NCBI RefSeq assembly: GCF_040717445.1
Contig: NZ_JBFEFL010000001.1
Location: 1,870,001-1,934,000 of the forward strand
From: Qipengyuania sp. JC766
GTDB lineage: Bacteria; Pseudomonadota; Alphaproteobacteria; Sphingomonadales; Sphingomonadaceae
Reading direction: 5' to 3'
DNA length: 64,000 bases
Both the position numbers and the translations under genes were made by a program. Below, piece by piece: positions 1-64,000 of the stretch. Numbering within the stretch: position 1 is the first letter of the stretch; every line of letters begins with the position of its first letter. Under the pieces are notes generated by a model. The model was not told the DNA's origin, made no database searches, and worked only from the letters and a program-made list of their open reading frames with translations.

Positions 1-204
1 CCGGGCCGAAACCGGCAAGAGGGACGCAACGGTATCTCCTGCCAGCGTCATCGCGACCGTCGCCAGGATCACGGTCAGACAGGCTGTCACCGCCAGTCCG
101 ATCGTGCTGCCCAGCCTGCCGGTCAGTTCCGCAACGAGAAGCTGGTCCCGGCCGCCGAAGGATGTGACGAAGACGGCGACGAATGCGAAGAGAAAGCCGG
201 ACAT
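1..204 (-). CDS. GDT1/TMEM165-like membrane protein, partial
   Basis: The first 68 residues are read on the minus strand from an ATG at 204; the rest runs off the left edge. Two hydrophobic segments are visible (about residues 2-13 and 35-60). The stretch around residues 15-28 (SFGGRDQLLVAEL) lines up with the GDT1 signature usually written E-x-G-D-K/R-S/T, but the acidic residues that bind cation are replaced by Ser and Gly. GDT1 proteins are Mn2+/Ca2+ exporters; with the signature altered this copy may be half of a two-gene transporter or a diverged paralogue. The family assignment is tentative because only the N-terminus is present. No clear Shine-Dalgarno sequence precedes the start. Confidence 0.5.
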   Translation of the reverse strand, partial: MSGFLFAFVAVFVTSFGGRDQLLVAELTGRLGSTIGLAVTACLTVILATVAMTLAGDTVASLLPVSAR

Positions 205-269
205 GGGGCCCGCGTTCTACGCGCTGCCGCGTCGAATGGAAGGAGGTCCGGTCAGCGGCGCGCCGGCAC

Positions 270-343
270 TGGAGCGGGTGAAGGGAATCGAACCCTCGTC
301 TTAAGCTTGGGAAGCTTCTGCTCTACCATTGAGCTACACCCGC
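270..343 (-). tRNA. tRNA-Gly (anticodon CCC)
   Basis: On the minus strand the sequence folds as a complete cloverleaf: acceptor GCGGGTG pairs with CACCCGC, the D arm is GCTC/GAGC, the anticodon loop is TTCCCAA giving anticodon CCC, the T arm carries GTTCGATT, and CCA is encoded at 272-270. The outermost anticodon-stem pair (27-43) is a G-A mismatch, which is tolerable. It reads GGG glycine codons. It stands alone between cysQ and the partial membrane gene. Confidence 0.95.
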
Positions 344-403
344 AGACCGTGCGCCACCATCTGCCGCCGGCGGTGGCAACGGTCAACGCAAATTCGTCCG
401 CGC

Positions 404-1147
404 CTATGTTCCGATGGCAGCGACTTGCGCAAGCACCTCGTCCGCCCATTCGGGACGACAGATCAGCAGGTCGGGCAGGTAGGTATCGGCCTGGTTGTAG
501 ACGATCGGCGAACCGTCGATGCGGGAGCAGTACAGCCCGAAGGCCTGTGCGACCGCGACCGGGGCGCAGCTGTCCCATTCGTACTGCCCGCCCGAGTGGA
601 GGTAGATTTCCGCTTCGCCGCGCACCACCGCCATGGCTTTCGCCCCCGCGCTTCCCATGGGCACGAGGTCGCCGCCGATCCGCTCCGCGACGGCGACGGC
701 TTCGCTGGCGGGACGCGTGCGGCTGACCACCAGCCGTGGCTTGGCGGGCATCGCGGGCAGAACCGCGGGACGATCGCTGCGCAGCACCATTTCGCACCCG
801 GGCAAGGCAACGGCCCCGGACACGGCCCGCCCGTCGACAGCGAGCGCAACATGGACGGCCCAGTCGGTCCGCTGCTCTCCGTACTCGCGTGTGCCGTCCA
901 CCGGATCGACGATCCACACCCGTGACTTGTCCAGCCGCTCGCGCGTATCCTTGCTCTCTTCCGACAGCACGCCGTCTTCCGGCCGGTGCCGGCGCAGGGC
1001 GTGCAGAATGAACTGGTTGGCGGTCGCATCGCCGGCAGCGCCGAGCGCCTTGCCGTCCAGCAGTTCGCTGTCCCGCAATTCGAGCAGAATGCGCCCCGCG
1101 TGACGGGCCAGGCGTGCGGCGAGTTCGGTATCGTCTAGTTCGGTCAC
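404..1147 (-). CDS. cysQ: 3'(2'),5'-bisphosphate nucleotidase CysQ
   Basis: 247-residue inositol-monophosphatase-fold enzyme that removes the 3' phosphate of PAP/PAPS, clearing the by-product of sulfate assimilation in the cytoplasm. Visible metal-binding motifs are EE at residues 63-64, DPVDGT at 81-86 and EWD at 190-192, in the order typical of the family. The start is a GTG two bases after the cysNC stop, so the gene is the last member of the leftward cysD-cysNC-cysQ operon. Length is normal for CysQ. Function is well supported by both motifs and neighbours. Confidence 0.93.
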   Translation of the reverse strand: MTELDDTELAARLARHAGRILLELRDSELLDGKALGAAGDATANQFILHALRRHRPEDGVLSEESKDTRERLDKSRVWIVDPVDGTREYGEQRTDWAVHVALAVDGRAVSGAVALPGCEMVLRSDRPAVLPAMPAKPRLVVSRTRPASEAVAVAERIGGDLVPMGSAGAKAMAVVRGEAEIYLHSGGQYEWDSCAPVAVAQAFGLYCSRIDGSPIVYNQADTYLPDLLICRPEWADEVLAQVAAIGT

Positions 1148-1149
1148 GG

Positions 1150-3084
1150 CTATTTGAGCGGCATGATCTGGCGGATGATGTACTCGGCCGCATCCTCTGG
1201 CGACATGTCGACCGTGTTCACCCGGATATCGGGCGCCTCCGGCGCTTCGTAGGGACTGTCGATCCCGGTGAAGTTCTTGAGCGTCCCTTCGCGCGCCTTT
1301 TTGTACAGGCCCTTCACGTCGCGCTGCTCCGCCACGTCCAGCGGCGTGTCGACGAAGATCTCGATGAACTCGCCTTCGGGAAGCATGTCGCGCACCATCT
1401 GGCGCTCAGCCCGGAACGGGCTGATGAAGGCGGTCAGCACGATCAGCCCCGCATCCGCCATCAGCTTCGCGACCTCGCCGATCCGGCGGATGTTCTCGAT
1501 CCTGTCCGCCTCGGTGAAGCCAAGGTCGCGGTTCAGGCCGTGGCGGATATTGTCGCCATCGAGCAGGAAGGTGTGGCGGTTCATCAGGGCGAGGCGCTTT
1601 TCCACCTCGTTGGCGATGGTCGACTTGCCCGATCCCGAAAGCCCCGTGAACCAGAGCACGCGCGGCTGCTGGTTCTTCATCTGGGCATGCTGTTCGCGCC
1701 CGATATCGGTCGGCTGCCAGTGCACGTTCTGTGCCCGCCTGAGGGCGAAGTGCAGCATTCCGGCGGCAACGGTCCGGTTGCTGACCTTGTCGACAAGAAT
1801 GAACCCGCCAAGCGCGCGGTTCTCCTCGTACGGTTCGAAGACGATCGGCCGGTCGGTCCGCAATTCCGCCACGCCGATGGCGTTGAGATCGAACGTCCTG
1901 GCCGCCAGTCTTGCGTTCTCGTCGCCCGGATCGTTGATGTCGATCTCGTATTTCGGCTCCTGCACGGTCGCCGATACGGTCTGCGTGCCCAGTTTCAGCC
2001 AGTAGCCGCGGCCCACGATCATCGGATCGTCGTCCATCCAGACGATGGTTGCTTCGAACTGGTCCGAGGCCTGCGGCGGTACTTCGGCGGAGGCTATGAC
2101 GTTTCCGCGCGAGCAGTCGATCTCGTCCTCGAAGGTCAGCGTGACGGACTGGCCGGCCACGGCCTGTTCGAGATCGCCGTCGAAGGTGCTGATCGACCGG
2201 ATCGTGCTCGTCTTGCCGGACGGGACCACGCGCACCGCGTCGCCGGGCCTGACGATCCCGGTCGCGATCTGGCCCGAAAACCCGCGGAAATCCAGGTTCG
2301 GGCGGTTCACCCACTGGACCGGCATGCGGAAGGGTTTGGCCTGCCCGACTTCGCTGCGGACCTCCACCGCCTCCAGGTGGTCCATCAGCGTCGGGCCGTC
2401 GTACCAGGGGGTATTGGCGGACCGCGCGGTGATGTTGTCGCCCGCGAGGCCGGACATCGGGATGGCGATGAAGCGCTCGATCCCGATGCTCCGGGCGAAC
2501 GACGAATAGTCCGACACGATGGAATCGAAGGCCGCCCGGTCGTACCCGACGAGATCCATCTTGTTGACCGCGAGCACCACGTTCCGGATGCCCAGCTGGT
2601 GGCACAGGAAGCTGTGCCGCCGGGTCTGGGTGAGCACGCCCTTGCGCGCATCGATCAGGATCACGGCGAGGTCCGCGGTCGAGGCGCCGGTGACCATGTT
2701 GCGGGTATATTGTTCGTGGCCCGGGCAGTCGGCGACGATGAACTTGCGGTTCTCGGTCGCGAAGAAGCGATAGGCGACATCGATAGTGATGCCCTGCTCC
2801 CGTTCCGCCGCGAGCCCGTCCACCAGCAGCGCGAAATCGATTTCCTGTCCCTGCGTGCCCACCCGCTTGCTGTCGCTTTCCAGGCTGGCGAGCTGGTCCT
2901 CGAAGATCATCTTGCTGTCGTACAGCAGGCGCCCGATCAGGGTGGACTTGCCGTCATCTACGCTACCGCAAGTGATGAACCGCAGCATGGTCTTGTGCTG
3001 GTGCTTTTCGAGGTAGCCGTCGATATCCTCGGCGATGAGGGCATCCGCTTCGTAGGCGGGTCCGGTCCGGTCGGGGGCGTTCAT
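1150..3084 (-). CDS. cysNC: Bifunctional sulfate adenylyltransferase subunit 1 / adenylylsulfate kinase (CysNC)
   Basis: 644 residues. The N-terminal ~465 residues are an EF-Tu-like GTPase (CysN): P-loop GSVDDGKST at 40-48, a DCPGHEQY switch-II segment and NKMD. The C-terminal ~175 residues are APS kinase (CysC) with a second P-loop GLSGSGKST (Lys 487). With CysD it makes APS from sulfate and ATP, driven by GTP hydrolysis, then phosphorylates APS to PAPS. The fused form is common in alphaproteobacteria. The ATG shares one base with the cysD stop (TGATG), indicating translational coupling. No PAPS reductase gene lies in the window. Confidence 0.96.
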
Positions 3085-3998
3085 CAGAAATAGCCCTCCT
3101 GCTTCTTGCGCTCCATCGAGGCGTCGCCCGAATCCTTGTCGATCACGCGTCCCTGCCGTTCGCTGGTCGTGGTCAGGAGCATTTCCTGGATGATCTCCGG
3201 CAGCGTCGCCGCGGTGCTTTCGACAGCGCCGGTCAGCGGGAAGCAGCCCAGCGTGCGGAAGCGGACGGACCGCTCCACGATGTCCGGGCGCCGGCCCATC
3301 GCCTGCTCCAGCCGCGCGATATCGTCCGCCACGAACAGGCCGCCTTCGTATTCGTAGGTCGGCCGCATCGCGGAGAAATAGAGCGGGACGATCTCGATGT
3401 TCTCGAGGTGGATGTACTGCCAGATGTCCAGCTCGGTCCAGTTGGACAGCGGGAACACGCGGATGCTTTCGCCCTTGGCCTTGCGGGCGTTATAAAGGTT
3501 CCACAGTTCGGGCCGCTGGTTCTTCGGGTCCCAGCCATGGGTCGCGGTGCGGAACGAGAAGATCCGCTCCTTCGCCCGGCTCTTCTCCTCGTCGCGCCGC
3601 GCGCCGCCGAAGGCCGCATCGAAGCCGAACCGGTCGAGCGCCTGCTTCAGCCCTTCGGTCTTCCACATGTCGGTGTGGAGGGCGCCGTGCTCGAACGGGT
3701 TGATCCCGCGTTCCTTCGCTTCCGGGTTCTGGTGGACAAGCAGTTCCATGCCCGCCTCGCGCGCGGCCTTTTCGCGCAATTCGTACATCGCCCGGAATTT
3801 CCAGGTCGTGTCAACATGCAGCAGCGGGAACGGCGGCGGCGAGGGATGGAACGCCTTGCGCGCCAGGTGCAGCATGACCGCGCTGTCCTTGCCTACCGAA
3901 TACAGCATGACCGGCCGTTCCGCCTCGGCCACCACCTCGCGCATGATGTGGATGCTCTCCGCCTCGAGGCGCTGGAGATGGGTCAGTGGCACGGTCAT
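3084..3998 (-). CDS. cysD: Sulfate adenylyltransferase subunit 2 (CysD)
   Basis: 304-residue PP-loop ATP pyrophosphatase that adenylates sulfate as the catalytic partner of CysN. The PP-loop SVGKDS is at residues 34-39. I chose the ATG at 3998 because homology-like sequence ([21 protein letters not shown]) begins there and the length then matches the family; the frame stays open upstream to 4205 but that part looks non-coding. First gene of the operon. The 218-bp region to the divergent mmsA start must hold both promoters, but I recognise no specific operator there. Confidence 0.95.
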
Positions 3999-4216
3999 GG
4001 AAGTCGGGAACCCGGTCTTTCGGTATGGGAGGTCGGCCCGCGCCCCTAGCAACCGGAGGCCGGTCTGGAAAACAAAGAAAGCTTTCGGGGTCCAGAACCT
4101 GAGTTGCACGCCGCGTGCCGATCGTCGACGGAACACAGCGCCCCGCCGCCGATTGGGAAAGTAACGGTTGAAACGACAGCGCGACCCGCGCAGGGCAGCG
4201 CGCAAAGGAGAGGCAC

Positions 4217-5713
4217 ATGCGGCAGATAGATCATTTCATGCTCGGCGGAGCGGGCAACGGTTCGGGACGGACGCACGACGTCTGGAACCCATCCACCGGC
4301 GAAGTGCAGGCGCGCGTCGCGCTGGGCGATGCGGCCCTGCTCGACAAGGCGGTGGAAACCGCCAAGAAGGTCCAGCCCGAATGGGCGGCGACCAATCCGC
4401 AGCGCCGCGCGCGGGTCATGTTCGAATACAAGCGCCTGGTCGAAGCGAACAAGCAGGAGCTCGCCGAACTGCTGGCGAGCGAACACGGCAAGGTGGTGGA
4501 AGACGCGCATGGCGACGTGCAGCGCGGCCTCGAAGTCATCGAATATGCCTGCGGCATCCCGCAGGTGCTGAAGGGCGAATACACGCAAGGCGCCGGGCCC
4601 GGCATCGACGTCTATTCGATGCGCCAGCCGCTCGGCATCGGGGCGGGCATCACGCCGTTCAACTTCCCGGCCATGATCCCGATGTGGATGTTCGGCATGG
4701 CGATCGCGGCGGGCAACGCCTTCATCCTGAAGCCGAGCGAGCGCGACCCGAGCGTGCCCGTGCGCCTGGCCGAACTGTTCGCCGAAGCCGGCGCGCCCGA
4801 AGGGCTGCTGCAGGTGGTGCATGGCGACAAGGAAATGGTCGACGCGATCCTCGACCATCGCGACATCGCGGCGGTCAGCTTCGTCGGATCGTCCGACATC
4901 GCGCACTACGTCTACAAGCGCGGCGTGGCCGCCGGAAAGCGTGTGCAGGCGATGGGGGGCGCGAAGAACCACGGCATCGTGATGCCCGATGCCGATCTCG
5001 ACCAGGTGGTGAACGATCTGAGCGGCGCGGCCTTCGGCTCCGCGGGCGAGCGCTGCATGGCGTTGCCGGTTGTGGTGCCGGTGGGCGAGGATACGGCCGA
5101 CAGGCTGCGCGAGAAGCTGATCCCGGCGATCAATGCCCTGCGCGTCGGCGTCTCGAACGATCCGGACGCGCATTACGGTCCGGTCGTCACACCAGAACAC
5201 AAGGCCCGTATCGAGGGCTGGATCGACACGGCCGAAAAGGAAGGCGCGGAAGTCGTGATCGACGGGCGCGGCTTCACCCTGCAGGGCCACGAGAAAGGCT
5301 TCTTCGTCGGTCCGACCCTGCTCGACAAGGTCACCACGGACATGGAAAGCTACCAGGAAGAAATCTTCGGCCCGGTCCTCCAGATCGTGCGCGCCAAGGA
5401 TTTCGAGGAAGCGGTCCGCCTGCCGAGCGAACACCAGTACGGCAACGGCGTCGCCATCTTCACGCGCAACGGCCATGCCGCGCGCGAATTCGCGCACCGG
5501 GTGAATGTCGGCATGGTCGGTATCAACGTGCCTATCCCCGTGCCCGTCAGCTATCACAGCTTCGGCGGCTGGAAGCGTTCGGGCTTTGGCGACATCGACC
5601 AGTACGGGACCGAGGGCCTGCGCTTCTGGACCAAGGCGAAGAAGGTCACCCAGCGCTGGCCCGATGGTGGCGGCGACGGCTCCAACGCCTTCGTCATCCC
5701 GACCATGGGCTGA
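4217..5713 (+). CDS. mmsA: Methylmalonate-semialdehyde dehydrogenase (CoA-acylating)
   Basis: 498-residue aldehyde dehydrogenase that converts (methyl)malonate semialdehyde to propionyl-/acetyl-CoA in valine and myo-inositol breakdown. Diagnostic features are the nucleotide-binding segment [20 protein letters not shown], the G-S-S-D-I-A-x-Y loop, and the catalytic Cys 280 in GERCMALP, which is the MmsA form rather than the general ALDH form. A strong ribosome site (AAGGAGAGG) lies 5 nt before the ATG. It opens a rightward run of valine-degradation genes ending with mmsB at 11.9 kb, though three unrelated small genes follow it first. Confidence 0.95.
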
Positions 5714-5737
5714 CCCCGCACGTCCAAGGAGAATCGC

Positions 5738-6256
5738 ATGATCCGCACCCTCCCCATCGCGCTCCTGCTGGCCGCGGTCCCGCTGGCCGGCTGTTCGCCG
5801 GATGCGCAGGCGCCGGTCGATGGCGAGACGACGCCGGCCGGGACCGACGATGCCGCCACCCGCACCGTCGGCGAAGGCTCCATGGCCGATGCGCAGGGCG
5901 AAGGCCCGACCCGCGCGGCGCCTTCCGCCGACCGCACGGTCCGGCTGACGTCGATCCCGGCGCCCTTCCAGGGGGTCTGGGACCATGTCGAAGGTCCCTG
6001 TGCCGCGGCATCCGACCTGCGGCTCGAAATCGGGGCGAGGGATATCGAGTTCTACGAATCCGTCGGCGAAGTGACCGAAATCCGCCTGTCGGGCGATGCG
6101 GACTTGCTGGTCAGCCTCGACATGTCCGGCGAAGGCCAGACCTGGGACGAGACCCTGCTGCTGCGCCTGACCGACAACGACACCCGCCTGCTGGTGGGCG
6201 ACCCCGAAAATCCGGCGGACCTCTCCGAATATCCGCGCCAGCGCTGCCCTGCCTGA
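5738..6256 (+). CDS. Predicted lipoprotein, unknown function
   Basis: 172 residues with a lipoprotein signal peptide: hydrophobic segment at residues 5-17 and lipobox LAGC, so the mature protein starts at Cys 19. The remainder is an acidic, low-complexity linker rich in Asp/Thr/Pro/Ala up to about residue 65, then a compact domain (about 66-172) with paired cysteines in EGPCAAAS and near the C-terminus (QRCPA). A ribosome site AAGGAGAA precedes the ATG. It lies 24 bp after mmsA and one base before the RidA gene, so it is probably cotranscribed. I do not recognise the family. Confidence 0.8.
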   Translation: MIRTLPIALLLAAVPLAGCSPDAQAPVDGETTPAGTDDAATRTVGEGSMADAQGEGPTRAAPSADRTVRLTSIPAPFQGVWDHVEGPCAAASDLRLEIGARDIEFYESVGEVTEIRLSGDADLLVSLDMSGEGQTWDETLLLRLTDNDTRLLVGDPENPADLSEYPRQRCPA

Positions 6257-6257
6257 C

Positions 6258-6641
6258 ATGCAGCGCACGAGTTCGGGTTCGCCTTACGAGGTGCAGTTCG
6301 GATTCTCCCGCGCAGTACGGGTTGGAAACCGGATCATCGTGTCCGGGACCGGTCCGATCGAGCCGGACGGTTCGACGACACAAGGCGACGCGGCGGCACA
6401 GGCGACGCGCTGTTTCACGCTGATCGTGAATGCGATCGAGGAACTGGGCGGCAGTGCTGCCGACGTGGTACGGACCCGGATGTACCTGACCGACATCGGA
6501 TCGCAAGACGCAGTCGGTGCGGTCCATGCGCAGTTCTTTTCCGAAACGCGGCCGGCCGCGACGATGGTCGGCGTCGCTTCCCTCTGCCGGGCGGAATGGC
6601 TGGTTGAGATCGAGGCAGAAGCGATCGTGACGCAGCCTTGA
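6258..6641 (+). CDS. RidA/YjgF family protein
   Basis: 127 residues matching the RidA fold: the segment GNRIIVSGTGPI near residue 20, the QATRCFTLIVNAIEELGGSAADVVRTRMYLTDI core with the conserved Arg (VRTRMYL) that recognises the carboxylate of enamine/imine substrates, and the closing RPAATMVGV and EIEAEAI strands. RidA proteins hydrolyse reactive 2-imino acids released by PLP enzymes. This subgroup, with a longer N-terminus, is often annotated simply as RidA family; exact substrate is unknown. Placement inside amino-acid catabolism genes suits a metabolite-repair role. Confidence 0.88.
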   Translation: MQRTSSGSPYEVQFGFSRAVRVGNRIIVSGTGPIEPDGSTTQGDAAAQATRCFTLIVNAIEELGGSAADVVRTRMYLTDIGSQDAVGAVHAQFFSETRPAATMVGVASLCRAEWLVEIEAEAIVTQP

Positions 6642-6673
6642 ACGCCATCCCCAAGCCGGTAGGACACATTGGT

Positions 6674-7633
6674 ATGACCTCCTTATCCCGACTTCTCGCA
6701 AGGTTCGCCGCTTTCGTGCTGCTCGCCGCGGGGCTCGCTAGCCCCGCCCTCGCCGAAAAGCGCGTCGCGTTGACCTTCGACGACATTCCGCGCCAGCAGG
6801 GCGCCTTCTTCACGCCGCAGGAACGCAGCGAGAAGATCATTGCCGCGCTGAAGGATGCGGGCGTCGAACAGGCGGCGTTCTTCATCAATCCGGGCGCGCT
6901 GGCCGAACCCGGCAAGGACTATGGCGAAGCGCATGTCGACGCCTATGTCGCGGCCGGCCACGTCATCGCCAACCATAGCTACAGCCACGGTCATCTCAGC
7001 CGCACCACGGCCGAGGCCTACCTGGCCGATATCGACCGAGCGGAAGCGTGGCTGGCCGGACGGGCCGGCTATCGCCCGTGGTTCCGCTTCCCCTATCTGG
7101 ACGAAGGGGCGGACGACAAGGCGAAGCGCGATGCGGTGCGTGCCGGCCTCAAGGAGCGCGGGCTGTCCAACGGCTACGTCACGGCGGACGGGTCGGACTG
7201 GCACCTGGAGCAGCTGACGGTGCTGGCGAAACGACAGGGGTTGCCGATGGACGAAAAGCAGCTGCGCCGGCTCTATGTCGCCTCGCAGATGAGCGGGCTT
7301 GCCTATCACGACCAGCTGGCGCGCGACACGCTGGGCCGATCGCCCGCCCACGTGATGCTGATGCACGAAACGGACCTCGCCGCGCTCTACCTCCCGGACC
7401 TGATCGCGGAGATGCGCAAGCAGGGCTGGACGATCATCCCGGTTGACGAGGCATACCGCGATCCCATCTCGACCGCGCAGCCGGATGTGCCTTACGCCTG
7501 GGGCACCTTGACGGGTTCCATGGCGTGGGAGAAGGACGTGCCTCCTCCCCTTTCTCCGGACTGGATGTCGACGGGTATGATGACCTACCTGTTCGAAACC
7601 CGTGTGACGAAAGCCAAACTGGATACCGAATGA
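6674..7633 (+). CDS. Secreted polysaccharide deacetylase (NodB domain)
   Basis: 319 residues from the ATG at 6674, which gives a clean Sec signal peptide (about 1-27, ending SPALAEK). An in-frame TTG at 6638 overlapping the RidA stop is possible but would put a polar extension before the signal. NodB motifs are present: TFDD (Asp 36/37), metal-binding H-S-Y-S-H at residues 101-105 and RFPYLDEG. Such enzymes remove acetyl groups from N-acetylated sugars such as peptidoglycan or exopolysaccharide in the periplasm. It ends two bases before the acyl-CoA dehydrogenase start. Confidence 0.88.
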   Translation: MTSLSRLLARFAAFVLLAAGLASPALAEKRVALTFDDIPRQQGAFFTPQERSEKIIAALKDAGVEQAAFFINPGALAEPGKDYGEAHVDAYVAAGHVIANHSYSHGHLSRTTAEAYLADIDRAEAWLAGRAGYRPWFRFPYLDEGADDKAKRDAVRAGLKERGLSNGYVTADGSDWHLEQLTVLAKRQGLPMDEKQLRRLYVASQMSGLAYHDQLARDTLGRSPAHVMLMHETDLAALYLPDLIAEMRKQGWTIIPVDEAYRDPISTAQPDVPYAWGTLTGSMAWEKDVPPPLSPDWMSTGMMTYLFETRVTKAKLDTE

Positions 7634-7634
7634 C

Positions 7635-8792
7635 ATGACCGCCACAGGCCAATTCCAGCTCACCGAAGACCAGCGCGCGATCCAGGAAATGGCGCAGCGC
7701 TTCACTGCCGACAACATTACCCCCTTCGCAGGCGAGTGGGACGAGAAGCACCACTTCCCGCGCGACGTGATCAAGCGGACGGCGGAGCTCGGCTTCGGCG
7801 CGATCTATGTCAGCGAGGAATCGGGCGGGATCGGCCTCGGCCGGCTGGAGGCAGCGCTGATCATGGAAGCGATGGCCTATGGCTGTCCCACCACCAGCGC
7901 CTTCATCTCGATCCACAACATGGCCAGCTGGATGATCGACCGTTTCGGCGGAGAAGGCGTGAAGGCAAAATACCTCCCCGACCTCGTCACCATGGACAAG
8001 ATCGCCTCCTACTGCCTCACCGAACCGGGCAGCGGATCGGACGCGGCCGGCCTCAAGACCAGCGCCGTGCTGGACGGGGACGAATACGTCCTCAACGGCA
8101 CCAAGCAGTTCATTTCGGGTGGCGGGGTGAACGACGTCTATGTCACCATGGTCCGCACGTCCGAGCACAAGACCAAGGGCATCACCTGCCTCGTCATCGA
8201 CAAGGACACGCCCGGCGTCAGTTTTGGCGCGCCGGAAAAGAAGCTCGGCTGGAACGCCAGCCCGACCGCGCAGGTCATCTTCGAGGATGCGCGCGTGCCG
8301 GTCGCCAACCGTGTGGGCGACGAAGGCGAAGGCTTCCGTTTCGCCATGATGGGCCTCGACGGCGGACGGCTGAACATCGGCGCCTGCTCGCTCGGCGGTG
8401 CGCAGCGCTGCCTGGACGAGGCGGTGAAGTACACCAAGGAACGCCAGCAGTTCGACCAGCAGATCGCGGACTTCCAGAACACCCAGTTCATGCTCGCCGA
8501 CATGGCGACCGACCTGGAGGCGGCGCGCGCATTGCTCTACCTCGCGGCCGCCAAGGTGACCGACAACGCGCCCGACAAGTCGCGCTTCTCCGCCATGGCC
8601 AAGCGGCTGGCGACAGACAATGGCAGCAAGGTCGTGAACGACGCGCTGCAGCTGTTCGGTGGCTACGGCTACCTCAAGGACTACCCGATCGAACGCTTCT
8701 GGCGAGACCTGCGCGTCCACTCGATCCTGGAAGGCACCAACCAGGTCATGCGCATGATCGTGGGCCGGGACTTGCTGCGGCAGGGGGCCTGA
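7635..8792 (+). CDS. Acyl-CoA dehydrogenase, probably isobutyryl-CoA dehydrogenase
   Basis: 385-residue FAD acyl-CoA dehydrogenase. N-terminal helical domain, FAD-contact segment YCLTEPGSGSDAAG, and the C-terminal catalytic Glu 366 in ILEGTNQVMRMI with the RDL ending. In this context, between RidA/mmsA and 3-hydroxyisobutyryl-CoA hydrolase, oxidation of isobutyryl-CoA to methacrylyl-CoA in valine catabolism is the best fit; short branched or butyryl-CoA specificity cannot be excluded from sequence alone. One base separates its stop from the next ATG. Confidence 0.92.
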   Translation: MTATGQFQLTEDQRAIQEMAQRFTADNITPFAGEWDEKHHFPRDVIKRTAELGFGAIYVSEESGGIGLGRLEAALIMEAMAYGCPTTSAFISIHNMASWMIDRFGGEGVKAKYLPDLVTMDKIASYCLTEPGSGSDAAGLKTSAVLDGDEYVLNGTKQFISGGGVNDVYVTMVRTSEHKTKGITCLVIDKDTPGVSFGAPEKKLGWNASPTAQVIFEDARVPVANRVGDEGEGFRFAMMGLDGGRLNIGACSLGGAQRCLDEAVKYTKERQQFDQQIADFQNTQFMLADMATDLEAARALLYLAAAKVTDNAPDKSRFSAMAKRLATDNGSKVVNDALQLFGGYGYLKDYPIERFWRDLRVHSILEGTNQVMRMIVGRDLLRQGA

Positions 8793-8793
8793 C

Positions 8794-9843
8794 ATGACCG
8801 AGCACATCCACGCCCATACCCACGGCCCCGTCGGCCACCTGTCGCTCAACCGGCCGAAGGCGCTGCATTCGCTGACGCTGGAGATGTGCCACGCCATGAG
8901 CGATGCGCTGGCCGGCTGGGCGGACGACGGGGCCGTCCGGGCCATCATGCTGGACCATGCCGAAGGGCGCGGCTTCTGCGCCGGTGGCGACATCAACCTG
9001 CTGCGCAATTCCGCCCTGAACGATGGCGGGGAAAGCGGGCGGGCGTTCTTCCACGACGAATACCGCCTCAACCACCAGATGTTCGAATACGACAAGCCGA
9101 TCGTCGCGTTCATGGACGGCATCACCATGGGCGGCGGTGTCGGCATCGCCATGCCGGCGCGCTTCCGGATCGCCACGGAAAACACGCGCTTCGCCATGCC
9201 GGAAACGGGCATCGGCCTGTTCCCCGATGTGGGCGGCGGCTGGTACCTTTCGCGCCTGAAGGGGCGGCTCGGCCAGTTCCTCGCCCTGACCGGCGCGCGG
9301 CTGGACGGTGCCGAATGCCTGTGGGCCGGCATCGCCACGCATTACATCCCGAGCGAGCGCCTGTCGGAAACTAAGGCGCGCATCGTCGACGATCCGGCGA
9401 ACCTGTCGGCGATTCTCGAGGAAATGGGCGAGACACCCGAAGCCGCGCGGCTGGCCGGGAACGAAGAACGGATATCGCGCCACTTCGCTTCGGACGATTT
9501 CGAGACCATCCTTGCCTCGCTGGAAAGCGACGACAGCGAATGGGCGGCGAAGGAATTGGAGACGCTGCGTGGCAAGAGCCCGCAGACCTGCAAGGTGGCG
9601 CTGCGCCAGCTGGCCGACAGCAGCCGGCTGGACAGCTTCGCCGACAACATGGCGATGGAATACCGAATCGCGAGCCGCGTGCTCGTGCGCCCCGATTTCG
9701 CGGAGGGCGTGCGCGCGGTCATCGTCGACAAGACCAACGATCCCCAGTGGGATCCCGCAACGCCGGAAGGTGTGAGCGAGGAGCTGATCGACAGTATCTT
9801 CGCGCCGCTCCCGGCCGAAGAGGAATGGACCCCGCGGTCCTGA
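8794..9843 (+). CDS. 3-hydroxyisobutyryl-CoA hydrolase (crotonase family)
   Basis: 349 residues, about 90 longer than a typical enoyl-CoA hydratase and with the C-terminal extension that marks HIBCH-type hydrolases. The oxyanion-hole segments are RGFCAGGDI and [29 protein letters not shown] holds the Glu and Asp typical of the hydrolase subgroup. It releases 3-hydroxyisobutyrate from its CoA ester, the committed step before MmsB. It sits in the expected position of the valine pathway, directly after the dehydrogenase. Confidence 0.93.
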
Positions 9844-9854
9844 CGGAGACGAAG

Positions 9855-10637
9855 ATGAGCTACGAGACGATCCTTCACGAAACCGATGGCGCCGTCACCA
9901 CGATCACGCTGAACCGGCCGCAGGCGCTGAACGCGCTGTCCAGCACCGTGCTGAAGGAGTTGATCGACGCGTTCGCCACGTATCAGGACGACGACAGCCA
10001 GCGCTGCGCGATCCTGACCGGCAGCGGCGACAAGGCCTTTGCCGCGGGCGCGGACATCAAGGAGATGAGCGAGAAGGACGCGGCGGATTTCTACCTCCAG
10101 GACTTCTTCGCCAAGTGGACCAGCCACATCGTCGAGGCCGTGCGCAAGCCGTGGATCGCGGCGGTCAACGGCTTCGCGCTGGGCGGCGGGTGCGAGCTTG
10201 CCATGATGGCGGACTTCATCATCGCGAGCGACAAGGCGAAGTTCGGCCAGCCCGAGATCAAGCTGGGCGTCGCGCCGGGCATGGGCGGATCGCAGCGTCT
10301 CACCCGCGCGGTCGGCAAGGCGAAGGCGATGGAAATGTGCCTGACCGGCCGGATGATGGATGCCGAGGAAGCCGAGCGCAGCGGCCTCGTCGCGCGCGTC
10401 GTGCCGCACGACACACTGATGGACGATGCGCGCACCACCGCAGCCACCATCGCCGGGATGCCGCCGATGGCCGCGATGGTGAACAAGGAAATGGTCAACG
10501 CCGCCTACGAGACGTCCCTAAGCCAGGGCGTGCTCCACGAACGCCGCCTGTTCCAGATCCTCACCGCGACCGAGGACAAGGCCGAGGGCATGAAGGCCTT
10601 TATCGAGAAGCGCGACGGAAACTGGAAAGGACGATAG
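9855..10637 (+). CDS. Enoyl-CoA hydratase
   Basis: 260-residue crotonase with both catalytic-region motifs: [10 protein letters not shown] and [20 protein letters not shown], followed by [20 protein letters not shown] carrying the two glutamate/glycine positions used for hydration. In this operon it would hydrate methacrylyl-CoA to 3-hydroxyisobutyryl-CoA, the step between the two preceding genes, although the family is promiscuous and also serves beta-oxidation. Start chosen at the ATG at 9855 (MSYETILHE), 11 bp after the previous stop with GGAGACGAAG as ribosome site; the frame is open further upstream but overlaps the hydrolase. Confidence 0.93.
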
Positions 10638-10638
10638 G

Positions 10639-10989
10639 GTGCGGCCCTTCTACTTCCTGCTCATGGCCATGTGGGGCGCGCTGGCGTTCTATACCGGCCA
10701 TGTGATCCTCAACCACGGGATCAATCTCTTCCCCGATTTCTTCGGCGACATGTCCGAGTGGACCTGGCCCGGTCAGTTCAATCTCGACTTCGCGATGATG
10801 CTGTTCCTGTCCGCCAGCTGGACCGTCTGGCGCAGCGGCTTCTCGATCGCCGGCTGGGCGCTCGGCATCGTCGCATTCTTCGGCGGGGCGGGCTTCCTGC
10901 TGCCCTACCTCACCTATCTCGCCTGGAAGCACCGGGGCGACACCACCGCCATCCTGACAGGCCGTAATTTCGAAGGAACATCGTTATGA
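10639..10989 (+). CDS. Small membrane protein of the valine operon
   Basis: 116 residues starting at a GTG one base after the hydratase stop. Hydrophobic segments at about residues 3-22, 50-62 and 70-96 suggest two to three membrane helices with a Trp-rich loop between (SEWTWPGQF). The C-terminus is short and charged. Its stop overlaps the mmsB ATG by four bases (ATGA). Tight packing between two valine-pathway genes says it is translated and probably cotranscribed; I do not recognise a family or function. Confidence 0.75.
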   Translation: MRPFYFLLMAMWGALAFYTGHVILNHGINLFPDFFGDMSEWTWPGQFNLDFAMMLFLSASWTVWRSGFSIAGWALGIVAFFGGAGFLLPYLTYLAWKHRGDTTAILTGRNFEGTSL

Positions 10990-11855
10990 AAATCGCCTTT
11001 ATCGGCCTCGGCAACATGGGCGGCGGGATGGCCGCGAATCTGGTCAAGAACGGCCACGAGGTGCGTGCATTCGACCTCAGCGAAGACGCGCTCGCCAAGG
11101 CGAAGGCGAACGGCTGCGAAACCTTCACGGACGCGAACGAAGCCGTGCAGGGCGTCGACGCGGTCGTCTCGATGCTTCCCAACGGGGCCATCGTGAAGTC
11201 GGTCTATTCGGACAGCGTGATCGGCCATGCGCCGGAAGGCGCGGCGCTGCTCGATTGCTCGACCATCGATGTCCAGACCGCCAAGGACGTGTCCGAAATG
11301 GCCACCGCCAAGGGCTACAAGATGGTCGATGCGCCGGTCAGCGGCGGGATCGCCGCGGCGGACGGCGGCACGTTGACCTTCATGGTCGGCGGCACCGAAG
11401 AGGCGTTCGCGGCGGCGAAGCCCATCCTCGAAGGCATGGGCAAGGCGGTGATCCATGCGGGCGACGCGGGCGCGGGCCAGACGGCCAAGATCTGCAACAA
11501 CATGCTGCTGGCGATCAGCATGATCGGCACGGCCGAGGCGATGAAGATGGCCCAGAAGCTGGGCCTCGATCCGCAGAAATTCTACGAGATCAGCTCGCAG
11601 TCCTCCGGCTATTGCTGGTCGCTCAACGCCTACACCCCGATGCCGGGCGTGGGCGTCGAAAGCCCGGCCGACCGCGATTACCAGGGTGGCTTCGCGACCG
11701 GCCTGATGCTCAAGGACCTGCGCCTCGCCATGGCGGCGGCGGAGGAAGCGGACGCGGCGGTGCCGCTGGGCGCGCGCGCGGCGAGCCTGTACGAGGATTT
11801 TTCGGGCGCCGGGAACGACGGGCTCGATTTCTCCGCTATCATCAAGACCTACTGA
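10986..11855 (+). CDS. mmsB: 3-hydroxyisobutyrate dehydrogenase
   Basis: 289 residues of the beta-hydroxyacid dehydrogenase family. N-terminal NAD-binding motif IAFIGLGNMGGGMAANL, substrate-binding DAPVSGGIAAADGGTLTFMVGG, and catalytic Lys in AGQTAKICNNMLL are all present. Oxidises 3-hydroxyisobutyrate to methylmalonate semialdehyde, the substrate of MmsA encoded at the head of the same run. Its 3' end overlaps the convergent Nmad3-like gene by 14 bp, so no terminator fits between the two. Confidence 0.96.
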   Translation: MKIAFIGLGNMGGGMAANLVKNGHEVRAFDLSEDALAKAKANGCETFTDANEAVQGVDAVVSMLPNGAIVKSVYSDSVIGHAPEGAALLDCSTIDVQTAKDVSEMATAKGYKMVDAPVSGGIAAADGGTLTFMVGGTEEAFAAAKPILEGMGKAVIHAGDAGAGQTAKICNNMLLAISMIGTAEAMKMAQKLGLDPQKFYEISSQSSGYCWSLNAYTPMPGVGVESPADRDYQGGFATGLMLKDLRLAMAAAEEADAAVPLGARAASLYEDFSGAGNDGLDFSAIIKTY

Positions 11856-12567
11856 TCTCGTCCATTACCGCACGGAGCCATTCGCGCGGGCGTTCCCGTC
11901 GTCCGATATCGGCGACGAATTCCTGCCCGCGCGCCACGCTGCGCAGGCGGCCCCCGCGCAGCCAGCGATCCGCGCGATCGTGATAGCTGAGACCGCCGCG
12001 GCGCAGCCAGTCGGGCCGCTGCCACAGGCTGGGCGGGCCGCCGGGGACGGTCAGGCGAAGCATGTCGGACGCGTGCGCCGCCTCCCGCCCCGGGCCACGA
12101 TAGATCGCATCGTTCTTCGCATGCATGCCGAGCGCGTGCGGATGCCCCAGAGCTGACATCGGTTCGGGCGCGCCCTGCGACAGATCGACGATCTCCGCGA
12201 TTTCCAGATAGCCGAAGATGCGGTGGTGCGGCTCTCCGGTCTCCTCGTCCGCGAACAGGCCGAAGAACAGGAACACGTCCCCTGTGCCGACCCCGCGATT
12301 GGCGAGGTGGGTCTGTGCCGCGCCGCACTGGCCGAACAGGCAGCTCCCGTCGGCGAGGAACATCGGATCGTGGTGGCAGAAATCGTCCGCGCCCAGCCGG
12401 CCGCGGCTCGCCTTCGCGGCATGGTAGCCCAGCCCTAGATCGCCGTAGCGCGTGCGCGAATGGCCGCCCGAGGGGATCGGCAGGCTGCGCGGCACCCCGC
12501 CGACGATCGGGGAGGGCGCGCCGCCGCTGGAACTGTCGAACCCCTTGCGGCTGAAGACGATCCGCAA
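11842..12567 (-). CDS. Nmad3-like (nucleotide modification-associated domain 3) protein
   Basis: 241 residues from a TTG start at 12567, five bases after the gcvPB stop; residues 2-10 (RIVFSRKGF) begin the recognisable part. The frame continues open upstream inside gcvPB but that is antisense-type filler. Features I associate with Nmad3 are the FSRKGFDSSSGG opening, a following PSPI/LPIP segment, an FCHHDPMF motif, and GQCGAAQTHL...GDVFLFFGLF. Nmad3 proteins were predicted from genome context to accompany modified DNA bases; the activity is unknown. Here it is a tail gene of the glycine cleavage operon. Family assignment is from memory of the motif pattern, so moderate. Confidence 0.6.
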   Translation of the reverse strand: MRIVFSRKGFDSSSGGAPSPIVGGVPRSLPIPSGGHSRTRYGDLGLGYHAAKASRGRLGADDFCHHDPMFLADGSCLFGQCGAAQTHLANRGVGTGDVFLFFGLFADEETGEPHHRIFGYLEIAEIVDLSQGAPEPMSALGHPHALGMHAKNDAIYRGPGREAAHASDMLRLTVPGGPPSLWQRPDWLRRGGLSYHDRADRWLRGGRLRSVARGQEFVADIGRRERPREWLRAVMDEISRS

Positions 12568-12572
12568 ACCTG

Positions 12573-14192
12573 TTAGCGGCCGCCCTGCTCGCTCGGTGCA
12601 GGCTGCCCGGCGGGCGCTTCGTCCTCTTCCCAGGCCAGCACCGGCTTGCGCGCGGCCTGCGTCTCGTCCAGCCGACGGCGCGGCGCGTGGATCGGCGCCT
12701 GCTTCAGGCTTTCGTCGCCCGCCTTCGCCCGCTCCGCGACATTGCGCAGGGCGGCGATGAACTGGTCGAGGCTGGCCTTGCTCTCGGTCTCGGTCGGTTC
12801 GACCAGCATGGCCCCGTGGACCACCAGCGGGAAATACACCGTCATCGGGTGGAAACCCTCGTCGATGAGCCCCTTGGCGAGGTCGAGCGTGCTGAGATCG
12901 CCCCCGAAGCCGCGATCGCCGAACAGCGCCTCGTGCATGCACGGGCCGCTGTCCGCGAAGGGCGCGTGCAGCGTCCCTTCAAGGCTGCGCAGGATGTAGT
13001 TCGCGTTGAGCACGGCGTCTTCCGCCACCTGCTTCAGGCCGTCCGCCCCGTGGCTGAGGATATAGGCCAGCGCGCGGGTGAACATGCCCATCTGGCCGTG
13101 GAACGCGGTCATCCGGCCGAAGCTGCGCATCTTGCCGTCGAAATGCTCGGCGGAGAACGCATCGGCATCCTCTTCCTCAATCAGGTGGACCACGCCGTCC
13201 TTCGTGCGGGCGGTGTAGGGCAGCGGACCGAAGGGGCTGAGCGCTTCCGACAGCACGACCGGGCCGGAGCCGGGGCCGCCGCCGCCATGCGGGGTGGAGA
13301 AGGTCTTGTGCAGGTTGATGTGCATCGCATCGACGCCGAGGTCGCCCGGGCGCACCTTGCCGACGATCGCGTTGAAATTGGCGCCGTCACAATAGACGTA
13401 CCCGCCCGCGGCATGGACCGCGTCGGAAATCGCCTTCATGTCGCGTTCGAACAGGCCGCAGGTGTTGGGGTTGGTAATCATCACCCCGGCGACGTCCGGC
13501 CCCAGCCGCTTCTTCAAAGCTTCCAGGTCGACGCGCCCGTCTTCGGTCGCGGGAATGTCCTCCACCTCGTAACCGGCGAAGGCGGCGGTCGCAGGATTGG
13601 TGCCGTGCGCGCTTTCGGGCACGAGGATGACCTTGCGCGCATCGCCCTTCGCTTCCAGCGCGGCGCGGATGCACAGGATGCCGCACAACTCGCCATGCGC
13701 ACCCGCCTTGGGGCTCATCGCGACGCCGTGCATGCCCGTAAGCTCGATCAGCCAGAAGGCGAGTTCGTTGATGACTTCCAGCGCGCCGCGCACGGTATCG
13801 ACCGGTTGCAGCGGGTGGACGTCGGCAAAGCCGGGCATCCGCGCCACCTTCTCGTTCAGGCGCGGATTGTGCTTCATGGTGCAGCTGCCAAGCGGGAACA
13901 GTCCCAGATCGATGGCATAGTTCTGCCGGCTGAGCCGCGTGTAATGGCGCACCGCCTCCGGCTCGTGCAGGCCGGGCAGGCCGATGCGACCGGTCCGGTC
14001 GAACCCGCCCAGACGGTTGGGCGCATCCGCCGCGGGTTCGGGCAGGTCCACGCCAGTCTCGTCGGCATGGCCGATCTCGAACAGCAGCGGCTCTTCCAGC
14101 ATCAGGGCGCGGTTGCCGGTGACGGTTCCGGTATCCTTGCGCCGTTCGGCATTCATGGCCGGCTTCCAGCCGGACTTGTTCGGCGCGTTCAT
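12573..14192 (-). CDS. gcvPB: Glycine dehydrogenase (decarboxylating) subunit 2
   Basis: 539-residue PLP-dependent beta subunit of the two-gene P protein. The PLP lysine is Lys 296 in [18 protein letters not shown]. With GcvPA it decarboxylates glycine and transfers aminomethyl to lipoyl-GcvH. Residues 1-30 and the last ~40 (Ala/Pro/Glu-rich) extend a little beyond the usual length of about 490-520. The ATG overlaps the gcvPA stop by four bases (ATGA), consistent with equal subunit synthesis. Confidence 0.95.
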
Positions 14193-15556
14193 GCCAGCAC
14201 CTCCTCAAGCGCTGTGGCCAGCGTTTCGATATCGTCCTCGCTAGTGGTTTCCGTGACCGTGACCAGCAGCCCGTCGGCAAGCTCGTCCTGCCCCGGGAAC
14301 AGCCGGCCGAGCGAGACGCCCGCCAGGATCCCGCGATCGGCCAGCGTGCGCACCACGGCGCGCGCATCCTGCCCCAGCGTGACGGTGAATTCGTTGAAGA
14401 AGCTTTCGTTCAGGACCTTCACGCCGGGGACCTTCGCCAGCCGGTCCGCGGCAAGGCAGGCGAGCCTGTGGTTTTCCGCCGCCAGACGCCGCAGCCCCGC
14501 TTCGCCCAGCAGGGTCATGTGGACGTTGAAGGCGAGCGCGCACAGCCCGCTGTTGGTGCAGATGTTGGACGTGGCCTTTTCCCGGCGGATGTGCTGCTCG
14601 CGCGTGGACAGCGTCAGCACGAAGCCGCGCTTGCCTTCCGCATCGACCGTTTCTCCGCACAGGCGCCCGGGCATCATGCGCACGTGCTTCGCATCGCGCA
14701 CCGCGAACAGGCCGAGGTACGGCCCGCCGAACTGCAGGCCGACGCCGAGCGACTGCCCTTCGCCGACCACGATGTCCGCGCCCAGTTCGCCCGGGGACTT
14801 GATCGCGCCCAGCGCGACCGGCTCGGTATTGACCGCGATCAGCAGTGCGCCCTTGTCGTGCGCGGCTTCCGCAATCGCGGCGAGGTCGGGCAGGCGGCCG
14901 AGAATGTCCGGGTACTGCACGACGACGCAACTCGTATCCTCGTCGATCCGCGCGATCAGGCCGTCATTGTCGGGCACCGGGCGCAGCGAGGCGGGCGCGT
15001 CCGAAATCTCGTCCTCGGTGAACTTCGCCATGGTCCGGACGACTTCGGCGTAATGCGGGTGCAGCGCGCCCGACAGGACTACCTTGCGCTTCTTGCCGCG
15101 CGCCACGCGCCCCGCCATCGCCACCGCTTCCCAGCACGCGGTCGAACCGTCATACATCGACGCGTTCGCGACCGCGCAGCCATAGAGCCGCGCCACCTGC
15201 GTCTGGAATTCGAACAGCATCTGCAACGTGCCCTGCGCGATTTCCGGCTGGTAGGGCGTGTAGGCGGTCAGGAATTCGCCGCGCTGGATGATGTGGTCGA
15301 CGCTCGCCGGGACATGGTGGCGATAGGCGCCCGCCCCCAGAAAGAACGGCGCGTCCGCTGCCGCGAGGTTCTTCTTCGAAAGCCGCCGCATGTGCCGCTC
15401 GACCGCCATTTCGCTCGCATGGAGCGGCAGGCCCTCAATCGGGCCGTCGAGCCGCGCTTCTTCCGGAACATCGACGAACAAATCCTCGATGCCGGATGCG
15501 CCGATCGTGGCCAGCATCTCGCTTCTATCGGTATCGGTCAGGGGCAGGTAACGCAT
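14189..15556 (-). CDS. gcvPA: Glycine dehydrogenase (decarboxylating) subunit 1
   Basis: 455-residue alpha subunit of the two-gene P protein. I placed the start at the ATG at 15556 ([15 protein letters not shown]), which matches the usual N-terminus; the frame remains open for eight more codons. Typical segments include [18 protein letters not shown], the [12 protein letters not shown] loop and the NTEPVALG / [11 protein letters not shown] stretch that shapes the PLP pocket at the subunit interface. Separated by 82 bp from gcvH, overlapping gcvPB by four bases. Confidence 0.95.
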
Positions 15557-15638
15557 CGCAGTGTCCTGTCGTCCCGGCATCGCCGGCGCTTGTCAGAGTC
15601 GTTTGTTGAATAGGCCGGGCGAGCCCGGCCCGCCTGAA

Positions 15639-16010
15639 TCAAAGCCCGTCGAGGAAGCTCTTGTAGGCCTTGTCGTCCATCAGGCCTTCGAGTTCGCTCT
15701 TGTCGGACAGCGTCAGCTTGAAGAACCAGCCGTCCTCTTCCGCCGAGCTGTTGACGAGCGCGGGTTCGTCCTCGAGCGAGCCGTTCACTTCGATGACTTC
15801 ACCGCCGATGGGCGCGTAGACGTCGCTCGCGGCCTTGACGCTTTCCACGACCGCCGCGTCCTTGCCGGCTTCCAGCACGGTGCCGACTTCGGGCAGTTCG
15901 ACGAACACGATGTCGCCGAGCTGTTCCTGCGCATAGTCCGTGATGCCGACGGTGGCTTCGTCGCCCTCGACATCGATCCATTCGTGTTCGTCGGTGAAAT
16001 AACGCGGCAT
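15639..16010 (-). CDS. gcvH: Glycine cleavage system H protein
   Basis: 123-residue lipoyl carrier. The start at 16010 ([12 protein letters not shown]) is the standard one; it lies four bases after the gcvT stop. The lipoylated lysine is Lys 59 in [14 protein letters not shown], and the [19 protein letters not shown] strand region is canonical. It shuttles the aminomethyl group between P protein (GcvPA/PB) and GcvT. Normal length, no oddities. Confidence 0.97.
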
Positions 16011-16014
16011 CTGG

Positions 16015-17208
16015 TCAGCTCCCTCGGTAATAGTTGTGCGGTACGAAAGGCATGGATGCGACGCGCGCCGGCAGGCGTTTGTTCCGCACTTCGACTTCGA
16101 GTTCGGTCCCTTCGTCGGCATGGGCGCGGTCGACATAGGCCATGGCGATCGGGTGGCCGAGCGTGGGCGAGAAGCCGCCGCTGGTGACGACGCCGATCCG
16201 CGTGTCGCCTGCGAACACCTCGGCCCCTTCGCGTGCCGGCAAGCGACCTTCCAGGATCAGGCCGACGCGGAACCGGGCGGGCCCGTCCTTCAGCGCGGCC
16301 GCGATGGTCGCGTGCCCCTTGTATCCGCCGCTTTCCCGGCGGGCCTTGCTGAGTGCGAAGGTCAGGTCGGCGCTGACCGGGTCGATCTCGGCGGTGAGGT
16401 CGTGGCCGTAGAGCGGCAGTCCCGCTTCCAGCCGCAGGCTGTCACGTGCGCCGAGGCCGGCGGGCCGGACCTCGATTTCCGCGCAGAGCCGGTCGGCGAG
16501 GATTTCCACCTGGTGCGCGGGCACGGAAATCTCGAAGCCGTCTTCCCCGGTATAGCCGCAGCGCGAGATCCGCAGCGGCAGTTCGCCGAAATCGTAGGTC
16601 GTGGACTGCATGAAGGTCAGCTGTTCGGGCACGCCGCGCATTACCCGGTTCAGCGCAGTCGCCGCCGCGGGGCCCTGCAGCGCGATCAGGGCCTGGTCTT
16701 CCAGGTGCGTCAGCGTGACATCGTCGGGCAGGTGTTCGCGCATGTGGGCGATATCGTCCCACTTGGTCGCGCCGTTGACGACGACGTAGAAGGCCGGTTC
16801 GCCCCAGTAGCCGTCTTTCGTGACATTGCCGTCCTCGTCCTCCTCGGGCGCGATCCATTCGGTGACGTTGGTCACCATCAGGTCGTCGAGGATGCCGCCC
16901 TCGTCGCCCAGCAACAGGGTGTAGCGGATACGGCCGGGCTTCAGGCTGGCAATGGCGCCGGGGACGAGTTCTTCCAGCGCGGTGGCGGCGTTTTCGCCAG
17001 TGACCATCAGCTGGCCCATGTGGCTGACATCGAACAGGCCGGCCTGCGCCCGGGTCCAGTCGTGCTCCGCGACGATGCCGCCGCCTTCGCTCTTGTTGTA
17101 CTGGATCGGCATTTCGTAGCCCGCAAAGGGCACCATGCGCGCGCCCTTGCCGCGATGCCATGCATCGAGCGGAAGCGGCTTCGTTTCTTCGGATGCGGTA
17201 TCGCTCAT
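16015..17208 (-). CDS. gcvT: Aminomethyltransferase (glycine cleavage T protein)
   Basis: 397-residue folate-dependent enzyme that releases ammonia from aminomethyl-GcvH and makes methylene-THF. Key parts are the opening [26 protein letters not shown], the FDVSHMGQ motif, and [13 protein letters not shown] which contacts folate. A 23-residue insert rich in acidic residues ([17 protein letters not shown]) is present. First gene after the glycine riboswitch in the leftward gcv operon, so it is expected to be induced by glycine. Confidence 0.95.
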
Positions 17209-17255
17209 CCTGAATCCCTGACAGCGCGGGGACGGTCCAACGGAACCGCTTGCCG

Positions 17256-17420
17256 CCTGCCCCCTCTGTCAGGAAACCTGAGAGCGTACCCCTTCGGTGG
17301 CGCCACGCGGCGCGCTTTCCAGAGTGCCTGTCCAACCGAGCGGTCCGGTTGCCTGAGAGTTTCCGGGGCGGTTGCTCCTTCGGCGTCGCGTGCGAGCTAC
17401 CGCCCGCGAACTCTCCCGCT
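17256..17420 (-). promoter_or_regulatory. Tandem glycine riboswitch
   Basis: On the minus strand two glycine aptamers follow each other about 45 bp before gcvT. Aptamer 1: GGGAGAG (17417-17411), then GCCGAAGGAGCAA and AAACTCTCAGGCA. Linker and aptamer 2: GGACAG, CTCTGGA, CACCGAAGGGG, CTCTCAGGTTTCC and GACAGAGGGG. These are the hallmark conserved strings of the class, in the right order. Tandem glycine aptamers usually switch gcv genes on when glycine is high. No clear terminator stem is visible between it and gcvT, so control may act on ribosome access. Confidence 0.93.
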
Positions 17421-17500
17421 CGATCGCCCGGCCAGAATCACTCCCGGCCGGGAGACGATGCTGCGATTGCGCAAGGCGGGGGCCGCGTCAATGGCGGGCG

Positions 17501-18709
17501 TCAGTTTTCGCCGGACTCCTGCGCCAGAATCTGCTGCGCCCTCTGCATGAGCGCGATTTCGCGCGGGTCGAACCCGCCTTCGTCCTCCGCGCTTGCACGG
17601 GGCGGGACGGCGGTGGTGAAATAGGCGATGCCCTGGCCGAGTTCGGGCGAGAACCAGAGGCCGGAGCGCAGGGCATAGGCTTCGCCCGCATGGCCCAGTC
17701 GCACATGGCCGTCGCCGAACAGCGGATCGGCGCAGGGCGTGCCGGGATATTCGATGGCCTGCACGGCAAGACCGTAGCGGCAGAAGAAGTCCTGGCCCGC
17801 GATCGGTTCGTGCGCGACGGACCACAGCAGCGCGAGGGCCGCGTCGCCGCTCAGGAATTCCGGCCGGCCGAACTCGGCGAAGACCTGGCCGATCTTCGCC
17901 AGGTCCATCATCCCGATCCGCACTCCGCCCTGCGGCGAGAAGACCGATGCGTTGATGCCGGGCACGTAATCCTCGAGCGAGCATTCGACCCCCTCGGCCA
18001 CGGGGATGCTGCAATTGGGCGGGACGTCGCCCGGATCGTCGCGCGCGATCTCGCCCGTGTCGCGGTAGAGCACGACTGCGCGCGATACCTGATCCTGGCT
18101 GCACAGCGTCCAGTTCACGCACGCCTCGATGCCCAGCGGGGCGAAGACGGTGCGCTCCAGCAGTTCGTCGTAGCGTTCCCCCGTCGCCGCTTCCAGCACG
18201 GTCGCGACCACCGGCGAGCCCAGGTTCGCATATTCGAAGGGCGCTTCGCCCGGGGGCGCGTCGGCGTACCATGCCCCCGGCTCCGCGAGCTTCGCTTCCA
18301 GGCTTTCGCCCAACGGCACGATGTAGCCTGCCGCATCGCGCAGGCCCGAGCGGTGGGAGAGCAGCTGCGCCAGCGTCACCGGCACGTCCGGAAAAGACGG
18401 GTGCCGGACCTTCCAGCCGAGATAGTCGGAAACGTCGCGGTCAAGTTCGACCTTGCCTTCGTCCACCAGCCGCAAGGTCGCCAGCCCCATGACCAGCTTG
18501 GAAATGCTGGCGATGCGGACGGGGTCGTTGGCTTCCACCGGGCGCCCGGTCTCGCGGTCCGCGATGCCTTCCACGATCAGCGGCCGCGCGCCCTCCTTGT
18601 CGAAGGCGACCACGACCGTCGCGGGAACGGGGTCCTGCGTATCGGCGGAAACGGAAGTGCTCATGACCATGCAGAAGGACGCCAGAGCCAGCAAAGCAGA
18701 TCGCCACAT
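17501..18709 (-). CDS. Secreted serine hydrolase, beta-lactamase/DD-peptidase fold
   Basis: 402 residues with a Sec signal peptide (about 1-22, ending SVSADT). Class C beta-lactamase-family motifs: S-I-S-K as the SxxK nucleophile near residue 70, and Y-A-N as YxN; no clear KTG is seen, H/K-x-G being replaced by a region around DGHVRLGHAG. Such proteins are esterases, peptidases or penicillin-binding hydrolases of the periplasm. A GTG at 18736 would add nine residues; I prefer the ATG at 18709 because the signal peptide begins there. It follows metH2 by about 31 bp and may be cotranscribed with the SAM-cycle operon. Confidence 0.85.
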   Translation of the reverse strand: MWRSALLALASFCMVMSTSVSADTQDPVPATVVVAFDKEGARPLIVEGIADRETGRPVEANDPVRIASISKLVMGLATLRLVDEGKVELDRDVSDYLGWKVRHPSFPDVPVTLAQLLSHRSGLRDAAGYIVPLGESLEAKLAEPGAWYADAPPGEAPFEYANLGSPVVATVLEAATGERYDELLERTVFAPLGIEACVNWTLCSQDQVSRAVVLYRDTGEIARDDPGDVPPNCSIPVAEGVECSLEDYVPGINASVFSPQGGVRIGMMDLAKIGQVFAEFGRPEFLSGDAALALLWSVAHEPIAGQDFFCRYGLAVQAIEYPGTPCADPLFGDGHVRLGHAGEAYALRSGLWFSPELGQGIAYFTTAVPPRASAEDEGGFDPREIALMQRAQQILAQESGEN

Positions 18710-18740
18710 GGGCCGACAATCGCCCAGCCGCGACACGAAA

Positions 18741-21437
18741 TCAATCGAGATTGGGGCGCAGCCACCGTTCGGCCTGCTCCACGCTCACGCCCCGGCGCGC
18801 GGCGTAGTCTTCCAGCTGGTCGCGCCCGATCGTCGCCACGCCGAAATAGGAGCTTTCCGGATGGCCGAAATAGAGGCCGCTCACCGCCGCGGTCGGCAGC
18901 ATGGCGAAGCTTTCGGTAAGGCTCAGTCCGGTATTCGTTTCCGCGTCCAGCATCTCGAACAGCATCGGCTTCAGGCTGTGGTCCGGGCACGCCGGATAGC
19001 CGGGCGCCGGGCGAATGCCGCGATACTGTTCCTTGATCAGCGCCTCGTTGGTGAACTGCTCGTCCGGCGCATAGCCCCACAGATCGGTGCGGACATGCTT
19101 GTGCAACGCTTCCGCAAAGGCTTCCGCAAAGCGGTCCGCCAGCGATTTCAGCATGATGTCCGAATAATCGTCGTTCGCCGCCTGGAAGCGCTTCGACGGC
19201 TCCTCGATCCCGTGGATGCCGACGGCGAAACCGCCCATCCAGTCGCCCGCCGTGTCGACGAAATCCGCGAGGCAGAAATTCGCCCGGTCGCGGCTCTTGC
19301 CCACCTGCTGGCGCAGCATCGGCAGGCGCGCGCTTTCCTCGTTCGTCCGGTCGAGGTCGGGAACGGTCCCGCGGGTGCTGTGCGCACCGTCGGCGCTGAC
19401 CGTGTCGTGGCGGTGGCGGTGGTGGACGACGATATCGTCCCCGTCGCGGTGGCACGGCCACAGGCCGGCAACGCCGCGCGCCGTCAGCCATTTTTCCTCG
19501 ACGATCCGGTCGAGCATCGCCTGCGCATCGGCCCACAGGCTGCGCGCGCTTTCGCCGACGACCTCGTCTTCCAGTATGGCCGGATAATTGCCGTGCAGTT
19601 CCCAGGCGCGGAAGAACGGCGTCCAGTCGATGTATTCGCGCAAATCCGCCAGCGACCAGTTGTCGAACACGTGCAGTCCGGGCTTCGCCGGTGCGGCCGG
19701 CTTCTGGCCGAAGTCCATGACGCTGGCATTGGCGCGCGCATCGGCTAGCGAAATCAGCTTGCTCGCCCCGCGCCCCGCCCGCTTTTCCCGGACGGTCTCG
19801 TAATCGTCCGCGACTTCGCCGACATAGGCATCGCGCTGCGTTCCGGACAGGAGCTTGCTGGCGACGCCGACGGCGCGGCTGGCATCGAGGACATGGACCA
19901 CCGGGCCGTCATAGGCGGGGTCGATCTTCAACGCCGTGTGGACCTTGCTGGTGGTCGCGCCGCCGATCAGCAGCGGCATGGTGAGGCCCGCGGCCTGCAT
20001 TTCCTCCGCCACCGTCACCATCTCGTCCAGCGAGGGCGTGATGAGGCCTGACAGCCCGATCAGGTCGGCATCGTTCTCGTTCGCGGCTTCGAGGATGTCC
20101 GACCACGGGACCATGACGCCCAGGTCGATCACTTCATACCCGTTGCACTGCAGGACCACGCCGACGATGTTCTTGCCGATATCGTGAACGTCGCCCTTCA
20201 CGGTCGCCATCACGATCGTGCCCTTGCCTTTCGCGTTCTCGTCCTTCTCCTCCTCGATATAGGGGAAGAGGTGGGCGACCGCCTTTTTCATCACGCGGGC
20301 GGACTTGACCACTTGCGGCAGGAACATCTTGCCGCTGCCGAACAGGTCGCCGACCACGTTCATGCCATCCATCAGCGGGCCTTCGATCACCTCGATCGGC
20401 TTGCCGCCGCGCGCCTTCACCGCAAGGCGCATTTCCTCGGTATCGGCGACGATATGCGCGTCGATGCCTTTGACCAGCGCGTGTTCCACCCGCTTCTCGA
20501 CCGGGTATTCGCGCCACTCGGCGGCTTCCTTCTCGGTCCTGGCGTCCTTGCCCTTGTAGCTTTCGGCCAGCGCGATGAGGTTCTCGGTCGCGTCCTCGCT
20601 ATTGGCAGGCGTGCGGTTGAGGATCACGTCCTCGCACGCCTCGCGCAGTTCCGGGTCGATATCGTCGTAGATGTCGAGCTGGCCGGCATTGACGATCGCC
20701 ATGTCGAGCCCGGCGGGGATCGCGTGGTAGAGGAAGACCGAATGCATCGCCCGGCGCACCGGTTCGTTGCCGCGGAAGCTGAAGGACAGGTTCGACAGCC
20801 CGCCGGAGAAATGCACGTGCGGGCAGCTCTTCGAAAGGTGCCGCACCGCCTCGATGAAATCGACGCCGTAGGTCGCGTGTTCCTCGATCCCCGTCGCCAC
20901 CGCGAAGATGTTGGGATCGAAGATGATGTCCTCTGGCGGGAAACCGTCCTCGGTCAGCAGCTTGTAGGCGCGCTCGCAGATCTCGATCTTGCGCTCCTTC
21001 GTGTCAGCCTGCCCGTCCTCGTCGAAGGCCATGACCACCACCGCCGCGCCGTAGGCCCTGCACTTGCGCGCGTTTTCGAGGAATTCCTCGACGCCTTCCT
21101 TCATGCTGATCGAATTGACGATCGGCTTGCCGGAGACGCATTTCAGCCCGGCCTCGATCACCGCCCACTTGGAACTGTCGATCATCACCGGGACCCGCGC
21201 GATGTCGGGCTCGGCCGCCATCAGCTTCAGGAATTTGACCATCGCCGCTTCGGAATCGAGCAGGCCCTCGTCCATGTTGACGTCGATCACCTGCGCACCG
21301 TTCTCCACCTGGTCGCGCGCGACCTCGATGGCGGTCTCGTAATCCTCGTTCATGATCAGCTTCTTGAAGCGCGCCGATCCGGTGACGTTGGTGCGCTCGC
21401 CGATATTGACGAAACTGGAGGAAGCGTTGGCAGTCAT
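18741..21437 (-). CDS. metH: Methionine synthase, folate/cobalamin/activation part (MetH2)
   Basis: 898 residues carrying the C-terminal three modules of cobalamin-dependent methionine synthase: methyl-THF (pterin) binding from residue 1 ([13 protein letters not shown]), the cobalamin cap and B12 domain with D-V-H-D-I-G (axial His 418), and the SAM-binding activation domain with [12 protein letters not shown]. The homocysteine-binding module is the separate upstream gene, 19 bp away. An insert rich in His/Arg (near VVHHRHRHD) interrupts the activation domain where most enzymes have a short loop. The two products must work together; split metH is known in alphaproteobacteria. Confidence 0.94.
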
Positions 21438-21456
21438 GTCAGGGGTGCGATCGATC

Positions 21457-22515
21457 TCAGGCGGCCATCGTGAAAGGTTCGAGACCGGCGAGCCGTGTCC
21501 GCCGATCCAGTTCGGGTATCGCGCGCGGCTGCGCCTTTTCGGCCGCCTTCGCGATCGCCGCGATATGGGCCGGCGTGGTGCCGCAGCAGCCGCCGACGAT
21601 GTTGACGAGGTTTTCGCGGAACCAGACGTTCACCAGTTCGGCGGTTTCCTCCGCTTCCTGGTCGTATTCGCCCAGATCGTTGGGCAGGCCCGCATTGGGA
21701 TAGGCGATGATCAACGTGTCCGCCAGCTTGGCCAGCGCGGCGAGGTGCGGGCGCAGCTTGTCCGCGCCGAAGGAGCAGTTGACGCCGACCGCGATCGGAT
21801 CGGCATGGCGCACCGCGTGCCAGAACGCCTCGACCGTATGGCCCGACAGGTTGCGGCCGGCATTGTCGGTCACGGTGAAGCTGAGCATGATCGGCACTTC
21901 GCGTCCCGCCGCGGCGGCAGCCTGCTGCGCCGCCATCGCCGCGACCTTGGCGTTCAGCGTGTCGAAGATCGTCTCGATGAGGATGAAGTCCACTCCGCCC
22001 TCGATCAGTGCGTCGCACTGCTCGCGATAGACGCCGAGCATCTGGTCGAAATCAACCTCGCGATAGCCCGGATCCTCGACATCGGGGCTGAGCGAAAGCG
22101 TCTTGTTGGTCGGGCCGATCGCGCCCGCGACGAAACGGCGCCTGCCGTCCTTCGCCTGCGCGGCGTCCGCGGCTTCGCGCGCGACCTTCGCGCCGGCAAG
22201 GTTCACTTCGCGCACCAAGTGCTCGCACCCGTAATCGGCCAGTGCGATGCTGGTCGAACTGAAGGTATTGGTCTCGACCATGTCCGCGCCCGCATCCAGA
22301 TAGTCCGCGTGGATGGCGCGGATCACATCGGGCCGGGTCAGGTTGAGCAGGTCGTTATTGCCCTTCTGGTCCGCCTTGAGGTCGAGCTCGCCGCGATAGT
22401 CGGATTCCTGCAGCTTCCGGTTCTGGATGCCGGTGCCGTAGCCTCCGTCGAACACGAGGACGCGTTTCGATGCGGCCTTGCGCAGGGCGGCGGCGGCGCT
22501 TTCGATCCCGCTCAT
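21457..22515 (-). CDS. metH: Methionine synthase, homocysteine-binding part (MetH1)
   Basis: 352-residue homocysteine S-methyltransferase domain. Zinc-binding cysteines are in GVNCSFG and the paired [29 protein letters not shown] and GPTNKTLS correspond to the N-terminal module of full-length MetH. Start at 22515 ([11 protein letters not shown]), overlapping the metF stop by four bases (ATGA). It supplies the homocysteine site that the 898-residue downstream protein lacks. Confidence 0.93.
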
Positions 22516-23459
22516 GCCGCGTCCCCTTGCGCTTTGGCGCGCAGGCCGAGCAGGTGGCAGATCGCGTAGGCGAGGTCCGCGCGGTTGAGCGTGTAGAAAT
22601 GGAACTGGCGCACGCCGCCTGCATAGAGCCGGCGGCACAGTTCCGCGGCCACCGTCGCGGCGACCAGCTGGCGGGCGGCCGGGCGCGCGTCGAGCCCATC
22701 GAACAGGCCGTCCATCCAGTCCGGAATGACCGCGCCGCACAGGCCGGCGAACTTGCGCGCCTGCGCCACATTGGTGACCGGCAGGATGCCGGGGACGATC
22801 GGCGCATCAATGCCGCAGGCCTTCGCCTGCGCATCGAATTCGAAGAAGGTTTCGGGCGCGAAGAAAAACTGCGTGATGGCGCGCGTGGCACCGGCGTCGA
22901 TCTTGCGCTTCAAATTGTCGAGGTCGGATTCGGGGCAATCCGCGTCGGGATGGGTTTCCGGATAGGCGGCGACCGAAATCTCGAAATCGGCCACTTCCTT
23001 CAGGCCGCGGACCAGTTCTTCCGCGCTGGCATAGCCTTCGGGATGCGGGGTGAAGGGCGCGCCGGGTTCGCCGGCATCGCCGCGCAGCGCCACGATGTGC
23101 CGCACGCCCGCTTCCCAGTACTGCTCGGCGATCTTCTGCGTTTCCGCGCGGGTCGCATCGACGCAGGTCAGGTGGGCAGCCGCGGGGATCCCCGCTTCCG
23201 CGATGATGCGCGCCACGGTCGCGTGCGTGCGCTCGCGGGTCGATCCGCCCGCGCCGTAGGTGACGGAGACGAACTTGGGTGCGAGCGGCTTCAGTTCCTG
23301 CACCGCGTCCCACAATTGCGCTTCCATCTTCTCGCTCTTGGGCGGGAAGAATTCGAAGCTGACTTCGCAATCGCCGGGCAGGCCGGAAAAGAGCGGGGTA
23401 TCGTGGGCCGTGCGCTTTTCCTGCACCGGATCGAGTTGCACAGGGCTGGATGCGTTCAT
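22512..23459 (-). CDS. metF: 5,10-methylenetetrahydrofolate reductase
   Basis: 315-residue FAD enzyme reducing methylene-THF to methyl-THF for methionine synthase. Typical motifs: EVSFEFFPPK with the catalytic Glu, FVSVTYGAGGST, AHLTCVDATR, and the ITQFFF segment. The N-terminal ~25 residues are a variable extension. It is the second gene of the leftward operon, overlapping the regulator gene upstream and metH1 downstream by four bases each. Confidence 0.96.
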   Translation of the reverse strand: MNASSPVQLDPVQEKRTAHDTPLFSGLPGDCEVSFEFFPPKSEKMEAQLWDAVQELKPLAPKFVSVTYGAGGSTRERTHATVARIIAEAGIPAAAHLTCVDATRAETQKIAEQYWEAGVRHIVALRGDAGEPGAPFTPHPEGYASAEELVRGLKEVADFEISVAAYPETHPDADCPESDLDNLKRKIDAGATRAITQFFFAPETFFEFDAQAKACGIDAPIVPGILPVTNVAQARKFAGLCGAVIPDWMDGLFDGLDARPAARQLVAATVAAELCRRLYAGGVRQFHFYTLNRADLAYAICHLLGLRAKAQGDAA

Positions 23460-24442
23460 CGAATTGCCTTCCTTGACGGCGTTGCGGCCAGTCCGCCCTG
23501 GCGGGTGCCGAGCCAGATCTTCACGACCAGCTCCCCGTCCTCGAGCGCGATCGGACTGGATGGCGAATATCCTGCTTCGGACAGCAGCGTGCGCATCGCG
23601 CCGTCGGTGAAGCCGAGGCGGGCATGGGCGAAACGCTCGCGCAGTTCTTCCCGGTCGTGCGCGGCGAAGTCCACGATGGCAATCCGCCCGCCCCCGCGCG
23701 TGACGCGCGCCGCCTCCGTCAGCACGACGGACGGATCGGCGGCGAAATGCAGCACCTGGTGCAGCAGCACCGTGTCGAACGAACCGGCGGGGAACGGCAG
23801 GGCCGAGAAGTCCCCCTGCACGAGGTCCACCGCGCCCGCCGGCAGATTCTGGAGATTGGCCCGCGCCACGCGCAGCATGTCGAGGCTCTTGTCGAGCGCG
23901 ACGACCTCGTCCGCCTGCTCCGCGAAGATTTCCGCCATGCGGCCGGTCCCGGTGCCAATGTCGAGCATCCGTCCGATCGATTCTTCGCCGATGGCGGCGG
24001 CGAGGCTTTCCTCGACCTGCGGGTCCGGGCTGTGCAGCTTGCGCAGTTCGTCCCAGTCCTCGGCATGGCGGGCGAAATAGGCTTCGGCGCTGGATTCGCG
24101 GGCCGAGCGGATGTTGGCCAGATGGCGGCGGTCCTCGTCGCAGGCCTCACGGAACTCGGCGTCCTCCTGCTCCGCGATGGCCAGCAGCCGCGCGATCGCC
24201 TCGTCCGTGGCATTGCCCCGTTCGCGCCCGATGGTCGCACGCAGGAAGACCCAGCTCCCCTCGCGGTGGCGCTGCGCGAGCCCGGCATCGCACAGAATCC
24301 CGACATGCCGCGATACCCGCGGCTGGCTCTGTCCCAGCACCTGCGCCAGTTCGCCTACGGCCAGCTCCATGGCAGCCAGCAGCCGCATGATCCGCAGCCG
24401 GGTAGGGTCGGCCAGTGCCCGCATGATCGTCTCGATGCGCAT
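23456..24442 (-). CDS. ArsR-family regulator fused to a methyltransferase domain (SahR-like)
   Basis: 328 residues. Residues 1-90 form an ArsR winged helix (ALADPTRLRIMRLL, then the recognition helix in GQSQPRVSRHVGIL). Residues ~140-328 are a class I SAM methyltransferase fold: motif I LDIGTGTGRMAE, VALDKS, and QGDFSALPFP. The start at 24442 (MRIETIMRAL) is typical; an upstream extension would run through the operator. Heading metF-metH1-metH2 suggests SahR, the ArsR repressor of SAM-cycle genes that senses S-adenosylhomocysteine; the methyltransferase fold is a plausible ligand pocket for it. The SahR identity is inference from context. Confidence 0.82.
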   Translation of the reverse strand: MRIETIMRALADPTRLRIMRLLAAMELAVGELAQVLGQSQPRVSRHVGILCDAGLAQRHREGSWVFLRATIGRERGNATDEAIARLLAIAEQEDAEFREACDEDRRHLANIRSARESSAEAYFARHAEDWDELRKLHSPDPQVEESLAAAIGEESIGRMLDIGTGTGRMAEIFAEQADEVVALDKSLDMLRVARANLQNLPAGAVDLVQGDFSALPFPAGSFDTVLLHQVLHFAADPSVVLTEAARVTRGGGRIAIVDFAAHDREELRERFAHARLGFTDGAMRTLLSEAGYSPSSPIALEDGELVVKIWLGTRQGGLAATPSRKAIR

Positions 24443-24452
24443 ATCGCGATGG

Positions 24453-24474
24453 CATATAAAGATATTGTTATATG
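24453..24474. promoter_or_regulatory. 22-bp palindromic operator of the met operon
   Basis: The sequence CATATAA-8 nt-TTATATG is a near-perfect palindrome: 18 of 22 positions are symmetric. It sits 10 bp upstream of the regulator's ATG, within the only AT-rich patch of the region. Position and symmetry fit the binding site of the ArsR-type repressor encoded immediately downstream, giving autoregulation of the met operon. It is also about 90 bp from the start of the divergent membrane-protein gene at 24564, so it could influence that promoter too. Confidence 0.75.
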
Positions 24475-24563
24475 TGCAAGCGGCATGAGGCCGCATATGC
24501 GTCAAATTGCTTGCCTTTGCCGACCCCGCCCCTACCATCCGGCCCATCGGGACGGTATGGACG

Positions 24564-25172
24564 ATGAGCAGCGAGAACGAAGACATAGCCAGGCTGCGCG
24601 CCGAACTGCTCCAGTTCGTGCTCGACGAGTTCCGACTGGCCGCAACGGACGGGGAAGCAGCCCCCGCTCTGGCCCGGTTCCGCGAAGCCTTCGCCGAGGA
24701 CGTCCGCTCGATCGTGCGTGAGACGCTGCGCGCAGAGATGCCGCACTACCGCACCGTCAGCCTCTCCGACGAGGACGTCGGTCGCGTGGCGGCCGCACTC
24801 GGTGCGCTCCATTATTCGGATGAGCCAGAGCGCGGTCGTCCGGCTGCAGCATCGGAAACCCCGATCGAGGACGCGCCTCGCGCGAGCCGCAGGTCCGGGA
24901 TCATCGGCAATGCGCAGGAGCGCCGGGACGAGAGGACGTCGTCGACCGAACTGTGGCTGAAGGGCCTTGCGGCGCTTCTCCTGACCGTCGCGGCGGGCGC
25001 GATGGTCTACTATTTCCTGATCCAGCCTCAGGACGAACCGGACGTCGTGAGGACAGCCGAACCCATCGAGACCGCCACTCCGGGCCTCGACAAGGGAGGG
25101 CCCGACCAGCCGACCTCCGAACCGAACGAAGTCCCTGCCCCCGCGCCGACCTCGACGAGCCAGGCGAACTGA
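24564..25172 (+). CDS. Single-pass membrane protein, first gene of GTPase-SEDS-PBP operon
   Basis: 202 residues from the ATG at 24564 (MSSENEDIARL); an earlier in-frame ATG at 24507 lies near the divergent promoter and is less likely. Residues 1-90 are acidic and helical, possibly coiled-coil (AEDVRSIVRETL). A Pro/Arg-rich linker follows. One membrane helix is at about residues 132-152 (AALLLTVAAGAMVYYFLI), then a Pro/Thr-rich tail of about 45 residues, so the N-terminus is probably cytoplasmic and the tail periplasmic. No family recognised. Ten bases separate it from the next gene. Confidence 0.75.
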   Translation: MSSENEDIARLRAELLQFVLDEFRLAATDGEAAPALARFREAFAEDVRSIVRETLRAEMPHYRTVSLSDEDVGRVAAALGALHYSDEPERGRPAAASETPIEDAPRASRRSGIIGNAQERRDERTSSTELWLKGLAALLLTVAAGAMVYYFLIQPQDEPDVVRTAEPIETATPGLDKGGPDQPTSEPNEVPAPAPTSTSQAN

Positions 25173-25182
25173 CCGCACGCGG

Positions 25183-26715
25183 ATGTTGCTTCCTGCCTTC
25201 CATTTCGGCCCCAGCCAAGGCGCACGCAGCAGCCGGATCCTGGCCTCGTCCCGGAACCTGGACGCCTTCCCCGATATCGAGGCCCGCGTCCTCTCGGACA
25301 TCCCGCTGGCCGTGGCGGCCTGGCTCGAGCAGCGAGAGGAGGATGAGCTGTACGCCTGCCTCCCGCTGACCCGCCAGTCGAGCGGCGGGCGCGTCCTGCT
25401 GCGCGCGCGATACCTGCGCCAGATCGGCGGCGAACCATACGGCCTGGCGAGCGGCCTCTACCTCGGCCCAGAGGCATTGCGCGCCCTTGGCGGCCATGCA
25501 GAGCGGATTGCGCACCTCCTTCCGGACCCGGAAAGCGAGTCCGCTGCAGCCGCTGAACCCTTCGCCGTGGACCCGGCCAGCGATCCGGTTCCTGCCGACC
25601 CTGTCGAAACGGGCCTCGAATGGTCCGATCTCGCGATCCGGATAGAAGACGGGACCGAGCCCTTGGCCGTGACGCGGGAAGTCCTGGCGGGCATGCGCCA
25701 TCCCGAACAGGCCCGGCGCGTCATTGGGTGGTGTAGCTCCGCCCGGTTCCCCCGGCTCGGCTCGATCGATCCGGACGCCGCGTTTCAGCTGGTCGTGAGC
25801 GCCCACTCCTATCCGGCCGGCCAGCGGCGCGAAGCCCTATGGAACGACGGATATCGCGGATCGGTGCATTCGCCACCACCGTCATGGGACGCCTGGACGA
25901 AGATACGCACCCTGCTTGCAGCCGACCCCTACCTGCGGGAAGCGAACGGCTGGGCGCTCAACTTCGCGTCCCTTCCCCCCGAACGGATCGCAGGCGCACT
26001 GCTCGACCGTCACGCTGCAAGGATCGCACAGGACCCGCGCGCCTATCTCGGCACGCTCCTCCGGTTCAGCGATGCGCAGCTGGTCGATTCATCGCGGTCG
26101 CGTATTGCGGACCGGATCGAAAAGGGTGACGAGGCCTCCCGCGGTGCCCTGCTCGCAGCCTTGCTGGAGCTCGACGCGGACACCAGCGCCCGTCTCGAAG
26201 TCGACGGCCTGTTCCTGAACCGGCCGGAACTCGCACAGTTCCTGCCCCGGGAGGCGTTCCGCGCAGTTCTTGCGAAGGCGAACTGGTTGCGCGGTCCCGC
26301 CCGCTCGAAACGCCATCTGAGAGATCTCAGGCAGGATCAGCTGCTGGACGCGATCGATCACGCCCTCGTGCAAATGCAACGCGGCGAACCCGGCATGGAA
26401 AGCGCGTTCGACGAACTGGTCGAGGAATTCTTCCGTCCGGAACGGTCCGGAGTGCGCGCATCCACCGAAGCCGGCGCGTTCGCGGACGCCGTTTCGCGCC
26501 TTGGGATCGAAACCGTCATACCCTGGCGTTATCAGCCCGAATTCTACGCCTGGCAGCGGGAGGCACCGGCGACCAGGCAGGCCTGGAAGGCGACGCTCTC
26601 CACGCTGAAGGTCCCGCATCGGCTGTCCGCGCGTCCCGCCGATCTGGCGACCCTCACGAGCGCCCTTTGCGAGGTCAACGCGTCCCGGACCGGCCAGCGG
26701 GGGGCAATCGCATGA
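25183..26715 (+). CDS. Possible GTPase-associated protein 1 (GAP1)-like protein
   Basis: 510 residues, soluble, no signal peptide. Residues 1-110 (FGPSQGARSSRILASSRNL, then RQSSGGRVLLRARYL and LASGLYLG) resemble in pattern the N-terminal domain of the GAP1 proteins predicted to accompany GTPases in bacterial conflict systems; that match is from memory and weak. Residues ~140-510 are helical with many charged residues and may be a repeat-like scaffold (LLAALLELDADTSARLEVDGLF, FDELVEEFFRPE). Its stop overlaps the GTPase start by four bases (ATGA), which argues strongly for a functional pair. Confidence 0.7.
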   Translation: MLLPAFHFGPSQGARSSRILASSRNLDAFPDIEARVLSDIPLAVAAWLEQREEDELYACLPLTRQSSGGRVLLRARYLRQIGGEPYGLASGLYLGPEALRALGGHAERIAHLLPDPESESAAAAEPFAVDPASDPVPADPVETGLEWSDLAIRIEDGTEPLAVTREVLAGMRHPEQARRVIGWCSSARFPRLGSIDPDAAFQLVVSAHSYPAGQRREALWNDGYRGSVHSPPPSWDAWTKIRTLLAADPYLREANGWALNFASLPPERIAGALLDRHAARIAQDPRAYLGTLLRFSDAQLVDSSRSRIADRIEKGDEASRGALLAALLELDADTSARLEVDGLFLNRPELAQFLPREAFRAVLAKANWLRGPARSKRHLRDLRQDQLLDAIDHALVQMQRGEPGMESAFDELVEEFFRPERSGVRASTEAGAFADAVSRLGIETVIPWRYQPEFYAWQREAPATRQAWKATLSTLKVPHRLSARPADLATLTSALCEVNASRTGQRGAIA

Positions 26716-28115
26716 GCGATACTTGCGACGGCTGCGGCGAGCCCCTGACGGACGGCCGGTGCACGAACCCGGAATGCCTTCATTTTGTCCCTCTCGAGGA
26801 AGCGCGCTCGACTGCGACGGGTACCCGGTTCGAGGATGACGATCTCGAACGGATCTATCGCCGCTGGAGCGCGTGGAAACGGAACCCGGACCAGGTCGAA
26901 TTCGTCACCGTGTTCGGCTTCCCGACCGCCGGCAAGACGTGGCTCACCGCACGATTGCTGGAGAAGCTTCCCGAAAGGGGATGGGACCGCACGATCGACC
27001 CGATCCTCGGCTCGGCCAACCTCTACGACTACATCACGGCCTATCGCTCGATCGGTCAGACTCGCAATCTTCTGGTCCACGCGGTCGTGCCGCAGGGCTC
27101 GGGCGATGAAAAACATATCGAGCTCGTCGACATACCGGGCGAATTCGTTCGCCGGCTGGTGGAAGAACCGCGCGCTGCGCCTCCGCTGTCGCTGATTGCC
27201 GCGCTCGCCATGTCGGACCGGGTGATCATTGCTGTGCCGAGCGACGTGTGCGTTCTGGGTTCGCTCGTCGCCGCCGGCATTCAGGACAATCCGAAAGGCC
27301 GCGACCGCCAATCGATCGTGGAGGAGATCGAACGTCGCGACGACCTCGATCTCGACAGGAGACGCGCGGAACTGGCCGAACGCATCGCGGAACTGCGCAA
27401 GGGCGACGCGTTGGAGGGCGAGGAATATTCCGCGGCGTGGAAGGAGTACGAGGATGTCTCGGTCCAGCTGGTCGAGAAGATAGTCCTCTACGAACACGCG
27501 CGCCTGCTCCAGTTCGCGGACCGGATGAACGACGTCTTCGGACAGGTTGCCCATGTGCTCGATCGCTTCGGCAGGGACGGGCTCTTCGACGAGAAGACCG
27601 ATCCCGACACCTGGCTTCGCGACTTCGATCCTCTCGACGCGCTGAAATTGCCGCCGATATCGAGCACCTCCTTCGCCGCCCTGACCAAGGCCGACCGGGT
27701 GGTTCCACTGCTGACCGATGCGCTGGGTGGCTTGCCGCAATGCGAGGAGTGGCGGGACCTGCCCGAGCGAAAGGTCTTCTACGACAGGCTGTGCGAAGCG
27801 GGGTGGAACGACACGCTGGGCGCGCGAGTCGGCGACCCGCGCCTGGTCGTATCGCTGCTCAATCCGAAACTGCTCAACCGGTTCGACCGCTGGCTGCCGC
27901 GCATGCAGTACGAGTGGGCAAGCGCTGACTGGGAATCGGGCGACTGGGCGATCGAGATGGACATGAGCCATCCCGACGCCGGCGTCGATCGCCTGTGCGA
28001 CTGGTTGCTTGGCGACCAGTCCATCCCGAAGGCGCCCTGGGCCATCCACGACCAGCTGGCGCGCATCAGGGCGGGTATCGAGGGCCGCGATCGGCAGGGC
28101 AGGCCGAGGCGATGA
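26712..28115 (+). CDS. Zinc-ribbon P-loop GTPase-like protein
   Basis: 467 residues. A four-cysteine zinc ribbon opens the protein (Cys 5, 8, 17, 22). The GTPase core follows: Walker A GFPTAGKT at 69-76, a DIPG switch-II/G3 motif at 140-143 (LVDIPGEF), and TKAD at 325-328 as the NKxD-type G4 motif. Between G3 and G4 is a long charged helical insert (about residues 195-265), probably coiled coil. I infer GTP binding; the arrangement recalls the GTPases described beside GAP1 proteins in predicted conflict systems. No membrane segment, so it acts in the cytoplasm. Overlaps both neighbours by four bases. Confidence 0.8.
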   Translation: MSDTCDGCGEPLTDGRCTNPECLHFVPLEEARSTATGTRFEDDDLERIYRRWSAWKRNPDQVEFVTVFGFPTAGKTWLTARLLEKLPERGWDRTIDPILGSANLYDYITAYRSIGQTRNLLVHAVVPQGSGDEKHIELVDIPGEFVRRLVEEPRAAPPLSLIAALAMSDRVIIAVPSDVCVLGSLVAAGIQDNPKGRDRQSIVEEIERRDDLDLDRRRAELAERIAELRKGDALEGEEYSAAWKEYEDVSVQLVEKIVLYEHARLLQFADRMNDVFGQVAHVLDRFGRDGLFDEKTDPDTWLRDFDPLDALKLPPISSTSFAALTKADRVVPLLTDALGGLPQCEEWRDLPERKVFYDRLCEAGWNDTLGARVGDPRLVVSLLNPKLLNRFDRWLPRMQYEWASADWESGDWAIEMDMSHPDAGVDRLCDWLLGDQSIPKAPWAIHDQLARIRAGIEGRDRQGRPRR

Positions 28116-28828
28116 CCGGGAAGCTGCCCCTGCCACGCCCCCTCAAGGGCTACCATGTCGAACGCTTCAAGTACGACCTCATCACGGTACGCTGGCGATA
28201 CGTGACCTCAATGGTCATAGGCGGACTGGCGCTAATGCTGATCCTGTTCGCAGGGCTTCATCTGGTCGGTGTGTCCACACCGCAATATCCGGCGATAGCA
28301 GACCCCGACCAGGCTTTGCCGGAAGAGGTCTGGCCGAGCTACGACGACACCCTGCGGTCGGCGCTGTTCGAAGAAGACGGCATCGCCGAGACGCTCAATC
28401 AGGACGATCTGCGCAATCGCCTTGCCGAGATTGGCACCAACAATCGCCTGATCGCCGCCGGCAGGCCGCCGCGACGGCTGGCGTCGGAAACGGACGCGCC
28501 TGAACTGTCCGTCGATGCTTCCGCCAATATCGAAGCCTATCGAGACTGGGCATCCTCGAAGGGCTGCATGCTGGGGGGATGGGAGGGAGAGGCACGCCGG
28601 CAGGTGGCTGCTCTCGTCCGCAACGGAGTGTGGAACTGCAGCGACGCGCAGCGCTGGATAGCGAGCTGGCCGATGGTCGAAACAATGGGGACGCTGGGCG
28701 GCGGGGTCGTGACGGTCGCGCTACTGGCCGCACTGCTGTTCGTCGCCATCCTGCTGGTGCGGCGGATGTGGCGGCTCGAACTGTTGCGACGGCTCAATGC
28801 GGCGCTTTACGGAAGCTGGGCGGGCTGA
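28112..28828 (+). CDS. Two-pass membrane protein with periplasmic domain
   Basis: 238 residues from the ATG at 28112 (MTGKLPLPRPL), overlapping the GTPase stop (ATGA). Membrane helices at about residues 31-53 and 190-213 flank a ~135-residue domain that should be periplasmic; this carries two cysteines (GCMLGG and WNCSDA) that could form a disulfide. Short basic cytoplasmic ends (HVERFKYD and RRMWRLELLRRL). No recognised family. Its place between the cytoplasmic GTPase and the envelope enzymes suggests a transmembrane coupling role; that is inference. Confidence 0.75.
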   Translation: MTGKLPLPRPLKGYHVERFKYDLITVRWRYVTSMVIGGLALMLILFAGLHLVGVSTPQYPAIADPDQALPEEVWPSYDDTLRSALFEEDGIAETLNQDDLRNRLAEIGTNNRLIAAGRPPRRLASETDAPELSVDASANIEAYRDWASSKGCMLGGWEGEARRQVAALVRNGVWNCSDAQRWIASWPMVETMGTLGGGVVTVALLAALLFVAILLVRRMWRLELLRRLNAALYGSWAG

Positions 28829-28843
28829 GGCGCGATCCGCGCG

Positions 28844-31378
28844 ATGAAAAGCGACCCGTCCCCCTTCTTCGCCACGTTCGACACGATCGTGCTTGTCGCC
28901 TGCTGCCTCGCCCTCGCGGGCCTCATCTGGTCTTTCCGCAACAGCATCCCGAAGGAATGGCAGCGCTGGACGGCGGCGCTGCTGCCATTCGTCATGCTTG
29001 GCCTGCTCACGGCCGGCGCAGCGATCGACGGCTCGCGCGGGTCCAAGCTCACGGCCGAGATTTCCGGCTTCGTCGTGCCGTCGGATGCGGTTCCTTCCGA
29101 CGGTCTGGAAGTGCTCGTCTTTCGCGTCGGTGACCGGTCGGAAGCGGCGGACCTCGTCGTTCGGCCGTTCCTGCAGGACTTCCTGAACCAAGGGTTCGCA
29201 GCCGACGACCCGCGCCACTACGTCGACATTTTCGCATCGCGGTCCGCCGACGGGACACTGGCCGCGAGAATGGAACTGACCCAGTACCCCGGGGACCCGG
29301 CGCAGGACATTCCCGGGATGCGGACGACGATCGGCGGGACGGTCGAGGAACTGACCGAGGGCGACGCCCTGCGCTCGCAAGTGCGCCTTGCCCCGGGACA
29401 GAGCGCAAGACCGGCCATATTCCGCGACGACAGCAGCACATCCGGCCGACAATACCAGGCGCGTCGGTCGTTCGAGGTTCGCAACCGCGCCCGGGAAGGG
29501 GAGCGCGAGGCCAGTATCGTCATCGATCTCGACCAGCCCTTGCGCGCAGATGCCGGAACCTGCGCCGATCCGAGAAACGTGCTGATCCCCGCCGCCCGCG
29601 ACGGTGCGCCGCCTCCGGGATATCTCATGCCGAGGTCGCTCGAATTCGCGGCGCTGGGCACGGGCGGACACGCGCGCGCAATACTGGGCACTCAGGCCCT
29701 GGGACCGATCGCCGACCGCGAGGGGCTGTGCCAGGCCGGTCAAATCGAATGGCCCGCTCCCGGTTCATCGGATGCGAGCCGGCTGCAGATGGACTTCACC
29801 TATCTCGCGGTTCCGTGGCTGCCGGTCTGGCTACTGTTTGCCAGCTGCCTCGCAAGCGTCCTCATCGGCAAGGGTACCTCCCGTGCGGAGAGCATTCTCA
29901 TGCCGGTCCTGCTTTTCCTGCTGGCCCTGCGCTCGCTGGTGGCGGTGGCCAGCGCCTTTTACGACACGTCCATTCCGCCCCACGTCTTTTTCAACGATGC
30001 GGCCTGCGCGACGATCGCGTTGCCGCCGCTGCTCGCCGCCCTGATCCGGCCGGTCGGGGACACTGGACGCACCGAGTGGCTGGGCTGGCTCGCACTGTCC
30101 GCCGCGCTCGTCGGGATCACGCTTCTGTGGACGGGGGGAATGGCACCCTCGCCCGATCTCGTAGCCGTGCTGATCCTGACCGCAACCCTTCTGATGGTGC
30201 GTGCGATCTGGCCCGATCGCTCGCCGGTCCAGCGCATTTACGAACGGATGCCGGAGAGTTTTCAGCTAGCGGGGACGCAGTGGCATGCCCTGCTGGCGAA
30301 GCTCAAACTCGAGAAGGCCACCGACTACACGGCGAAGCAGATGACCCGCATTCCGGCGCAGAGGCTGCTTCGCGCCGCCTTCGTCCTGCTGGTCTGCCTC
30401 TTCGCTGTCCGCTTCCTCCTCGCGGTACCCTTCGGGTTCAAGGAACGTGTCGGCGCAATTCCGCTCAGCCTGCCGTTCCTGTTTACGCTGATACTGGCGG
30501 CGACGCTGGGCACGATCGGGGTGCGGTCTCTGCAACGCGATCGGCTTAAAGGAGCCTGCTGGCTGATGGCTGGACTGTCTCTCGCCTTCCTGGTCTTCAT
30601 GCCGGGAATGGTCAGCGACACGGGGTTCGTGCTCGTTCATTTGCCGCCTATCGCAGGCGTCATCGCGTGGCATCTCGCAAGATCGGCGAGCGGAGACAGA
30701 TCGCGCGTTGCGGCGGCCGGCATCGCGTTCGCGCCCCTGGCGGCGCTACTTGCCCTCATGGGCGTGCTGGCATGGCAAGACCATGCGCGCCTGTCCGTCC
30801 TCGAAGATCCGAACACGCCGGTGGCAGACCGCATTCAGGCATCTCTCGGGGCCGATCCCAACAGCCTGCGCCTGATCCAGCTGGTCAGCCCGGAAACGGT
30901 CGAATCCGTCGGCACGCTCGCGGCCTATCGCCAGATGGAACAGTCGGCGATGCTTCATTCCCTCACCGACGATGTCTTCGGGGAAGGCTGGCTGGCCCCG
31001 GCAGAACTACTCAGCATCCGCAAGGAACAGGCCTGGGACTACGTGGCGGCCGTCCATATCATGCACCCGTTCGGCAGGATCGGTGCAGTCGCGATCCTCA
31101 TCCTCTTGGGAGCGATGGCAGGCGCACTGGTAACCGGCACACGAACGCGGATACTGTCCAAGTCGCCAGAAGAGGTCGCCGGGTTCCGGATCGCCGGCCA
31201 GATGGCGACATGGACGCTGTTTTTCAGTGCAACCTACATGGTTCTTGGCAATCTGCTGCTCGTGCCGTTCACCGGTCGAAACATCTACCTTCTCGCCAAC
31301 CTGTCGTCGGGCGACATGCTGGAAGGGCTTATGCTGGTAGCGCTGTCGACTCTTGCCCTGTTCGGGAATGACGAATGA
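28844..31378 (+). CDS. SEDS (FtsW/RodA)-like polytopic membrane protein
   Basis: 844 residues. Two N-terminal helices (about 9-30 and 44-60) precede a ~240-residue periplasmic domain with cysteines; then roughly ten more helices to the C-terminus. The last 130 residues match the end of SEDS glycosyltransferases: A-W-D-Y-V-A-A-V with Asp 732 aligns with the catalytic Asp of the FtsW/RodA H-T-D-F-I-F-A-V motif, followed by a glycine-rich helix and N-L-L-L-V-P-F-T-G-R-N, which aligns with the N...LLPVTGxPLP segment. The assignment is by motif pattern; the large periplasmic insert near the N-terminus is unusual. Overlaps the PBP gene by four bases, as expected for a SEDS-PBP pair. Confidence 0.7.
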   Translation: MKSDPSPFFATFDTIVLVACCLALAGLIWSFRNSIPKEWQRWTAALLPFVMLGLLTAGAAIDGSRGSKLTAEISGFVVPSDAVPSDGLEVLVFRVGDRSEAADLVVRPFLQDFLNQGFAADDPRHYVDIFASRSADGTLAARMELTQYPGDPAQDIPGMRTTIGGTVEELTEGDALRSQVRLAPGQSARPAIFRDDSSTSGRQYQARRSFEVRNRAREGEREASIVIDLDQPLRADAGTCADPRNVLIPAARDGAPPPGYLMPRSLEFAALGTGGHARAILGTQALGPIADREGLCQAGQIEWPAPGSSDASRLQMDFTYLAVPWLPVWLLFASCLASVLIGKGTSRAESILMPVLLFLLALRSLVAVASAFYDTSIPPHVFFNDAACATIALPPLLAALIRPVGDTGRTEWLGWLALSAALVGITLLWTGGMAPSPDLVAVLILTATLLMVRAIWPDRSPVQRIYERMPESFQLAGTQWHALLAKLKLEKATDYTAKQMTRIPAQRLLRAAFVLLVCLFAVRFLLAVPFGFKERVGAIPLSLPFLFTLILAATLGTIGVRSLQRDRLKGACWLMAGLSLAFLVFMPGMVSDTGFVLVHLPPIAGVIAWHLARSASGDRSRVAAAGIAFAPLAALLALMGVLAWQDHARLSVLEDPNTPVADRIQASLGADPNSLRLIQLVSPETVESVGTLAAYRQMEQSAMLHSLTDDVFGEGWLAPAELLSIRKEQAWDYVAAVHIMHPFGRIGAVAILILLGAMAGALVTGTRTRILSKSPEEVAGFRIAGQMATWTLFFSATYMVLGNLLLVPFTGRNIYLLANLSSGDMLEGLMLVALSTLALFGNDE

Positions 31379-33810
31379 GCCGAACTCAGGCCTTCTGGGG
31401 GGATAGGAAGCCGGGCACGAAGGAACCCGCAGGGCAAGGCGGGCGCATCTTGTGGGTGGCGGTCGCCATCGTCGCGTTCGCCATTTTGGTCGGACCTGCG
31501 CTGAGAAATCCGCCGTCGTTCCGATCCGACATCGCGGGAACGGGCTATCCCCGGATCGTCGATTCGCTGATCGATCTCGATTTCCTCAAGGTCGAAGAAA
31601 GGCCTGACACCGACCGATCGGCGCGCATCATCTTCGACGAAGCTGTCGTTGGCCGATCGGTAGCGGACGCGGTCGAGGGTTCGCGCGGAGGCCTCGGCGA
31701 GTGTCGCTATCGCAGGCCGCTCCGCGACGCATTTTCCGAACCGCTCGCATTCGCAGGCAACGCCTGGGCGGAATGGACCGGTGCGCCCGCCACGACCGAA
31801 GACTGCCTCGACCTGCTGTCACGCCTGCGTGCCGCGACCTTCCTCGGGCAGGACATGCGGGTCGACAGCTCCGACATATGGCGTTGGGAAAACGACGAAC
31901 TCTCTGGGATGGCCCCGGGCGCGCATATCATCTCGGACGCGACGCGCGCCTACAGCGGTTGGCGCGGCTCGCTCCTGTTCCGCAAGCCTTACGTACCCGC
32001 CATGCTAGTGGACCCCGTCACCCGCAAGGTACTGCTGCGGTTCGATCCGTCCCTGCAAAGCACGATGGACTTCGTCCCGTCGCGCGCGATCCAGACAGAG
32101 GCCCGATCGGCAACGACGGCCATTGCGAACCTGCAATCCGCGGACGCGCGGTGTCGGGGCAGCGCGCAGGCCTCGCTACTCGGAGACAAGTTGCTTCTGA
32201 CACTGTTGCCGGTCAATCGCACATCCGACTGTCCCGACATCTACGTGGACAATCGCTTGGTCCATTCGGGAAGCAGTGCGACGGGCCGCCCCCGGTACGT
32301 CCTTCTCGAACCCGGGCAAATTGTAACCGTTGGCGAAAGCCGACCTGTGATGATGCAGTTCGTGCACGGACTTGGCGGCATCACCGTCCTGAACAATGGA
32401 CGCCGGCGATACGAACCCACCCTGGCGCAAGTCGGTGCGGCCGTCGCCAACGCTTCACCAGAGGGCGATCTCCTGTCGAGCATCGATCCGCAGCTTCATT
32501 TCAAAGCGCAACGCCTGCTCGAAAACCAGGCCGGTTCGATCATGCGAGAGCAAGGTGCGAGCCTGCGGGCAGCCGCCCTGCTCATTGACGGGCTCACCGG
32601 CGAAATCGTTGCCGCACCTACTTTCCCGGCGCAGGTGGATCAGCTAGCACCTTCAGACCGCTATCGCGCGTCGCGGCTCGGCTGGCTTGGCCAGAACCAG
32701 AACTTCCAGCGGCTCCCCGCGGGATCGACGGCGAAGGTCCCGATCGCGACGGCAATCGTGCAGAGATATCCCGAACTGCTGACGCTTCGCGCGCAGGCCC
32801 GGCCCGGGCCTTTTGGAACCCTGCTGGGCACGGATCTGAAGGTCGGCGGCAATCCGGTGGCGGCAAACGTGCGTGGCGGATCCATCGACTTCGAAACCTT
32901 CATCGCGAAATCTAGCAATTATTATGCCCTGTTGCTGATGCGGCTCGCAGCGTCGCCCGAGCCTTTGGCGAGCGATGGACCCGCGATTCCGGCAAACGAA
33001 GCCTATTCGATACTCGGCCGGACGTATCGCAACGCTCCGGCGCTGCCGCGCGACGGCCGGCAATGGGCAACCTCATGGGGTGACATTCTGTACCGGATGA
33101 CCTGCGTACCACCCACGAGCGCGTACGAAGCTGCCGAAGATAGCAAAGAGATCTGCCCCGAGGCCTATTTCGATCACTCGAAAGTCGACAATCCCGGCGG
33201 GCTGGCACCCCTTGCGCATGTGCCGCCGGACCTGGAGTTCGACTTTATCCGGCCGGAATTCATCTATCAGGATTATCTCCAGTCGATCCTGGGCCAGAGC
33301 CGGTCGCTCTGGACGAACGCGGCGCTCGGACAGGCGTATTCCCGCATCCTCACGGGTCGGCAGGTCTCGCTTCATTTCGACGCTCGAAGCAGCGGTCCGG
33401 GCGACTTCGAACCACTCGGAATCCGTCGGGAAGTCTGGCAGGCCGTCACACAGGGAATGGCGGGCGCCGCGTCGAGCGGGACGGCGTCCGCCCTGAGCCA
33501 GGCATCTGGATCGCGGTTCGACGATATCGCCATTTACGCGAAGACGGGCACGCCCACGGTCGCCATCGACGGACAGAGCCGGACCGGTCACGCCATTGCC
33601 GTCGCTTTCGTGCGCTACGACGGGCCCAGAAGCCCCGACACGATCTGTTCGACGCGGGTTGCTGTCGTGAACATCCAGGGACGGACGGAGGCGGACAGGC
33701 AGCCGGCACTAAGTTTCGTGCGCACGCTGATGTCGCGCCAAGAATTCGCGAACTGGCTAGCGGCTCCCTGTCCCCCTAAAGCGCCGCAGCCGCAGGCGGG
33801 CCGGAACTGA
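31375..33810 (+). CDS. Penicillin-binding protein transpeptidase with novel N-terminal half
   Basis: 811 residues, one N-terminal membrane helix (about 26-44), so the body is periplasmic. Transpeptidase motifs are all intact: S-T-A-K at 451-454 (nucleophile Ser 451), S-S-N at 513-515 and K-T-G-T at 723-726; the entry strand SSIDPQLHFKAQRLLENQ and LIDGLTGEIVAAP are typical of class A/B PBPs. No glycosyltransferase-51 motif is seen, so it is class-B-like and would depend on a partner polymerase, presumably the SEDS-like protein just upstream. The ~310 residues before the transpeptidase do not resemble a standard PBP pedestal. Confidence 0.85.
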   Translation: MSRTQAFWGDRKPGTKEPAGQGGRILWVAVAIVAFAILVGPALRNPPSFRSDIAGTGYPRIVDSLIDLDFLKVEERPDTDRSARIIFDEAVVGRSVADAVEGSRGGLGECRYRRPLRDAFSEPLAFAGNAWAEWTGAPATTEDCLDLLSRLRAATFLGQDMRVDSSDIWRWENDELSGMAPGAHIISDATRAYSGWRGSLLFRKPYVPAMLVDPVTRKVLLRFDPSLQSTMDFVPSRAIQTEARSATTAIANLQSADARCRGSAQASLLGDKLLLTLLPVNRTSDCPDIYVDNRLVHSGSSATGRPRYVLLEPGQIVTVGESRPVMMQFVHGLGGITVLNNGRRRYEPTLAQVGAAVANASPEGDLLSSIDPQLHFKAQRLLENQAGSIMREQGASLRAAALLIDGLTGEIVAAPTFPAQVDQLAPSDRYRASRLGWLGQNQNFQRLPAGSTAKVPIATAIVQRYPELLTLRAQARPGPFGTLLGTDLKVGGNPVAANVRGGSIDFETFIAKSSNYYALLLMRLAASPEPLASDGPAIPANEAYSILGRTYRNAPALPRDGRQWATSWGDILYRMTCVPPTSAYEAAEDSKEICPEAYFDHSKVDNPGGLAPLAHVPPDLEFDFIRPEFIYQDYLQSILGQSRSLWTNAALGQAYSRILTGRQVSLHFDARSSGPGDFEPLGIRREVWQAVTQGMAGAASSGTASALSQASGSRFDDIAIYAKTGTPTVAIDGQSRTGHAIAVAFVRYDGPRSPDTICSTRVAVVNIQGRTEADRQPALSFVRTLMSRQEFANWLAAPCPPKAPQPQAGRN

Positions 33811-34208
33811 TGGTGCGCAGAACAGCCTTCGGCAGCGAGCGTCTGGTACAGCGCTCCAGAACGCGCTTCGTCCTGATCGTGGCAATGCTTGCGGTTCCCG
33901 CATTCCTCGCGGCGCTCCTGCCCTCCAGCCCTCCCCGCCCACCGGTATCGGATAGCATCGCCATAAAGCCGTTGCCGCAGAATGTGACGTGGGCATGCGG
34001 GCAGGCGAGAACGGAAGAATGCGAAACGTCGGCCTTCCTGCGGGCCTACGACCTGGACTCCGGAAATCGACGTCCGCTCGGACAGGAGCTTCGTCCAAGG
34101 ATCGGGGCCGGCGGCAGGTTCGACCCCGAACGCGACATCATCGTCCCGATCGATTCCCGATGCGAAGAGGGTGGCGTTCCGGGCTGTGCGGGCGAAATCG
34201 GCGGATAG
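33810..34208 (+). CDS. Small single-pass membrane protein, last gene of GTPase-SEDS-PBP operon
   Basis: 132 residues; the ATG shares one base with the PBP stop (TGATG). A basic N-terminus (VRRTAFGSERLVQRSRTRF) precedes one membrane helix at about residues 20-38; the rest is a ~90-residue periplasmic part with four cysteines (WACGQ, EECET, RCEEG, GCAGE) that may form two disulfides. No recognised family. Tight coupling to the PBP suggests an accessory subunit. Confidence 0.65.
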   Translation: MVRRTAFGSERLVQRSRTRFVLIVAMLAVPAFLAALLPSSPPRPPVSDSIAIKPLPQNVTWACGQARTEECETSAFLRAYDLDSGNRRPLGQELRPRIGAGGRFDPERDIIVPIDSRCEEGGVPGCAGEIGG

Positions 34209-34367
34209 CAGGTGTTCTCCGCTACCACGGTGAGGACCGAACGATGGTCCCATATCGGCGCATAGGTTTGCACGACCGCATCCGGTCTCGATTTGACCTT
34301 GTGATTTGCGAGGCGTGCGCGCACCACGATTGCCACGATACGGATGATATCGCAGGGAGAGCAGGGT

Positions 34368-34396
34368 AGCGGGCGGCTTCGGCCGGCCCTTATTGC
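34368..34396 (+). terminator. Weak hairpin after the GTPase-SEDS-PBP operon
   Basis: GGGCGGC-TTCG-GCCGGCCC forms a short GC stem with one bulge, followed by TTATT. It lies about 165 bp after the last operon gene and 28 bp before the permease start, so it could end the operon or belong to the permease leader. The rest of the 215-bp gap (34209-34423) shows nothing I recognise. Confidence 0.3.
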
Positions 34397-34423
34397 CGTG
34401 GCTCCCGTGCAGGGAGACGCTGA

Positions 34424-35701
34424 ATGACCACCGATACCAACCGCGGCACCGTCTTGGCGGCATTCGTCGCCGTGACGACGCTTTTCTTCGCGTGGGGCTT
34501 CATCACCTCGCTGATCGATCCACTGGTGGCCGCCGTGAAGGGGATTTTTACACTCAACGATCGCCAAGCCATGTTGTCGGCGTCCGCGTTCTTCATCGCA
34601 TACGGCGTGGTCAGCTTTCCGGCAGCCGCACTCATCGCCAAGTGGCGCGCGGTGCCGTCCATCCTCATCGCGCTGGTCATGATGGTCTTCGCGTGCCTCA
34701 TCATGCTCGGCGCTGCGAACATCGCCAATTACAACCTCGTCCTTCTGGGCCTCTTCGTCCTGGCGAGCGGAATCACCATCCTCCAGGTCGCAGCCAATCC
34801 GCTGGCCGCCGCGCTCGGAGATCCCGAGAAGAGCCATTTCCGGCTCACCCTAGCCCAGACGTTCAACAGTTTCGGGACCATTATCGGCCCATGGCTCGGT
34901 TCGCTGCTATTCCTGAAAGGTGTTGAAGTGGACGAGGGCGTCGCGCTCACCGAGGAAGTTCGTAACAATGCCCTCGCCGGCATCGATACCGCCTATTTCT
35001 GGATTTGCGGTCTGCTTTTGGCCCTGCTGGCCTTCTTCTACTTGAAGCGTCGGACCGTCTCGAATGCGGCCCCCGTCATCGGTTCGGGCAAGAACCTTTT
35101 CCAGCTCATCGGCGACGCGCTTTCGTCCAAATGGGCGCTGATCGGAGCCGGCGCGATCTTCCTCTACGTCGGGGCGGAAGTCGCCATCGGCGCGCAGATG
35201 GCCCTGTTCCTCAATTCCGACGGCATCTGGAACATCAGCCTCCAGCAGGCCGGAACCATTGTCTCCTACTACTGGGCCGGGGCCTTTGTCGGGCGGCTGG
35301 TCGGCTCGTTTCTCCTGTACCAGTTCAAGGCCTACAAGCTCCTGATCGTCTTTACCGCCGCGGCTGCACTGATGTGCCTTTACGTGTTCCTTGTGGGCGG
35401 GGTGACCGCAGGCTACGTCGCGCTCGCGATCGGCCTGTTCAATTCGATCATGTTTCCGGTGATCTTCACCCTGACCCTCGAGCGGTCGACTGCCAGCGAG
35501 GAAGCGACGTCCGCCATGCTGTGCACGGGCATCGTCGGCGGCGCGGCCATCCCCTACATCGTCGGGTCGGTCTCGGAAGCGAGCACCTATACGGTCGCGT
35601 TCGTGGTTCCTGCCGCGTGTTACGGCCTGCTGTGCCTCTTCGCCTTCGCGGCGGGCCGCGCAACGCCGGTGCGCCATTCCGAATCGAAGGTCGCGCATTA
35701 A
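34424..35701 (+). CDS. FHS-family MFS sugar permease (FucP/NagP/GluP type)
   Basis: 425 residues, about 12 membrane helices. The segment ANPLAAALGDPEKSHFRLTLAQTFNSFGTIIGPWLGSLLF is the hallmark of the fucose/glucose/galactose:H+ symporter family; FFAWGFITSLIDPL at the N-terminus is likewise typical. Substrate cannot be set from sequence: glucose, galactose, fucose or N-acetylglucosamine are candidates. No sugar kinase or glycosidase accompanies it. Ribosome site CAGGGAGAC lies 5 nt before the ATG. It separates the GTPase operon from the fimbrial cluster. Confidence 0.9.
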   Translation: MTTDTNRGTVLAAFVAVTTLFFAWGFITSLIDPLVAAVKGIFTLNDRQAMLSASAFFIAYGVVSFPAAALIAKWRAVPSILIALVMMVFACLIMLGAANIANYNLVLLGLFVLASGITILQVAANPLAAALGDPEKSHFRLTLAQTFNSFGTIIGPWLGSLLFLKGVEVDEGVALTEEVRNNALAGIDTAYFWICGLLLALLAFFYLKRRTVSNAAPVIGSGKNLFQLIGDALSSKWALIGAGAIFLYVGAEVAIGAQMALFLNSDGIWNISLQQAGTIVSYYWAGAFVGRLVGSFLLYQFKAYKLLIVFTAAAALMCLYVFLVGGVTAGYVALAIGLFNSIMFPVIFTLTLERSTASEEATSAMLCTGIVGGAAIPYIVGSVSEASTYTVAFVVPAACYGLLCLFAFAAGRATPVRHSESKVAH

Positions 35702-35947
35702 GGCTAGTCGCTGATTAGAATGGAACATAGTTGCTAGATCCGGTCCCCTGAGTCAAACTGGCACCGGGTTCCGCTATGATCGATGACAGTTTATCCGGCA
35801 GGCGTCGCCTTAAAGTCAGCGATTTCCGACCTGCGCGCGTCAGTCTCTTCGTCTCCTTAACGAAAGGCTGAAAACAATTAACCTTACCATTTAGGCTCGA
35901 TTTTACCGTGCACTCATATCGCCTCAGAACTCTTGACGAGGTGAATT

Positions 35948-36343
35948 ATGAATATTCCTTTGAAATTGTCGCTCATGACCGCGGCGTGTTGCGCCCCGCT
36001 CGCGCCAGCATATGGAAATGAAATTTCTATCTCGCTGAGGGCCATTGTGGAACCGAGGTGCCAAATCGTTAACGTCGTGTCATTGCCTGACGAACAGATA
36101 CAAGGTCTCGAGGTCTCTGTTCTTTGCAACGCTCCCAACTATCGTTTAAGCGTTTTAGGTGAAAACGGACCTCTGCCTGTTGAGATCAGAAGTTCATCCG
36201 AGACAGAAAGTTCAGTCAAAGCTGTCGGAAGCTCGATACTCGTTTCAGCAAAACAGCCGGGGCTGCAAGTGCTGGACCTAGAATTTCAGGGCGGGCTGGC
36301 AGGAGCCAATGGTATCTACAGAATCCAACTTGATGGATTCTGA
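35948..36343 (+). CDS. Small secreted protein, diverged pilin-like (Spore coat U type)
   Basis: 131 residues with a Sec signal peptide (about 1-23, ending APAYGNE) preceded by a good ribosome site (ACGAGGTG). The mature part is short, with two cysteines (PRCQIV and VLCNAP) spaced like those of the other pilins in this cluster and a final beta-strand (GIYRIQLDGF) comparable to their A-G-x-Y endings. It is the shortest and most diverged member; the donor-strand-like C-terminus T-A-N of the others is missing. Its 3' end converges on the tip-protein gene with an 11-bp gap. Confidence 0.6.
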   Translation: MNIPLKLSLMTAACCAPLAPAYGNEISISLRAIVEPRCQIVNVVSLPDEQIQGLEVSVLCNAPNYRLSVLGENGPLPVEIRSSSETESSVKAVGSSILVSAKQPGLQVLDLEFQGGLAGANGIYRIQLDGF

Positions 36344-36354
36344 TATTGCCTTCG

Positions 36355-37188
36355 CTACTGTGCTGTGAATGAAAGAGTGATCACGTCTCGGTAGACTCCC
36401 GCATAGGCTGATGTAACTGGAGCCACGTCGATTTGAACAGCGGCTTCAGTCAATTGGCCTGAATTGGGAGCCATATCGATCCCTGTGGGACCTTTCAGAT
36501 TGAGCGGTATTCCATTGAGGCTGGACGAGTAAGGGATGGTTCCAAGCTGCGCGCCGTTCTCATGGGTAAGCGCTCCCAAATTGTCAGATTCGATAGTAAG
36601 GGTGGTTCTCGCGTTGGAGCGGAAGTAGATCGACCGACGTATGGAGACGCCTTCGTTAAGTCTTCCCAAATCAACGTTGATATTGCCATTCTCGGCCTCT
36701 CCGAACATTCGGATGGTTGGGCTTACCAACACGTTGACAACCAGCGTTCCAAGTTCCTGTCCGTTCGAAGTGAAATCGAGAATTGTCTGATAGTTACCGG
36801 ACGGGACGAATTGACCTGCGTCCAACTTTAGGAATTCGAATGGGACTTCCACCCCATCCAAGAGTGCCTTCAGGCCGAGCGGGCTGAACAATATCTCAGA
36901 TCTATTGCTGGCGAAAACTTCTGGCGCATCCACGTGTGTCGAGTTTAGGGCCGAGCCGGCAGAAGCGAGAACGAAAACGCTGGCATCTCTTGGAGTGATG
37001 CGAAGGTCGTCCAGTTCACAGTCATCGCTAAGGCGTACCGAAACCCGAACAATTGAGTCGGTCAGATCATTGGCATCGTATTCGTCAAGCCCAATTTGGC
37101 GAGCGTCGAAAGAAGTTGCGTCGCATTCGCGCGCCCAAGATGGGTTTGAAATCGCCACCAGGCTGAAAAACAAGATCAGCAATCTCAT
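36355..37188 (-). CDS. Fimbrial tip/adhesin-like secreted protein
   Basis: 277 residues with a signal peptide (about 1-19, ending PSWARE). Two domains are suggested: an N-terminal part with cysteines (RECDAT, DDCELD) to about residue 150 and a C-terminal pilin-like domain closing with TSAYAGVYRDVITLSFTAQ, the same A-G-x-Y-x-D pattern as the pilins 5 kb away. Two-domain architecture at the far end of a chaperone-usher operon is typical of a tip adhesin. ATG overlaps the usher stop by four bases. Confidence 0.72.
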   Translation of the reverse strand: MRLLILFFSLVAISNPSWARECDATSFDARQIGLDEYDANDLTDSIVRVSVRLSDDCELDDLRITPRDASVFVLASAGSALNSTHVDAPEVFASNRSEILFSPLGLKALLDGVEVPFEFLKLDAGQFVPSGNYQTILDFTSNGQELGTLVVNVLVSPTIRMFGEAENGNINVDLGRLNEGVSIRRSIYFRSNARTTLTIESDNLGALTHENGAQLGTIPYSSSLNGIPLNLKGPTGIDMAPNSGQLTEAAVQIDVAPVTSAYAGVYRDVITLSFTAQ

Positions 37189-40100
37189 TGTCTTTCCATC
37201 TCCAAAGCTTCAATACGGATGAGCGCATCGGCGTCTTCCGCAACGATAAAGCGGCCCGCAATCTGCCGATCTGGGAATTCGATTACATACTCACCAGGAG
37301 CAAGATCGCTAAAGGCTGCGCGCCCGGCTCTATTGGTGAAAAAGGTCACGTCAGCGGCGCCTTCATTGTCAACTCGTCGGTAGCTTCCGTATTCTAACGA
37401 AACCGGCTCCGATTCGAATAGGAGGGTCGCAAGTACGGTACGATACGCGTCGTTTCCGATTTCTATCACAAGACCCGATCTCGCTCCGCTTTCCAAAAGA
37501 TATCTGCCAGCGCCGATGTCGTAACCGACCGGGAGATCATTCGCCTCAACAGCTACCTGCTGCGGACGGAAGGGCGAGTTGACGGCAAACAAGCCGGGGC
37601 CAAAAGCGTTAGCGATACCGAGTTCTCTCCCTGCCGCGCTCGTTCGCGCAATCAAGGTCGCATCCTCGATCGACGGATGCCTTGAAAGGATTGTAAAGCC
37701 CCGTGATGCGTCACGTCCAATCGCAAACTTTCCGTCAGCGAAGCCAATACCTGTCTGAAAACGTGCATTGGCGATGGTCTGTCCGCCGAAGTTCCCGGAC
37801 CCGAAGCGCGTCGCCAGATCAAGATCCGCATCGAACCGTGAGTTGGCGTAGCCAATCCCGCCGAAAAGAGATTCTCCACCGGGATCTGTAGCTATGCCGA
37901 CCCGGTAGTCGACTTCCGGGAGTTCCAATCCTCGTTGACGACGGAATTCCGCACGGCCGCGTCCGGTGACAGTGTCATAAGTCGCCGTAACGCTATTCCT
38001 ACGTCCGAAAGGCAGAGTGACAGTGGCCAAAATACCGAATTCGCCCCCGTCAGTTCCCGCGCGATCCGAGTATCGGGCGGCCAGGGTCGTGAAGAGTTGT
38101 CCGAAATTGCGCCGCATACCGAGTGAGTAGAAGTTGTCGGCTCCCTCGACACGATACCGTTCCACATAGTTCGCACTGGCGAATGCCGCGGTCGATGGTG
38201 ATAGGTTGATTTGGTAGTCCGCCCTCAAATCGAACTTTATGTTTTCCAAGTTCGCGAACTGCCCGATCGTTGTAAATTCGCGCGATCTGTAATCGACGGT
38301 AAGGGTTGCGAACTCTGCATCGTCGGCTCCGGCAAATGGTGATCCGCGATAAGTGGCACCAAACGCAAAGCCGCCGCCATCGCTATCGTCATTGCTGAGA
38401 GCAAAATCAGCAGTGACGGTTCCGAAGGGAGTGCCGATAGCGGCCGCTCCGCCAGCGTTTTGCTGACGCTCTGTGATGACTGCATGAGCCGCGACAGTGA
38501 GGTTCGTTCTGATCCCGCGCTCGTAGAACGCGCTAACCACCGGATCGTCAGAATAGTCAAACCCGAAGGAATTTGTGTTCCTGAGAACACCCAGCGAGAC
38601 GCTGAACTGATCAATACCTTTGGCTAAAAGTGATATGTCGGATCCGAAGACGAAATTGTCTACCTCTCTTCGGCCGAGTGAATCCTCAACGATAATCGTC
38701 ACATTATTACTGAACGATGCAAGCGGAATCTGCGTGATATCGAGCGGCCCGGCCTCCGCAAAAAACCTCTCCACCAAAACTTCGTTTACATAGACTTCAA
38801 CTATTGATCGTCGATCCAAGCGTAATGATCGGGACGCAGTAGGCCTGATGTTTCTTATGGGTTGGAGGGCCTCGTAATTTCTCTCAAGCGAAAATCCGAG
38901 CAGGTCCAGAGATCCTGCGAGACGCGCCTGAGGAGGAGCAAGATCTCCCCCCGAGATTCGCAATGCTTTCTCAGGCCAGTCCTTGAATGCGGTGATCCGG
39001 TTTCTCTGGAACAAGCTCCGCTCACCGCTGTTGCTGATCGCAATGTCGCCGCCATAATCGACATTCAAACCATCGATTCCACCAAAATTCAGGAAACCGG
39101 AAAAACCAATCGATGTTCGAGGATCGAATCCCCCCTCAAGTGGCGCAGATGCGAGCAAGGCCCCGGTCAGGCCAAACGAGAAATCAGAAGGCAGAATTTG
39201 CTGCACACCGGAAAATTCGATCTCTTGCGATGCCCTGATGGTGGAGTTGCGCAAAACTCCTGGATCGATTTCGATTTCAAGTGCGAGCGTTGCTGGGTTC
39301 AGAGCGATGGAGATCCCGAAATCGGACAGCTCCTCCACCGCAACCGATCGATCTCCAAGGGACACCAGGGCTTCCAAGGTCCGGTCGTCGACAACGTCCG
39401 TAAGGCTTCGCACGATATCGGTCGCGTCGACTGCCAGAACGCGCTCCGTCGTGATGGTCGCCGTAATAGGCAGGAATGGCCGTCCGTTGACAATCAGCGG
39501 GAGGCTTAGCGTGAAGGCCCGGCTATCGATGTCAGGAGCATCCATTTCCGGACCGTCCAGGTTCTCCTGAAGGGTTTGCTGTTGCTCCAGCTGGCTTGAA
39601 TTGCGGGCATAATAGCGCGCTTTCACATTCCCGATCTCGTGTGATGCCGTCCGCGCATCAACAATATTCGCAGGAAATCGCTTGCGCAAATCCGCACCGG
39701 CAAAAGAATGCCGTGACCGAAAAAACTGGATATGCTTCTCTTCGCCGTCCACAATACTGCTGGGATTGCGGTTGGGATCGCCCAACAGTTTTGTGCCGTC
39801 CGTGAAATCGAAGATCGGTGGAAGGTCAAACCCGCGCGATGGAAAAAAGGGAACCGAGCTGGTGACCGCAGGATATTTGTCATCTTCCAGCTGCGAGCCG
39901 GAGAGGCGCTGACCACTTGTCGAAGCGGGTTGGGTCGCTTCTGAGTGGGTATTGATAAGCTGACCTCGATGCAGGTCTTTACGCAACACCTGCGAGGGGT
40001 CGGCGGGGAAACTTTCGAAGGCCGGGGCGCCAGGACCTGTGCCGTGAGATAGCCGATCGGAAAGATCGACAAGAAGGTTTGGGCATGCGGCTTCAGATCG

Positions 40101-40349
40101 ACTGATCGGTGACCAGAACACGTCCGAGATTTCCAAATCTACCAAACTACTATGGGGTTCTGGCGGACCAGCGGCGCAGCTGTCCTTGATCTGCCCTTCA
40201 TACGGGATTTTTCCGCTCCCCCCTGTACGCGTCGGGTGAGGAACGACGTATTGGAAGGGTGGCCGCTGTGTTTCGATCGTATCGGCAGACGCCGGCAAGG
40301 GCCCGGCTAACGCCGAATGTGCTACGGACAGCAATAGCAGCGGCTTCAA
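37185..40349 (-). CDS. Outer-membrane fimbrial usher, with long N-terminal extension
   Basis: 1054 residues. The usher core starts near residue 285 (LSLPLIVNGRPFLPITATITTERVL) and includes R-S-L-R-L-D-R-R-S-I-V-E-V-Y-V-N, G-P-L-D-I-T-Q-I-P-L-A-S-F-S-N-N-V and long stretches of alternating beta-barrel strands with Asp/Arg-rich turns. Ushers export chaperone-bound pilins and assemble the fibre at the outer membrane. Typical size is 780-870; here ~260 additional residues precede the core, Pro/Ser-rich and without recognised domain, after a signal peptide (ending ASADTIE). The extension is open and in frame, with no sign of a frameshift. Confidence 0.85.
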   Translation of the reverse strand: MKPLLLLSVAHSALAGPLPASADTIETQRPPFQYVVPHPTRTGGSGKIPYEGQIKDSCAAGPPEPHSSLVDLEISDVFWSPISRSEAACPNLLVDLSDRLSHGTGPGAPAFESFPADPSQVLRKDLHRGQLINTHSEATQPASTSGQRLSGSQLEDDKYPAVTSSVPFFPSRGFDLPPIFDFTDGTKLLGDPNRNPSSIVDGEEKHIQFFRSRHSFAGADLRKRFPANIVDARTASHEIGNVKARYYARNSSQLEQQQTLQENLDGPEMDAPDIDSRAFTLSLPLIVNGRPFLPITATITTERVLAVDATDIVRSLTDVVDDRTLEALVSLGDRSVAVEELSDFGISIALNPATLALEIEIDPGVLRNSTIRASQEIEFSGVQQILPSDFSFGLTGALLASAPLEGGFDPRTSIGFSGFLNFGGIDGLNVDYGGDIAISNSGERSLFQRNRITAFKDWPEKALRISGGDLAPPQARLAGSLDLLGFSLERNYEALQPIRNIRPTASRSLRLDRRSIVEVYVNEVLVERFFAEAGPLDITQIPLASFSNNVTIIVEDSLGRREVDNFVFGSDISLLAKGIDQFSVSLGVLRNTNSFGFDYSDDPVVSAFYERGIRTNLTVAAHAVITERQQNAGGAAAIGTPFGTVTADFALSNDDSDGGGFAFGATYRGSPFAGADDAEFATLTVDYRSREFTTIGQFANLENIKFDLRADYQINLSPSTAAFASANYVERYRVEGADNFYSLGMRRNFGQLFTTLAARYSDRAGTDGGEFGILATVTLPFGRRNSVTATYDTVTGRGRAEFRRQRGLELPEVDYRVGIATDPGGESLFGGIGYANSRFDADLDLATRFGSGNFGGQTIANARFQTGIGFADGKFAIGRDASRGFTILSRHPSIEDATLIARTSAAGRELGIANAFGPGLFAVNSPFRPQQVAVEANDLPVGYDIGAGRYLLESGARSGLVIEIGNDAYRTVLATLLFESEPVSLEYGSYRRVDNEGAADVTFFTNRAGRAAFSDLAPGEYVIEFPDRQIAGRFIVAEDADALIRIEALEMERQ

Positions 40350-40384
40350 AGCCCCCTCCCCTTCAATCGCCCTTGTAGTTATTT

Positions 40385-41137
40385 TTAATCGAAACGAATG
40401 CTTTCGATGCTACCTTCTGGAAGGTCCTCGAAATTGATTTCGAGGTATCTCGTAGCTCCGGGGGAAACCAGCGGATTGGGGATTAGGGCGGTGAGCTCGT
40501 CACGAGAAAATCGTAGAGTTTCGCCCCCCACGGTTACACGGAGCTGCTTCGCGGTGAGCAAGCTGTAATCGTTGCCTGCATTCTTCAAAACGGCTCGAAC
40601 CGTATTCTCCTCGCGCTCAAAAGATTCGACCTGGATGCGGTCAGTCGCGTCGTTCGGCTTGATGTAGATTGCGGCTCCGAAACTGTAAGCAAATTGAATC
40701 CCCGAGAAGTTCGGATCCCGAACGGGCACTTCGCTCACGCGAAGAACGTAGCCTTGCGTTTCGGTTAGGTCGATTTCCCCGAGGTACTGGAAACGCACTG
40801 CTTGGGTGCCCCCGGGCGCGACCAGACCTTGGGGCGGGAATACGATAAAATCGTCTTCGACCGGCTCGAAGCGTTGCTGTCCATTCTCATCGATGATCCG
40901 CCGCTCGACCGTGACTTCGAAGGGCATGGGTTCCGTTCCGGTATTGTTTACCGCGATGGTGCCGGCCGTCTGACCTTTCCCGATTTCAAGAGTTACGCGA
41001 AGTGGCTGCACATCAAGAGCTTGGCTTGCCACCGTGCCTGAAAGCCACAGGGCGCTCACGAAAAAAAGTGCAAACAGCCATCCCGAACGAGCGCCCAAGC
41101 GCTCCATCAAACGAAATGTCATAATTCCCCGCCTCAT
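40385..41137 (-). CDS. Periplasmic fimbrial chaperone (PapD-like)
   Basis: 250 residues with signal peptide (ending SQALDVQ). Two Ig-like domains: the first has QPLRVTLEIGKGQTAGTIAVNN and the pattern LVAPGGTQAVRFQYLG that corresponds to the F1-G1 region; the second carries AVLKNAGNDYSLLTAKQLRV. It escorts pilin subunits by donor-strand complementation to the usher encoded 35 bp downstream. Start ATG at 41137 is the longest; an ATG at 41122 with GGGGAAT ahead is equally plausible and leaves the signal peptide intact. Confidence 0.88.
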   Translation of the reverse strand: MRRGIMTFRLMERLGARSGWLFALFFVSALWLSGTVASQALDVQPLRVTLEIGKGQTAGTIAVNNTGTEPMPFEVTVERRIIDENGQQRFEPVEDDFIVFPPQGLVAPGGTQAVRFQYLGEIDLTETQGYVLRVSEVPVRDPNFSGIQFAYSFGAAIYIKPNDATDRIQVESFEREENTVRAVLKNAGNDYSLLTAKQLRVTVGGETLRFSRDELTALIPNPLVSPGATRYLEINFEDLPEGSIESIRFD

Positions 41138-41217
41138 AAATCCCTACCGAATCGCACGTCAGCGCGGATCGGAGTGTTCGTTATCTGTACCGTGCCAAGC
41201 CAATACAAGCGCGTTAA

Positions 41218-41778
41218 TCAATTGGCTGTCACCGAAACCCGCACAACGTCGCTGTAAATGCCAGCGTAGACAGAGGTGGAGACGGCCCCGTTGCCGGCAG
41301 GCGAACCGACGCGGACGCCATTTGCCCGAAAACTGATCGAGACAGGCTGCCCACTTATAAGGTCGGGAGATCCCAGGAATGTGTGAATAACGGGCGTCGA
41401 AAGAGTAGATGGCGGAACGGAAATCGCGCTGCCGTTTGTCAGAGCCACCGAATATCCGATTTCATTCCCGGATCCGCCGGACGATCCAGTACGAGTGAGA
41501 ACGCCGCCGTTTTCGGACGAGATCGTCACAGTCCCTCCGTCTGGATCGTTACATATCAACGAAACGGTATTCGTAACTTCGTCGGATTGCTGCCCAGCAT
41601 CAATATTGGAGAGGATCCCGAAGTTAATCTCGGTACGGGACAGATCGGCATCGGATATACCACACACAGCATCGACTTCGCCCGTCAGCGTAATTGAGAC
41701 TTCTTCGGCGATCGCCGTACCAGAAAGGCTGGCCGCAAAAGCTGCAATTAGACCGAAAGCTACCCGCTTGCCCGCCAT
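41218..41778 (-). CDS. Fimbrial subunit, Spore coat U-like (minor pilin)
   Basis: 186 residues with signal peptide (ending GTAIAEE). Cysteines in AVCGIS and LICNDPDGG form the conserved disulfide. The SICNDPDGGT-V-T-I-S-S-E-N-G-G-V-L-x-R-T/D core and the end YAGIYSDVVRVSVTAN are nearly the same as in the 185-residue pilin upstream, so the two are recent paralogues. It lies between the presumed major pilin and the chaperone, the usual place for a second structural subunit. Confidence 0.83.
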   Translation of the reverse strand: MAGKRVAFGLIAAFAASLSGTAIAEEVSITLTGEVDAVCGISDADLSRTEINFGILSNIDAGQQSDEVTNTVSLICNDPDGGTVTISSENGGVLTRTGSSGGSGNEIGYSVALTNGSAISVPPSTLSTPVIHTFLGSPDLISGQPVSISFRANGVRVGSPAGNGAVSTSVYAGIYSDVVRVSVTAN

Positions 41779-41845
41779 TGGCCCTTCCTCTTGTCCCTCG
41801 TCCAGCTGTCGGCCGCGTTACTGAACGGACCTCAGAAACGATGAA

Positions 41846-41880
41846 GAGCGTGAGACCTGCATTCGGCAGATCCCACGCTC
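41846..41880 (-). other. Intercistronic hairpin after the major pilin gene
   Basis: GAGCGTG and CACGCTC pair across an inner CTGC/GCAG stem, making an imperfect hairpin 16 nt after the pilin stop on the minus strand. No T-run follows. In fimbrial operons such hairpins typically stabilise or partly terminate the major-pilin message so that it exceeds the usher message; that role here is inference. Confidence 0.4.
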
Positions 41881-41895
41881 GACAAATTCGAAAAC

Positions 41896-42453
41896 TTAGT
41901 TCGCGGTAACCGCAACCGTGACGGTATCGCTATAAGTGCCTGCGAAGACGGTCGAGATGGTACCGCCATTGCCTGCCGGCGAAGGGGCCCGCACGCCGTT
42001 CGCAGCGAAGCGCAGCGTGATGCTCTGACCGTTGATATAGGCCGAGGAAGCGTTGAAGGTCCGGTTTACCTGAGTGGCAAGATTTCCTGTGGGAATAGTA
42101 ATCGTGCCAGTCGTGCGGAAAGAGTAGCCAACTTCGTTGTTCGCACCGCCGTTGGTACCATCGCGACGCAGAACACCATTGTTGGCCGAAGAGATGCTGA
42201 GAGTTCCGCCATCCGGATCGTTACAAATGATCGTGAGGCCATTCGCCTGTTCTGGAGTCTGGGAACCAACATCAACGCCAGAAAGGGTGCCGAAATCAAT
42301 CTGCACAGGCTGCGGGGTCGAGTCCGCAAGGGTGCAAACGCCGTCCACTTCGCCAGTCAGTTCATGAACGACCGGATTAACATTTTGCGCCGCAACCGGG
42401 GCAGCGAATGCGACAGCGGTAGCCGAAGCAACGAGAGCAACAGTCTTCTTCAT
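41896..42453 (-). CDS. Fimbrial major subunit, Spore coat U-like (pilin)
   Basis: 185 residues, signal peptide ending PVAAQNV. Conserved disulfide cysteines in GVCTLAD and IICNDPDGG; ends FAGTYSDTVTVAVTAN. A strong ribosome site (AAAGGAGAAATGCT) precedes the ATG, and it is the first gene of the leftward operon, both fitting the most abundant subunit. Donor-strand segment is expected at the mature N-terminus (VVHELTGEVDG). Composition is poor in Lys/Arg like secreted fibres. Confidence 0.85.
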   Translation of the reverse strand: MKKTVALVASATAVAFAAPVAAQNVNPVVHELTGEVDGVCTLADSTPQPVQIDFGTLSGVDVGSQTPEQANGLTIICNDPDGGTLSISSANNGVLRRDGTNGGANNEVGYSFRTTGTITIPTGNLATQVNRTFNASSAYINGQSITLRFAANGVRAPSPAGNGGTISTVFAGTYSDTVTVAVTAN

Positions 42454-42776
42454 AGCATTTCTCCTTTAGACACAATTACTCAAGGCACGCACAAGGGACT
42501 GTAAGTACAGCTCGCATGCCAAATACCTCAAGCCAAGAGGTTCGGGTTCTGTAATACTTCCCCTGCCCATCGCGAATACTTCTAATTCGCGAATCGGTGC
42601 GATTGGCCCCGATGGCCGAGGAGATAAGTTGGCGTTAACTTGCCGTCAACTATTCAATCGCCCGAAATTCGGGGTTTTCCAGAGTGTCCCGTCATGGTTC
42701 AAACCGGGGGTAAATGCTCAATTTACTAGATTAAGCCGGAGCCGCTTGGTAACGATTCGCCAAAGGAGAAGGGGTA
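42454..42776. promoter_or_regulatory. Divergent control region between two pilin genes (323 bp)
   Basis: AT-richer than its surroundings and without an ORF of note. It must hold the promoters of the leftward fimbrial operon and the rightward single pilin gene. Two inverted repeats stand out: CGCGAAT-7 nt-ATTCGCG at 42571-42591, and GTAAAT-5 nt-ATTTAC at 42710-42726, the latter about 50 bp before the rightward ATG. Both are candidate operators; I could not place a convincing -35/-10 pair. Confidence 0.45.
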
Positions 42777-43391
42777 ATGGGCCTTAGAACGTTGGCGAAC
42801 CACGGTTTTCGACTTGAGTTGGCAAAGCTCGAATCGACCAGAATATTTGCAAGCCTGGTTTTGGGCGCCTCAACTCTTGCAGCGTCTGCGCAGGCACAGG
42901 AGGTTAGTTTCGTCCTGAACGCCGAGGTCGACTCCATTTGCGAAGCCACAACCGATGCAGGCGAAAACATCGAGATCGATCTAGGTGTCTTGTCCGAGAC
43001 TCCCACGGGATCGGAAGTCTCGAACGATCAGGACGTGGAAATCGTCTATGTCTGCAACGATGCCGACGGTTTTACCCGCACCATAGCTTCGCTGAACGAC
43101 GGGGTCCTCGTCAGGGTTGGCAGCACCGGAGGGGACGGGAACGAAATTCCCTATTTTCTCGAGGCGATCGGTAGCAACGGACTTGATTTCTCCCGCATCC
43201 AGGTCACGCAACCCCTGACCCGGACGTTTGGCGCTTCCACCGACTTTCTGAACGGCGTGGCCGGGACGCTCACTGTGTACGTCAATGGAGTGCTGGACCA
43301 AGGTGGCGACAGCGGCGATCCTGCTTCTCGGACGACCGTCTTCGCAGGTCAGTATACAGATGTCCTCACACTTACCGTGACAGCGAATTGA
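42777..43391 (+). CDS. Fimbrial subunit, Spore coat U-like, divergent from main operon
   Basis: 204 residues. The signal segment is long: a 22-residue charged N-region (to LAKLESTR) precedes the hydrophobic core IFASLVLGASTLAASAQAQ. Mature part resembles the other two pilins: cysteines in SICEATT and YVCNDADGF, and end FAGQYTDVLTLTVTAN. Ribosome site AAGGAGAAGGGG is strong. Orientation away from the operon implies separate regulation. Confidence 0.8.
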   Translation: MGLRTLANHGFRLELAKLESTRIFASLVLGASTLAASAQAQEVSFVLNAEVDSICEATTDAGENIEIDLGVLSETPTGSEVSNDQDVEIVYVCNDADGFTRTIASLNDGVLVRVGSTGGDGNEIPYFLEAIGSNGLDFSRIQVTQPLTRTFGASTDFLNGVAGTLTVYVNGVLDQGGDSGDPASRTTVFAGQYTDVLTLTVTAN

Positions 43392-43722
43392 TTGTGATTA
43401 CCGCCTGAGGAATTGCGGTCCCTGATTATTCGAACCTGCGGCTAGTTTATTGCGGCGCCCCTTCCTCTGATTACGTTACCAAATACGGGATGCTAATCCC
43501 GCGGTATCCCAAGGTCGCCTGCGGCTTACCGGCAACGCACAAAGAAAGATTGAGACGCGAATCTGTCGAGTGCAGAGAATCGCGAGGCCGAGCTTTTGCT
43601 TAAGACCTTTCAATAGGTCTTCGAAATCTTGGCATAACCGCACGAGCAGAACTTGAGCGTTTTCGGTCAAGTTTGCCCAGCACGCGCATTCGAAGCGAGG
43701 ATGCCATCGAAAAAAGTAAAAG
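43392..43722. other. 331-bp gap between pilin gene and tRNA-Thr
   Basis: No credible ORF. Two perfect small hairpins are visible, CGGGAT-GCTA-ATCCCG (43486-43501) and AAGACCT-6 nt-AGGTCTT (43602-43621), neither followed by a T-run. I looked for a repeat of the tRNA-Thr 3' end or an integrase remnant and saw neither. Confidence 0.5.
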
Positions 43723-43798
43723 TGGTGCCGCTTACGTGACTCGAACACGTGACCCCATCATTACGAATGATGTGCTCTACCAACTGAGCTAAAGCGGC
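43723..43798 (-). tRNA. tRNA-Thr (anticodon CGT)
   Basis: Cloverleaf on the minus strand: acceptor GCCGCTT/AAGCGGC, D arm GCTC/GAGC with AGTTGGTA loop, anticodon stem CATCA/TGATG around TTCGTAA (anticodon CGT), T loop TTCGAGT, encoded CCA at 43725-43723. Its 3' end faces the AT-rich fimbrial cluster. Confidence 0.96.
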
Positions 43799-43850
43799 AC
43801 TCGGGTGGCGGATAGCGGGGGCGCGAGGCACCCGCAACGCCGAAAAACAG

Positions 43851-43924
43851 TGGAGGCCCGAGCCGGAATCGAACCGGCGTGCAAGGATTTGCAGTCCTCT
43901 GCGTAACCACTCCGCCATCGGGCC
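43851..43924 (-). tRNA. tRNA-Cys (anticodon GCA)
   Basis: Minus-strand cloverleaf: acceptor GGCCCGA/TCGGGCC, anticodon stem AGGAC/ATCCT-type around CTGCAAA giving GCA, T arm GCCGG/CCGGC with TTCGATT, encoded CCA at 43853-43851. It lies 52 bp upstream of tRNA-Thr on the same strand, so the two are probably one transcript. Confidence 0.96.
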
Positions 43925-44046
43925 ACGCCCGCTGGATGCGCGGGACACGGGCCATTAGCGAACAGCCGCGCCCTTGGCAAACGCTTCATGCACCGAAGTT
44001 TCCAAGACCCGCTTTCCTGTTGCGAACCATCGGCTAGAGACACGGA

Positions 44047-44826
44047 ATGTCAGCTTTCGATCTTATCAGTCCGATCACGGGTGCGCCGGGACAGGTTACC
44101 CTTCCCACCAGCGAGAAGTGGATGCAGGGCCGCACCCTGTACGGCGGGGCTTCGGCGCTGGTCGCCTATACCGCCGCACGGCGTGCCTTCCCGGATCTTC
44201 CCCCGCTGCGCGCCGGGCAGGTTGCCTTCGTGGGACCGGTTGGCGGCGAGTTCTCTCTCCATGCCGAGATCGTGCGCGAAGGGCGCAACGTGACACAGGT
44301 CAGAAGCGAGATCAGGGACGGCGACAAAACGGTGCTGAGCGCGTTCTGGCTGTTCGGATCGGATCGGGAGCCGAATGCGAGGCACCCTGTCGCGGAGGCG
44401 AATGACTGGCCCGGCGCCCCGGACGAGAACGAGCCGGTGATGGTGGACAAGGGTCCGTCCTTCATCAGCAACAATTTCGAGCTGCGCCGGGCCCAGGAAG
44501 AGCGTGGTTCCGGCCCGCCGATCGTGCGCAGATGGATCAGACTGAGGGAGCCATCCGGGCTCGATCCGGTGTCCGAACTCGTCCTCTTGGGCGATACCCT
44601 GCCGCCCGGGTCGATGCGCGCCATGCAGAGGCCCGGCCCCCTCAGCTCCATCAACTGGTCGTTCAACGTGCTCGATACCCAGCCCACGACGTCGGACGGG
44701 TGGTGGCTGGCGGAAACGGCCAGCGAATGGGCGGACCAGGGCTATTCGAGCGAGCGGCTGCGGCTGTGGAACGCGTCCGGCGAGCAGATGCTGGCCGGAA
44801 TCCAGTCGGTCGCGGTGTTCGGCTAG
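44047..44826 (+). CDS. Acyl-CoA thioesterase, double hot-dog type
   Basis: 259 residues of the thioesterase superfamily found as a fused double hot-dog. GRTLYGGASALVAYTAARRAFPDLPPLRAGQVAFVGPVGG is the first hot-dog with the substrate-entry glycines; the second begins near LSSINWSFNVLDTQPT and closes with AETASEWADQGYSSERLRLWNASGEQMLAG. Likely cytoplasmic hydrolysis of acyl-CoA. The 3' end overlaps the convergent crotonase by four bases. Confidence 0.85.
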   Translation: MSAFDLISPITGAPGQVTLPTSEKWMQGRTLYGGASALVAYTAARRAFPDLPPLRAGQVAFVGPVGGEFSLHAEIVREGRNVTQVRSEIRDGDKTVLSAFWLFGSDREPNARHPVAEANDWPGAPDENEPVMVDKGPSFISNNFELRRAQEERGSGPPIVRRWIRLREPSGLDPVSELVLLGDTLPPGSMRAMQRPGPLSSINWSFNVLDTQPTTSDGWWLAETASEWADQGYSSERLRLWNASGEQMLAGIQSVAVFG

Positions 44827-45629
44827 ACGTCCTCGAACCGGGGCGCGCGTTTCGCCAGCCCGGCCATGACCGCCTCGACCTGGTTGGGCGAGCGGATCAC
44901 GCCGGCCTGCTCGACGCTCTCCTCGATCAGGAGCGCATCGGTGCCGCGGTCGTGCATCTGGTTCGCCAGCCGCTTTGCGGCCCGGACGGCATGCGGATTG
45001 CGATTGGCGATTTCCGAGGCGATCGCGTTCGCCCGCGCGAGGGGATCGTCATCGATATATGTCACGAGCCCCAGTTCGCGCGCCTCCTCGCCCGAGAATT
45101 CCCGATTGGTGTAGATCAGGTCCCGCAGCACGTCGTCGCGGACCAGCCCGCGCCAGAGGGCGTAGCCGCCCATGTCGGGAACGAGGCCCCATTTCATTTC
45201 CATGATCGCGAGGCGGGTATCGCGAGCGGCGACGCGGATGTCGGCGCCGCTTGCGATCTGCAGCCCGCCCCCGAAGCAGACCCCGTGAAGTGTGGCGATG
45301 ACGGGGACCGGGAGCTTGCGCCAGACCATGGCCACTTCCTGGTAGCTGTTGGCGTTCCCGTGAGTCCGGTCGGTAAGCGCGGGCGCATCGGGATCGGGCG
45401 TCTTCGCGAAGCTGCTCGTGTCCAGGCCCGCGCAAAAGGAACGGCCTTCGCCCGACAGGACGACGGCGCGCACGCCCCTGGTTTCACCGAGCGCATGTCC
45501 GGCCTCGATGATCGCATCGAACATGGCCGGGTCCAGCGCGTTCATCTTTTCGGGCCGCGACAGGCGGACATGGGCCACGCCGTTTTCGTCGAGGCGGGTA
45601 TCGACACGGACGTTTTCGGAAGCGGTCAT
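44823..45629 (-). CDS. Crotonase/enoyl-CoA hydratase family protein
   Basis: 268 residues. Oxyanion-hole motifs GRSFCAGLD and GVCFGGGLQIASGADIRVAA are present, followed by EMKWGLVPDMGGYALW. The Glu pair of classical hydratases is partly replaced (KWGLVPDMGG), so it may act on a different acyl-CoA, for example as a delta-isomerase. It lies 27 bp after the aminotransferase gene on the same strand. Exact reaction not assigned. Confidence 0.85.
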   Translation of the reverse strand: MTASENVRVDTRLDENGVAHVRLSRPEKMNALDPAMFDAIIEAGHALGETRGVRAVVLSGEGRSFCAGLDTSSFAKTPDPDAPALTDRTHGNANSYQEVAMVWRKLPVPVIATLHGVCFGGGLQIASGADIRVAARDTRLAIMEMKWGLVPDMGGYALWRGLVRDDVLRDLIYTNREFSGEEARELGLVTYIDDDPLARANAIASEIANRNPHAVRAAKRLANQMHDRGTDALLIEESVEQAGVIRSPNQVEAVMAGLAKRAPRFEDV

Positions 45630-45656
45630 CGATCGAGGTCCTTGCTGGGTGCGCGG

Positions 45657-46862
45657 TCAGCCCTGCGCGGCGTTCACATTGATGCCGAGCGACTGGAAGT
45701 AGCGCTTGATATTGCGGGCCGCCTGGCGGAGGCGCTGCTCGTTCTCGACCATGGCGATCCGGACGAAGCCCTCTCCCTGCTCGCCGTAACCGACCCCCGG
45801 CGCCACGGCGACATCCGCATGGGTCAGCAATTGCTTGGAGAATTCGAGGCTGCCCATGTCCTGCAGGGCGGGCGGGAGCGGCGCCCAGGCGAACATGGAT
45901 GCGGCGGGGGGCGGGATGTCCCAGCCTGCCCGGCCGAACGCCTCGACCATCACGTCGCGGCGCTTGTGGTAACGCTTCCGGTTCTCCTCGACGCAGTCCT
46001 GCGGGCCGTTGAGCGCCGCACAGGCGGCCGCCTGCACGGGCGTGAAGGCGCCATAATCGAGATAGCTCTTCACCCGGGTCAGCGCGGCGATCAGCGACCT
46101 GTTGCCCACCGCGAAGCCGACGCGCCATCCGGCCATGCCATAGGTCTTCGACAGCGAAGTGAACTCGACGGCCACGTCCTTCGCCCCGGCCACCTGCATG
46201 ATCGAGGGTGTCGGCTTCCCGTCATAGTAGAGCTCGGAATAGGCGAGGTCCGACAGGATCCAGACCGAATGCTCCTTCGCCCAGGCAACCAGCCTTTCGT
46301 AAAAGGCCAGGTCGACCACTTCCGCCGTGGGGTTGGAGGGATAGTTCACGACCAGCACGCTGGGACGCGGGGCGGTGAACGCCATCGCCGCTTCCAGGCT
46401 CTTCCAGTAGTGCTCGTCCGGTGTTGTCGGCACCGAGCGGATGGTCGCCCCTGCGATGGTGAAGCCGAACGTGTGGATCGGGTAGGACGGGTTCGGGGCC
46501 AGGATCACGTCGCCCGGCGCGGTGATCGCATTCGCAAGGCTGCCCAGCCCTTCCTTCGAACCGAGCGTGACCACGATCTCCGTTTCCGGATCGAGTTCGA
46601 CGCCGAACCGTCTGGCATAATAGTTCGCCTTGGCCCGGCGCAGGCCCGGTATGCCCTTGGACTGCGAATAGCCGTGAGCGTCGGGCTTGCGGGCAACCTC
46701 GCACAACTTCTCGATCACATGCGCGGGCGGCGGCTCGTCCGGATTGCCCATGCCGAGATCGATGATATCGCGCCCGCTCCGGCGGGCGGCGTGGCGCATC
46801 GCATTGACCTCTGCGATGACGTAGGGCGGCAAGCGCTTGATCCGGTAGAAATCGGTGTCCAT
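45657..46862 (-). CDS. Class I/II PLP aminotransferase (AlaC / LL-DAP aminotransferase-like)
   Basis: 401 residues from the ATG at 46862 (MDTDFYRIKRLPPYV). PLP Lys is in SLSKTYGMAGWRVGF; other class motifs are GMGNPDEPPP, LVVNYPSNPTAEV, and SDLAYSELYYDG. This subgroup is usually annotated as LL-diaminopimelate aminotransferase in alphaproteobacteria but the E. coli counterpart AlaC makes alanine from pyruvate; I consider alanine synthesis the likelier role. The reading frame is open far upstream, but that part overlaps phaC and is not coding. Confidence 0.88.
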   Translation of the reverse strand: MDTDFYRIKRLPPYVIAEVNAMRHAARRSGRDIIDLGMGNPDEPPPAHVIEKLCEVARKPDAHGYSQSKGIPGLRRAKANYYARRFGVELDPETEIVVTLGSKEGLGSLANAITAPGDVILAPNPSYPIHTFGFTIAGATIRSVPTTPDEHYWKSLEAAMAFTAPRPSVLVVNYPSNPTAEVVDLAFYERLVAWAKEHSVWILSDLAYSELYYDGKPTPSIMQVAGAKDVAVEFTSLSKTYGMAGWRVGFAVGNRSLIAALTRVKSYLDYGAFTPVQAAACAALNGPQDCVEENRKRYHKRRDVMVEAFGRAGWDIPPPAASMFAWAPLPPALQDMGSLEFSKQLLTHADVAVAPGVGYGEQGEGFVRIAMVENEQRLRQAARNIKRYFQSLGINVNAAQG

Positions 46863-46951
46863 CCGTGGCACCCGTATAGCGCCGGTGCGTATTGTGAAAG
46901 AGCGGGCTGCGCCTCGGGCACATCCGCCCGTGTCGGCCAAGCGGACGGAGA

Positions 46952-48805
46952 ATGAAGATGCCAGCGCCCAAGAACCCCTTCTCGGCCATGCTCGACATGC
47001 AGGGCGAGATGATGCGGGAGATGCTCGGCAATTTCTCGCCCGCACCGCAGAATGGCGAGATTTCCGGCGAAATGGCGCAGTGGATGAATTCTGCCGCCCA
47101 GATGCAGGCCATGTGGCAGGAGTTCCTCGGCAGCCAACGCCCCCTTGCCGGAGGCGGCTCTCCCTTCGATCCCGCGCAGTGGATGATGATGAGCCATGAC
47201 TGGTCCAGCGCAGCACCCGTCGATCCCGAAGCGACGCAGAAGCTCATGCAGGAAAGCATGCAATTGTGGCAAAGCGTCTTCGGCCAGTATGCAAGCACTG
47301 CGCAGGGCGGAAAGGTCGAGATGACCGATCTGCCCCGGGACGACCGCAGGTTCAGCGATCCCGCCTGGCGCGAACATCCCGCCTATGCCCTGCTGCATCA
47401 GACCTACCTGATGCTCGCCGACTATTTCATGCGCGCCGCGAAGAACGTGGACGGCGTTCCGGACGAGAAGCGAGCGCAGTTGCAATTCGCGACCGGTTCT
47501 CTGGTGGAAGCGATGAGCCCGGACAATTTCCTGGCCACCAACCCCGTGGTCCTGAAGCGGACCATCGAGACCGGCGGACAGAACCTCGTGAAGGGCCTGT
47601 CGCATCTCATCAAGGATCTGGAACGCGGCCAGCTGACCCATACGGATTCGGATGCGTTCACTCTGGGTGAGAACCTGGCCACCACGCCCGGCAAGGTCGT
47701 CCACGAAACCCCGCTCTACCAGCTGATCCAGTACAGCCCGACGACGGACGAGGTGCTCGCGGTACCGCTGGTGATCTTTCCGCCCTGGATAAACCGGTTC
47801 TACATCCTCGACCTCACTCCGAAGAAGAGCTTCATCCGGTGGGCGGTGGAACAGGGGATCACGGTGTTCGTGGTCAGCTGGAAGTCGGCCGATGCCAGCA
47901 TGGCCGACATCGTGTGGGACGATTACATCCGCGCCCAGATGGAGGCGGTCGACCATGTGCGCGAGCGACTGGATGTGCCGGCGGTCCACACGATCGGCTA
48001 CTGCGTCGCCGGCACCACGCTGGCTGCAACCCTGGCGATCCTCGCGCGTCGGGGCGAGGCAAACAAGGTCAAGTCCGCAACATTCTTCACCGCCCAAGTC
48101 GATTTTGAAAAGGCCGGCGAACTCCTAAACTTCATCGACGACCAGCAGCTCGACACGATCGCGGAGCTTTCTCCGGACGGATATCTGGACGGGCGGTACC
48201 TGGCCGCGGCATTTAACGCCCTGCGCGGGAAAGACCTCATCTGGAACTACGTGGTCAACAACTACCTGCTGGGTGAAGATTACCCGGCATTCGACCTGCT
48301 GCACTGGAACGGCGACGTGACCAACCTGCCGGCGAAATGGCACGGCGCCTACCTGCGGGATCTTTACAGGGACAACAAGCTGGTCGTCGCCGATGCGATG
48401 GAAGCGGACGGGACTAAGATCGACCTGTCGCTGATCGAAACGCCCGCCTACATCCAGGCCGGGCGTCAGGATCATATCGCTCCCCCTGAGAGTGTGTGGC
48501 GGGCGACCAACCATTTTGCGGGCGATACGACCTTCGTGCTGGCCGGGTCCGGACATATCGCCGGCGTCGTCAACCCGCCGGAATCCGGCAAGTACCAGTA
48601 CTGGACAGGCGACAGCGAAGCCGCTTCGCTCGATGCCTTTATCGAGGGCGCGACCGAGCATCCGGGCAGCTGGTGGCCGCATTGGCTGGAATGGTTGCAC
48701 GGTCTGGACGACAGCACCGTTCCCGCGAAGAAGCGCCGGAAGCCGGGTGGCAAAAACGACAGCGTCATCGAGGATGCGCCGGGACGCTACGTCAAGACGC
48801 GCTAG
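46952..48805 (+). CDS. phaC: Class I poly(3-hydroxyalkanoate) synthase
   Basis: 617 residues. Alpha/beta-hydrolase catalytic centre: the lipase-like box G-Y-C-V-A-G with nucleophile Cys 351, the Asp in AGRQDHIAPPESVW and the His in GSGHIAGVVNPP. The N-terminal ~230 residues include Met/Gln-rich helices typical of PhaC (MQGEMMREMLGNF). Polymerises hydroxyacyl-CoA on storage granules. Phasin follows 101 bp downstream on the same strand but has its own promoter. Confidence 0.95.
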   Translation: MKMPAPKNPFSAMLDMQGEMMREMLGNFSPAPQNGEISGEMAQWMNSAAQMQAMWQEFLGSQRPLAGGGSPFDPAQWMMMSHDWSSAAPVDPEATQKLMQESMQLWQSVFGQYASTAQGGKVEMTDLPRDDRRFSDPAWREHPAYALLHQTYLMLADYFMRAAKNVDGVPDEKRAQLQFATGSLVEAMSPDNFLATNPVVLKRTIETGGQNLVKGLSHLIKDLERGQLTHTDSDAFTLGENLATTPGKVVHETPLYQLIQYSPTTDEVLAVPLVIFPPWINRFYILDLTPKKSFIRWAVEQGITVFVVSWKSADASMADIVWDDYIRAQMEAVDHVRERLDVPAVHTIGYCVAGTTLAATLAILARRGEANKVKSATFFTAQVDFEKAGELLNFIDDQQLDTIAELSPDGYLDGRYLAAAFNALRGKDLIWNYVVNNYLLGEDYPAFDLLHWNGDVTNLPAKWHGAYLRDLYRDNKLVVADAMEADGTKIDLSLIETPAYIQAGRQDHIAPPESVWRATNHFAGDTTFVLAGSGHIAGVVNPPESGKYQYWTGDSEAASLDAFIEGATEHPGSWWPHWLEWLHGLDDSTVPAKKRRKPGGKNDSVIEDAPGRYVKTR

Positions 48806-48820
48806 CCCCGCGACAAAACG

Positions 48821-48841
48821 AAATTGTGCACTGCACAATTT
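48821..48841. promoter_or_regulatory. Perfect 21-bp palindrome, PhaR-like operator 1
   Basis: AAATTGTGCA-C-TGCACAATTT is a perfect inverted repeat with 10-bp arms and one central base, lying two bases upstream of the phasin -35 box. TGC-rich palindromes of this form are bound by the PHA repressor PhaR in alphaproteobacteria such as Paracoccus. phaR itself is not in the window. Confidence 0.7.
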
Positions 48842-48842
48842 C

Positions 48843-48886
48843 TTGACATTGCGCCCGCGAGACCTTATTGTGCATTGCAGCAATAA
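48843..48886 (+). promoter_or_regulatory. Phasin promoter overlapped by operator 2
   Basis: A sigma70-type promoter: TTGACA at 48843-48848, 17-bp spacer, TATTGT at 48866-48871. Overlapping the -10 is TTGTGCATTGCAGCAA (48868-48883), which shares TTGTGCAYTGCA with the palindrome upstream. A repressor on both sites would block RNA polymerase directly. The start codon at 48907 is about 28 bp past the expected transcription start. Confidence 0.72.
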
Positions 48887-48906
48887 CCTCGTATGGGATT
48901 TGTCAG

Positions 48907-49650
48907 ATGGCCACCAAAGCCGAGAATACCAGCAAGATCGATGCCGCCGCGGAGAAGGCCTATGCCGATGCCGCTGCGAAAACGTCGGGCAAGTCTGAAG
49001 CCAAGGGCGATGTGAGCGTCGCGAAGATCGCCGATGCGGTCGAAAGCGACAAGCCGGCGCCGAAGACGGCTTCGTCCGGCAAGAGCGCGCCGGCTACCAA
49101 AAAGGCGGCTCCCGCCAAGAAAGCCGCCACTCGCAGAGCGCCTGCCAAGGCCAAGGCAAAAACCGTTCAGCCCAATCAAGAGAATATCAAAAAGGAAAAC
49201 ATCATGAACAAGGTACAGGAAACCGCCAAGGAAGCGTCTTCCAAGATGAAGGAAGGCGTTGCCGGAATGCAGGATCGCGCCAAGGTCGTATTCGCCAAGG
49301 GCAGCGAAATGGCTGCCGACATGGGCAAATTCACGAAGGGCAACGTCGAAGCATCCGTCGAAGCCGGCAAGATCTGGGCCAATGGCGTCCAGAACATCGC
49401 CAAGACCCATTTCGAAGACAGCAAGGCCGCTCTCGAAACGGTCCAGGCAGATGCGAAGGAATTCGCCGCCGTGAAGTCGCCGACCGAATTCGTCCAGTTG
49501 CAGGGCAAGATCGCCAGCCGCAATTTCGACGCCGGCGTCGCGCAGGTGAGCAAGACCACCGAAATGTGGCTGAAGCTCGCCAACGAAGCGTTCGCTCCGC
49601 TCCAGGGCCGCATGAGCGTCGCCATGGACAAGGTCCGCACCGCGGCCTGA
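48907..49650 (+). CDS. Phasin family protein with Lys/Ala-rich N-terminal extension
   Basis: 247 residues from the ATG at 48907. Residues 1-98 are low-complexity, rich in Ala, Lys and Pro ([22 protein letters not shown]), like histone-H1/PhaF-type DNA-binding tails. Residues ~100-247 are the phasin domain: amphipathic helices ([23 protein letters not shown] style) and ending [17 protein letters not shown]. An internal ATG at 49204 has a much better ribosome site (AAAGGAAAACATC) and would give only the phasin domain, so two forms may be made. Coats PHA granules made by the adjacent PhaC. Confidence 0.88.
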
Positions 49651-49673
49651 CCATCGGCATAGGCTCGAAATCG

Positions 49674-49711
49674 AAGGGGCCGGACGGTTCGCCGTTCGGC
49701 CCCTTTCGTTT
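49674..49711 (+). terminator. Rho-independent terminator after phasin
   Basis: AAGGGGCCGGACGG-TTCG-CCGTTCGGCCCCTTT makes a long GC stem with one internal mismatch, followed by TTTCGTTTG, 24 nt after the phasin stop. It insulates phasin from clpS. Confidence 0.85.
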
Positions 49712-49781
49712 GTCCTGCATTAAGGCGATCGCCCTAATGCGGCCCTTGCGATTGCCAACCCCCTCACGATATTGTCGAGTC

Positions 49782-50147
49782 ATGCTGCCAGACCAATTTC
49801 ACGACCGAATTGCCGGAGCGAGCCGCCCGCCGGGTGGCGGGGACGATCCGGACGAACAGGTCGGCATCGCGACCAAGACTCGCACGAAGCCGAAGAAGCC
49901 CAGCCAGTACAAGGTGCTGCTGCTGAACGACGACTACACGCCGATGGAGTTCGTCGTGATGGTTTTGAAGCGCTTCTTTCGCATGGACATGGAAGAGGCG
50001 ACGCGCGTGATGCTCCACGTCCATCAGCGAGGCGTGGGCGTGTGCGGCATATTCCCGTACGAGGTCGCGGAGACCAAGGTGAACCAGGTGATGGACTTCG
50101 CACGGCAGAACCAGCATCCGCTGCAGTGCACCCTCGAGAAGGCCTGA
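49782..50147 (+). CDS. clpS: ATP-dependent Clp protease adaptor ClpS
   Basis: 121 residues. The core [24 protein letters not shown], followed by [27 protein letters not shown] and the ending [10 protein letters not shown], is canonical; N-degron pocket residues (N-D-D, M near the first helix, H in HVH) are conserved. It delivers N-end-rule substrates to ClpAP. Start at 49782 leaves a short flexible N-terminal tail as in the family; an ATG at 49737 is possible. clpA is not nearby in this window. Confidence 0.94.
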
Positions 50148-50248
50148 CCGTCCGGTCGCATCTTGCCCCGTCCCGTGCGGCAGGGTAGCGAAGGCGCGTC
50201 CGGCGGGATACGCTGCCGGATCGAAGCCAATCCCAGCCGGGCAGCCCC

Positions 50249-51514
50249 TTGCTTAGTCTCACCTCTCTAGACCGCTATATCTTCCGGCTGGTGATCGTGC
50301 CGATGCTCGCGGTCTTCGCGATCGCGGCCTCGCTTCTGATCCTCGACAAGATGCTCAGCCTGTTCGATTTCGTGGCTGTCGAAGGCGGGCCCGTCGGCGT
50401 CGTGTTCCAGATGCTCGGCCTGTTGATCCCCGAATATGCAAGCCTAGCGATACCGCTCGGCCTGATGCTCGGTATCCTGCTCGCATTCCGCTCGCTTGCG
50501 ACATCCAGCGAACTCGACATTTTTCGGGCGGTGGGCATCGGGTATTTCCGCCTGCTTCGCGTGCCCTACCTGATCACCTTGGTCCTGATGGGGCTCAACG
50601 TCGCGATCGTCTTCTACGTCCAGCCGCTCAGCAATTATTATTACCAGCAACTCGACTACGAACTGCGGTCCGGCGCGCTTGGCGCCTCGATCAAGGTCGG
50701 TGAATTCAACGCCCTGGCCGACCGCATGGCCTTGCGGATCGAACAGAGCGAGGATGACGGGCGAAGGCTGCGCGGAATTTTCGCCCGCGTGCAGACCGAA
50801 AGCGGGGACATCCTCTCCATCAGCGCGCGCGAGGGTAATTTCCTGGCGACCACGGACAGTCCGGATACGATCATACTCCAGCTGACCGACGGCACGATCA
50901 TCCAGGATCACCGGCAGGGCCTCGACAAGATGGCCCCGCGAGTCCTCAGTTTCACCGAACATAGCCTGCCGATCGACCTGCCGCAGGTCGAGGAATTCCG
51001 CGCGCGCGGGAACGAGGAAAAGGAATACATCCTGCCCGAGCTGCTGCGCATCGGCTGGTCGGATTCCGCCCCTGAAGTGGCCCGAGATGGCAGTCAGGCG
51101 AGCTTCACCTTCCGCCTGGTCGAGGTGCTGACAATGCTGTTCATGCCGCTGATGGCCGTCGCTCTCGGCATCCCACCGAAGCGTTCGAGCTCTGCCCTGG
51201 GCGTATTCGTCTCCATCATCCTGGTCGTCGCGTTCCACAAGGTGAACGAATACGGTCGCGACGTCGCGGCGCTGGGCATCGCCAGCCCTTGGCTGACGCA
51301 GTGGGGGCCGTTCGCCGTCTTCGTGGCGCTGCTCCTGTGGATGTTCTATCAGGTCGCCTACATTCCGGGCGGACAGCCGCTTGGCTTCCTGGAAAAGGCG
51401 TTTTCCAAGATTTCCAAGCTCGTTCTTTCCATCTTCAGACTGCGGAGACGCAAGCTTCGCGAAGAAAGCAGGGAGGGCACAGACCCCGATATGCAGGCGG
51501 CTCGGGCAGAATAG
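50249..51514 (+). CDS. lptF: LPS export permease LptF
   Basis: 421 residues from a TTG at 50249. YjgP/YjgQ fold: three N-terminal helices (RLVIVPMLAVFAIAASLLI; PEYASLAIPLGLMLGILLAF; YLITLVLMGLNVAIVFY), a beta-jellyroll periplasmic domain (~130-265) and three C-terminal helices (LVEVLTMLFMPLMAVALGI onwards). With LptG and LptB2 it extracts LPS from the inner membrane. lptG follows 3 bp later. Confidence 0.92.
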   Translation: MLSLTSLDRYIFRLVIVPMLAVFAIAASLLILDKMLSLFDFVAVEGGPVGVVFQMLGLLIPEYASLAIPLGLMLGILLAFRSLATSSELDIFRAVGIGYFRLLRVPYLITLVLMGLNVAIVFYVQPLSNYYYQQLDYELRSGALGASIKVGEFNALADRMALRIEQSEDDGRRLRGIFARVQTESGDILSISAREGNFLATTDSPDTIILQLTDGTIIQDHRQGLDKMAPRVLSFTEHSLPIDLPQVEEFRARGNEEKEYILPELLRIGWSDSAPEVARDGSQASFTFRLVEVLTMLFMPLMAVALGIPPKRSSSALGVFVSIILVVAFHKVNEYGRDVAALGIASPWLTQWGPFAVFVALLLWMFYQVAYIPGGQPLGFLEKAFSKISKLVLSIFRLRRRKLREESREGTDPDMQAARAE

Positions 51515-51517
51515 GCG

Positions 51518-52615
51518 ATGCAGCTCGATTTCTTTCCTTCGCGGACACTCACCGTCTACATCGCGCGCATGTTCGCGGTGCGTATCGTCGCGATGATGAT
51601 TGTGCTGATCTTCGTGCTCATGGCGCTGGACCTCCTCGGAAGGACCGGAGAGATCCTTGCGGTCGAGGGGAATGGGCAGGCCGAAATACTGGAGTATATC
51701 GCTCTGCGGATACCCGAGCTCATACAGCGCTTCCTGCCCTACTCGGTCCTTCTGGCGACCCTGATCACGCTGGTATCACTGAACCAGAACAGCGAGGTGA
51801 TCTCGATGAAGGCGGCCGGCCTGTCGGCGCACCAGATCCTCGCACCGCTGCTCCTGACCGCCGCCGTTATCTCGGCACTTCTCTTCACCTTCAACGAGAC
51901 CGTCGTGTGGCGCACGACGGGCGTACTCAAGGCCTGGCAGGCGAACGACTACGCCCCGATAGAGGCGGAATCGGGCATTCGCAGCAATATCTACCTGACC
52001 GATGGCCCGAACATCCTGATGGCACGGCGCGTCACTGGCGAAGGACCGCAGACCGTGATGGAAGATGTCACGTGGTACCGCCGCAATCCGCAAGGGATAC
52101 TGGCCGAACAGATCCGGGCGCGGCGCGCGACATACGCCGATCCGGGCTGGTTGCTGGAAGACGTCGAACGGTTCGATGTCGCAAGCGCTGAAGGCGCCGA
52201 AGGCAGCGACACAATCATCGGGCGGGAGGTCACGTTCGAACAGATCGAATTGGAGAGCGTCGATCCCGAAGCGCAGAGTTTCGGCGAGCTTTCGGAATCC
52301 ATCGATGCCTACCAGTCGGCCGGTCGCCGGACGAGCGAGCTCGAGGCGAAATGGTGGCACAAGATTTCCGGACCGCTGTCGGCATTCCTCATGCCCTTGC
52401 TCGGATCGGTGGCGGCTTTCGGGCTGGCACGGTCCGGCCAGTTGTTCGTCCGTGCGATTCTGGGGATGGCGTTGGGCTTCGCCTACTTCGTGGTGGACAA
52501 CGCCGCTCTCGCGATGGGCAATTTCGGAGGGTATCCCCCGTTCCTCGCCGCGTGGGCACCGTTCCTGCTGTTCCTGCTGGTGGGTGAGACGGTACTGGTC
52601 CGAACCGAGGAATGA
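51518..52615 (+). CDS. lptG: LPS export permease LptG
   Basis: 365 residues, same architecture as LptF: RTLTVYIARMFAVRIVAMMIVLIFVLMALDLL opens the first helices, jellyroll domain ~110-270, three helices at the end (SAFLMPLLGSVAAFGLARSGQLFV onwards). Conserved ELIQRFLPYSVLLATLITL coupling region contacts LptB. Pairs with lptF immediately upstream; the GNAT gene overlaps its stop by four bases. Confidence 0.93.
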   Translation: MQLDFFPSRTLTVYIARMFAVRIVAMMIVLIFVLMALDLLGRTGEILAVEGNGQAEILEYIALRIPELIQRFLPYSVLLATLITLVSLNQNSEVISMKAAGLSAHQILAPLLLTAAVISALLFTFNETVVWRTTGVLKAWQANDYAPIEAESGIRSNIYLTDGPNILMARRVTGEGPQTVMEDVTWYRRNPQGILAEQIRARRATYADPGWLLEDVERFDVASAEGAEGSDTIIGREVTFEQIELESVDPEAQSFGELSESIDAYQSAGRRTSELEAKWWHKISGPLSAFLMPLLGSVAAFGLARSGQLFVRAILGMALGFAYFVVDNAALAMGNFGGYPPFLAAWAPFLLFLLVGETVLVRTEE

Positions 52616-53124
52616 CCGGCGAAGGATCGGACTCGTGGCATATTCGGCTCGCACGAGAAGACGATGCCGCAGGATTTGCAAGGATCGCGAACGAAGCCCT
52701 GCAACACGGTACAGGCGTCGTTTCCTCGGTCCCACCTGATCCGGACACTTATCGTATTCTCATCACCCGCCGCCACTGCCTGTCCGCCGAAGCAGACGGG
52801 CATGTGATCGGTTTCGCCGCGTGTCGTCCGGCAACGCGGGAATTGCACCTGGAAGGGCTGGCCGTGGCGAAGGCGTGGCGGCGACATGGGATCGGCGGAT
52901 CGCTTGTCGCCGCGGCCGTCATCGACGCCGCAAATTCCGGATTTCAGGCTATTACCGCGATTACTCTTGGAGACGAGGAAGGACGTTCGCCCTTTCTGGA
53001 GCGTTACGGGTTCGTTCGCATTCGGGACCTTGGAAACCAAGCCAGGCTGCATCGCGGGGTCGAGCAAGCCACCCAAACCGGACTTCCGCGCGACCGTCTG
53101 AGCGCCATGATCCGTTTCCTCTAG
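52612..53124 (+). CDS. GNAT-family N-acetyltransferase
   Basis: 170 residues with the acetyl-CoA loop R-R-H-G-I-G-G-S-L in the middle (LAVAKAWRRHGIGGSLVAAAV) and the substrate strand LHLEGLAVAKAWR before it; FLERYGFVRI is the usual C-terminal beta-strand. Substrate unknown. Overlaps lptG by four bases (ATGA), so probably cotranscribed with the lpt genes, although a link to LPS is only positional. Confidence 0.85.
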   Translation: MTGEGSDSWHIRLAREDDAAGFARIANEALQHGTGVVSSVPPDPDTYRILITRRHCLSAEADGHVIGFAACRPATRELHLEGLAVAKAWRRHGIGGSLVAAAVIDAANSGFQAITAITLGDEEGRSPFLERYGFVRIRDLGNQARLHRGVEQATQTGLPRDRLSAMIRFL

Positions 53125-53127
53125 TCC

Positions 53128-53152
53128 GGAACGCCAGGTCCGCACGACCGTT
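53128..53152 (+). promoter_or_regulatory. EcfG-type promoter of small lipoprotein gene
   Basis: GGAAC at 53128-53132, 17-bp spacer, GTT at 53150-53152. This is the consensus recognised by general stress sigma factors of the EcfG class in alphaproteobacteria. It is 32 bp upstream of the ATG at 53185, the right distance for a short leader, and ecfG itself lies 6.5 kb away. Confidence 0.7.
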
Positions 53153-53184
53153 CTGCCATAATCCCGCCATAAAGGAGAACGGAC

Positions 53185-53463
53185 ATGAAGCGTCTTGCGA
53201 TACCAGCACTTGCAGCCTCGCTCGCTCTGGTCGGATGCGGTGAGGCGGATGCGCCCACCACCGAAGCGATCGACGGAACCGAGCCGACCGTGACCGAGCC
53301 GACGCCTTCGGAGCCGATGATGCCCGGGGACGAAAGCGAAGTTACCGATACTACCGATAGCGATGGCAGCATGACGAACGACGATGCCGCAGGATCCACA
53401 GACGGTGCCGACGTGCCGATGGAAAGCGATCCGAACGCCGATGAGACGATCCAGGTCGAGTAG
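53185..53463 (+). CDS. Small acidic lipoprotein, predicted EcfG regulon member
   Basis: 92 residues. Lipoprotein signal peptide with lipobox ALVGC (Cys 17); the mature ~75 residues are extremely acidic and Thr/Ser/Pro-rich (PTTEAIDGTEPTVTEPTPSEP), without Lys or Arg, and probably disordered. Strong ribosome site AAAGGAGAACGG. Preceded by an EcfG-type promoter, so it is expected to be induced under general stress. Function not recognised; it may be a cell-envelope spacer or antioxidant tether. Confidence 0.82.
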   Translation: MKRLAIPALAASLALVGCGEADAPTTEAIDGTEPTVTEPTPSEPMMPGDESEVTDTTDSDGSMTNDDAAGSTDGADVPMESDPNADETIQVE

Positions 53464-53489
53464 ACTCGACCAAATATCGGATACCACGA

Positions 53490-53516
53490 AAAAGGGCCGC
53501 CTCGGGCGGCCCTTTT
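53490..53516. terminator. Bidirectional terminator between lipoprotein and desaturase
   Basis: AAAAGGGCCGCC-TCG-GGCGGCCCTTTT: a perfect 12-bp stem with A-tract and T-tract on the two sides, so it ends transcripts from both directions. It sits between the convergent lipoprotein gene (+) and desaturase gene (-). Confidence 0.93.
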
Positions 53517-53520
53517 GCTG

Positions 53521-54621
53521 TCAGCGACGGACCTTCATCGTGCTGCGCGCGATGCGGTTTACGAGGTGGAACATGCCCGGATGATTGGCCCCGTGATAGG
53601 TCGAGGCGGTCCCAAGTTCCCGTGCCAGCCGGCGATGCGCCTCGGGAAGAGCGTGATACGGCATGCTCGGCATCAGGTGATGCAGCGCATGATACCGCAG
53701 TCCCACCGGGGCCCAGATCTCGGCGGCATAGCCCGGCGGGGGGACGTTTACCGAGTCGAGGAACTGTGCCGTGACCGTCATCGGTTCGCCCTCGTTTTCC
53801 CAGAGATGCGCCACCAGAGTGCGCAGCTGGTTCACGACGGCGACGAAGGAGAAAACGGCGAGGGCGACGAGTAGGGGCTTCCAGCCGAAAGCGAAGACGC
53901 TGCCGATCAGGACCCAGGACCAAGCGAAACCGCCCAGCTCCTGCCAGAAGACGCGTGGCTTGAGCTCGCCTTCGGGCGGCCGTCGGCGGAATTTCGGGTT
54001 GATTGCCAGCGCCGAGAAACGCTCCCACACATAGGCACGCACCGGCGGGAAAACCGCTCCGAGCGGAACCAGCACGGCGAACCGGAAAATGAGGGCGACC
54101 GGGGCGAACAGCGCGACCAGCACGAACAGCGGCAGCGACCACGGCTTCATCAATGCGAGCGGCAGATATTCCGGATCCTCTACGGTCCCGTACTGGGTCC
54201 GCTTGTGATGGATCACATGCGCGCCTTCGTACATGAAGGACGGCGTCAGCATCGGAATGCCGACCAGAAGGTTCCACGCCTTGCTGAACCGGGCCATGGC
54301 GCCGCGGCGGAAGTGCGAAATCTCGTGGATGAAGAGCAACGCCCGGTAAAGGGCCAGTGCCGCCACCAGGCCGAGTGCGACTGCCAGTATGGTATTGCCC
54401 ACAAGGATGGCGCCAGCAAGCGAGGCGTAACCCACACCGGCCGAGACGAGCATGTCCGGCCAGTAGATATCCGGCCGGGGATCGGCGATATCCTTCGTCA
54501 GGTCGCGCACGGCGCGCAGCATCGCCTTGTCGTCTTCCACGCGCAGACGATCTGCCGGGGCGGCATTCTCGGCCGCTCCTGCGCTGTTGCGCGAAAGTAT
54601 CTTGATCGGTTCCATGTTCAT
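53521..54621 (-). CDS. Membrane fatty acid desaturase
   Basis: 366 residues. Three histidine boxes of membrane di-iron desaturases: H-E-I-S-H (99-103), H-V-I-H-H (135-139) and H-A-L-H-H plus an additional H-x-x-H-like stretch near residues 310-325. Four membrane segments in two hairpins (around 60-95 and 160-230). Introduces double bonds into acyl chains or carotenoid-like substrates; the exact bond is not predictable. Two ATG codons occur at the start, 54621 and 54615; I used the first, with ACGGAAAAT ahead. Confidence 0.9.
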   Translation of the reverse strand: MNMEPIKILSRNSAGAAENAAPADRLRVEDDKAMLRAVRDLTKDIADPRPDIYWPDMLVSAGVGYASLAGAILVGNTILAVALGLVAALALYRALLFIHEISHFRRGAMARFSKAWNLLVGIPMLTPSFMYEGAHVIHHKRTQYGTVEDPEYLPLALMKPWSLPLFVLVALFAPVALIFRFAVLVPLGAVFPPVRAYVWERFSALAINPKFRRRPPEGELKPRVFWQELGGFAWSWVLIGSVFAFGWKPLLVALAVFSFVAVVNQLRTLVAHLWENEGEPMTVTAQFLDSVNVPPPGYAAEIWAPVGLRYHALHHLMPSMPYHALPEAHRRLARELGTASTYHGANHPGMFHLVNRIARSTMKVRR

Positions 54622-54767
54622 GATTTTCCGTCTGCACGCCTCTTGCGGCCTCGGGCCTAGCCTAGATGGCGAGCGGGACTATCTTTTGCAAGTCAGCTAC
54701 GCTGCCATCGCTTGACACGGGCATGATGTAGCCGTCAGCGCGAACGGCTTCTGAACGGAATTTTCTG

Positions 54768-55925
54768 ATGACCAACACAGCCATCGCCATCGAACGGGTC
54801 GACACGAAGAAGGGCCGGAGCCGATTCGTCGATCTTGCCTATCGCCTGAATGCCGACACGCCGAACTGGGTACCGCCTTTGCGATCGGAAGCACGCGAAC
54901 TGGTCGATCCGGATCGCAATCCCTTTTTCGATCATGCCCGGGTCGCGCATTTCCTCGCGATCAGGGATGGCGTCGATGTGGGGCGCATTTCCGCACATAT
55001 CGACGAACTCGCCCTCGCCCAGCCTGCCGAACAGGGAATGGGACCGGCCACGGGGAATTGGGGCCTGCTGGAAGCGGCCGACCAGACCGTCGCCGAGGCA
55101 CTGATCGCGCATGCGGAACAATGGCTGAAGAACGAAGGGATGACCCGCGTTCTGGCGCCCCTTTCCATGTCCATCTGGGAAGAGCCGGGGCTTCTCGTGA
55201 CAGGGCACGACCAGCCACCCACCGTAATGATGGGACATCACGACGCGCGGCAACAGGCTTGGGTCGAAGACTCCGGCTACTCCAAGGTCAAATCCCTCCT
55301 GACCTACGAGCTGGATATCTCCACCCCGTTCCCGCCCATTATCCAGCGGATCGTGAAGTCGGGAGAGCGCAATGAACGGATCGTGATCCGCGAGCCCGAC
55401 CTCGCCCACTACGAGCGTGACGTGCGCATCATACTCGGTATCCTGAACGATGCCTGGTCGGGGAACTGGGGCTTCGTTCCATTCACGGACCGGGAGATCG
55501 CGTATTCAGCCAAAAAACTGCGGCCTCTCGTGCGCCCCGACCTGATCCGGATCGCCGAACTGGAAGGCGAGCCCGTCGCTTTCATGCTGACTCTGCCGGA
55601 TGCAAACGAGGCGATCGGAAAGATGAGTGGGCGCCTTTTTCCCTTCGGCTGGATCAGGATGCTGCGCTGGCTGAAGGCGAACAGGGTTCGCACCATGCGT
55701 GTTCCGCTGATGGGTGTCCTGAAAAAGCACCAGCGCGGCCGTCTGGCGAGCCAGCTCGCTTTCATGATGATCAGCGAGATCCGGGAAGTCGCGAACCGCA
55801 AATACGGCGCCACGAGGGGGGAGATCGGTTGGATTCTCGATGACAATCAAGGGATGGTGGCCATTGCGGAAGCCATCGAAAGCCGTGTGAACCGCGAGTA
55901 TCTGGTTTACGAGAAATCCCTGTAG
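54768..55925 (+). CDS. Large GNAT-superfamily-like protein, alphaproteobacterial
   Basis: 385 residues, soluble. Opening VDTKKGRSRFVDLAYRLNADTPNWVPPLRSE and DRNPFFDHARVAHFLAIRDGVDVGRISAHID are typical of a conserved family of long GNAT-like proteins (N-acetyltransferase plus additional domain); the ending GATRGEIGWILDDNQGMVAIAEAIES is the second half-site. No catalytic residue is certain. Its cognate substrate is unknown. Start ATG at 54768 has weak ribosome site GGAATT. Confidence 0.75.
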   Translation: MTNTAIAIERVDTKKGRSRFVDLAYRLNADTPNWVPPLRSEARELVDPDRNPFFDHARVAHFLAIRDGVDVGRISAHIDELALAQPAEQGMGPATGNWGLLEAADQTVAEALIAHAEQWLKNEGMTRVLAPLSMSIWEEPGLLVTGHDQPPTVMMGHHDARQQAWVEDSGYSKVKSLLTYELDISTPFPPIIQRIVKSGERNERIVIREPDLAHYERDVRIILGILNDAWSGNWGFVPFTDREIAYSAKKLRPLVRPDLIRIAELEGEPVAFMLTLPDANEAIGKMSGRLFPFGWIRMLRWLKANRVRTMRVPLMGVLKKHQRGRLASQLAFMMISEIREVANRKYGATRGEIGWILDDNQGMVAIAEAIESRVNREYLVYEKSL

Positions 55926-55943
55926 GCCGAGCCTTGGCACTCG

Positions 55944-55969
55944 GGAACCGGTGCGCCGACAGGGACGTT
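55944..55969 (+). promoter_or_regulatory. Possible EcfG-type promoter of the response regulator
   Basis: GGAAC at 55944-55948, then 18 bp, then GTT at 55967-55969. The spacer is one base longer than in the three clearer sites of this window. It is about 37 bp upstream of the ATG at 56007. Confidence 0.45.
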
Positions 55970-56006
55970 GCAATCGAACTGCCTTGTGGTCGCCGAGTGT
56001 TTATTG

Positions 56007-56417
56007 ATGAGCCGGAAAAAAGGGATCGGGACGATTCTCGTCGTTGAGGACGATCCGATCGTGCGTCTGGCAGCCATCGATACGCTAAAGGAAGCTGGCG
56101 CGTCCGAAATCCGGGACTGTTCGACCACCGAAGATGCGCTTGCGATCCTGCGTGAGTGGAAGCCCGATGTGGTTGTTCTCGACGTGCATCTGGCCGACCG
56201 GGACGACGGATGGGCCATCGCAGAACTCCTCAGCACGATCGGCCCCCGTCCACCGAAGATCATCTTTTCGACGGGGTCGCCGCAGGACATTCCAGACGAC
56301 ATCGCAGGACTGGGAACCGTGCTTGCCAAGCCGGTTGCACCCGCCAATCTCGTTGCGGCGGTGTCTGGCCAGGCACGGGAAACCCTGCTGTCCGGCCTGC
56401 TCCGGCGACCCGGCTGA
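56007..56417 (+). CDS. Single-domain response regulator
   Basis: 136-residue CheY-like receiver: acidic pair E-D-D at residues 13-15 (VVEDDPI), phospho-acceptor Asp 59 (VVLDVHLADRD), Ser/Thr in IIFSTGSP and the lysine in LAKPVAP. No output domain. Start at 56007 (MSRKKGIGT); TTG at 55968 lies inside the putative promoter and is unlikely. The I-F-S-T-G turn recalls the altered Tyr/Thr region of stress-response single-domain regulators such as SdrG, but the full FATGUY motif is not there. The general-stress genes begin 376 bp downstream. Confidence 0.85.
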   Translation: MSRKKGIGTILVVEDDPIVRLAAIDTLKEAGASEIRDCSTTEDALAILREWKPDVVVLDVHLADRDDGWAIAELLSTIGPRPPKIIFSTGSPQDIPDDIAGLGTVLAKPVAPANLVAAVSGQARETLLSGLLRRPG

Positions 56418-56495
56418 ACACATCCGCTTTCAAATTCACAGAGCTACACGCGCGTCAGTGGGTAATGCCGCGCACTGTAGAAAAAGCGAAATCGA

Positions 56496-56540
56496 AGAAA
56501 AAAGGCCTTCTCTCCACTTTCCGGGAGAGAAGGCCTTCGG
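56496..56540 (-). terminator. Strong leftward rho-independent terminator without an annotated gene
   Basis: Stem AAGGCCTTCTCTCC (56502-56515) pairs perfectly with GGAGAGAAGGCCTT (56524-56537), 8-nt loop. Only on the minus strand is it followed by a T-run (TTTTTTCTTC); on the plus strand the next bases are CGGGATCG. No minus-strand protein gene ends here, which points to an unannotated minus-strand transcript. It might still act as a poor terminator for the response regulator gene. Confidence 0.8.
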
Positions 56541-56735
56541 GATCGTATCACCAGCCGCTTGGACGGGAGGGGGGGTCTCGGCGGTGACAAGGAGAAAATG
56601 CGCCGACCGAAATCCGGTTCCCGGGGTCCGAACTTTTTTTAAAGAATATCGGAAAACATTGAATTTTCAGCTCTTCGTCCGCCTTCCGGTAAAGTAGCCT
56701 GCAGACCGCACAACCACCGTATACCACGGTAAGAG
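56497..56735 (-). ncRNA. Candidate EcfG-dependent small RNA, antisense orientation upstream of phyR
   Basis: This 376-bp gap (56418-56793) has no ORF. On its minus strand an EcfG-class promoter (GGAAC at 56766-56762, GTT at 56744-56742) predicts a transcript start near 56735, and a strong leftward terminator ends at about 56497, framing a ~240-nt RNA. It contains a conspicuous C-rich single-strand candidate, ACCCCCCCTCCCGTCC (about 56570-56585 region, minus strand), of the kind that pairs with ribosome-binding sites. The phyR transcript starts from the same palindrome in the opposite direction. Prediction only; no transcript evidence. Confidence 0.45.
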
Positions 56736-56739
56736 TAGC

Positions 56740-56766
56740 GGAACTTAATCTGCGCGCACGCGTTCC
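56740..56766. promoter_or_regulatory. Palindromic EcfG-type promoter of phyR
   Basis: GGAAC (56740-56744), 17 bp, GTTCC (56762-56766). Read rightward it is GGAAC-N17-GTT about 27 bp before the phyR ATG; because GTTCC is the complement of GGAAC, the leftward reading is also GGAAC-N17-GTT. EcfG control of phyR gives positive autoregulation, as known for the general stress response. Confidence 0.82.
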
Positions 56767-56793
56767 AACGCCCGTTATCAAGAAAGGGATTTT

Positions 56794-57603
56794 ATGTCGC
56801 TTGGGGAACAAGTCGCCTCCAACCTACCTTACCTGCGTCGCTACGCGCGCGCGTTGACGGGCAGCCAGGCAACCGGAGACGCGTTCGTTCGCGCCACTCT
56901 GGAAGCGGCGCTGGCCGACGAGAGCCTTCGTGGGGAACTCGAAGGAGGTCGCGTGCCTCTCTACCGCGCCTTCAACAAGGTCTGGTCCAGCGCCTACCTC
57001 GAAGTGGGTAAGGAAGACGACGGTACGCAGGGCCATGAGGGCGCTGCACGGGATCGGCTGACCCAGATTACGCCCCTGAACCGGCAGGCTCTCCTCCTCA
57101 CGACGCTGGAGGATTTCAGTGCTGCTGATGCGGCGGAGATCATGGGGCTGGAACCCGGCGATATCGAACGCCTGGCGCAGGAAGCAATCGACGAGATCGA
57201 TCGCGAATCCTCGACGAACGTGCTGATCATCGAAGACGAGCCGCTCATTTCGATGCAGCTCGAAGACCTGGTCCGCTCTCTCGGCCACGATATCTGCGGC
57301 ACGGCAGCCACGCGTACGCAGGCCCAGGAAGTGGTCGCCGAACGCACCCCCGGCCTTGTGCTGGCGGATATCCAGCTCGCGGACGGATCATCGGGCCTTG
57401 ATGCTGTCGATGACATCCTTTCCATCAGCAGCGTGCCGGTAATCTTCATCACTGCATATCCAGAGCGCCTGCTCACGGGCGATCGTCCGGAGCCGACTTA
57501 CCTCGTCACCAAGCCGTTCCAGGAATCGACTGTCCGGACTGCGATTAGCCAGGCGCTGTTCTTCGGGTCCAGCGCTCCCCTGTCGCGCAATCAGGCCGAC
57601 TGA
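56794..57603 (+). CDS. phyR: Anti-anti-sigma response regulator PhyR
   Basis: 269 residues. The N-terminal ~135 residues are a sigma-factor-like domain (LPYLRRYARALTGSQATGDAFVRATLE and ALLLTTLEDFSAADAAEIMGL), which binds NepR; the C-terminal receiver starts at VLIIEDEPLISMQ with phospho-acceptor Asp 192 (LADIQLADG), T in ITAYPERLL and K in VTKPF. When phosphorylated by the HWE kinases it sequesters NepR and frees EcfG. Ribosome site AAGAAAGGG. Preceded by a palindromic EcfG-type promoter. Confidence 0.96.
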   Translation: MSLGEQVASNLPYLRRYARALTGSQATGDAFVRATLEAALADESLRGELEGGRVPLYRAFNKVWSSAYLEVGKEDDGTQGHEGAARDRLTQITPLNRQALLLTTLEDFSAADAAEIMGLEPGDIERLAQEAIDEIDRESSTNVLIIEDEPLISMQLEDLVRSLGHDICGTAATRTQAQEVVAERTPGLVLADIQLADGSSGLDAVDDILSISSVPVIFITAYPERLLTGDRPEPTYLVTKPFQESTVRTAISQALFFGSSAPLSRNQAD

Positions 57604-57628
57604 TTTCAGTCTAGGAGGACATGCAGGC

Positions 57629-59341
57629 TCAGCTGGCCTGCATGTCCACTTTCCGGAATTTCGCCCGCAGGGCGAACTCGCTCCGTTCACGCACCGGGAC
57701 ACGCAAAACGCATTCGACACCCTTGGGTGCGAATGTCAGTTCCACCGGATGCCGCAATTCGTGGGCGACAATCTTTTCGATCAGATCCGTGCCGAAGCCG
57801 CGCTGCCTATCCTGAGGAACGGCTGGCCCGCCACGCTCCTTCCAGCGCAGCGTAACCGTGTCCGCGGTTTCCAACTCCCACACGATCGAGACCTGCCCGT
57901 CGGCCCGGCTGAGCGCTCCGTACTTGGCGGCGTTGGTGGCCAACTCATGGATGGCGAGCCCGAGCGACAGGGCATCGTTCGGGGCAAGGGCCACTTGCGG
58001 CCCCTCCATGGTCACGACTTTTTCCCCGTCGTTCGCGTAGGGCGCTAGTTCGGCGCCGATTACGTCGCTGAGCAGCGTCGTACCCCATTCCGAACGGGTC
58101 AGAAGATCGTGCGTGGCGGACAACGCCCGGATCCGCCCGTCGAGACTGGTCGCGAAATGCTCCAGCGAATCCGCTCTCCTGCGAGTCAGCGCGATGATCG
58201 ACAGGACGTTCGCCAGCGTGTTCTTGACGCGATGGTTGAGCTCGCGCGTGAGGGAGTTTCGGATCGAGTTCTGCTCTTCCAGCCATGCCACCGACGCGCG
58301 GTCTTCTTCCGCCTGATGCGTGATCAGGCGCGCGACAACCGTCAGCAAGGTCGCCACCAGTAGCCCGAAGAGGAGCGTGACCATGGAAAGGTCCGACAAC
58401 GACGCCGTGCCTACCGAGGCCACCTCGAGGACCATGTCGCGGTCCGCGATACGCACCCGCTCCGAAACGACCGCACCCGTATCCCCTTCGGCCACCACTT
58501 CGGCGAGCAAGGCCTCGTCGCCCTGCGCCGCATCGTAAAGACGCACGCTGCGGTTGCCGAGGGTTTCGCCTTCGACACCGCTTTCTAGGAACTCCTGTGT
58601 CGTAAACGGGCTGAGGACGTATCCCGTGAGCGGAGCGGGATTGCCTGCTCCTTCGTAAACCGGCGCGATGAGGATGAAGCCTCTTTGATCGGTACCTGCG
58701 GCGCTGATGAGTTCGACGGGGCCGCTGGCCGTAGGGCGCCGGGTCGCATTCGCCGTCGCCATCGCCTCTGCCCTGACGGCATTGGACGAAATATCGAAGC
58801 CCAAGGCAGGCCGGTTCGCCTCGGTCAGGGGCTCGACCATCGCGATCGGGTACGCGTCGGCCTGTCCACGCTGCAAGGCAGGATAGACCCGCATCAGTTC
58901 GGAACCGCGCTCTTCCTCGCGCTGCAGGAATTGCGGGATGTCCGCTCGCGGCACCCTTTCTGCCCAGGCGATGGAACGCACGTCGCCCCCGTCGGAATCG
59001 GCCACCTGCATCTGGCGCACGAAGCTGCGGAAACGGGGCAGGTCAACGTCCTGGCCCACGCCCATCAGTACCGCGGTGGCCTTGAGGTGCGCAGCAGCGC
59101 TGCTACCAGCCTGCTCCAGCACGGATGCTATGGCTTGCGCCCTTTCGCGCAGCTGCGCCTGTTCGCGCTGGTTCGCCCCGCGCTCGATCGAATAGACGCT
59201 GAGAGCGGTTATCGCGCCCACGAGCAGGAATATGGCGATCGGGACCGCCCTTGGGTGTTCGAGCAACAGTCGGCGTGTGCGCGGTTGTGGTCTGGACGTC
59301 CTGTTCACTGCGGTCCGGTTCTGCGCACTCGGCGCCGTCAA
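57629..59341 (-). CDS. CHASE-domain HWE histidine kinase of the general stress response
   Basis: 570 residues. N-terminal membrane helix (about 32-52), periplasmic CHASE sensor (~60-290, with LPRFRSFVRQM and EPLTEANRPALGFDISS), second helix (~305-325), then dimerisation and ATP domain: H-R-V-K-N with His 370, H-E-L-A-T-N-A-A-K-Y-G-A-L-S, W-K-E that defines the HWE class, and RGFGTDLIEKIV. HWE kinases phosphorylate or dephosphorylate PhyR; the copy next to phyR/nepR/ecfG in sphingomonads (PhyP/GsrP type) often works mainly as phosphatase. Convergent with phyR, divergent from nepR. Confidence 0.92.
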   Translation of the reverse strand: MTAPSAQNRTAVNRTSRPQPRTRRLLLEHPRAVPIAIFLLVGAITALSVYSIERGANQREQAQLRERAQAIASVLEQAGSSAAAHLKATAVLMGVGQDVDLPRFRSFVRQMQVADSDGGDVRSIAWAERVPRADIPQFLQREEERGSELMRVYPALQRGQADAYPIAMVEPLTEANRPALGFDISSNAVRAEAMATANATRRPTASGPVELISAAGTDQRGFILIAPVYEGAGNPAPLTGYVLSPFTTQEFLESGVEGETLGNRSVRLYDAAQGDEALLAEVVAEGDTGAVVSERVRIADRDMVLEVASVGTASLSDLSMVTLLFGLLVATLLTVVARLITHQAEEDRASVAWLEEQNSIRNSLTRELNHRVKNTLANVLSIIALTRRRADSLEHFATSLDGRIRALSATHDLLTRSEWGTTLLSDVIGAELAPYANDGEKVVTMEGPQVALAPNDALSLGLAIHELATNAAKYGALSRADGQVSIVWELETADTVTLRWKERGGPAVPQDRQRGFGTDLIEKIVAHELRHPVELTFAPKGVECVLRVPVRERSEFALRAKFRKVDMQAS

Positions 59342-59374
59342 TTCTGTCTAAGTCTGCGAAAGGCTTGTCATCGG

Positions 59375-59401
59375 GGAACAATACGGGGGAGATATCGTTC
59401 C
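59375..59401. promoter_or_regulatory. Palindromic EcfG-type promoter between kinase and nepR-ecfG
   Basis: GGAAC (59375-59379), 17 bp, GTTCC (59397-59401). Rightward it gives GGAAC-N17-GTT 68 bp before nepR; leftward the same, 33 bp before the kinase start. A single palindrome can therefore serve as promoter for both divergent transcripts and allow EcfG to activate its own gene. Confidence 0.82.
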
Positions 59402-59469
59402 ACACGTCACCCGCACCTTAGCGGGACAAGCCATCCGAAACTGTAGCGAAAGCGGAGATTGGGCCATAC

Positions 59470-59652
59470 ATGGATCGAGGCCAATCAGACGAAGGTCGAA
59501 ATTCACCGGGGGAAAGTGTGTCAGCCAAGCCAACCAAGTCACAGCCTGAATGGGCCGATGGCCTGAAGAAGCTGTACAAGGAGGTTGTTGACGAACCCCT
59601 GCCCGACAGCTTCAAGGACCTGCTGGACAAGCTGGACAACAAGGGCGAATGA
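59470..59652 (+). CDS. nepR: Anti-sigma factor NepR
   Basis: 60 residues; the second half (WADGLKKLYKEVVDEPLPDSFKDLLDKLD) is the diagnostic NepR helix-turn-helix pair that grips EcfG or PhyR. The N-terminal 25 residues are disordered-like, as in the family. Its stop overlaps ecfG by four bases (ATGA), the standard arrangement for an anti-sigma/sigma pair. It holds EcfG inactive until phosphorylated PhyR takes NepR away. Confidence 0.96.
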   Translation: MDRGQSDEGRNSPGESVSAKPTKSQPEWADGLKKLYKEVVDEPLPDSFKDLLDKLDNKGE

Positions 59653-60257
59653 GTCGCGAGGAACGGACGGCCACCGAGAAGGCCGACTTCAAGAGAGAGC
59701 TGACGGAGGTGGTTCCGCACCTGCGCGCGTTTGCGCGTGGTCTGTGCGGCCGTCCCGATATGGCCGACGACCTCGTCCAGGAAACCATGCTCAAGGCCTG
59801 GGCCGCGCAGGACCGGTTCGAACCGGGAACCTCGATGCGGGCCTGGACCTTCGTGATCCTTCGCAACGCTTACCTGACCGATATGCGGCGCAACCGCTTC
59901 CGCGGCGAATACGACGAGACAGTCGCCGAGCGGATCCTGACGGCACCGGCCGGGCAGGAAGAACCGCTGCATTTATCGGACATGCATCGTGCCTTGCTGA
60001 CCCTACCCCCCGAACGCCGCGAGGCGCTCCTGCTGGTGGGCGCAGGCGGCTTCTCCTACGAGGAGGCGGCCACGATCTGTGGCTGCGCCGTCGGCACGAT
60101 CAAGAGCCGGGTCGGACGCGCGCGCGCTGCGCTCAACGCAATGCTCGCCGATGGCGATATTCCGCGCCGGTCGCTCGATGACGAGGGGGCGCACAGGGCT
60201 ATTCTCGAAGAGCTGGACGATGTTGCCACGGGCAACGGTCTCACCTCGCGGAACTGA
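59649..60257 (+). CDS. ecfG: General stress ECF sigma factor EcfG
   Basis: 202 residues. Sigma region 2: LRAFARGLCGRPDMADDLVQETMLKAWAAQ and MRAWTFVILRNAYLTDMRR; region 4: LPPERREALLLVGAGGFSYEEAATICGCAVGTIKSRVGRARAAL. The linker and C-terminal tail match the EcfG group. It directs RNA polymerase to GGAAC-N16-18-GTT promoters, several of which occur in this window (53.1, 56.7, 59.4 kb). Cotranscribed with nepR. Confidence 0.96.
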   Translation: MSREERTATEKADFKRELTEVVPHLRAFARGLCGRPDMADDLVQETMLKAWAAQDRFEPGTSMRAWTFVILRNAYLTDMRRNRFRGEYDETVAERILTAPAGQEEPLHLSDMHRALLTLPPERREALLLVGAGGFSYEEAATICGCAVGTIKSRVGRARAALNAMLADGDIPRRSLDDEGAHRAILEELDDVATGNGLTSRN

Positions 60258-60281
60258 CCGCTTTTTCTGCAAGGCCCGATA

Positions 60282-61436
60282 ATGGCCGGACAGGAAGACG
60301 ACGACTCCGACAAGCAGAGCCTCGCCTTCGCGGCGCAGGAATTGCGTCTAATTTCGGCCTTGGTTCTCATACTCGGCGTCGGCCTGTTCCTGGCTTTGCC
60401 CTTCGTGCTGTCGATCGGATCGGTGGTCTTCCTGCCGCTTACGACGGCGATCGTTCTGACGATCCTGCTATCCCCGCTGGCGGACTATCTAGCCAAGCTC
60501 GGCCTGCCCAACGTTCTTGCGTCGACGCTGGCCTTGCTGACCTTCCTGCTCGTGCTGTTCCTGTCGGCTGCCGTCGTCCTGCAACCGGCCGTCACCTTGT
60601 TCGACCGAGTGCCGGAACTGACGCAGCAGGTCGGCGAGCGTTTCGCGGAGCTTCAGGAGCAGTTCGCCTGGCTGGCGCAGGCGAACGAACAGATCATGGA
60701 AATGATGGGCCAGTCGGGCAACAGCGAGGTCGTGGTCGCCGGACCGTCGCTGTTCCAGCAGCTGGCCATCGCAACGCCTGTCGTCCTGCTGGAAGTCTTC
60801 CTGACGCTGCTGATGGCATTCTTCATGATCGAGGCGCGGGTTCGCCTGCGTCGGAATTTGCTGTTCGGTCGCGCCTCCTTCGGGACGAGCATCAAGGCCG
60901 CACGCGTGCTGCGCGAAGTGCAGGACCGCGTTGCCGCCTACATCCTGACCGTCGCGTGGATCAATCTGTGCGTCGGAATCATCGTGGCGCTCGGTGCGTG
61001 GCTGATCGGTCTGGAAGCGCCCATAATGTGGGGCGGGCTCGCGGCCCTGCTCAATTTTATTCCCTATATCGGCCCGCTCGCAATGACCGTGCTGCTCGCG
61101 CTGTTCGGGGTCGGGACATCCGACACGGTCCTCGTCGGCCTGATCCCCGCCATCGCCTATCTCGGCTTGCATACGGTCGAAGCAAACATCGTGACACCGT
61201 CGGTCCTCGGCGCGCGTTTCACGATGAACCCGGTTATGATACTGATCGCCTTCAGCTACTTCACCTGGGTCTGGGGCGCGTTCGGCGCGTTGCTGTCCGT
61301 TCCCATCCTGCTGATGCTGACCGCCTTCTTCGACCATGTCGGACGGCCCAACCTCGTCGGCTTCATCTTCGGCGAACCGCTTTTCGCTCGCGGCGTCATG
61401 GATACCGACGACAGCGAAACCCCGGCCACGGAATGA
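60282..61436 (+). CDS. AI-2E (PerM/TqsA) family membrane transporter
   Basis: 384 residues, about eight membrane helices with a cytoplasmic/periplasmic loop after the third. FVLSIGSVVFLPLTTAIVLTILLSPLADYL at the N-terminus, ALGAWLIGLEAPIMWGGLAALLNFIPYIGP in the second half and NIVTPSVLGARFTMNP near the end are family hallmarks. The family includes AI-2 exporter TqsA and proton/sodium antiporters; substrate not assigned. It begins 24 bp after ecfG and may be read from the same EcfG transcript. Confidence 0.9.
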   Translation: MAGQEDDDSDKQSLAFAAQELRLISALVLILGVGLFLALPFVLSIGSVVFLPLTTAIVLTILLSPLADYLAKLGLPNVLASTLALLTFLLVLFLSAAVVLQPAVTLFDRVPELTQQVGERFAELQEQFAWLAQANEQIMEMMGQSGNSEVVVAGPSLFQQLAIATPVVLLEVFLTLLMAFFMIEARVRLRRNLLFGRASFGTSIKAARVLREVQDRVAAYILTVAWINLCVGIIVALGAWLIGLEAPIMWGGLAALLNFIPYIGPLAMTVLLALFGVGTSDTVLVGLIPAIAYLGLHTVEANIVTPSVLGARFTMNPVMILIAFSYFTWVWGAFGALLSVPILLMLTAFFDHVGRPNLVGFIFGEPLFARGVMDTDDSETPATE

Positions 61437-61473
61437 AAAAGGCCCGTCCCGCTATCCGCGGAACGGGCCTTCA
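61434..61473. terminator. Bidirectional terminator between transporter and sodB
   Basis: AAGGCCCGT (61439-61447) pairs with ACGGGCCTT (61463-61471), with a second inner CCGC/GCGG pairing. A-tract on the left, so on the minus strand (sodB side) the stem ends in a T-run; it separates convergent genes. Confidence 0.85.
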
Positions 61474-61493
61474 ATCATCTAGGCTTCAGGCGA

Positions 61494-62105
61494 TCAGGAA
61501 TACTTCCAAGTTGAACCCCGCGCCAGGTTGTCGGATGCGAACGCCCAGTTCAGTTTGTCGCTGGTCACCGCCTTGAGATAGGCGGGGCGCGCATTCTGGT
61601 GGTCGAGATAATAGGCGTGTTCCCACAGGTCGATGACCAGCAGCGGGTTCACCCCATCCTTGTCGGCCAGCGTATCGCCGTCATGCGTTTCCTCGATGGT
61701 CAGCTCGCCGCCCTTTTCGGCCAGCCAGACCCAGCCGCTGGCGAAGTGGCCGGCGCCGCGTTCCTGCAGCTTTTCCTTCAGATCGTCGACCGATCCGAAG
61801 GCGCTCTCGATCATGCTCTTGAGTTCGTCCGACGGGGCCGTCTCGTTGCCGGCCATCGAATTCCAGTAGAAGCCGTGGTTCCAGCTCTGCGCCGAATTGT
61901 TGAACAGGCCCTGGTCGCTGCCACGCGCAGCCGCGATGATTTCTTCCAGTGACTTGTCGGCGTGGTCGGTACCTTCGATCGCCTTGTTCGTCTTGTCGAT
62001 ATAGGCCTGATGGTGCTTGCCGTGGTGATAGCTAAGCGTCTCGGCCGAAACCGCCGGCGCCAGCGCCGTGTCGTCGTAGGGCAGCGGGGTAACTTCGAAT
62101 GCCAT
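61494..62105 (-). CDS. sodB: Fe-superoxide dismutase
   Basis: 203 residues from the ATG at 62105 (MAFEVTPLPY), though the frame is open longer. Metal ligands His 27, His 77, Asp 159 and His 163 (DLWEHAYY). Fe rather than Mn is suggested by GLFNNSAQSWNH and the AEKGG/GWVWL region; metal preference is inference. Removes cytoplasmic superoxide. No EcfG-type promoter was found upstream. Confidence 0.94.
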   Translation of the reverse strand: MAFEVTPLPYDDTALAPAVSAETLSYHHGKHHQAYIDKTNKAIEGTDHADKSLEEIIAAARGSDQGLFNNSAQSWNHGFYWNSMAGNETAPSDELKSMIESAFGSVDDLKEKLQERGAGHFASGWVWLAEKGGELTIEETHDGDTLADKDGVNPLLVIDLWEHAYYLDHQNARPAYLKAVTSDKLNWAFASDNLARGSTWKYS

Positions 62106-62184
62106 GGGAATATCCCTTTCCGTCTGTGTGATAGTCGGGTTCGCAACGCATCGCAGGGCAAAGGGTTGCTGTTGCGAATGGTTC

Positions 62185-63444
62185 TTAGGGTTCGACGGAA
62201 TTGTGCCGGTCGACAGTCGCCGTGACCGCGACATTCATGGTGACATTGGCGAGCGTGCGCATGATGTCCGGCAGCATTTCGACCGCTACCAGCAGGGCCA
62301 GCGGCTCGACCGGGATACCCATGGCCAGGGCGATGGGTCCGATCGACACTACGAAGCTGATCGAGCCGGGAAGGCTGACCGAACCGACGCTGATCACCAG
62401 CGCGACCGCCACGCCCGCCGCGATGGCCGGCAGGGTCAGCTCGTATCCCGCGACGTGGGCGACGTAGATCGCGACCCCCAGATTCATGGCGGGACTGGTC
62501 GCGCGGAAGATCGCCACGGCGAGCGGAAGGACAAAATCGGCAACGCTTTCCCGAATGCCGAGCCTGCGCGAACTGTCCAGCATCGCCGGTAGGCTCGCTA
62601 GCGAACTTTGCGTGGAGATGGCCACCGCCTGCGATGACAGCACCGCGCGGGTGAACCGGCCGAGGCCGACCCGGCCACCGAATAGCGCCAGGAGATAAGC
62701 AAGCACGAGCACAATGAGACCCATCGCGGACACGACGAGGATGTAATGCGCAAGCGTGGCGAAAGCGCCGCTCCCCGCCTGCGCGGCGACGCCGAGAGCC
62801 AGCGCGAAGACTCCGACCGGTGCCAGCCAGAGGACCCACCCGATGATCGTGAGCATGGCATTGGCCAGAGCCCGGAATAGCCCGATCAGCGTGGCGCGCT
62901 GGTCGTCAGGCAGCCGCGCGATCGCGACAGCAAGAACCGCGAAGAACACCGTCAGCGGCAGCGTGGCGGTTTCCGCTGCGGCGGCGATGACGTTCGGCGC
63001 AATAAGCGAGGCGATAAAATCGGCGATTTCCGGCACCTGCTGCGGCTCTACGTCTCCGGACAGGAGCAGCGCCGAAGCGGAATCGGGAACCGGGAATGCC
63101 GCCAGGAGCAGCGGCATGGCCAGAACCGTGCCGAGCGCGCTCAGCAGCAAAATGCCGAACACCAGCGCCAGGAACCACGCCGCCACGGGGCCCGCCCGCG
63201 CCGCAGCGATCATCTGCGTGATCCCGAGGACCAGCAGGGACGCGACCAGCGGAATGATCGTCATCTGCAAGGCGCGCAGCCAGAGGGCGCCAACCGGCTG
63301 GACGACCGGGAGGATCGCGTCCAGGAAGGCGCTGCCCGAAAGGAGCACGCCCGCGAGCAGGCCGGCGATCAGACCGCCGAACGTCCACCACACCGGAATA
63401 CGGATCGTCACCAGATCGGTGGATTGCGCTGTGTTCTCGGCCAA
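62185..63444 (-). CDS. Dicarboxylate/amino acid:cation symporter (DAACS family)
   Basis: 419 residues from a TTG at 63444 with strong GGGGAGGG ahead; eight-helix glutamate-transporter-like fold. Diagnostic segments: [22 protein letters not shown] near the start, a serine-rich hairpin ([21 protein letters not shown]), and [23 protein letters not shown] as the substrate/Na+ motif (variant of NMDGT, here lacking the classical N-M-D-G). Substrate may be a C4-dicarboxylate or acidic amino acid; the altered motif leaves this open. Faces glmM divergently. Confidence 0.88.
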
Positions 63445-63519
63445 GCGGGTCCCTCCCCTTTCCTTTGCTGCCTAATCGCGGCAAAGGCGGCTGGCAATTC
63501 AAGGGTGAGACGGCAGGTT

Positions 63520-64000
63520 ATGGGACGCAAGTTTTTCGGCACCGACGGGATACGCGGGCGCACCAATTCGGGGCCGATGACGGCGACCATGGCGATGCGC
63601 GTGGCACAGGCGGCCGGAAACCATTTCCGCCGCGGGGACCATCGGCACCGGGTGGTGATCGGCAAGGACACGCGCCTCTCCGGCTACATGATCGAAAGCG
63701 CGATGGTCGCCGGCTTCACCAGCGTGGGCGTCGACGTCATCATGACCGGCCCCCTGCCCACGCCGGCCGTATCGCTGCTGACGCGCGAAATGCGCGCCGA
63801 TCTCGGCGTGATGATTTCCGCTAGTCACAACCCTTACGAAGACAATGGCATCAAGCTGTTCGGTCCGGACGGCTTCAAGCTGTCCGACGATACCGAGGCG
63901 GCGATCGAGGATGCCATCGACAGCCAGCCCGAACTCGTCCCGCCCGAAGAGATCGGGCGCGCCCGGCGGATCGAGGATTCGCGCGGTCGATACATCCACG
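63520..64000 (+). CDS. glmM: Phosphoglucosamine mutase, partial (5' end)
   Basis: 160 codons are present, the rest lies beyond the right edge. [21 protein letters not shown] is the standard start; the active-site phosphoserine is Ser 102 in [15 protein letters not shown]. Makes glucosamine-1-phosphate for peptidoglycan and LPS. The ATG is preceded by a weak site (GGCAGGTT). Divergent from the symporter. Confidence 0.96.

Follow-up and report, generated by a model that had tools for sequence, protein, structure and literature searches.

Seven co-directional open reading frames, here called g1 to g7, occupy positions 24564 to 34208 on the forward strand of the window, the 64-kb stretch of DNA that was analyzed. 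They encode a 202-aa membrane protein (g1, 24564 to 25172), a 510-aa soluble protein (g2, 25183 to 26715), a 467-aa predicted GTPase (g3, 26712 to 28115), a 238-aa membrane protein (g4, 28112 to 28828), an 844-aa SEDS-like protein (g5, 28844 to 31378), an 811-aa predicted class B penicillin-binding protein (PBP) (g6, 31375 to 33810), and a 132-aa membrane protein (g7, 33810 to 34208). Gaps of 10 bp and 15 bp separate g1 from g2 and g4 from g5, respectively. The g2-g3 (ATGA), g3-g4, and g5-g6 junctions are 4-bp overlaps, and g6 and g7 overlap by 1 bp (TGATG). The tight packing claimed in the preliminary description is therefore real, but it extends to all six junctions and not to five of the six. 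The preliminary description had also placed the GTPase first, and this order had to be corrected: the GTPase gene is the third, after the single-transmembrane (TM) g1 and the soluble g2.

Upstream, a fused ArsR-type regulator/SAM methyltransferase gene (23456 to 24445, reverse strand) is transcribed away from the operon, with about 120 bp between them. Behind it lie metF and a homocysteine S-methyltransferase gene, both named from sequence. Downstream, a gene for an MFS transporter that is fucose-permease-like by eye (34424 to 35701) follows g7 in the same direction after a 215-bp gap. No terminator was found in that gap, and neither a sigma-70-like promoter nor a terminator was found at either end of the operon. 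Further on, a stretch of lower GC content (51 to 56%; 35948 to 43924) adjoins tRNA-Thr and tRNA-Cys genes (43723 to 43924). It carries a chaperone-usher-like pilus cluster with an usher-like gene (37185 to 40349, reverse strand), a chaperone-like gene (40385 to 41137, reverse strand), and pilin-like ORFs, and it is probably a genomic island.

Protein searching turned up a single homologous operon, in JADHVO010000006.1 of the MAG Alphaproteobacteria BS750m-G3 (hereafter G418; L007, 5006 to 17087). This genome belongs to another order of the same class. Its operon has seven genes in an order identical to g1 to g7, with junctions of -22, +24, -14, +3, -4, and -4 bp, so that in both genomes the SEDS-like gene is next to the PBP gene and overlaps it by 4 bp. 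The two copies are only about 25 to 32% identical. By blastp, g1 (E value, 6e-4), g3 (6e-4), g5 (2e-17), and g6 (3e-37) matched their counterparts, whereas the pairing of g2, g4, and g7 relies solely on their position, size class, and membrane topology. We saw no counterpart of the MFS transporter gene downstream of the G418 operon. Scans of the operon proteins against Pfam, NCBIfam, PADLOC, and PHROGs returned almost nothing, and the system as such is unrecognized by Pfam, NCBIfam, and PADLOC.

The g3 protein begins with four zinc-ribbon cysteines (C5, C8, C17, and C22, in a CxxC-CxxxxC arrangement; 26724 to 26777), followed by a P-loop, G1, at residue 69 (GFPTAGKT; 26916 to 26939), G3 at residue 140 (DIPGE), and G4 at residue 325 (TKAD). 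It thus has the P-loop of a TRAFAC GTPase and the Walker B glutamate that mark DO-GTPases, together with the N-terminal zinc ribbon that these proteins often carry. In hhalign comparisons it aligned with the DO-GTPases of genuine GAP1-N1 systems (E values, 7e-9 and 7e-7), and somewhat more weakly with Era/Der/Obg (8e-7). The cutoffs of Pfam DO-GTPase1 and DO-GTPase2 were not reached; g3 gave no match and the G418 copy gave a DO-GTPase2 E value of 0.024. The G418 GTPase has a degenerate G4 (SIAD) and no zinc ribbon. From its motifs, we assign g3 to the TRAFAC GTPases, as a zinc-ribbon protein with the "PGE" signature that DO-GTPases show. A DO-GTPase match in a further genome (G446) was rejected as a relative because it is a different mobile-element protein. 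Residues 18 to 147 of g2 aligned to GAP1-N1 at the same N-terminal position (hhalign E value, 0.005), scoring 32.3 where the best of 100 shuffles reached 24.3; single copies alone scored barely above the shuffles. No Pfam model, the GAP1 models included, and no NCBIfam model matched g2. Its likeness to GAP1-N1 is weak.

The g6 protein has one N-terminal TM segment and carries the active-site motif STAK (S451 and K454; 32725 to 32736), the SSN motif (S513 to N515; 32911 to 32919), and the KTGT motif (K723; 33541 to 33552). All three motifs (SxxK, SxN, and KTGT) are intact in both copies. The Pfam Transpeptidase model gave an E value of 1e-4 and 22.0 bits, just below the cutoff of 22.1 bits, and there was no Pfam match to GT51. 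When a two-row g6 profile was searched against the PDB, class B PBPs were the only matches. Together, the motifs and the profile search identify g6 as a predicted class B PBP.

The g5 protein is predicted to have two N-terminal TM segments, a soluble domain (about residues 65 to 318), and then a polytopic SEDS-like region. Pfam PF01098 did not match g5, detecting only two canonical SEDS genes in the host genome, and in a single-sequence search with our own SEDS HMM g5 (E value, 0.2) did no better than decoys. However, profile-profile comparison aligned g5 with alphaproteobacterial SEDS proteins (E value, 0.0017) and, more strongly, with a set of 30 SEDS proteins that included Escherichia coli RodA and FtsW (6.5e-4). 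This match is in register over the region from ECL4 to TM9, and it scored 35.2, compared with a best score of 29.4 in 100 block shuffles that retain the hydrophobic stretches. MraY and MFS controls did not align with g5. Asp732 of g5 (31037 to 31039) falls on the putative catalytic aspartate of RodA (E. coli D262) and FtsW (D297), and it is kept in the G418 counterpart. The corresponding residue of Pseudomonas aeruginosa FtsW, D275, is a putative catalytic residue (PMC7614612).

In a six-row MAFFT alignment, R676, P683, G713, G715, D732, G744, G747, P808, and G811 of g5 fell on SEDS-invariant columns, so that the R..P, GxG, FG..G, and P-x-T-G motifs and the aspartate are kept in register. A SEDS motif string searched in 656 frames matched g5, its counterpart in G418, and otherwise SEDS genes only, a test that is not fully independent because the pattern was tuned on the same sequences. 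The QPxExxK, EE, and SxGG motifs, which are invariant in eight canonical SEDS proteins, are absent from g5. A PDB search with the g5 profile gave no match, and AlphaFold gave no usable model of g5 (pLDDT, 34 for the full length and 42 for the C-terminal half together with SEDS rows). A 1,019-aa frame in another genome (G456) was rejected because it is the ordinary rodA frame. On the combined profile and motif evidence, g5 is very probably a strongly diverged relative of SEDS proteins. Its activity as a polymerase is doubtful, because QPxExxK, EE, and SxGG are missing.

The preliminary interpretation was borne out in part by these analyses. The zinc-ribbon GTPase was supported by its P-loop, DIPGE, TKAD, four cysteines, and DO-GTPase similarity, the PBP transpeptidase by its three catalytic motifs, and the SEDS-like partner of the PBP by its motifs and the profile-profile match. 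As had been claimed, this pair is also separate from the canonical FtsW and RodA, which are encoded elsewhere in the host genome. The suggestion that g2 is a GAP1 relative fared less well: its alignment exceeded all 100 shuffles, but Pfam GAP1 models did not support it.

The remaining three proteins are small membrane proteins, described here from TM scans of their ORFs. The g1 protein has a cytoplasmic helical N-terminal region, one TM segment (residues 135 to 153), and a proline-rich periplasmic tail. In g4, two TM segments (residues 34 to 52 and 198 to 216) flank a periplasmic domain, and in its G418 counterpart two TM segments flank a larger domain. The g7 protein has one TM segment (residues 20 to 38) and a small periplasmic domain. 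The TM counts of one for g1, two for g4, and one for g7 are common to both genomes.

Searches for further copies covered several overlapping genome samples; the PBP gene was sought in no more than about 1,000 genomes. We did not find g5 in 59 sampled relatives or the g3 GTPase in 397 other genomes of the order. A PBP search of 385 genomes of the class found one relative, G418. The PBP profile found G418 itself and no further copy among 96 genomes of the order of G418, and only the known copy in each of two samples of the phylum, which comprised 397 and 144 genomes. Scans of genome contigs yielded no GTPase relative and only the G418 contig for the PBP, and plasmids (n = 72,556) and viral contigs contained no relative of the GTPase, the PBP, or the SEDS-like protein. 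The operon is a real, conserved unit. It is also an accessory, patchily distributed one, because the remaining sampled genomes lack a copy; the host has its own FtsW and RodA. The preliminary description had made its system idea depend on synteny in relatives. Close relatives do not have the operon, but one distant alphaproteobacterial genome has the same seven-gene order, and therefore the idea still stands, for an accessory operon of patchy occurrence. The GC content of the operon (64 to 68%) equals that of the left flank, and the operon resembles the host neighborhood in both overall and codon-position GC. Composition thus gives no support for a recent horizontal arrival, and it is the patchiness that argues for transfer or repeated loss.

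We suggest, as an even call, that the product of the operon is an accessory envelope synthase of the SEDS-bPBP kind, which a GTPase (g3) and its partner (g2) gate via membrane linkers. In this model, the divergent SEDS-like g5 would pair with the g6 transpeptidase, and g1, g4, and g7 would form a scaffold for them. The g2 protein would set the GTP-bound state of g3, and g1 and g4 would read that state through their cytoplasmic parts. The signal would then cross the membrane and switch local glycan polymerization and cross-linking by g5-g6 on or off. FtsA, FtsN, and FtsQLB act likewise for FtsWI, and MreB and MreCD do so for RodA-PBP2. The activation of FtsWI and RodA-PBP2 through contacts between ECL4 and the pedestal offers a parallel to the model (PMC8078798). 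We infer that the proteins would form a complex, that control would run from the GTPase to the wall, and that g5 would polymerize glycan, as we do the purpose of the system in the cell.

The opposite direction of signaling is unlikely but deserves consideration. Here, the SEDS-like protein and the PBP domain would be receptors for lipid II, muropeptides, or beta-lactams, and the GTPase and its partner would be the output. The PBP domain of BlaR/MecR is a precedent for such a receptor. The loss from g5 of several residues that are invariant in working SEDS enzymes is consistent with wall sensing, as are the sizable additional periplasmic domains of g5, g6, and g4 and the predicted action of DO-GTPases in membrane stress (PMC11237479). 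However, both diverged copies have kept the SEDS-aligned aspartate and all three PBP motifs, and the operon has no recognizable output domain. Rather unlikely, in our judgment, is a GTPase/GAP1-type conflict system, directed against phages or competitors, in which a SEDS-PBP effector remodels or seals the wall upon attack. The patchy distribution and the pairing of a PGE-motif GTPase with a GAP1-N1-like partner would fit it, and GAP1 systems are described as acting near the membrane, some with peptidoglycan-binding domains (PMC7159879). Yet PADLOC matches were no better than an E value of 0.03 for either copy, the operon lies outside a defense island and is not flanked by mobile genes in either genome, there is no GASH or FNIII component, the Pfam GAP1 and DO-GTPase models are not reached, and the effector would be synthetic, not destructive.

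It is improbable that the operon is a life-cycle morphogenesis module whose GTPase assembles or chaperones the membrane proteins and does not regulate them directly. The overlapping gene ends suggest coupled translation, and many bacterial GTPases take part in membrane protein assembly, but a fixed role in the life cycle predicts presence in close relatives, which lack the operon. A chance neighborhood of unrelated genes might be read from how little g2, g4, and g7 resemble their counterparts; this has a negligible probability and is refuted by the identical gene order in a distant genome. If a gated synthase is the correct reading, the operon offers a self-contained, transferable unit for testing how a cytoplasmic nucleotide switch activates a wall synthase; under the wall-sensing reading, it would represent an envelope receptor of a new type. 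In addition, g5 marks how far a SEDS protein may diverge with the catalytic aspartate kept, and it exposes a blind spot of Pfam-level annotation.

A full-text search outside the subscription literature found no paper joining GTPase/GAP1-type and SEDS-PBP modules. DO-GTPase/GAP1 conflict systems have been described in a paper whose main text makes no mention of FtsW, SEDS, or penicillin (Kaur et al. 2020; PMC7159879). Like the GAP1-N1 type of these systems, the operon combines a zinc-ribbon GTPase that has a Walker B glutamate (D-x-PGE) with a soluble partner encoded next to it; over its first 150 residues, this partner shows a weak alignment to GAP1-N1 at the same position. Genuine GAP1-N1 comparators, plasmid-borne ones included, have GASH, a metallophosphoesterase, and two GTPases. 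One comparator, a textbook conflict operon in alphaproteobacterium G566 (L021, 6662 to 13520), has a metallophosphoesterase, a GASH-like protein, two GTPases, and GAP1. In contrast, our operon has one GTPase, with the partner gene upstream of it, and its seven genes include neither GASH nor a listed effector, both of which the plasmid-borne comparators have. We therefore did not file it under GAP1-N1, as it lacks GASH, the metallophosphoesterase, and the second GTPase, and a standard GAP1-N1 system was rejected on these grounds and on the missing Pfam matches.

A likeness on the envelope side is a pair in alphaproteobacterium G421 (L063, 2973 to 7973; contig 499), in which a PBP of 843 aa is joined by a SEDS protein of 814 aa; the latter has a soluble domain at its N terminus and a noncanonical D-FITAFYLHKFG motif. 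Unlike g5 and g6, this pair stands alone, with neither a GTPase gene nor any further gene of the operon next to it, runs in the order PBP then SEDS, and retains QPxExxK. It is possibly a bridge between canonical SEDS proteins and g5. Its SEDS gene (L063, 5529 to 7973) matched Pfam SEDS in a six-frame genome search (E value, 5e-12) and had no match in a protein hmmscan; further divergent SEDS proteins may be masked by hydrophobic-bias filtering. In known SEDS-bPBP synthases, activation runs through protein relays linked to the cytoskeleton. Tentatively, and with rather less than even confidence, the operon may represent a third kind of SEDS-bPBP synthase besides those of the divisome and the elongasome, with a dedicated cytoplasmic GTPase switch in place of FtsZ/FtsA or MreB filaments, carried on a mobile accessory operon. 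Compared with RodA-PBP2 and FtsW-FtsI, its SEDS-like protein (844 to 1,034 aa) has an additional domain at the N terminus and a larger number of TM helices, and lacks QPxExxK, EE, and SxGG; g6 has a long, unassigned N-terminal region, and the unit is linked to a GTPase and has a dispensable, accessory distribution. What it shares with these two synthases is the adjacency of a SEDS-like gene and a class B PBP gene, intact PBP motifs, and, in register, the R..P, GxG, FG..G, and PxTG motifs around the SEDS aspartate and the aspartate itself.
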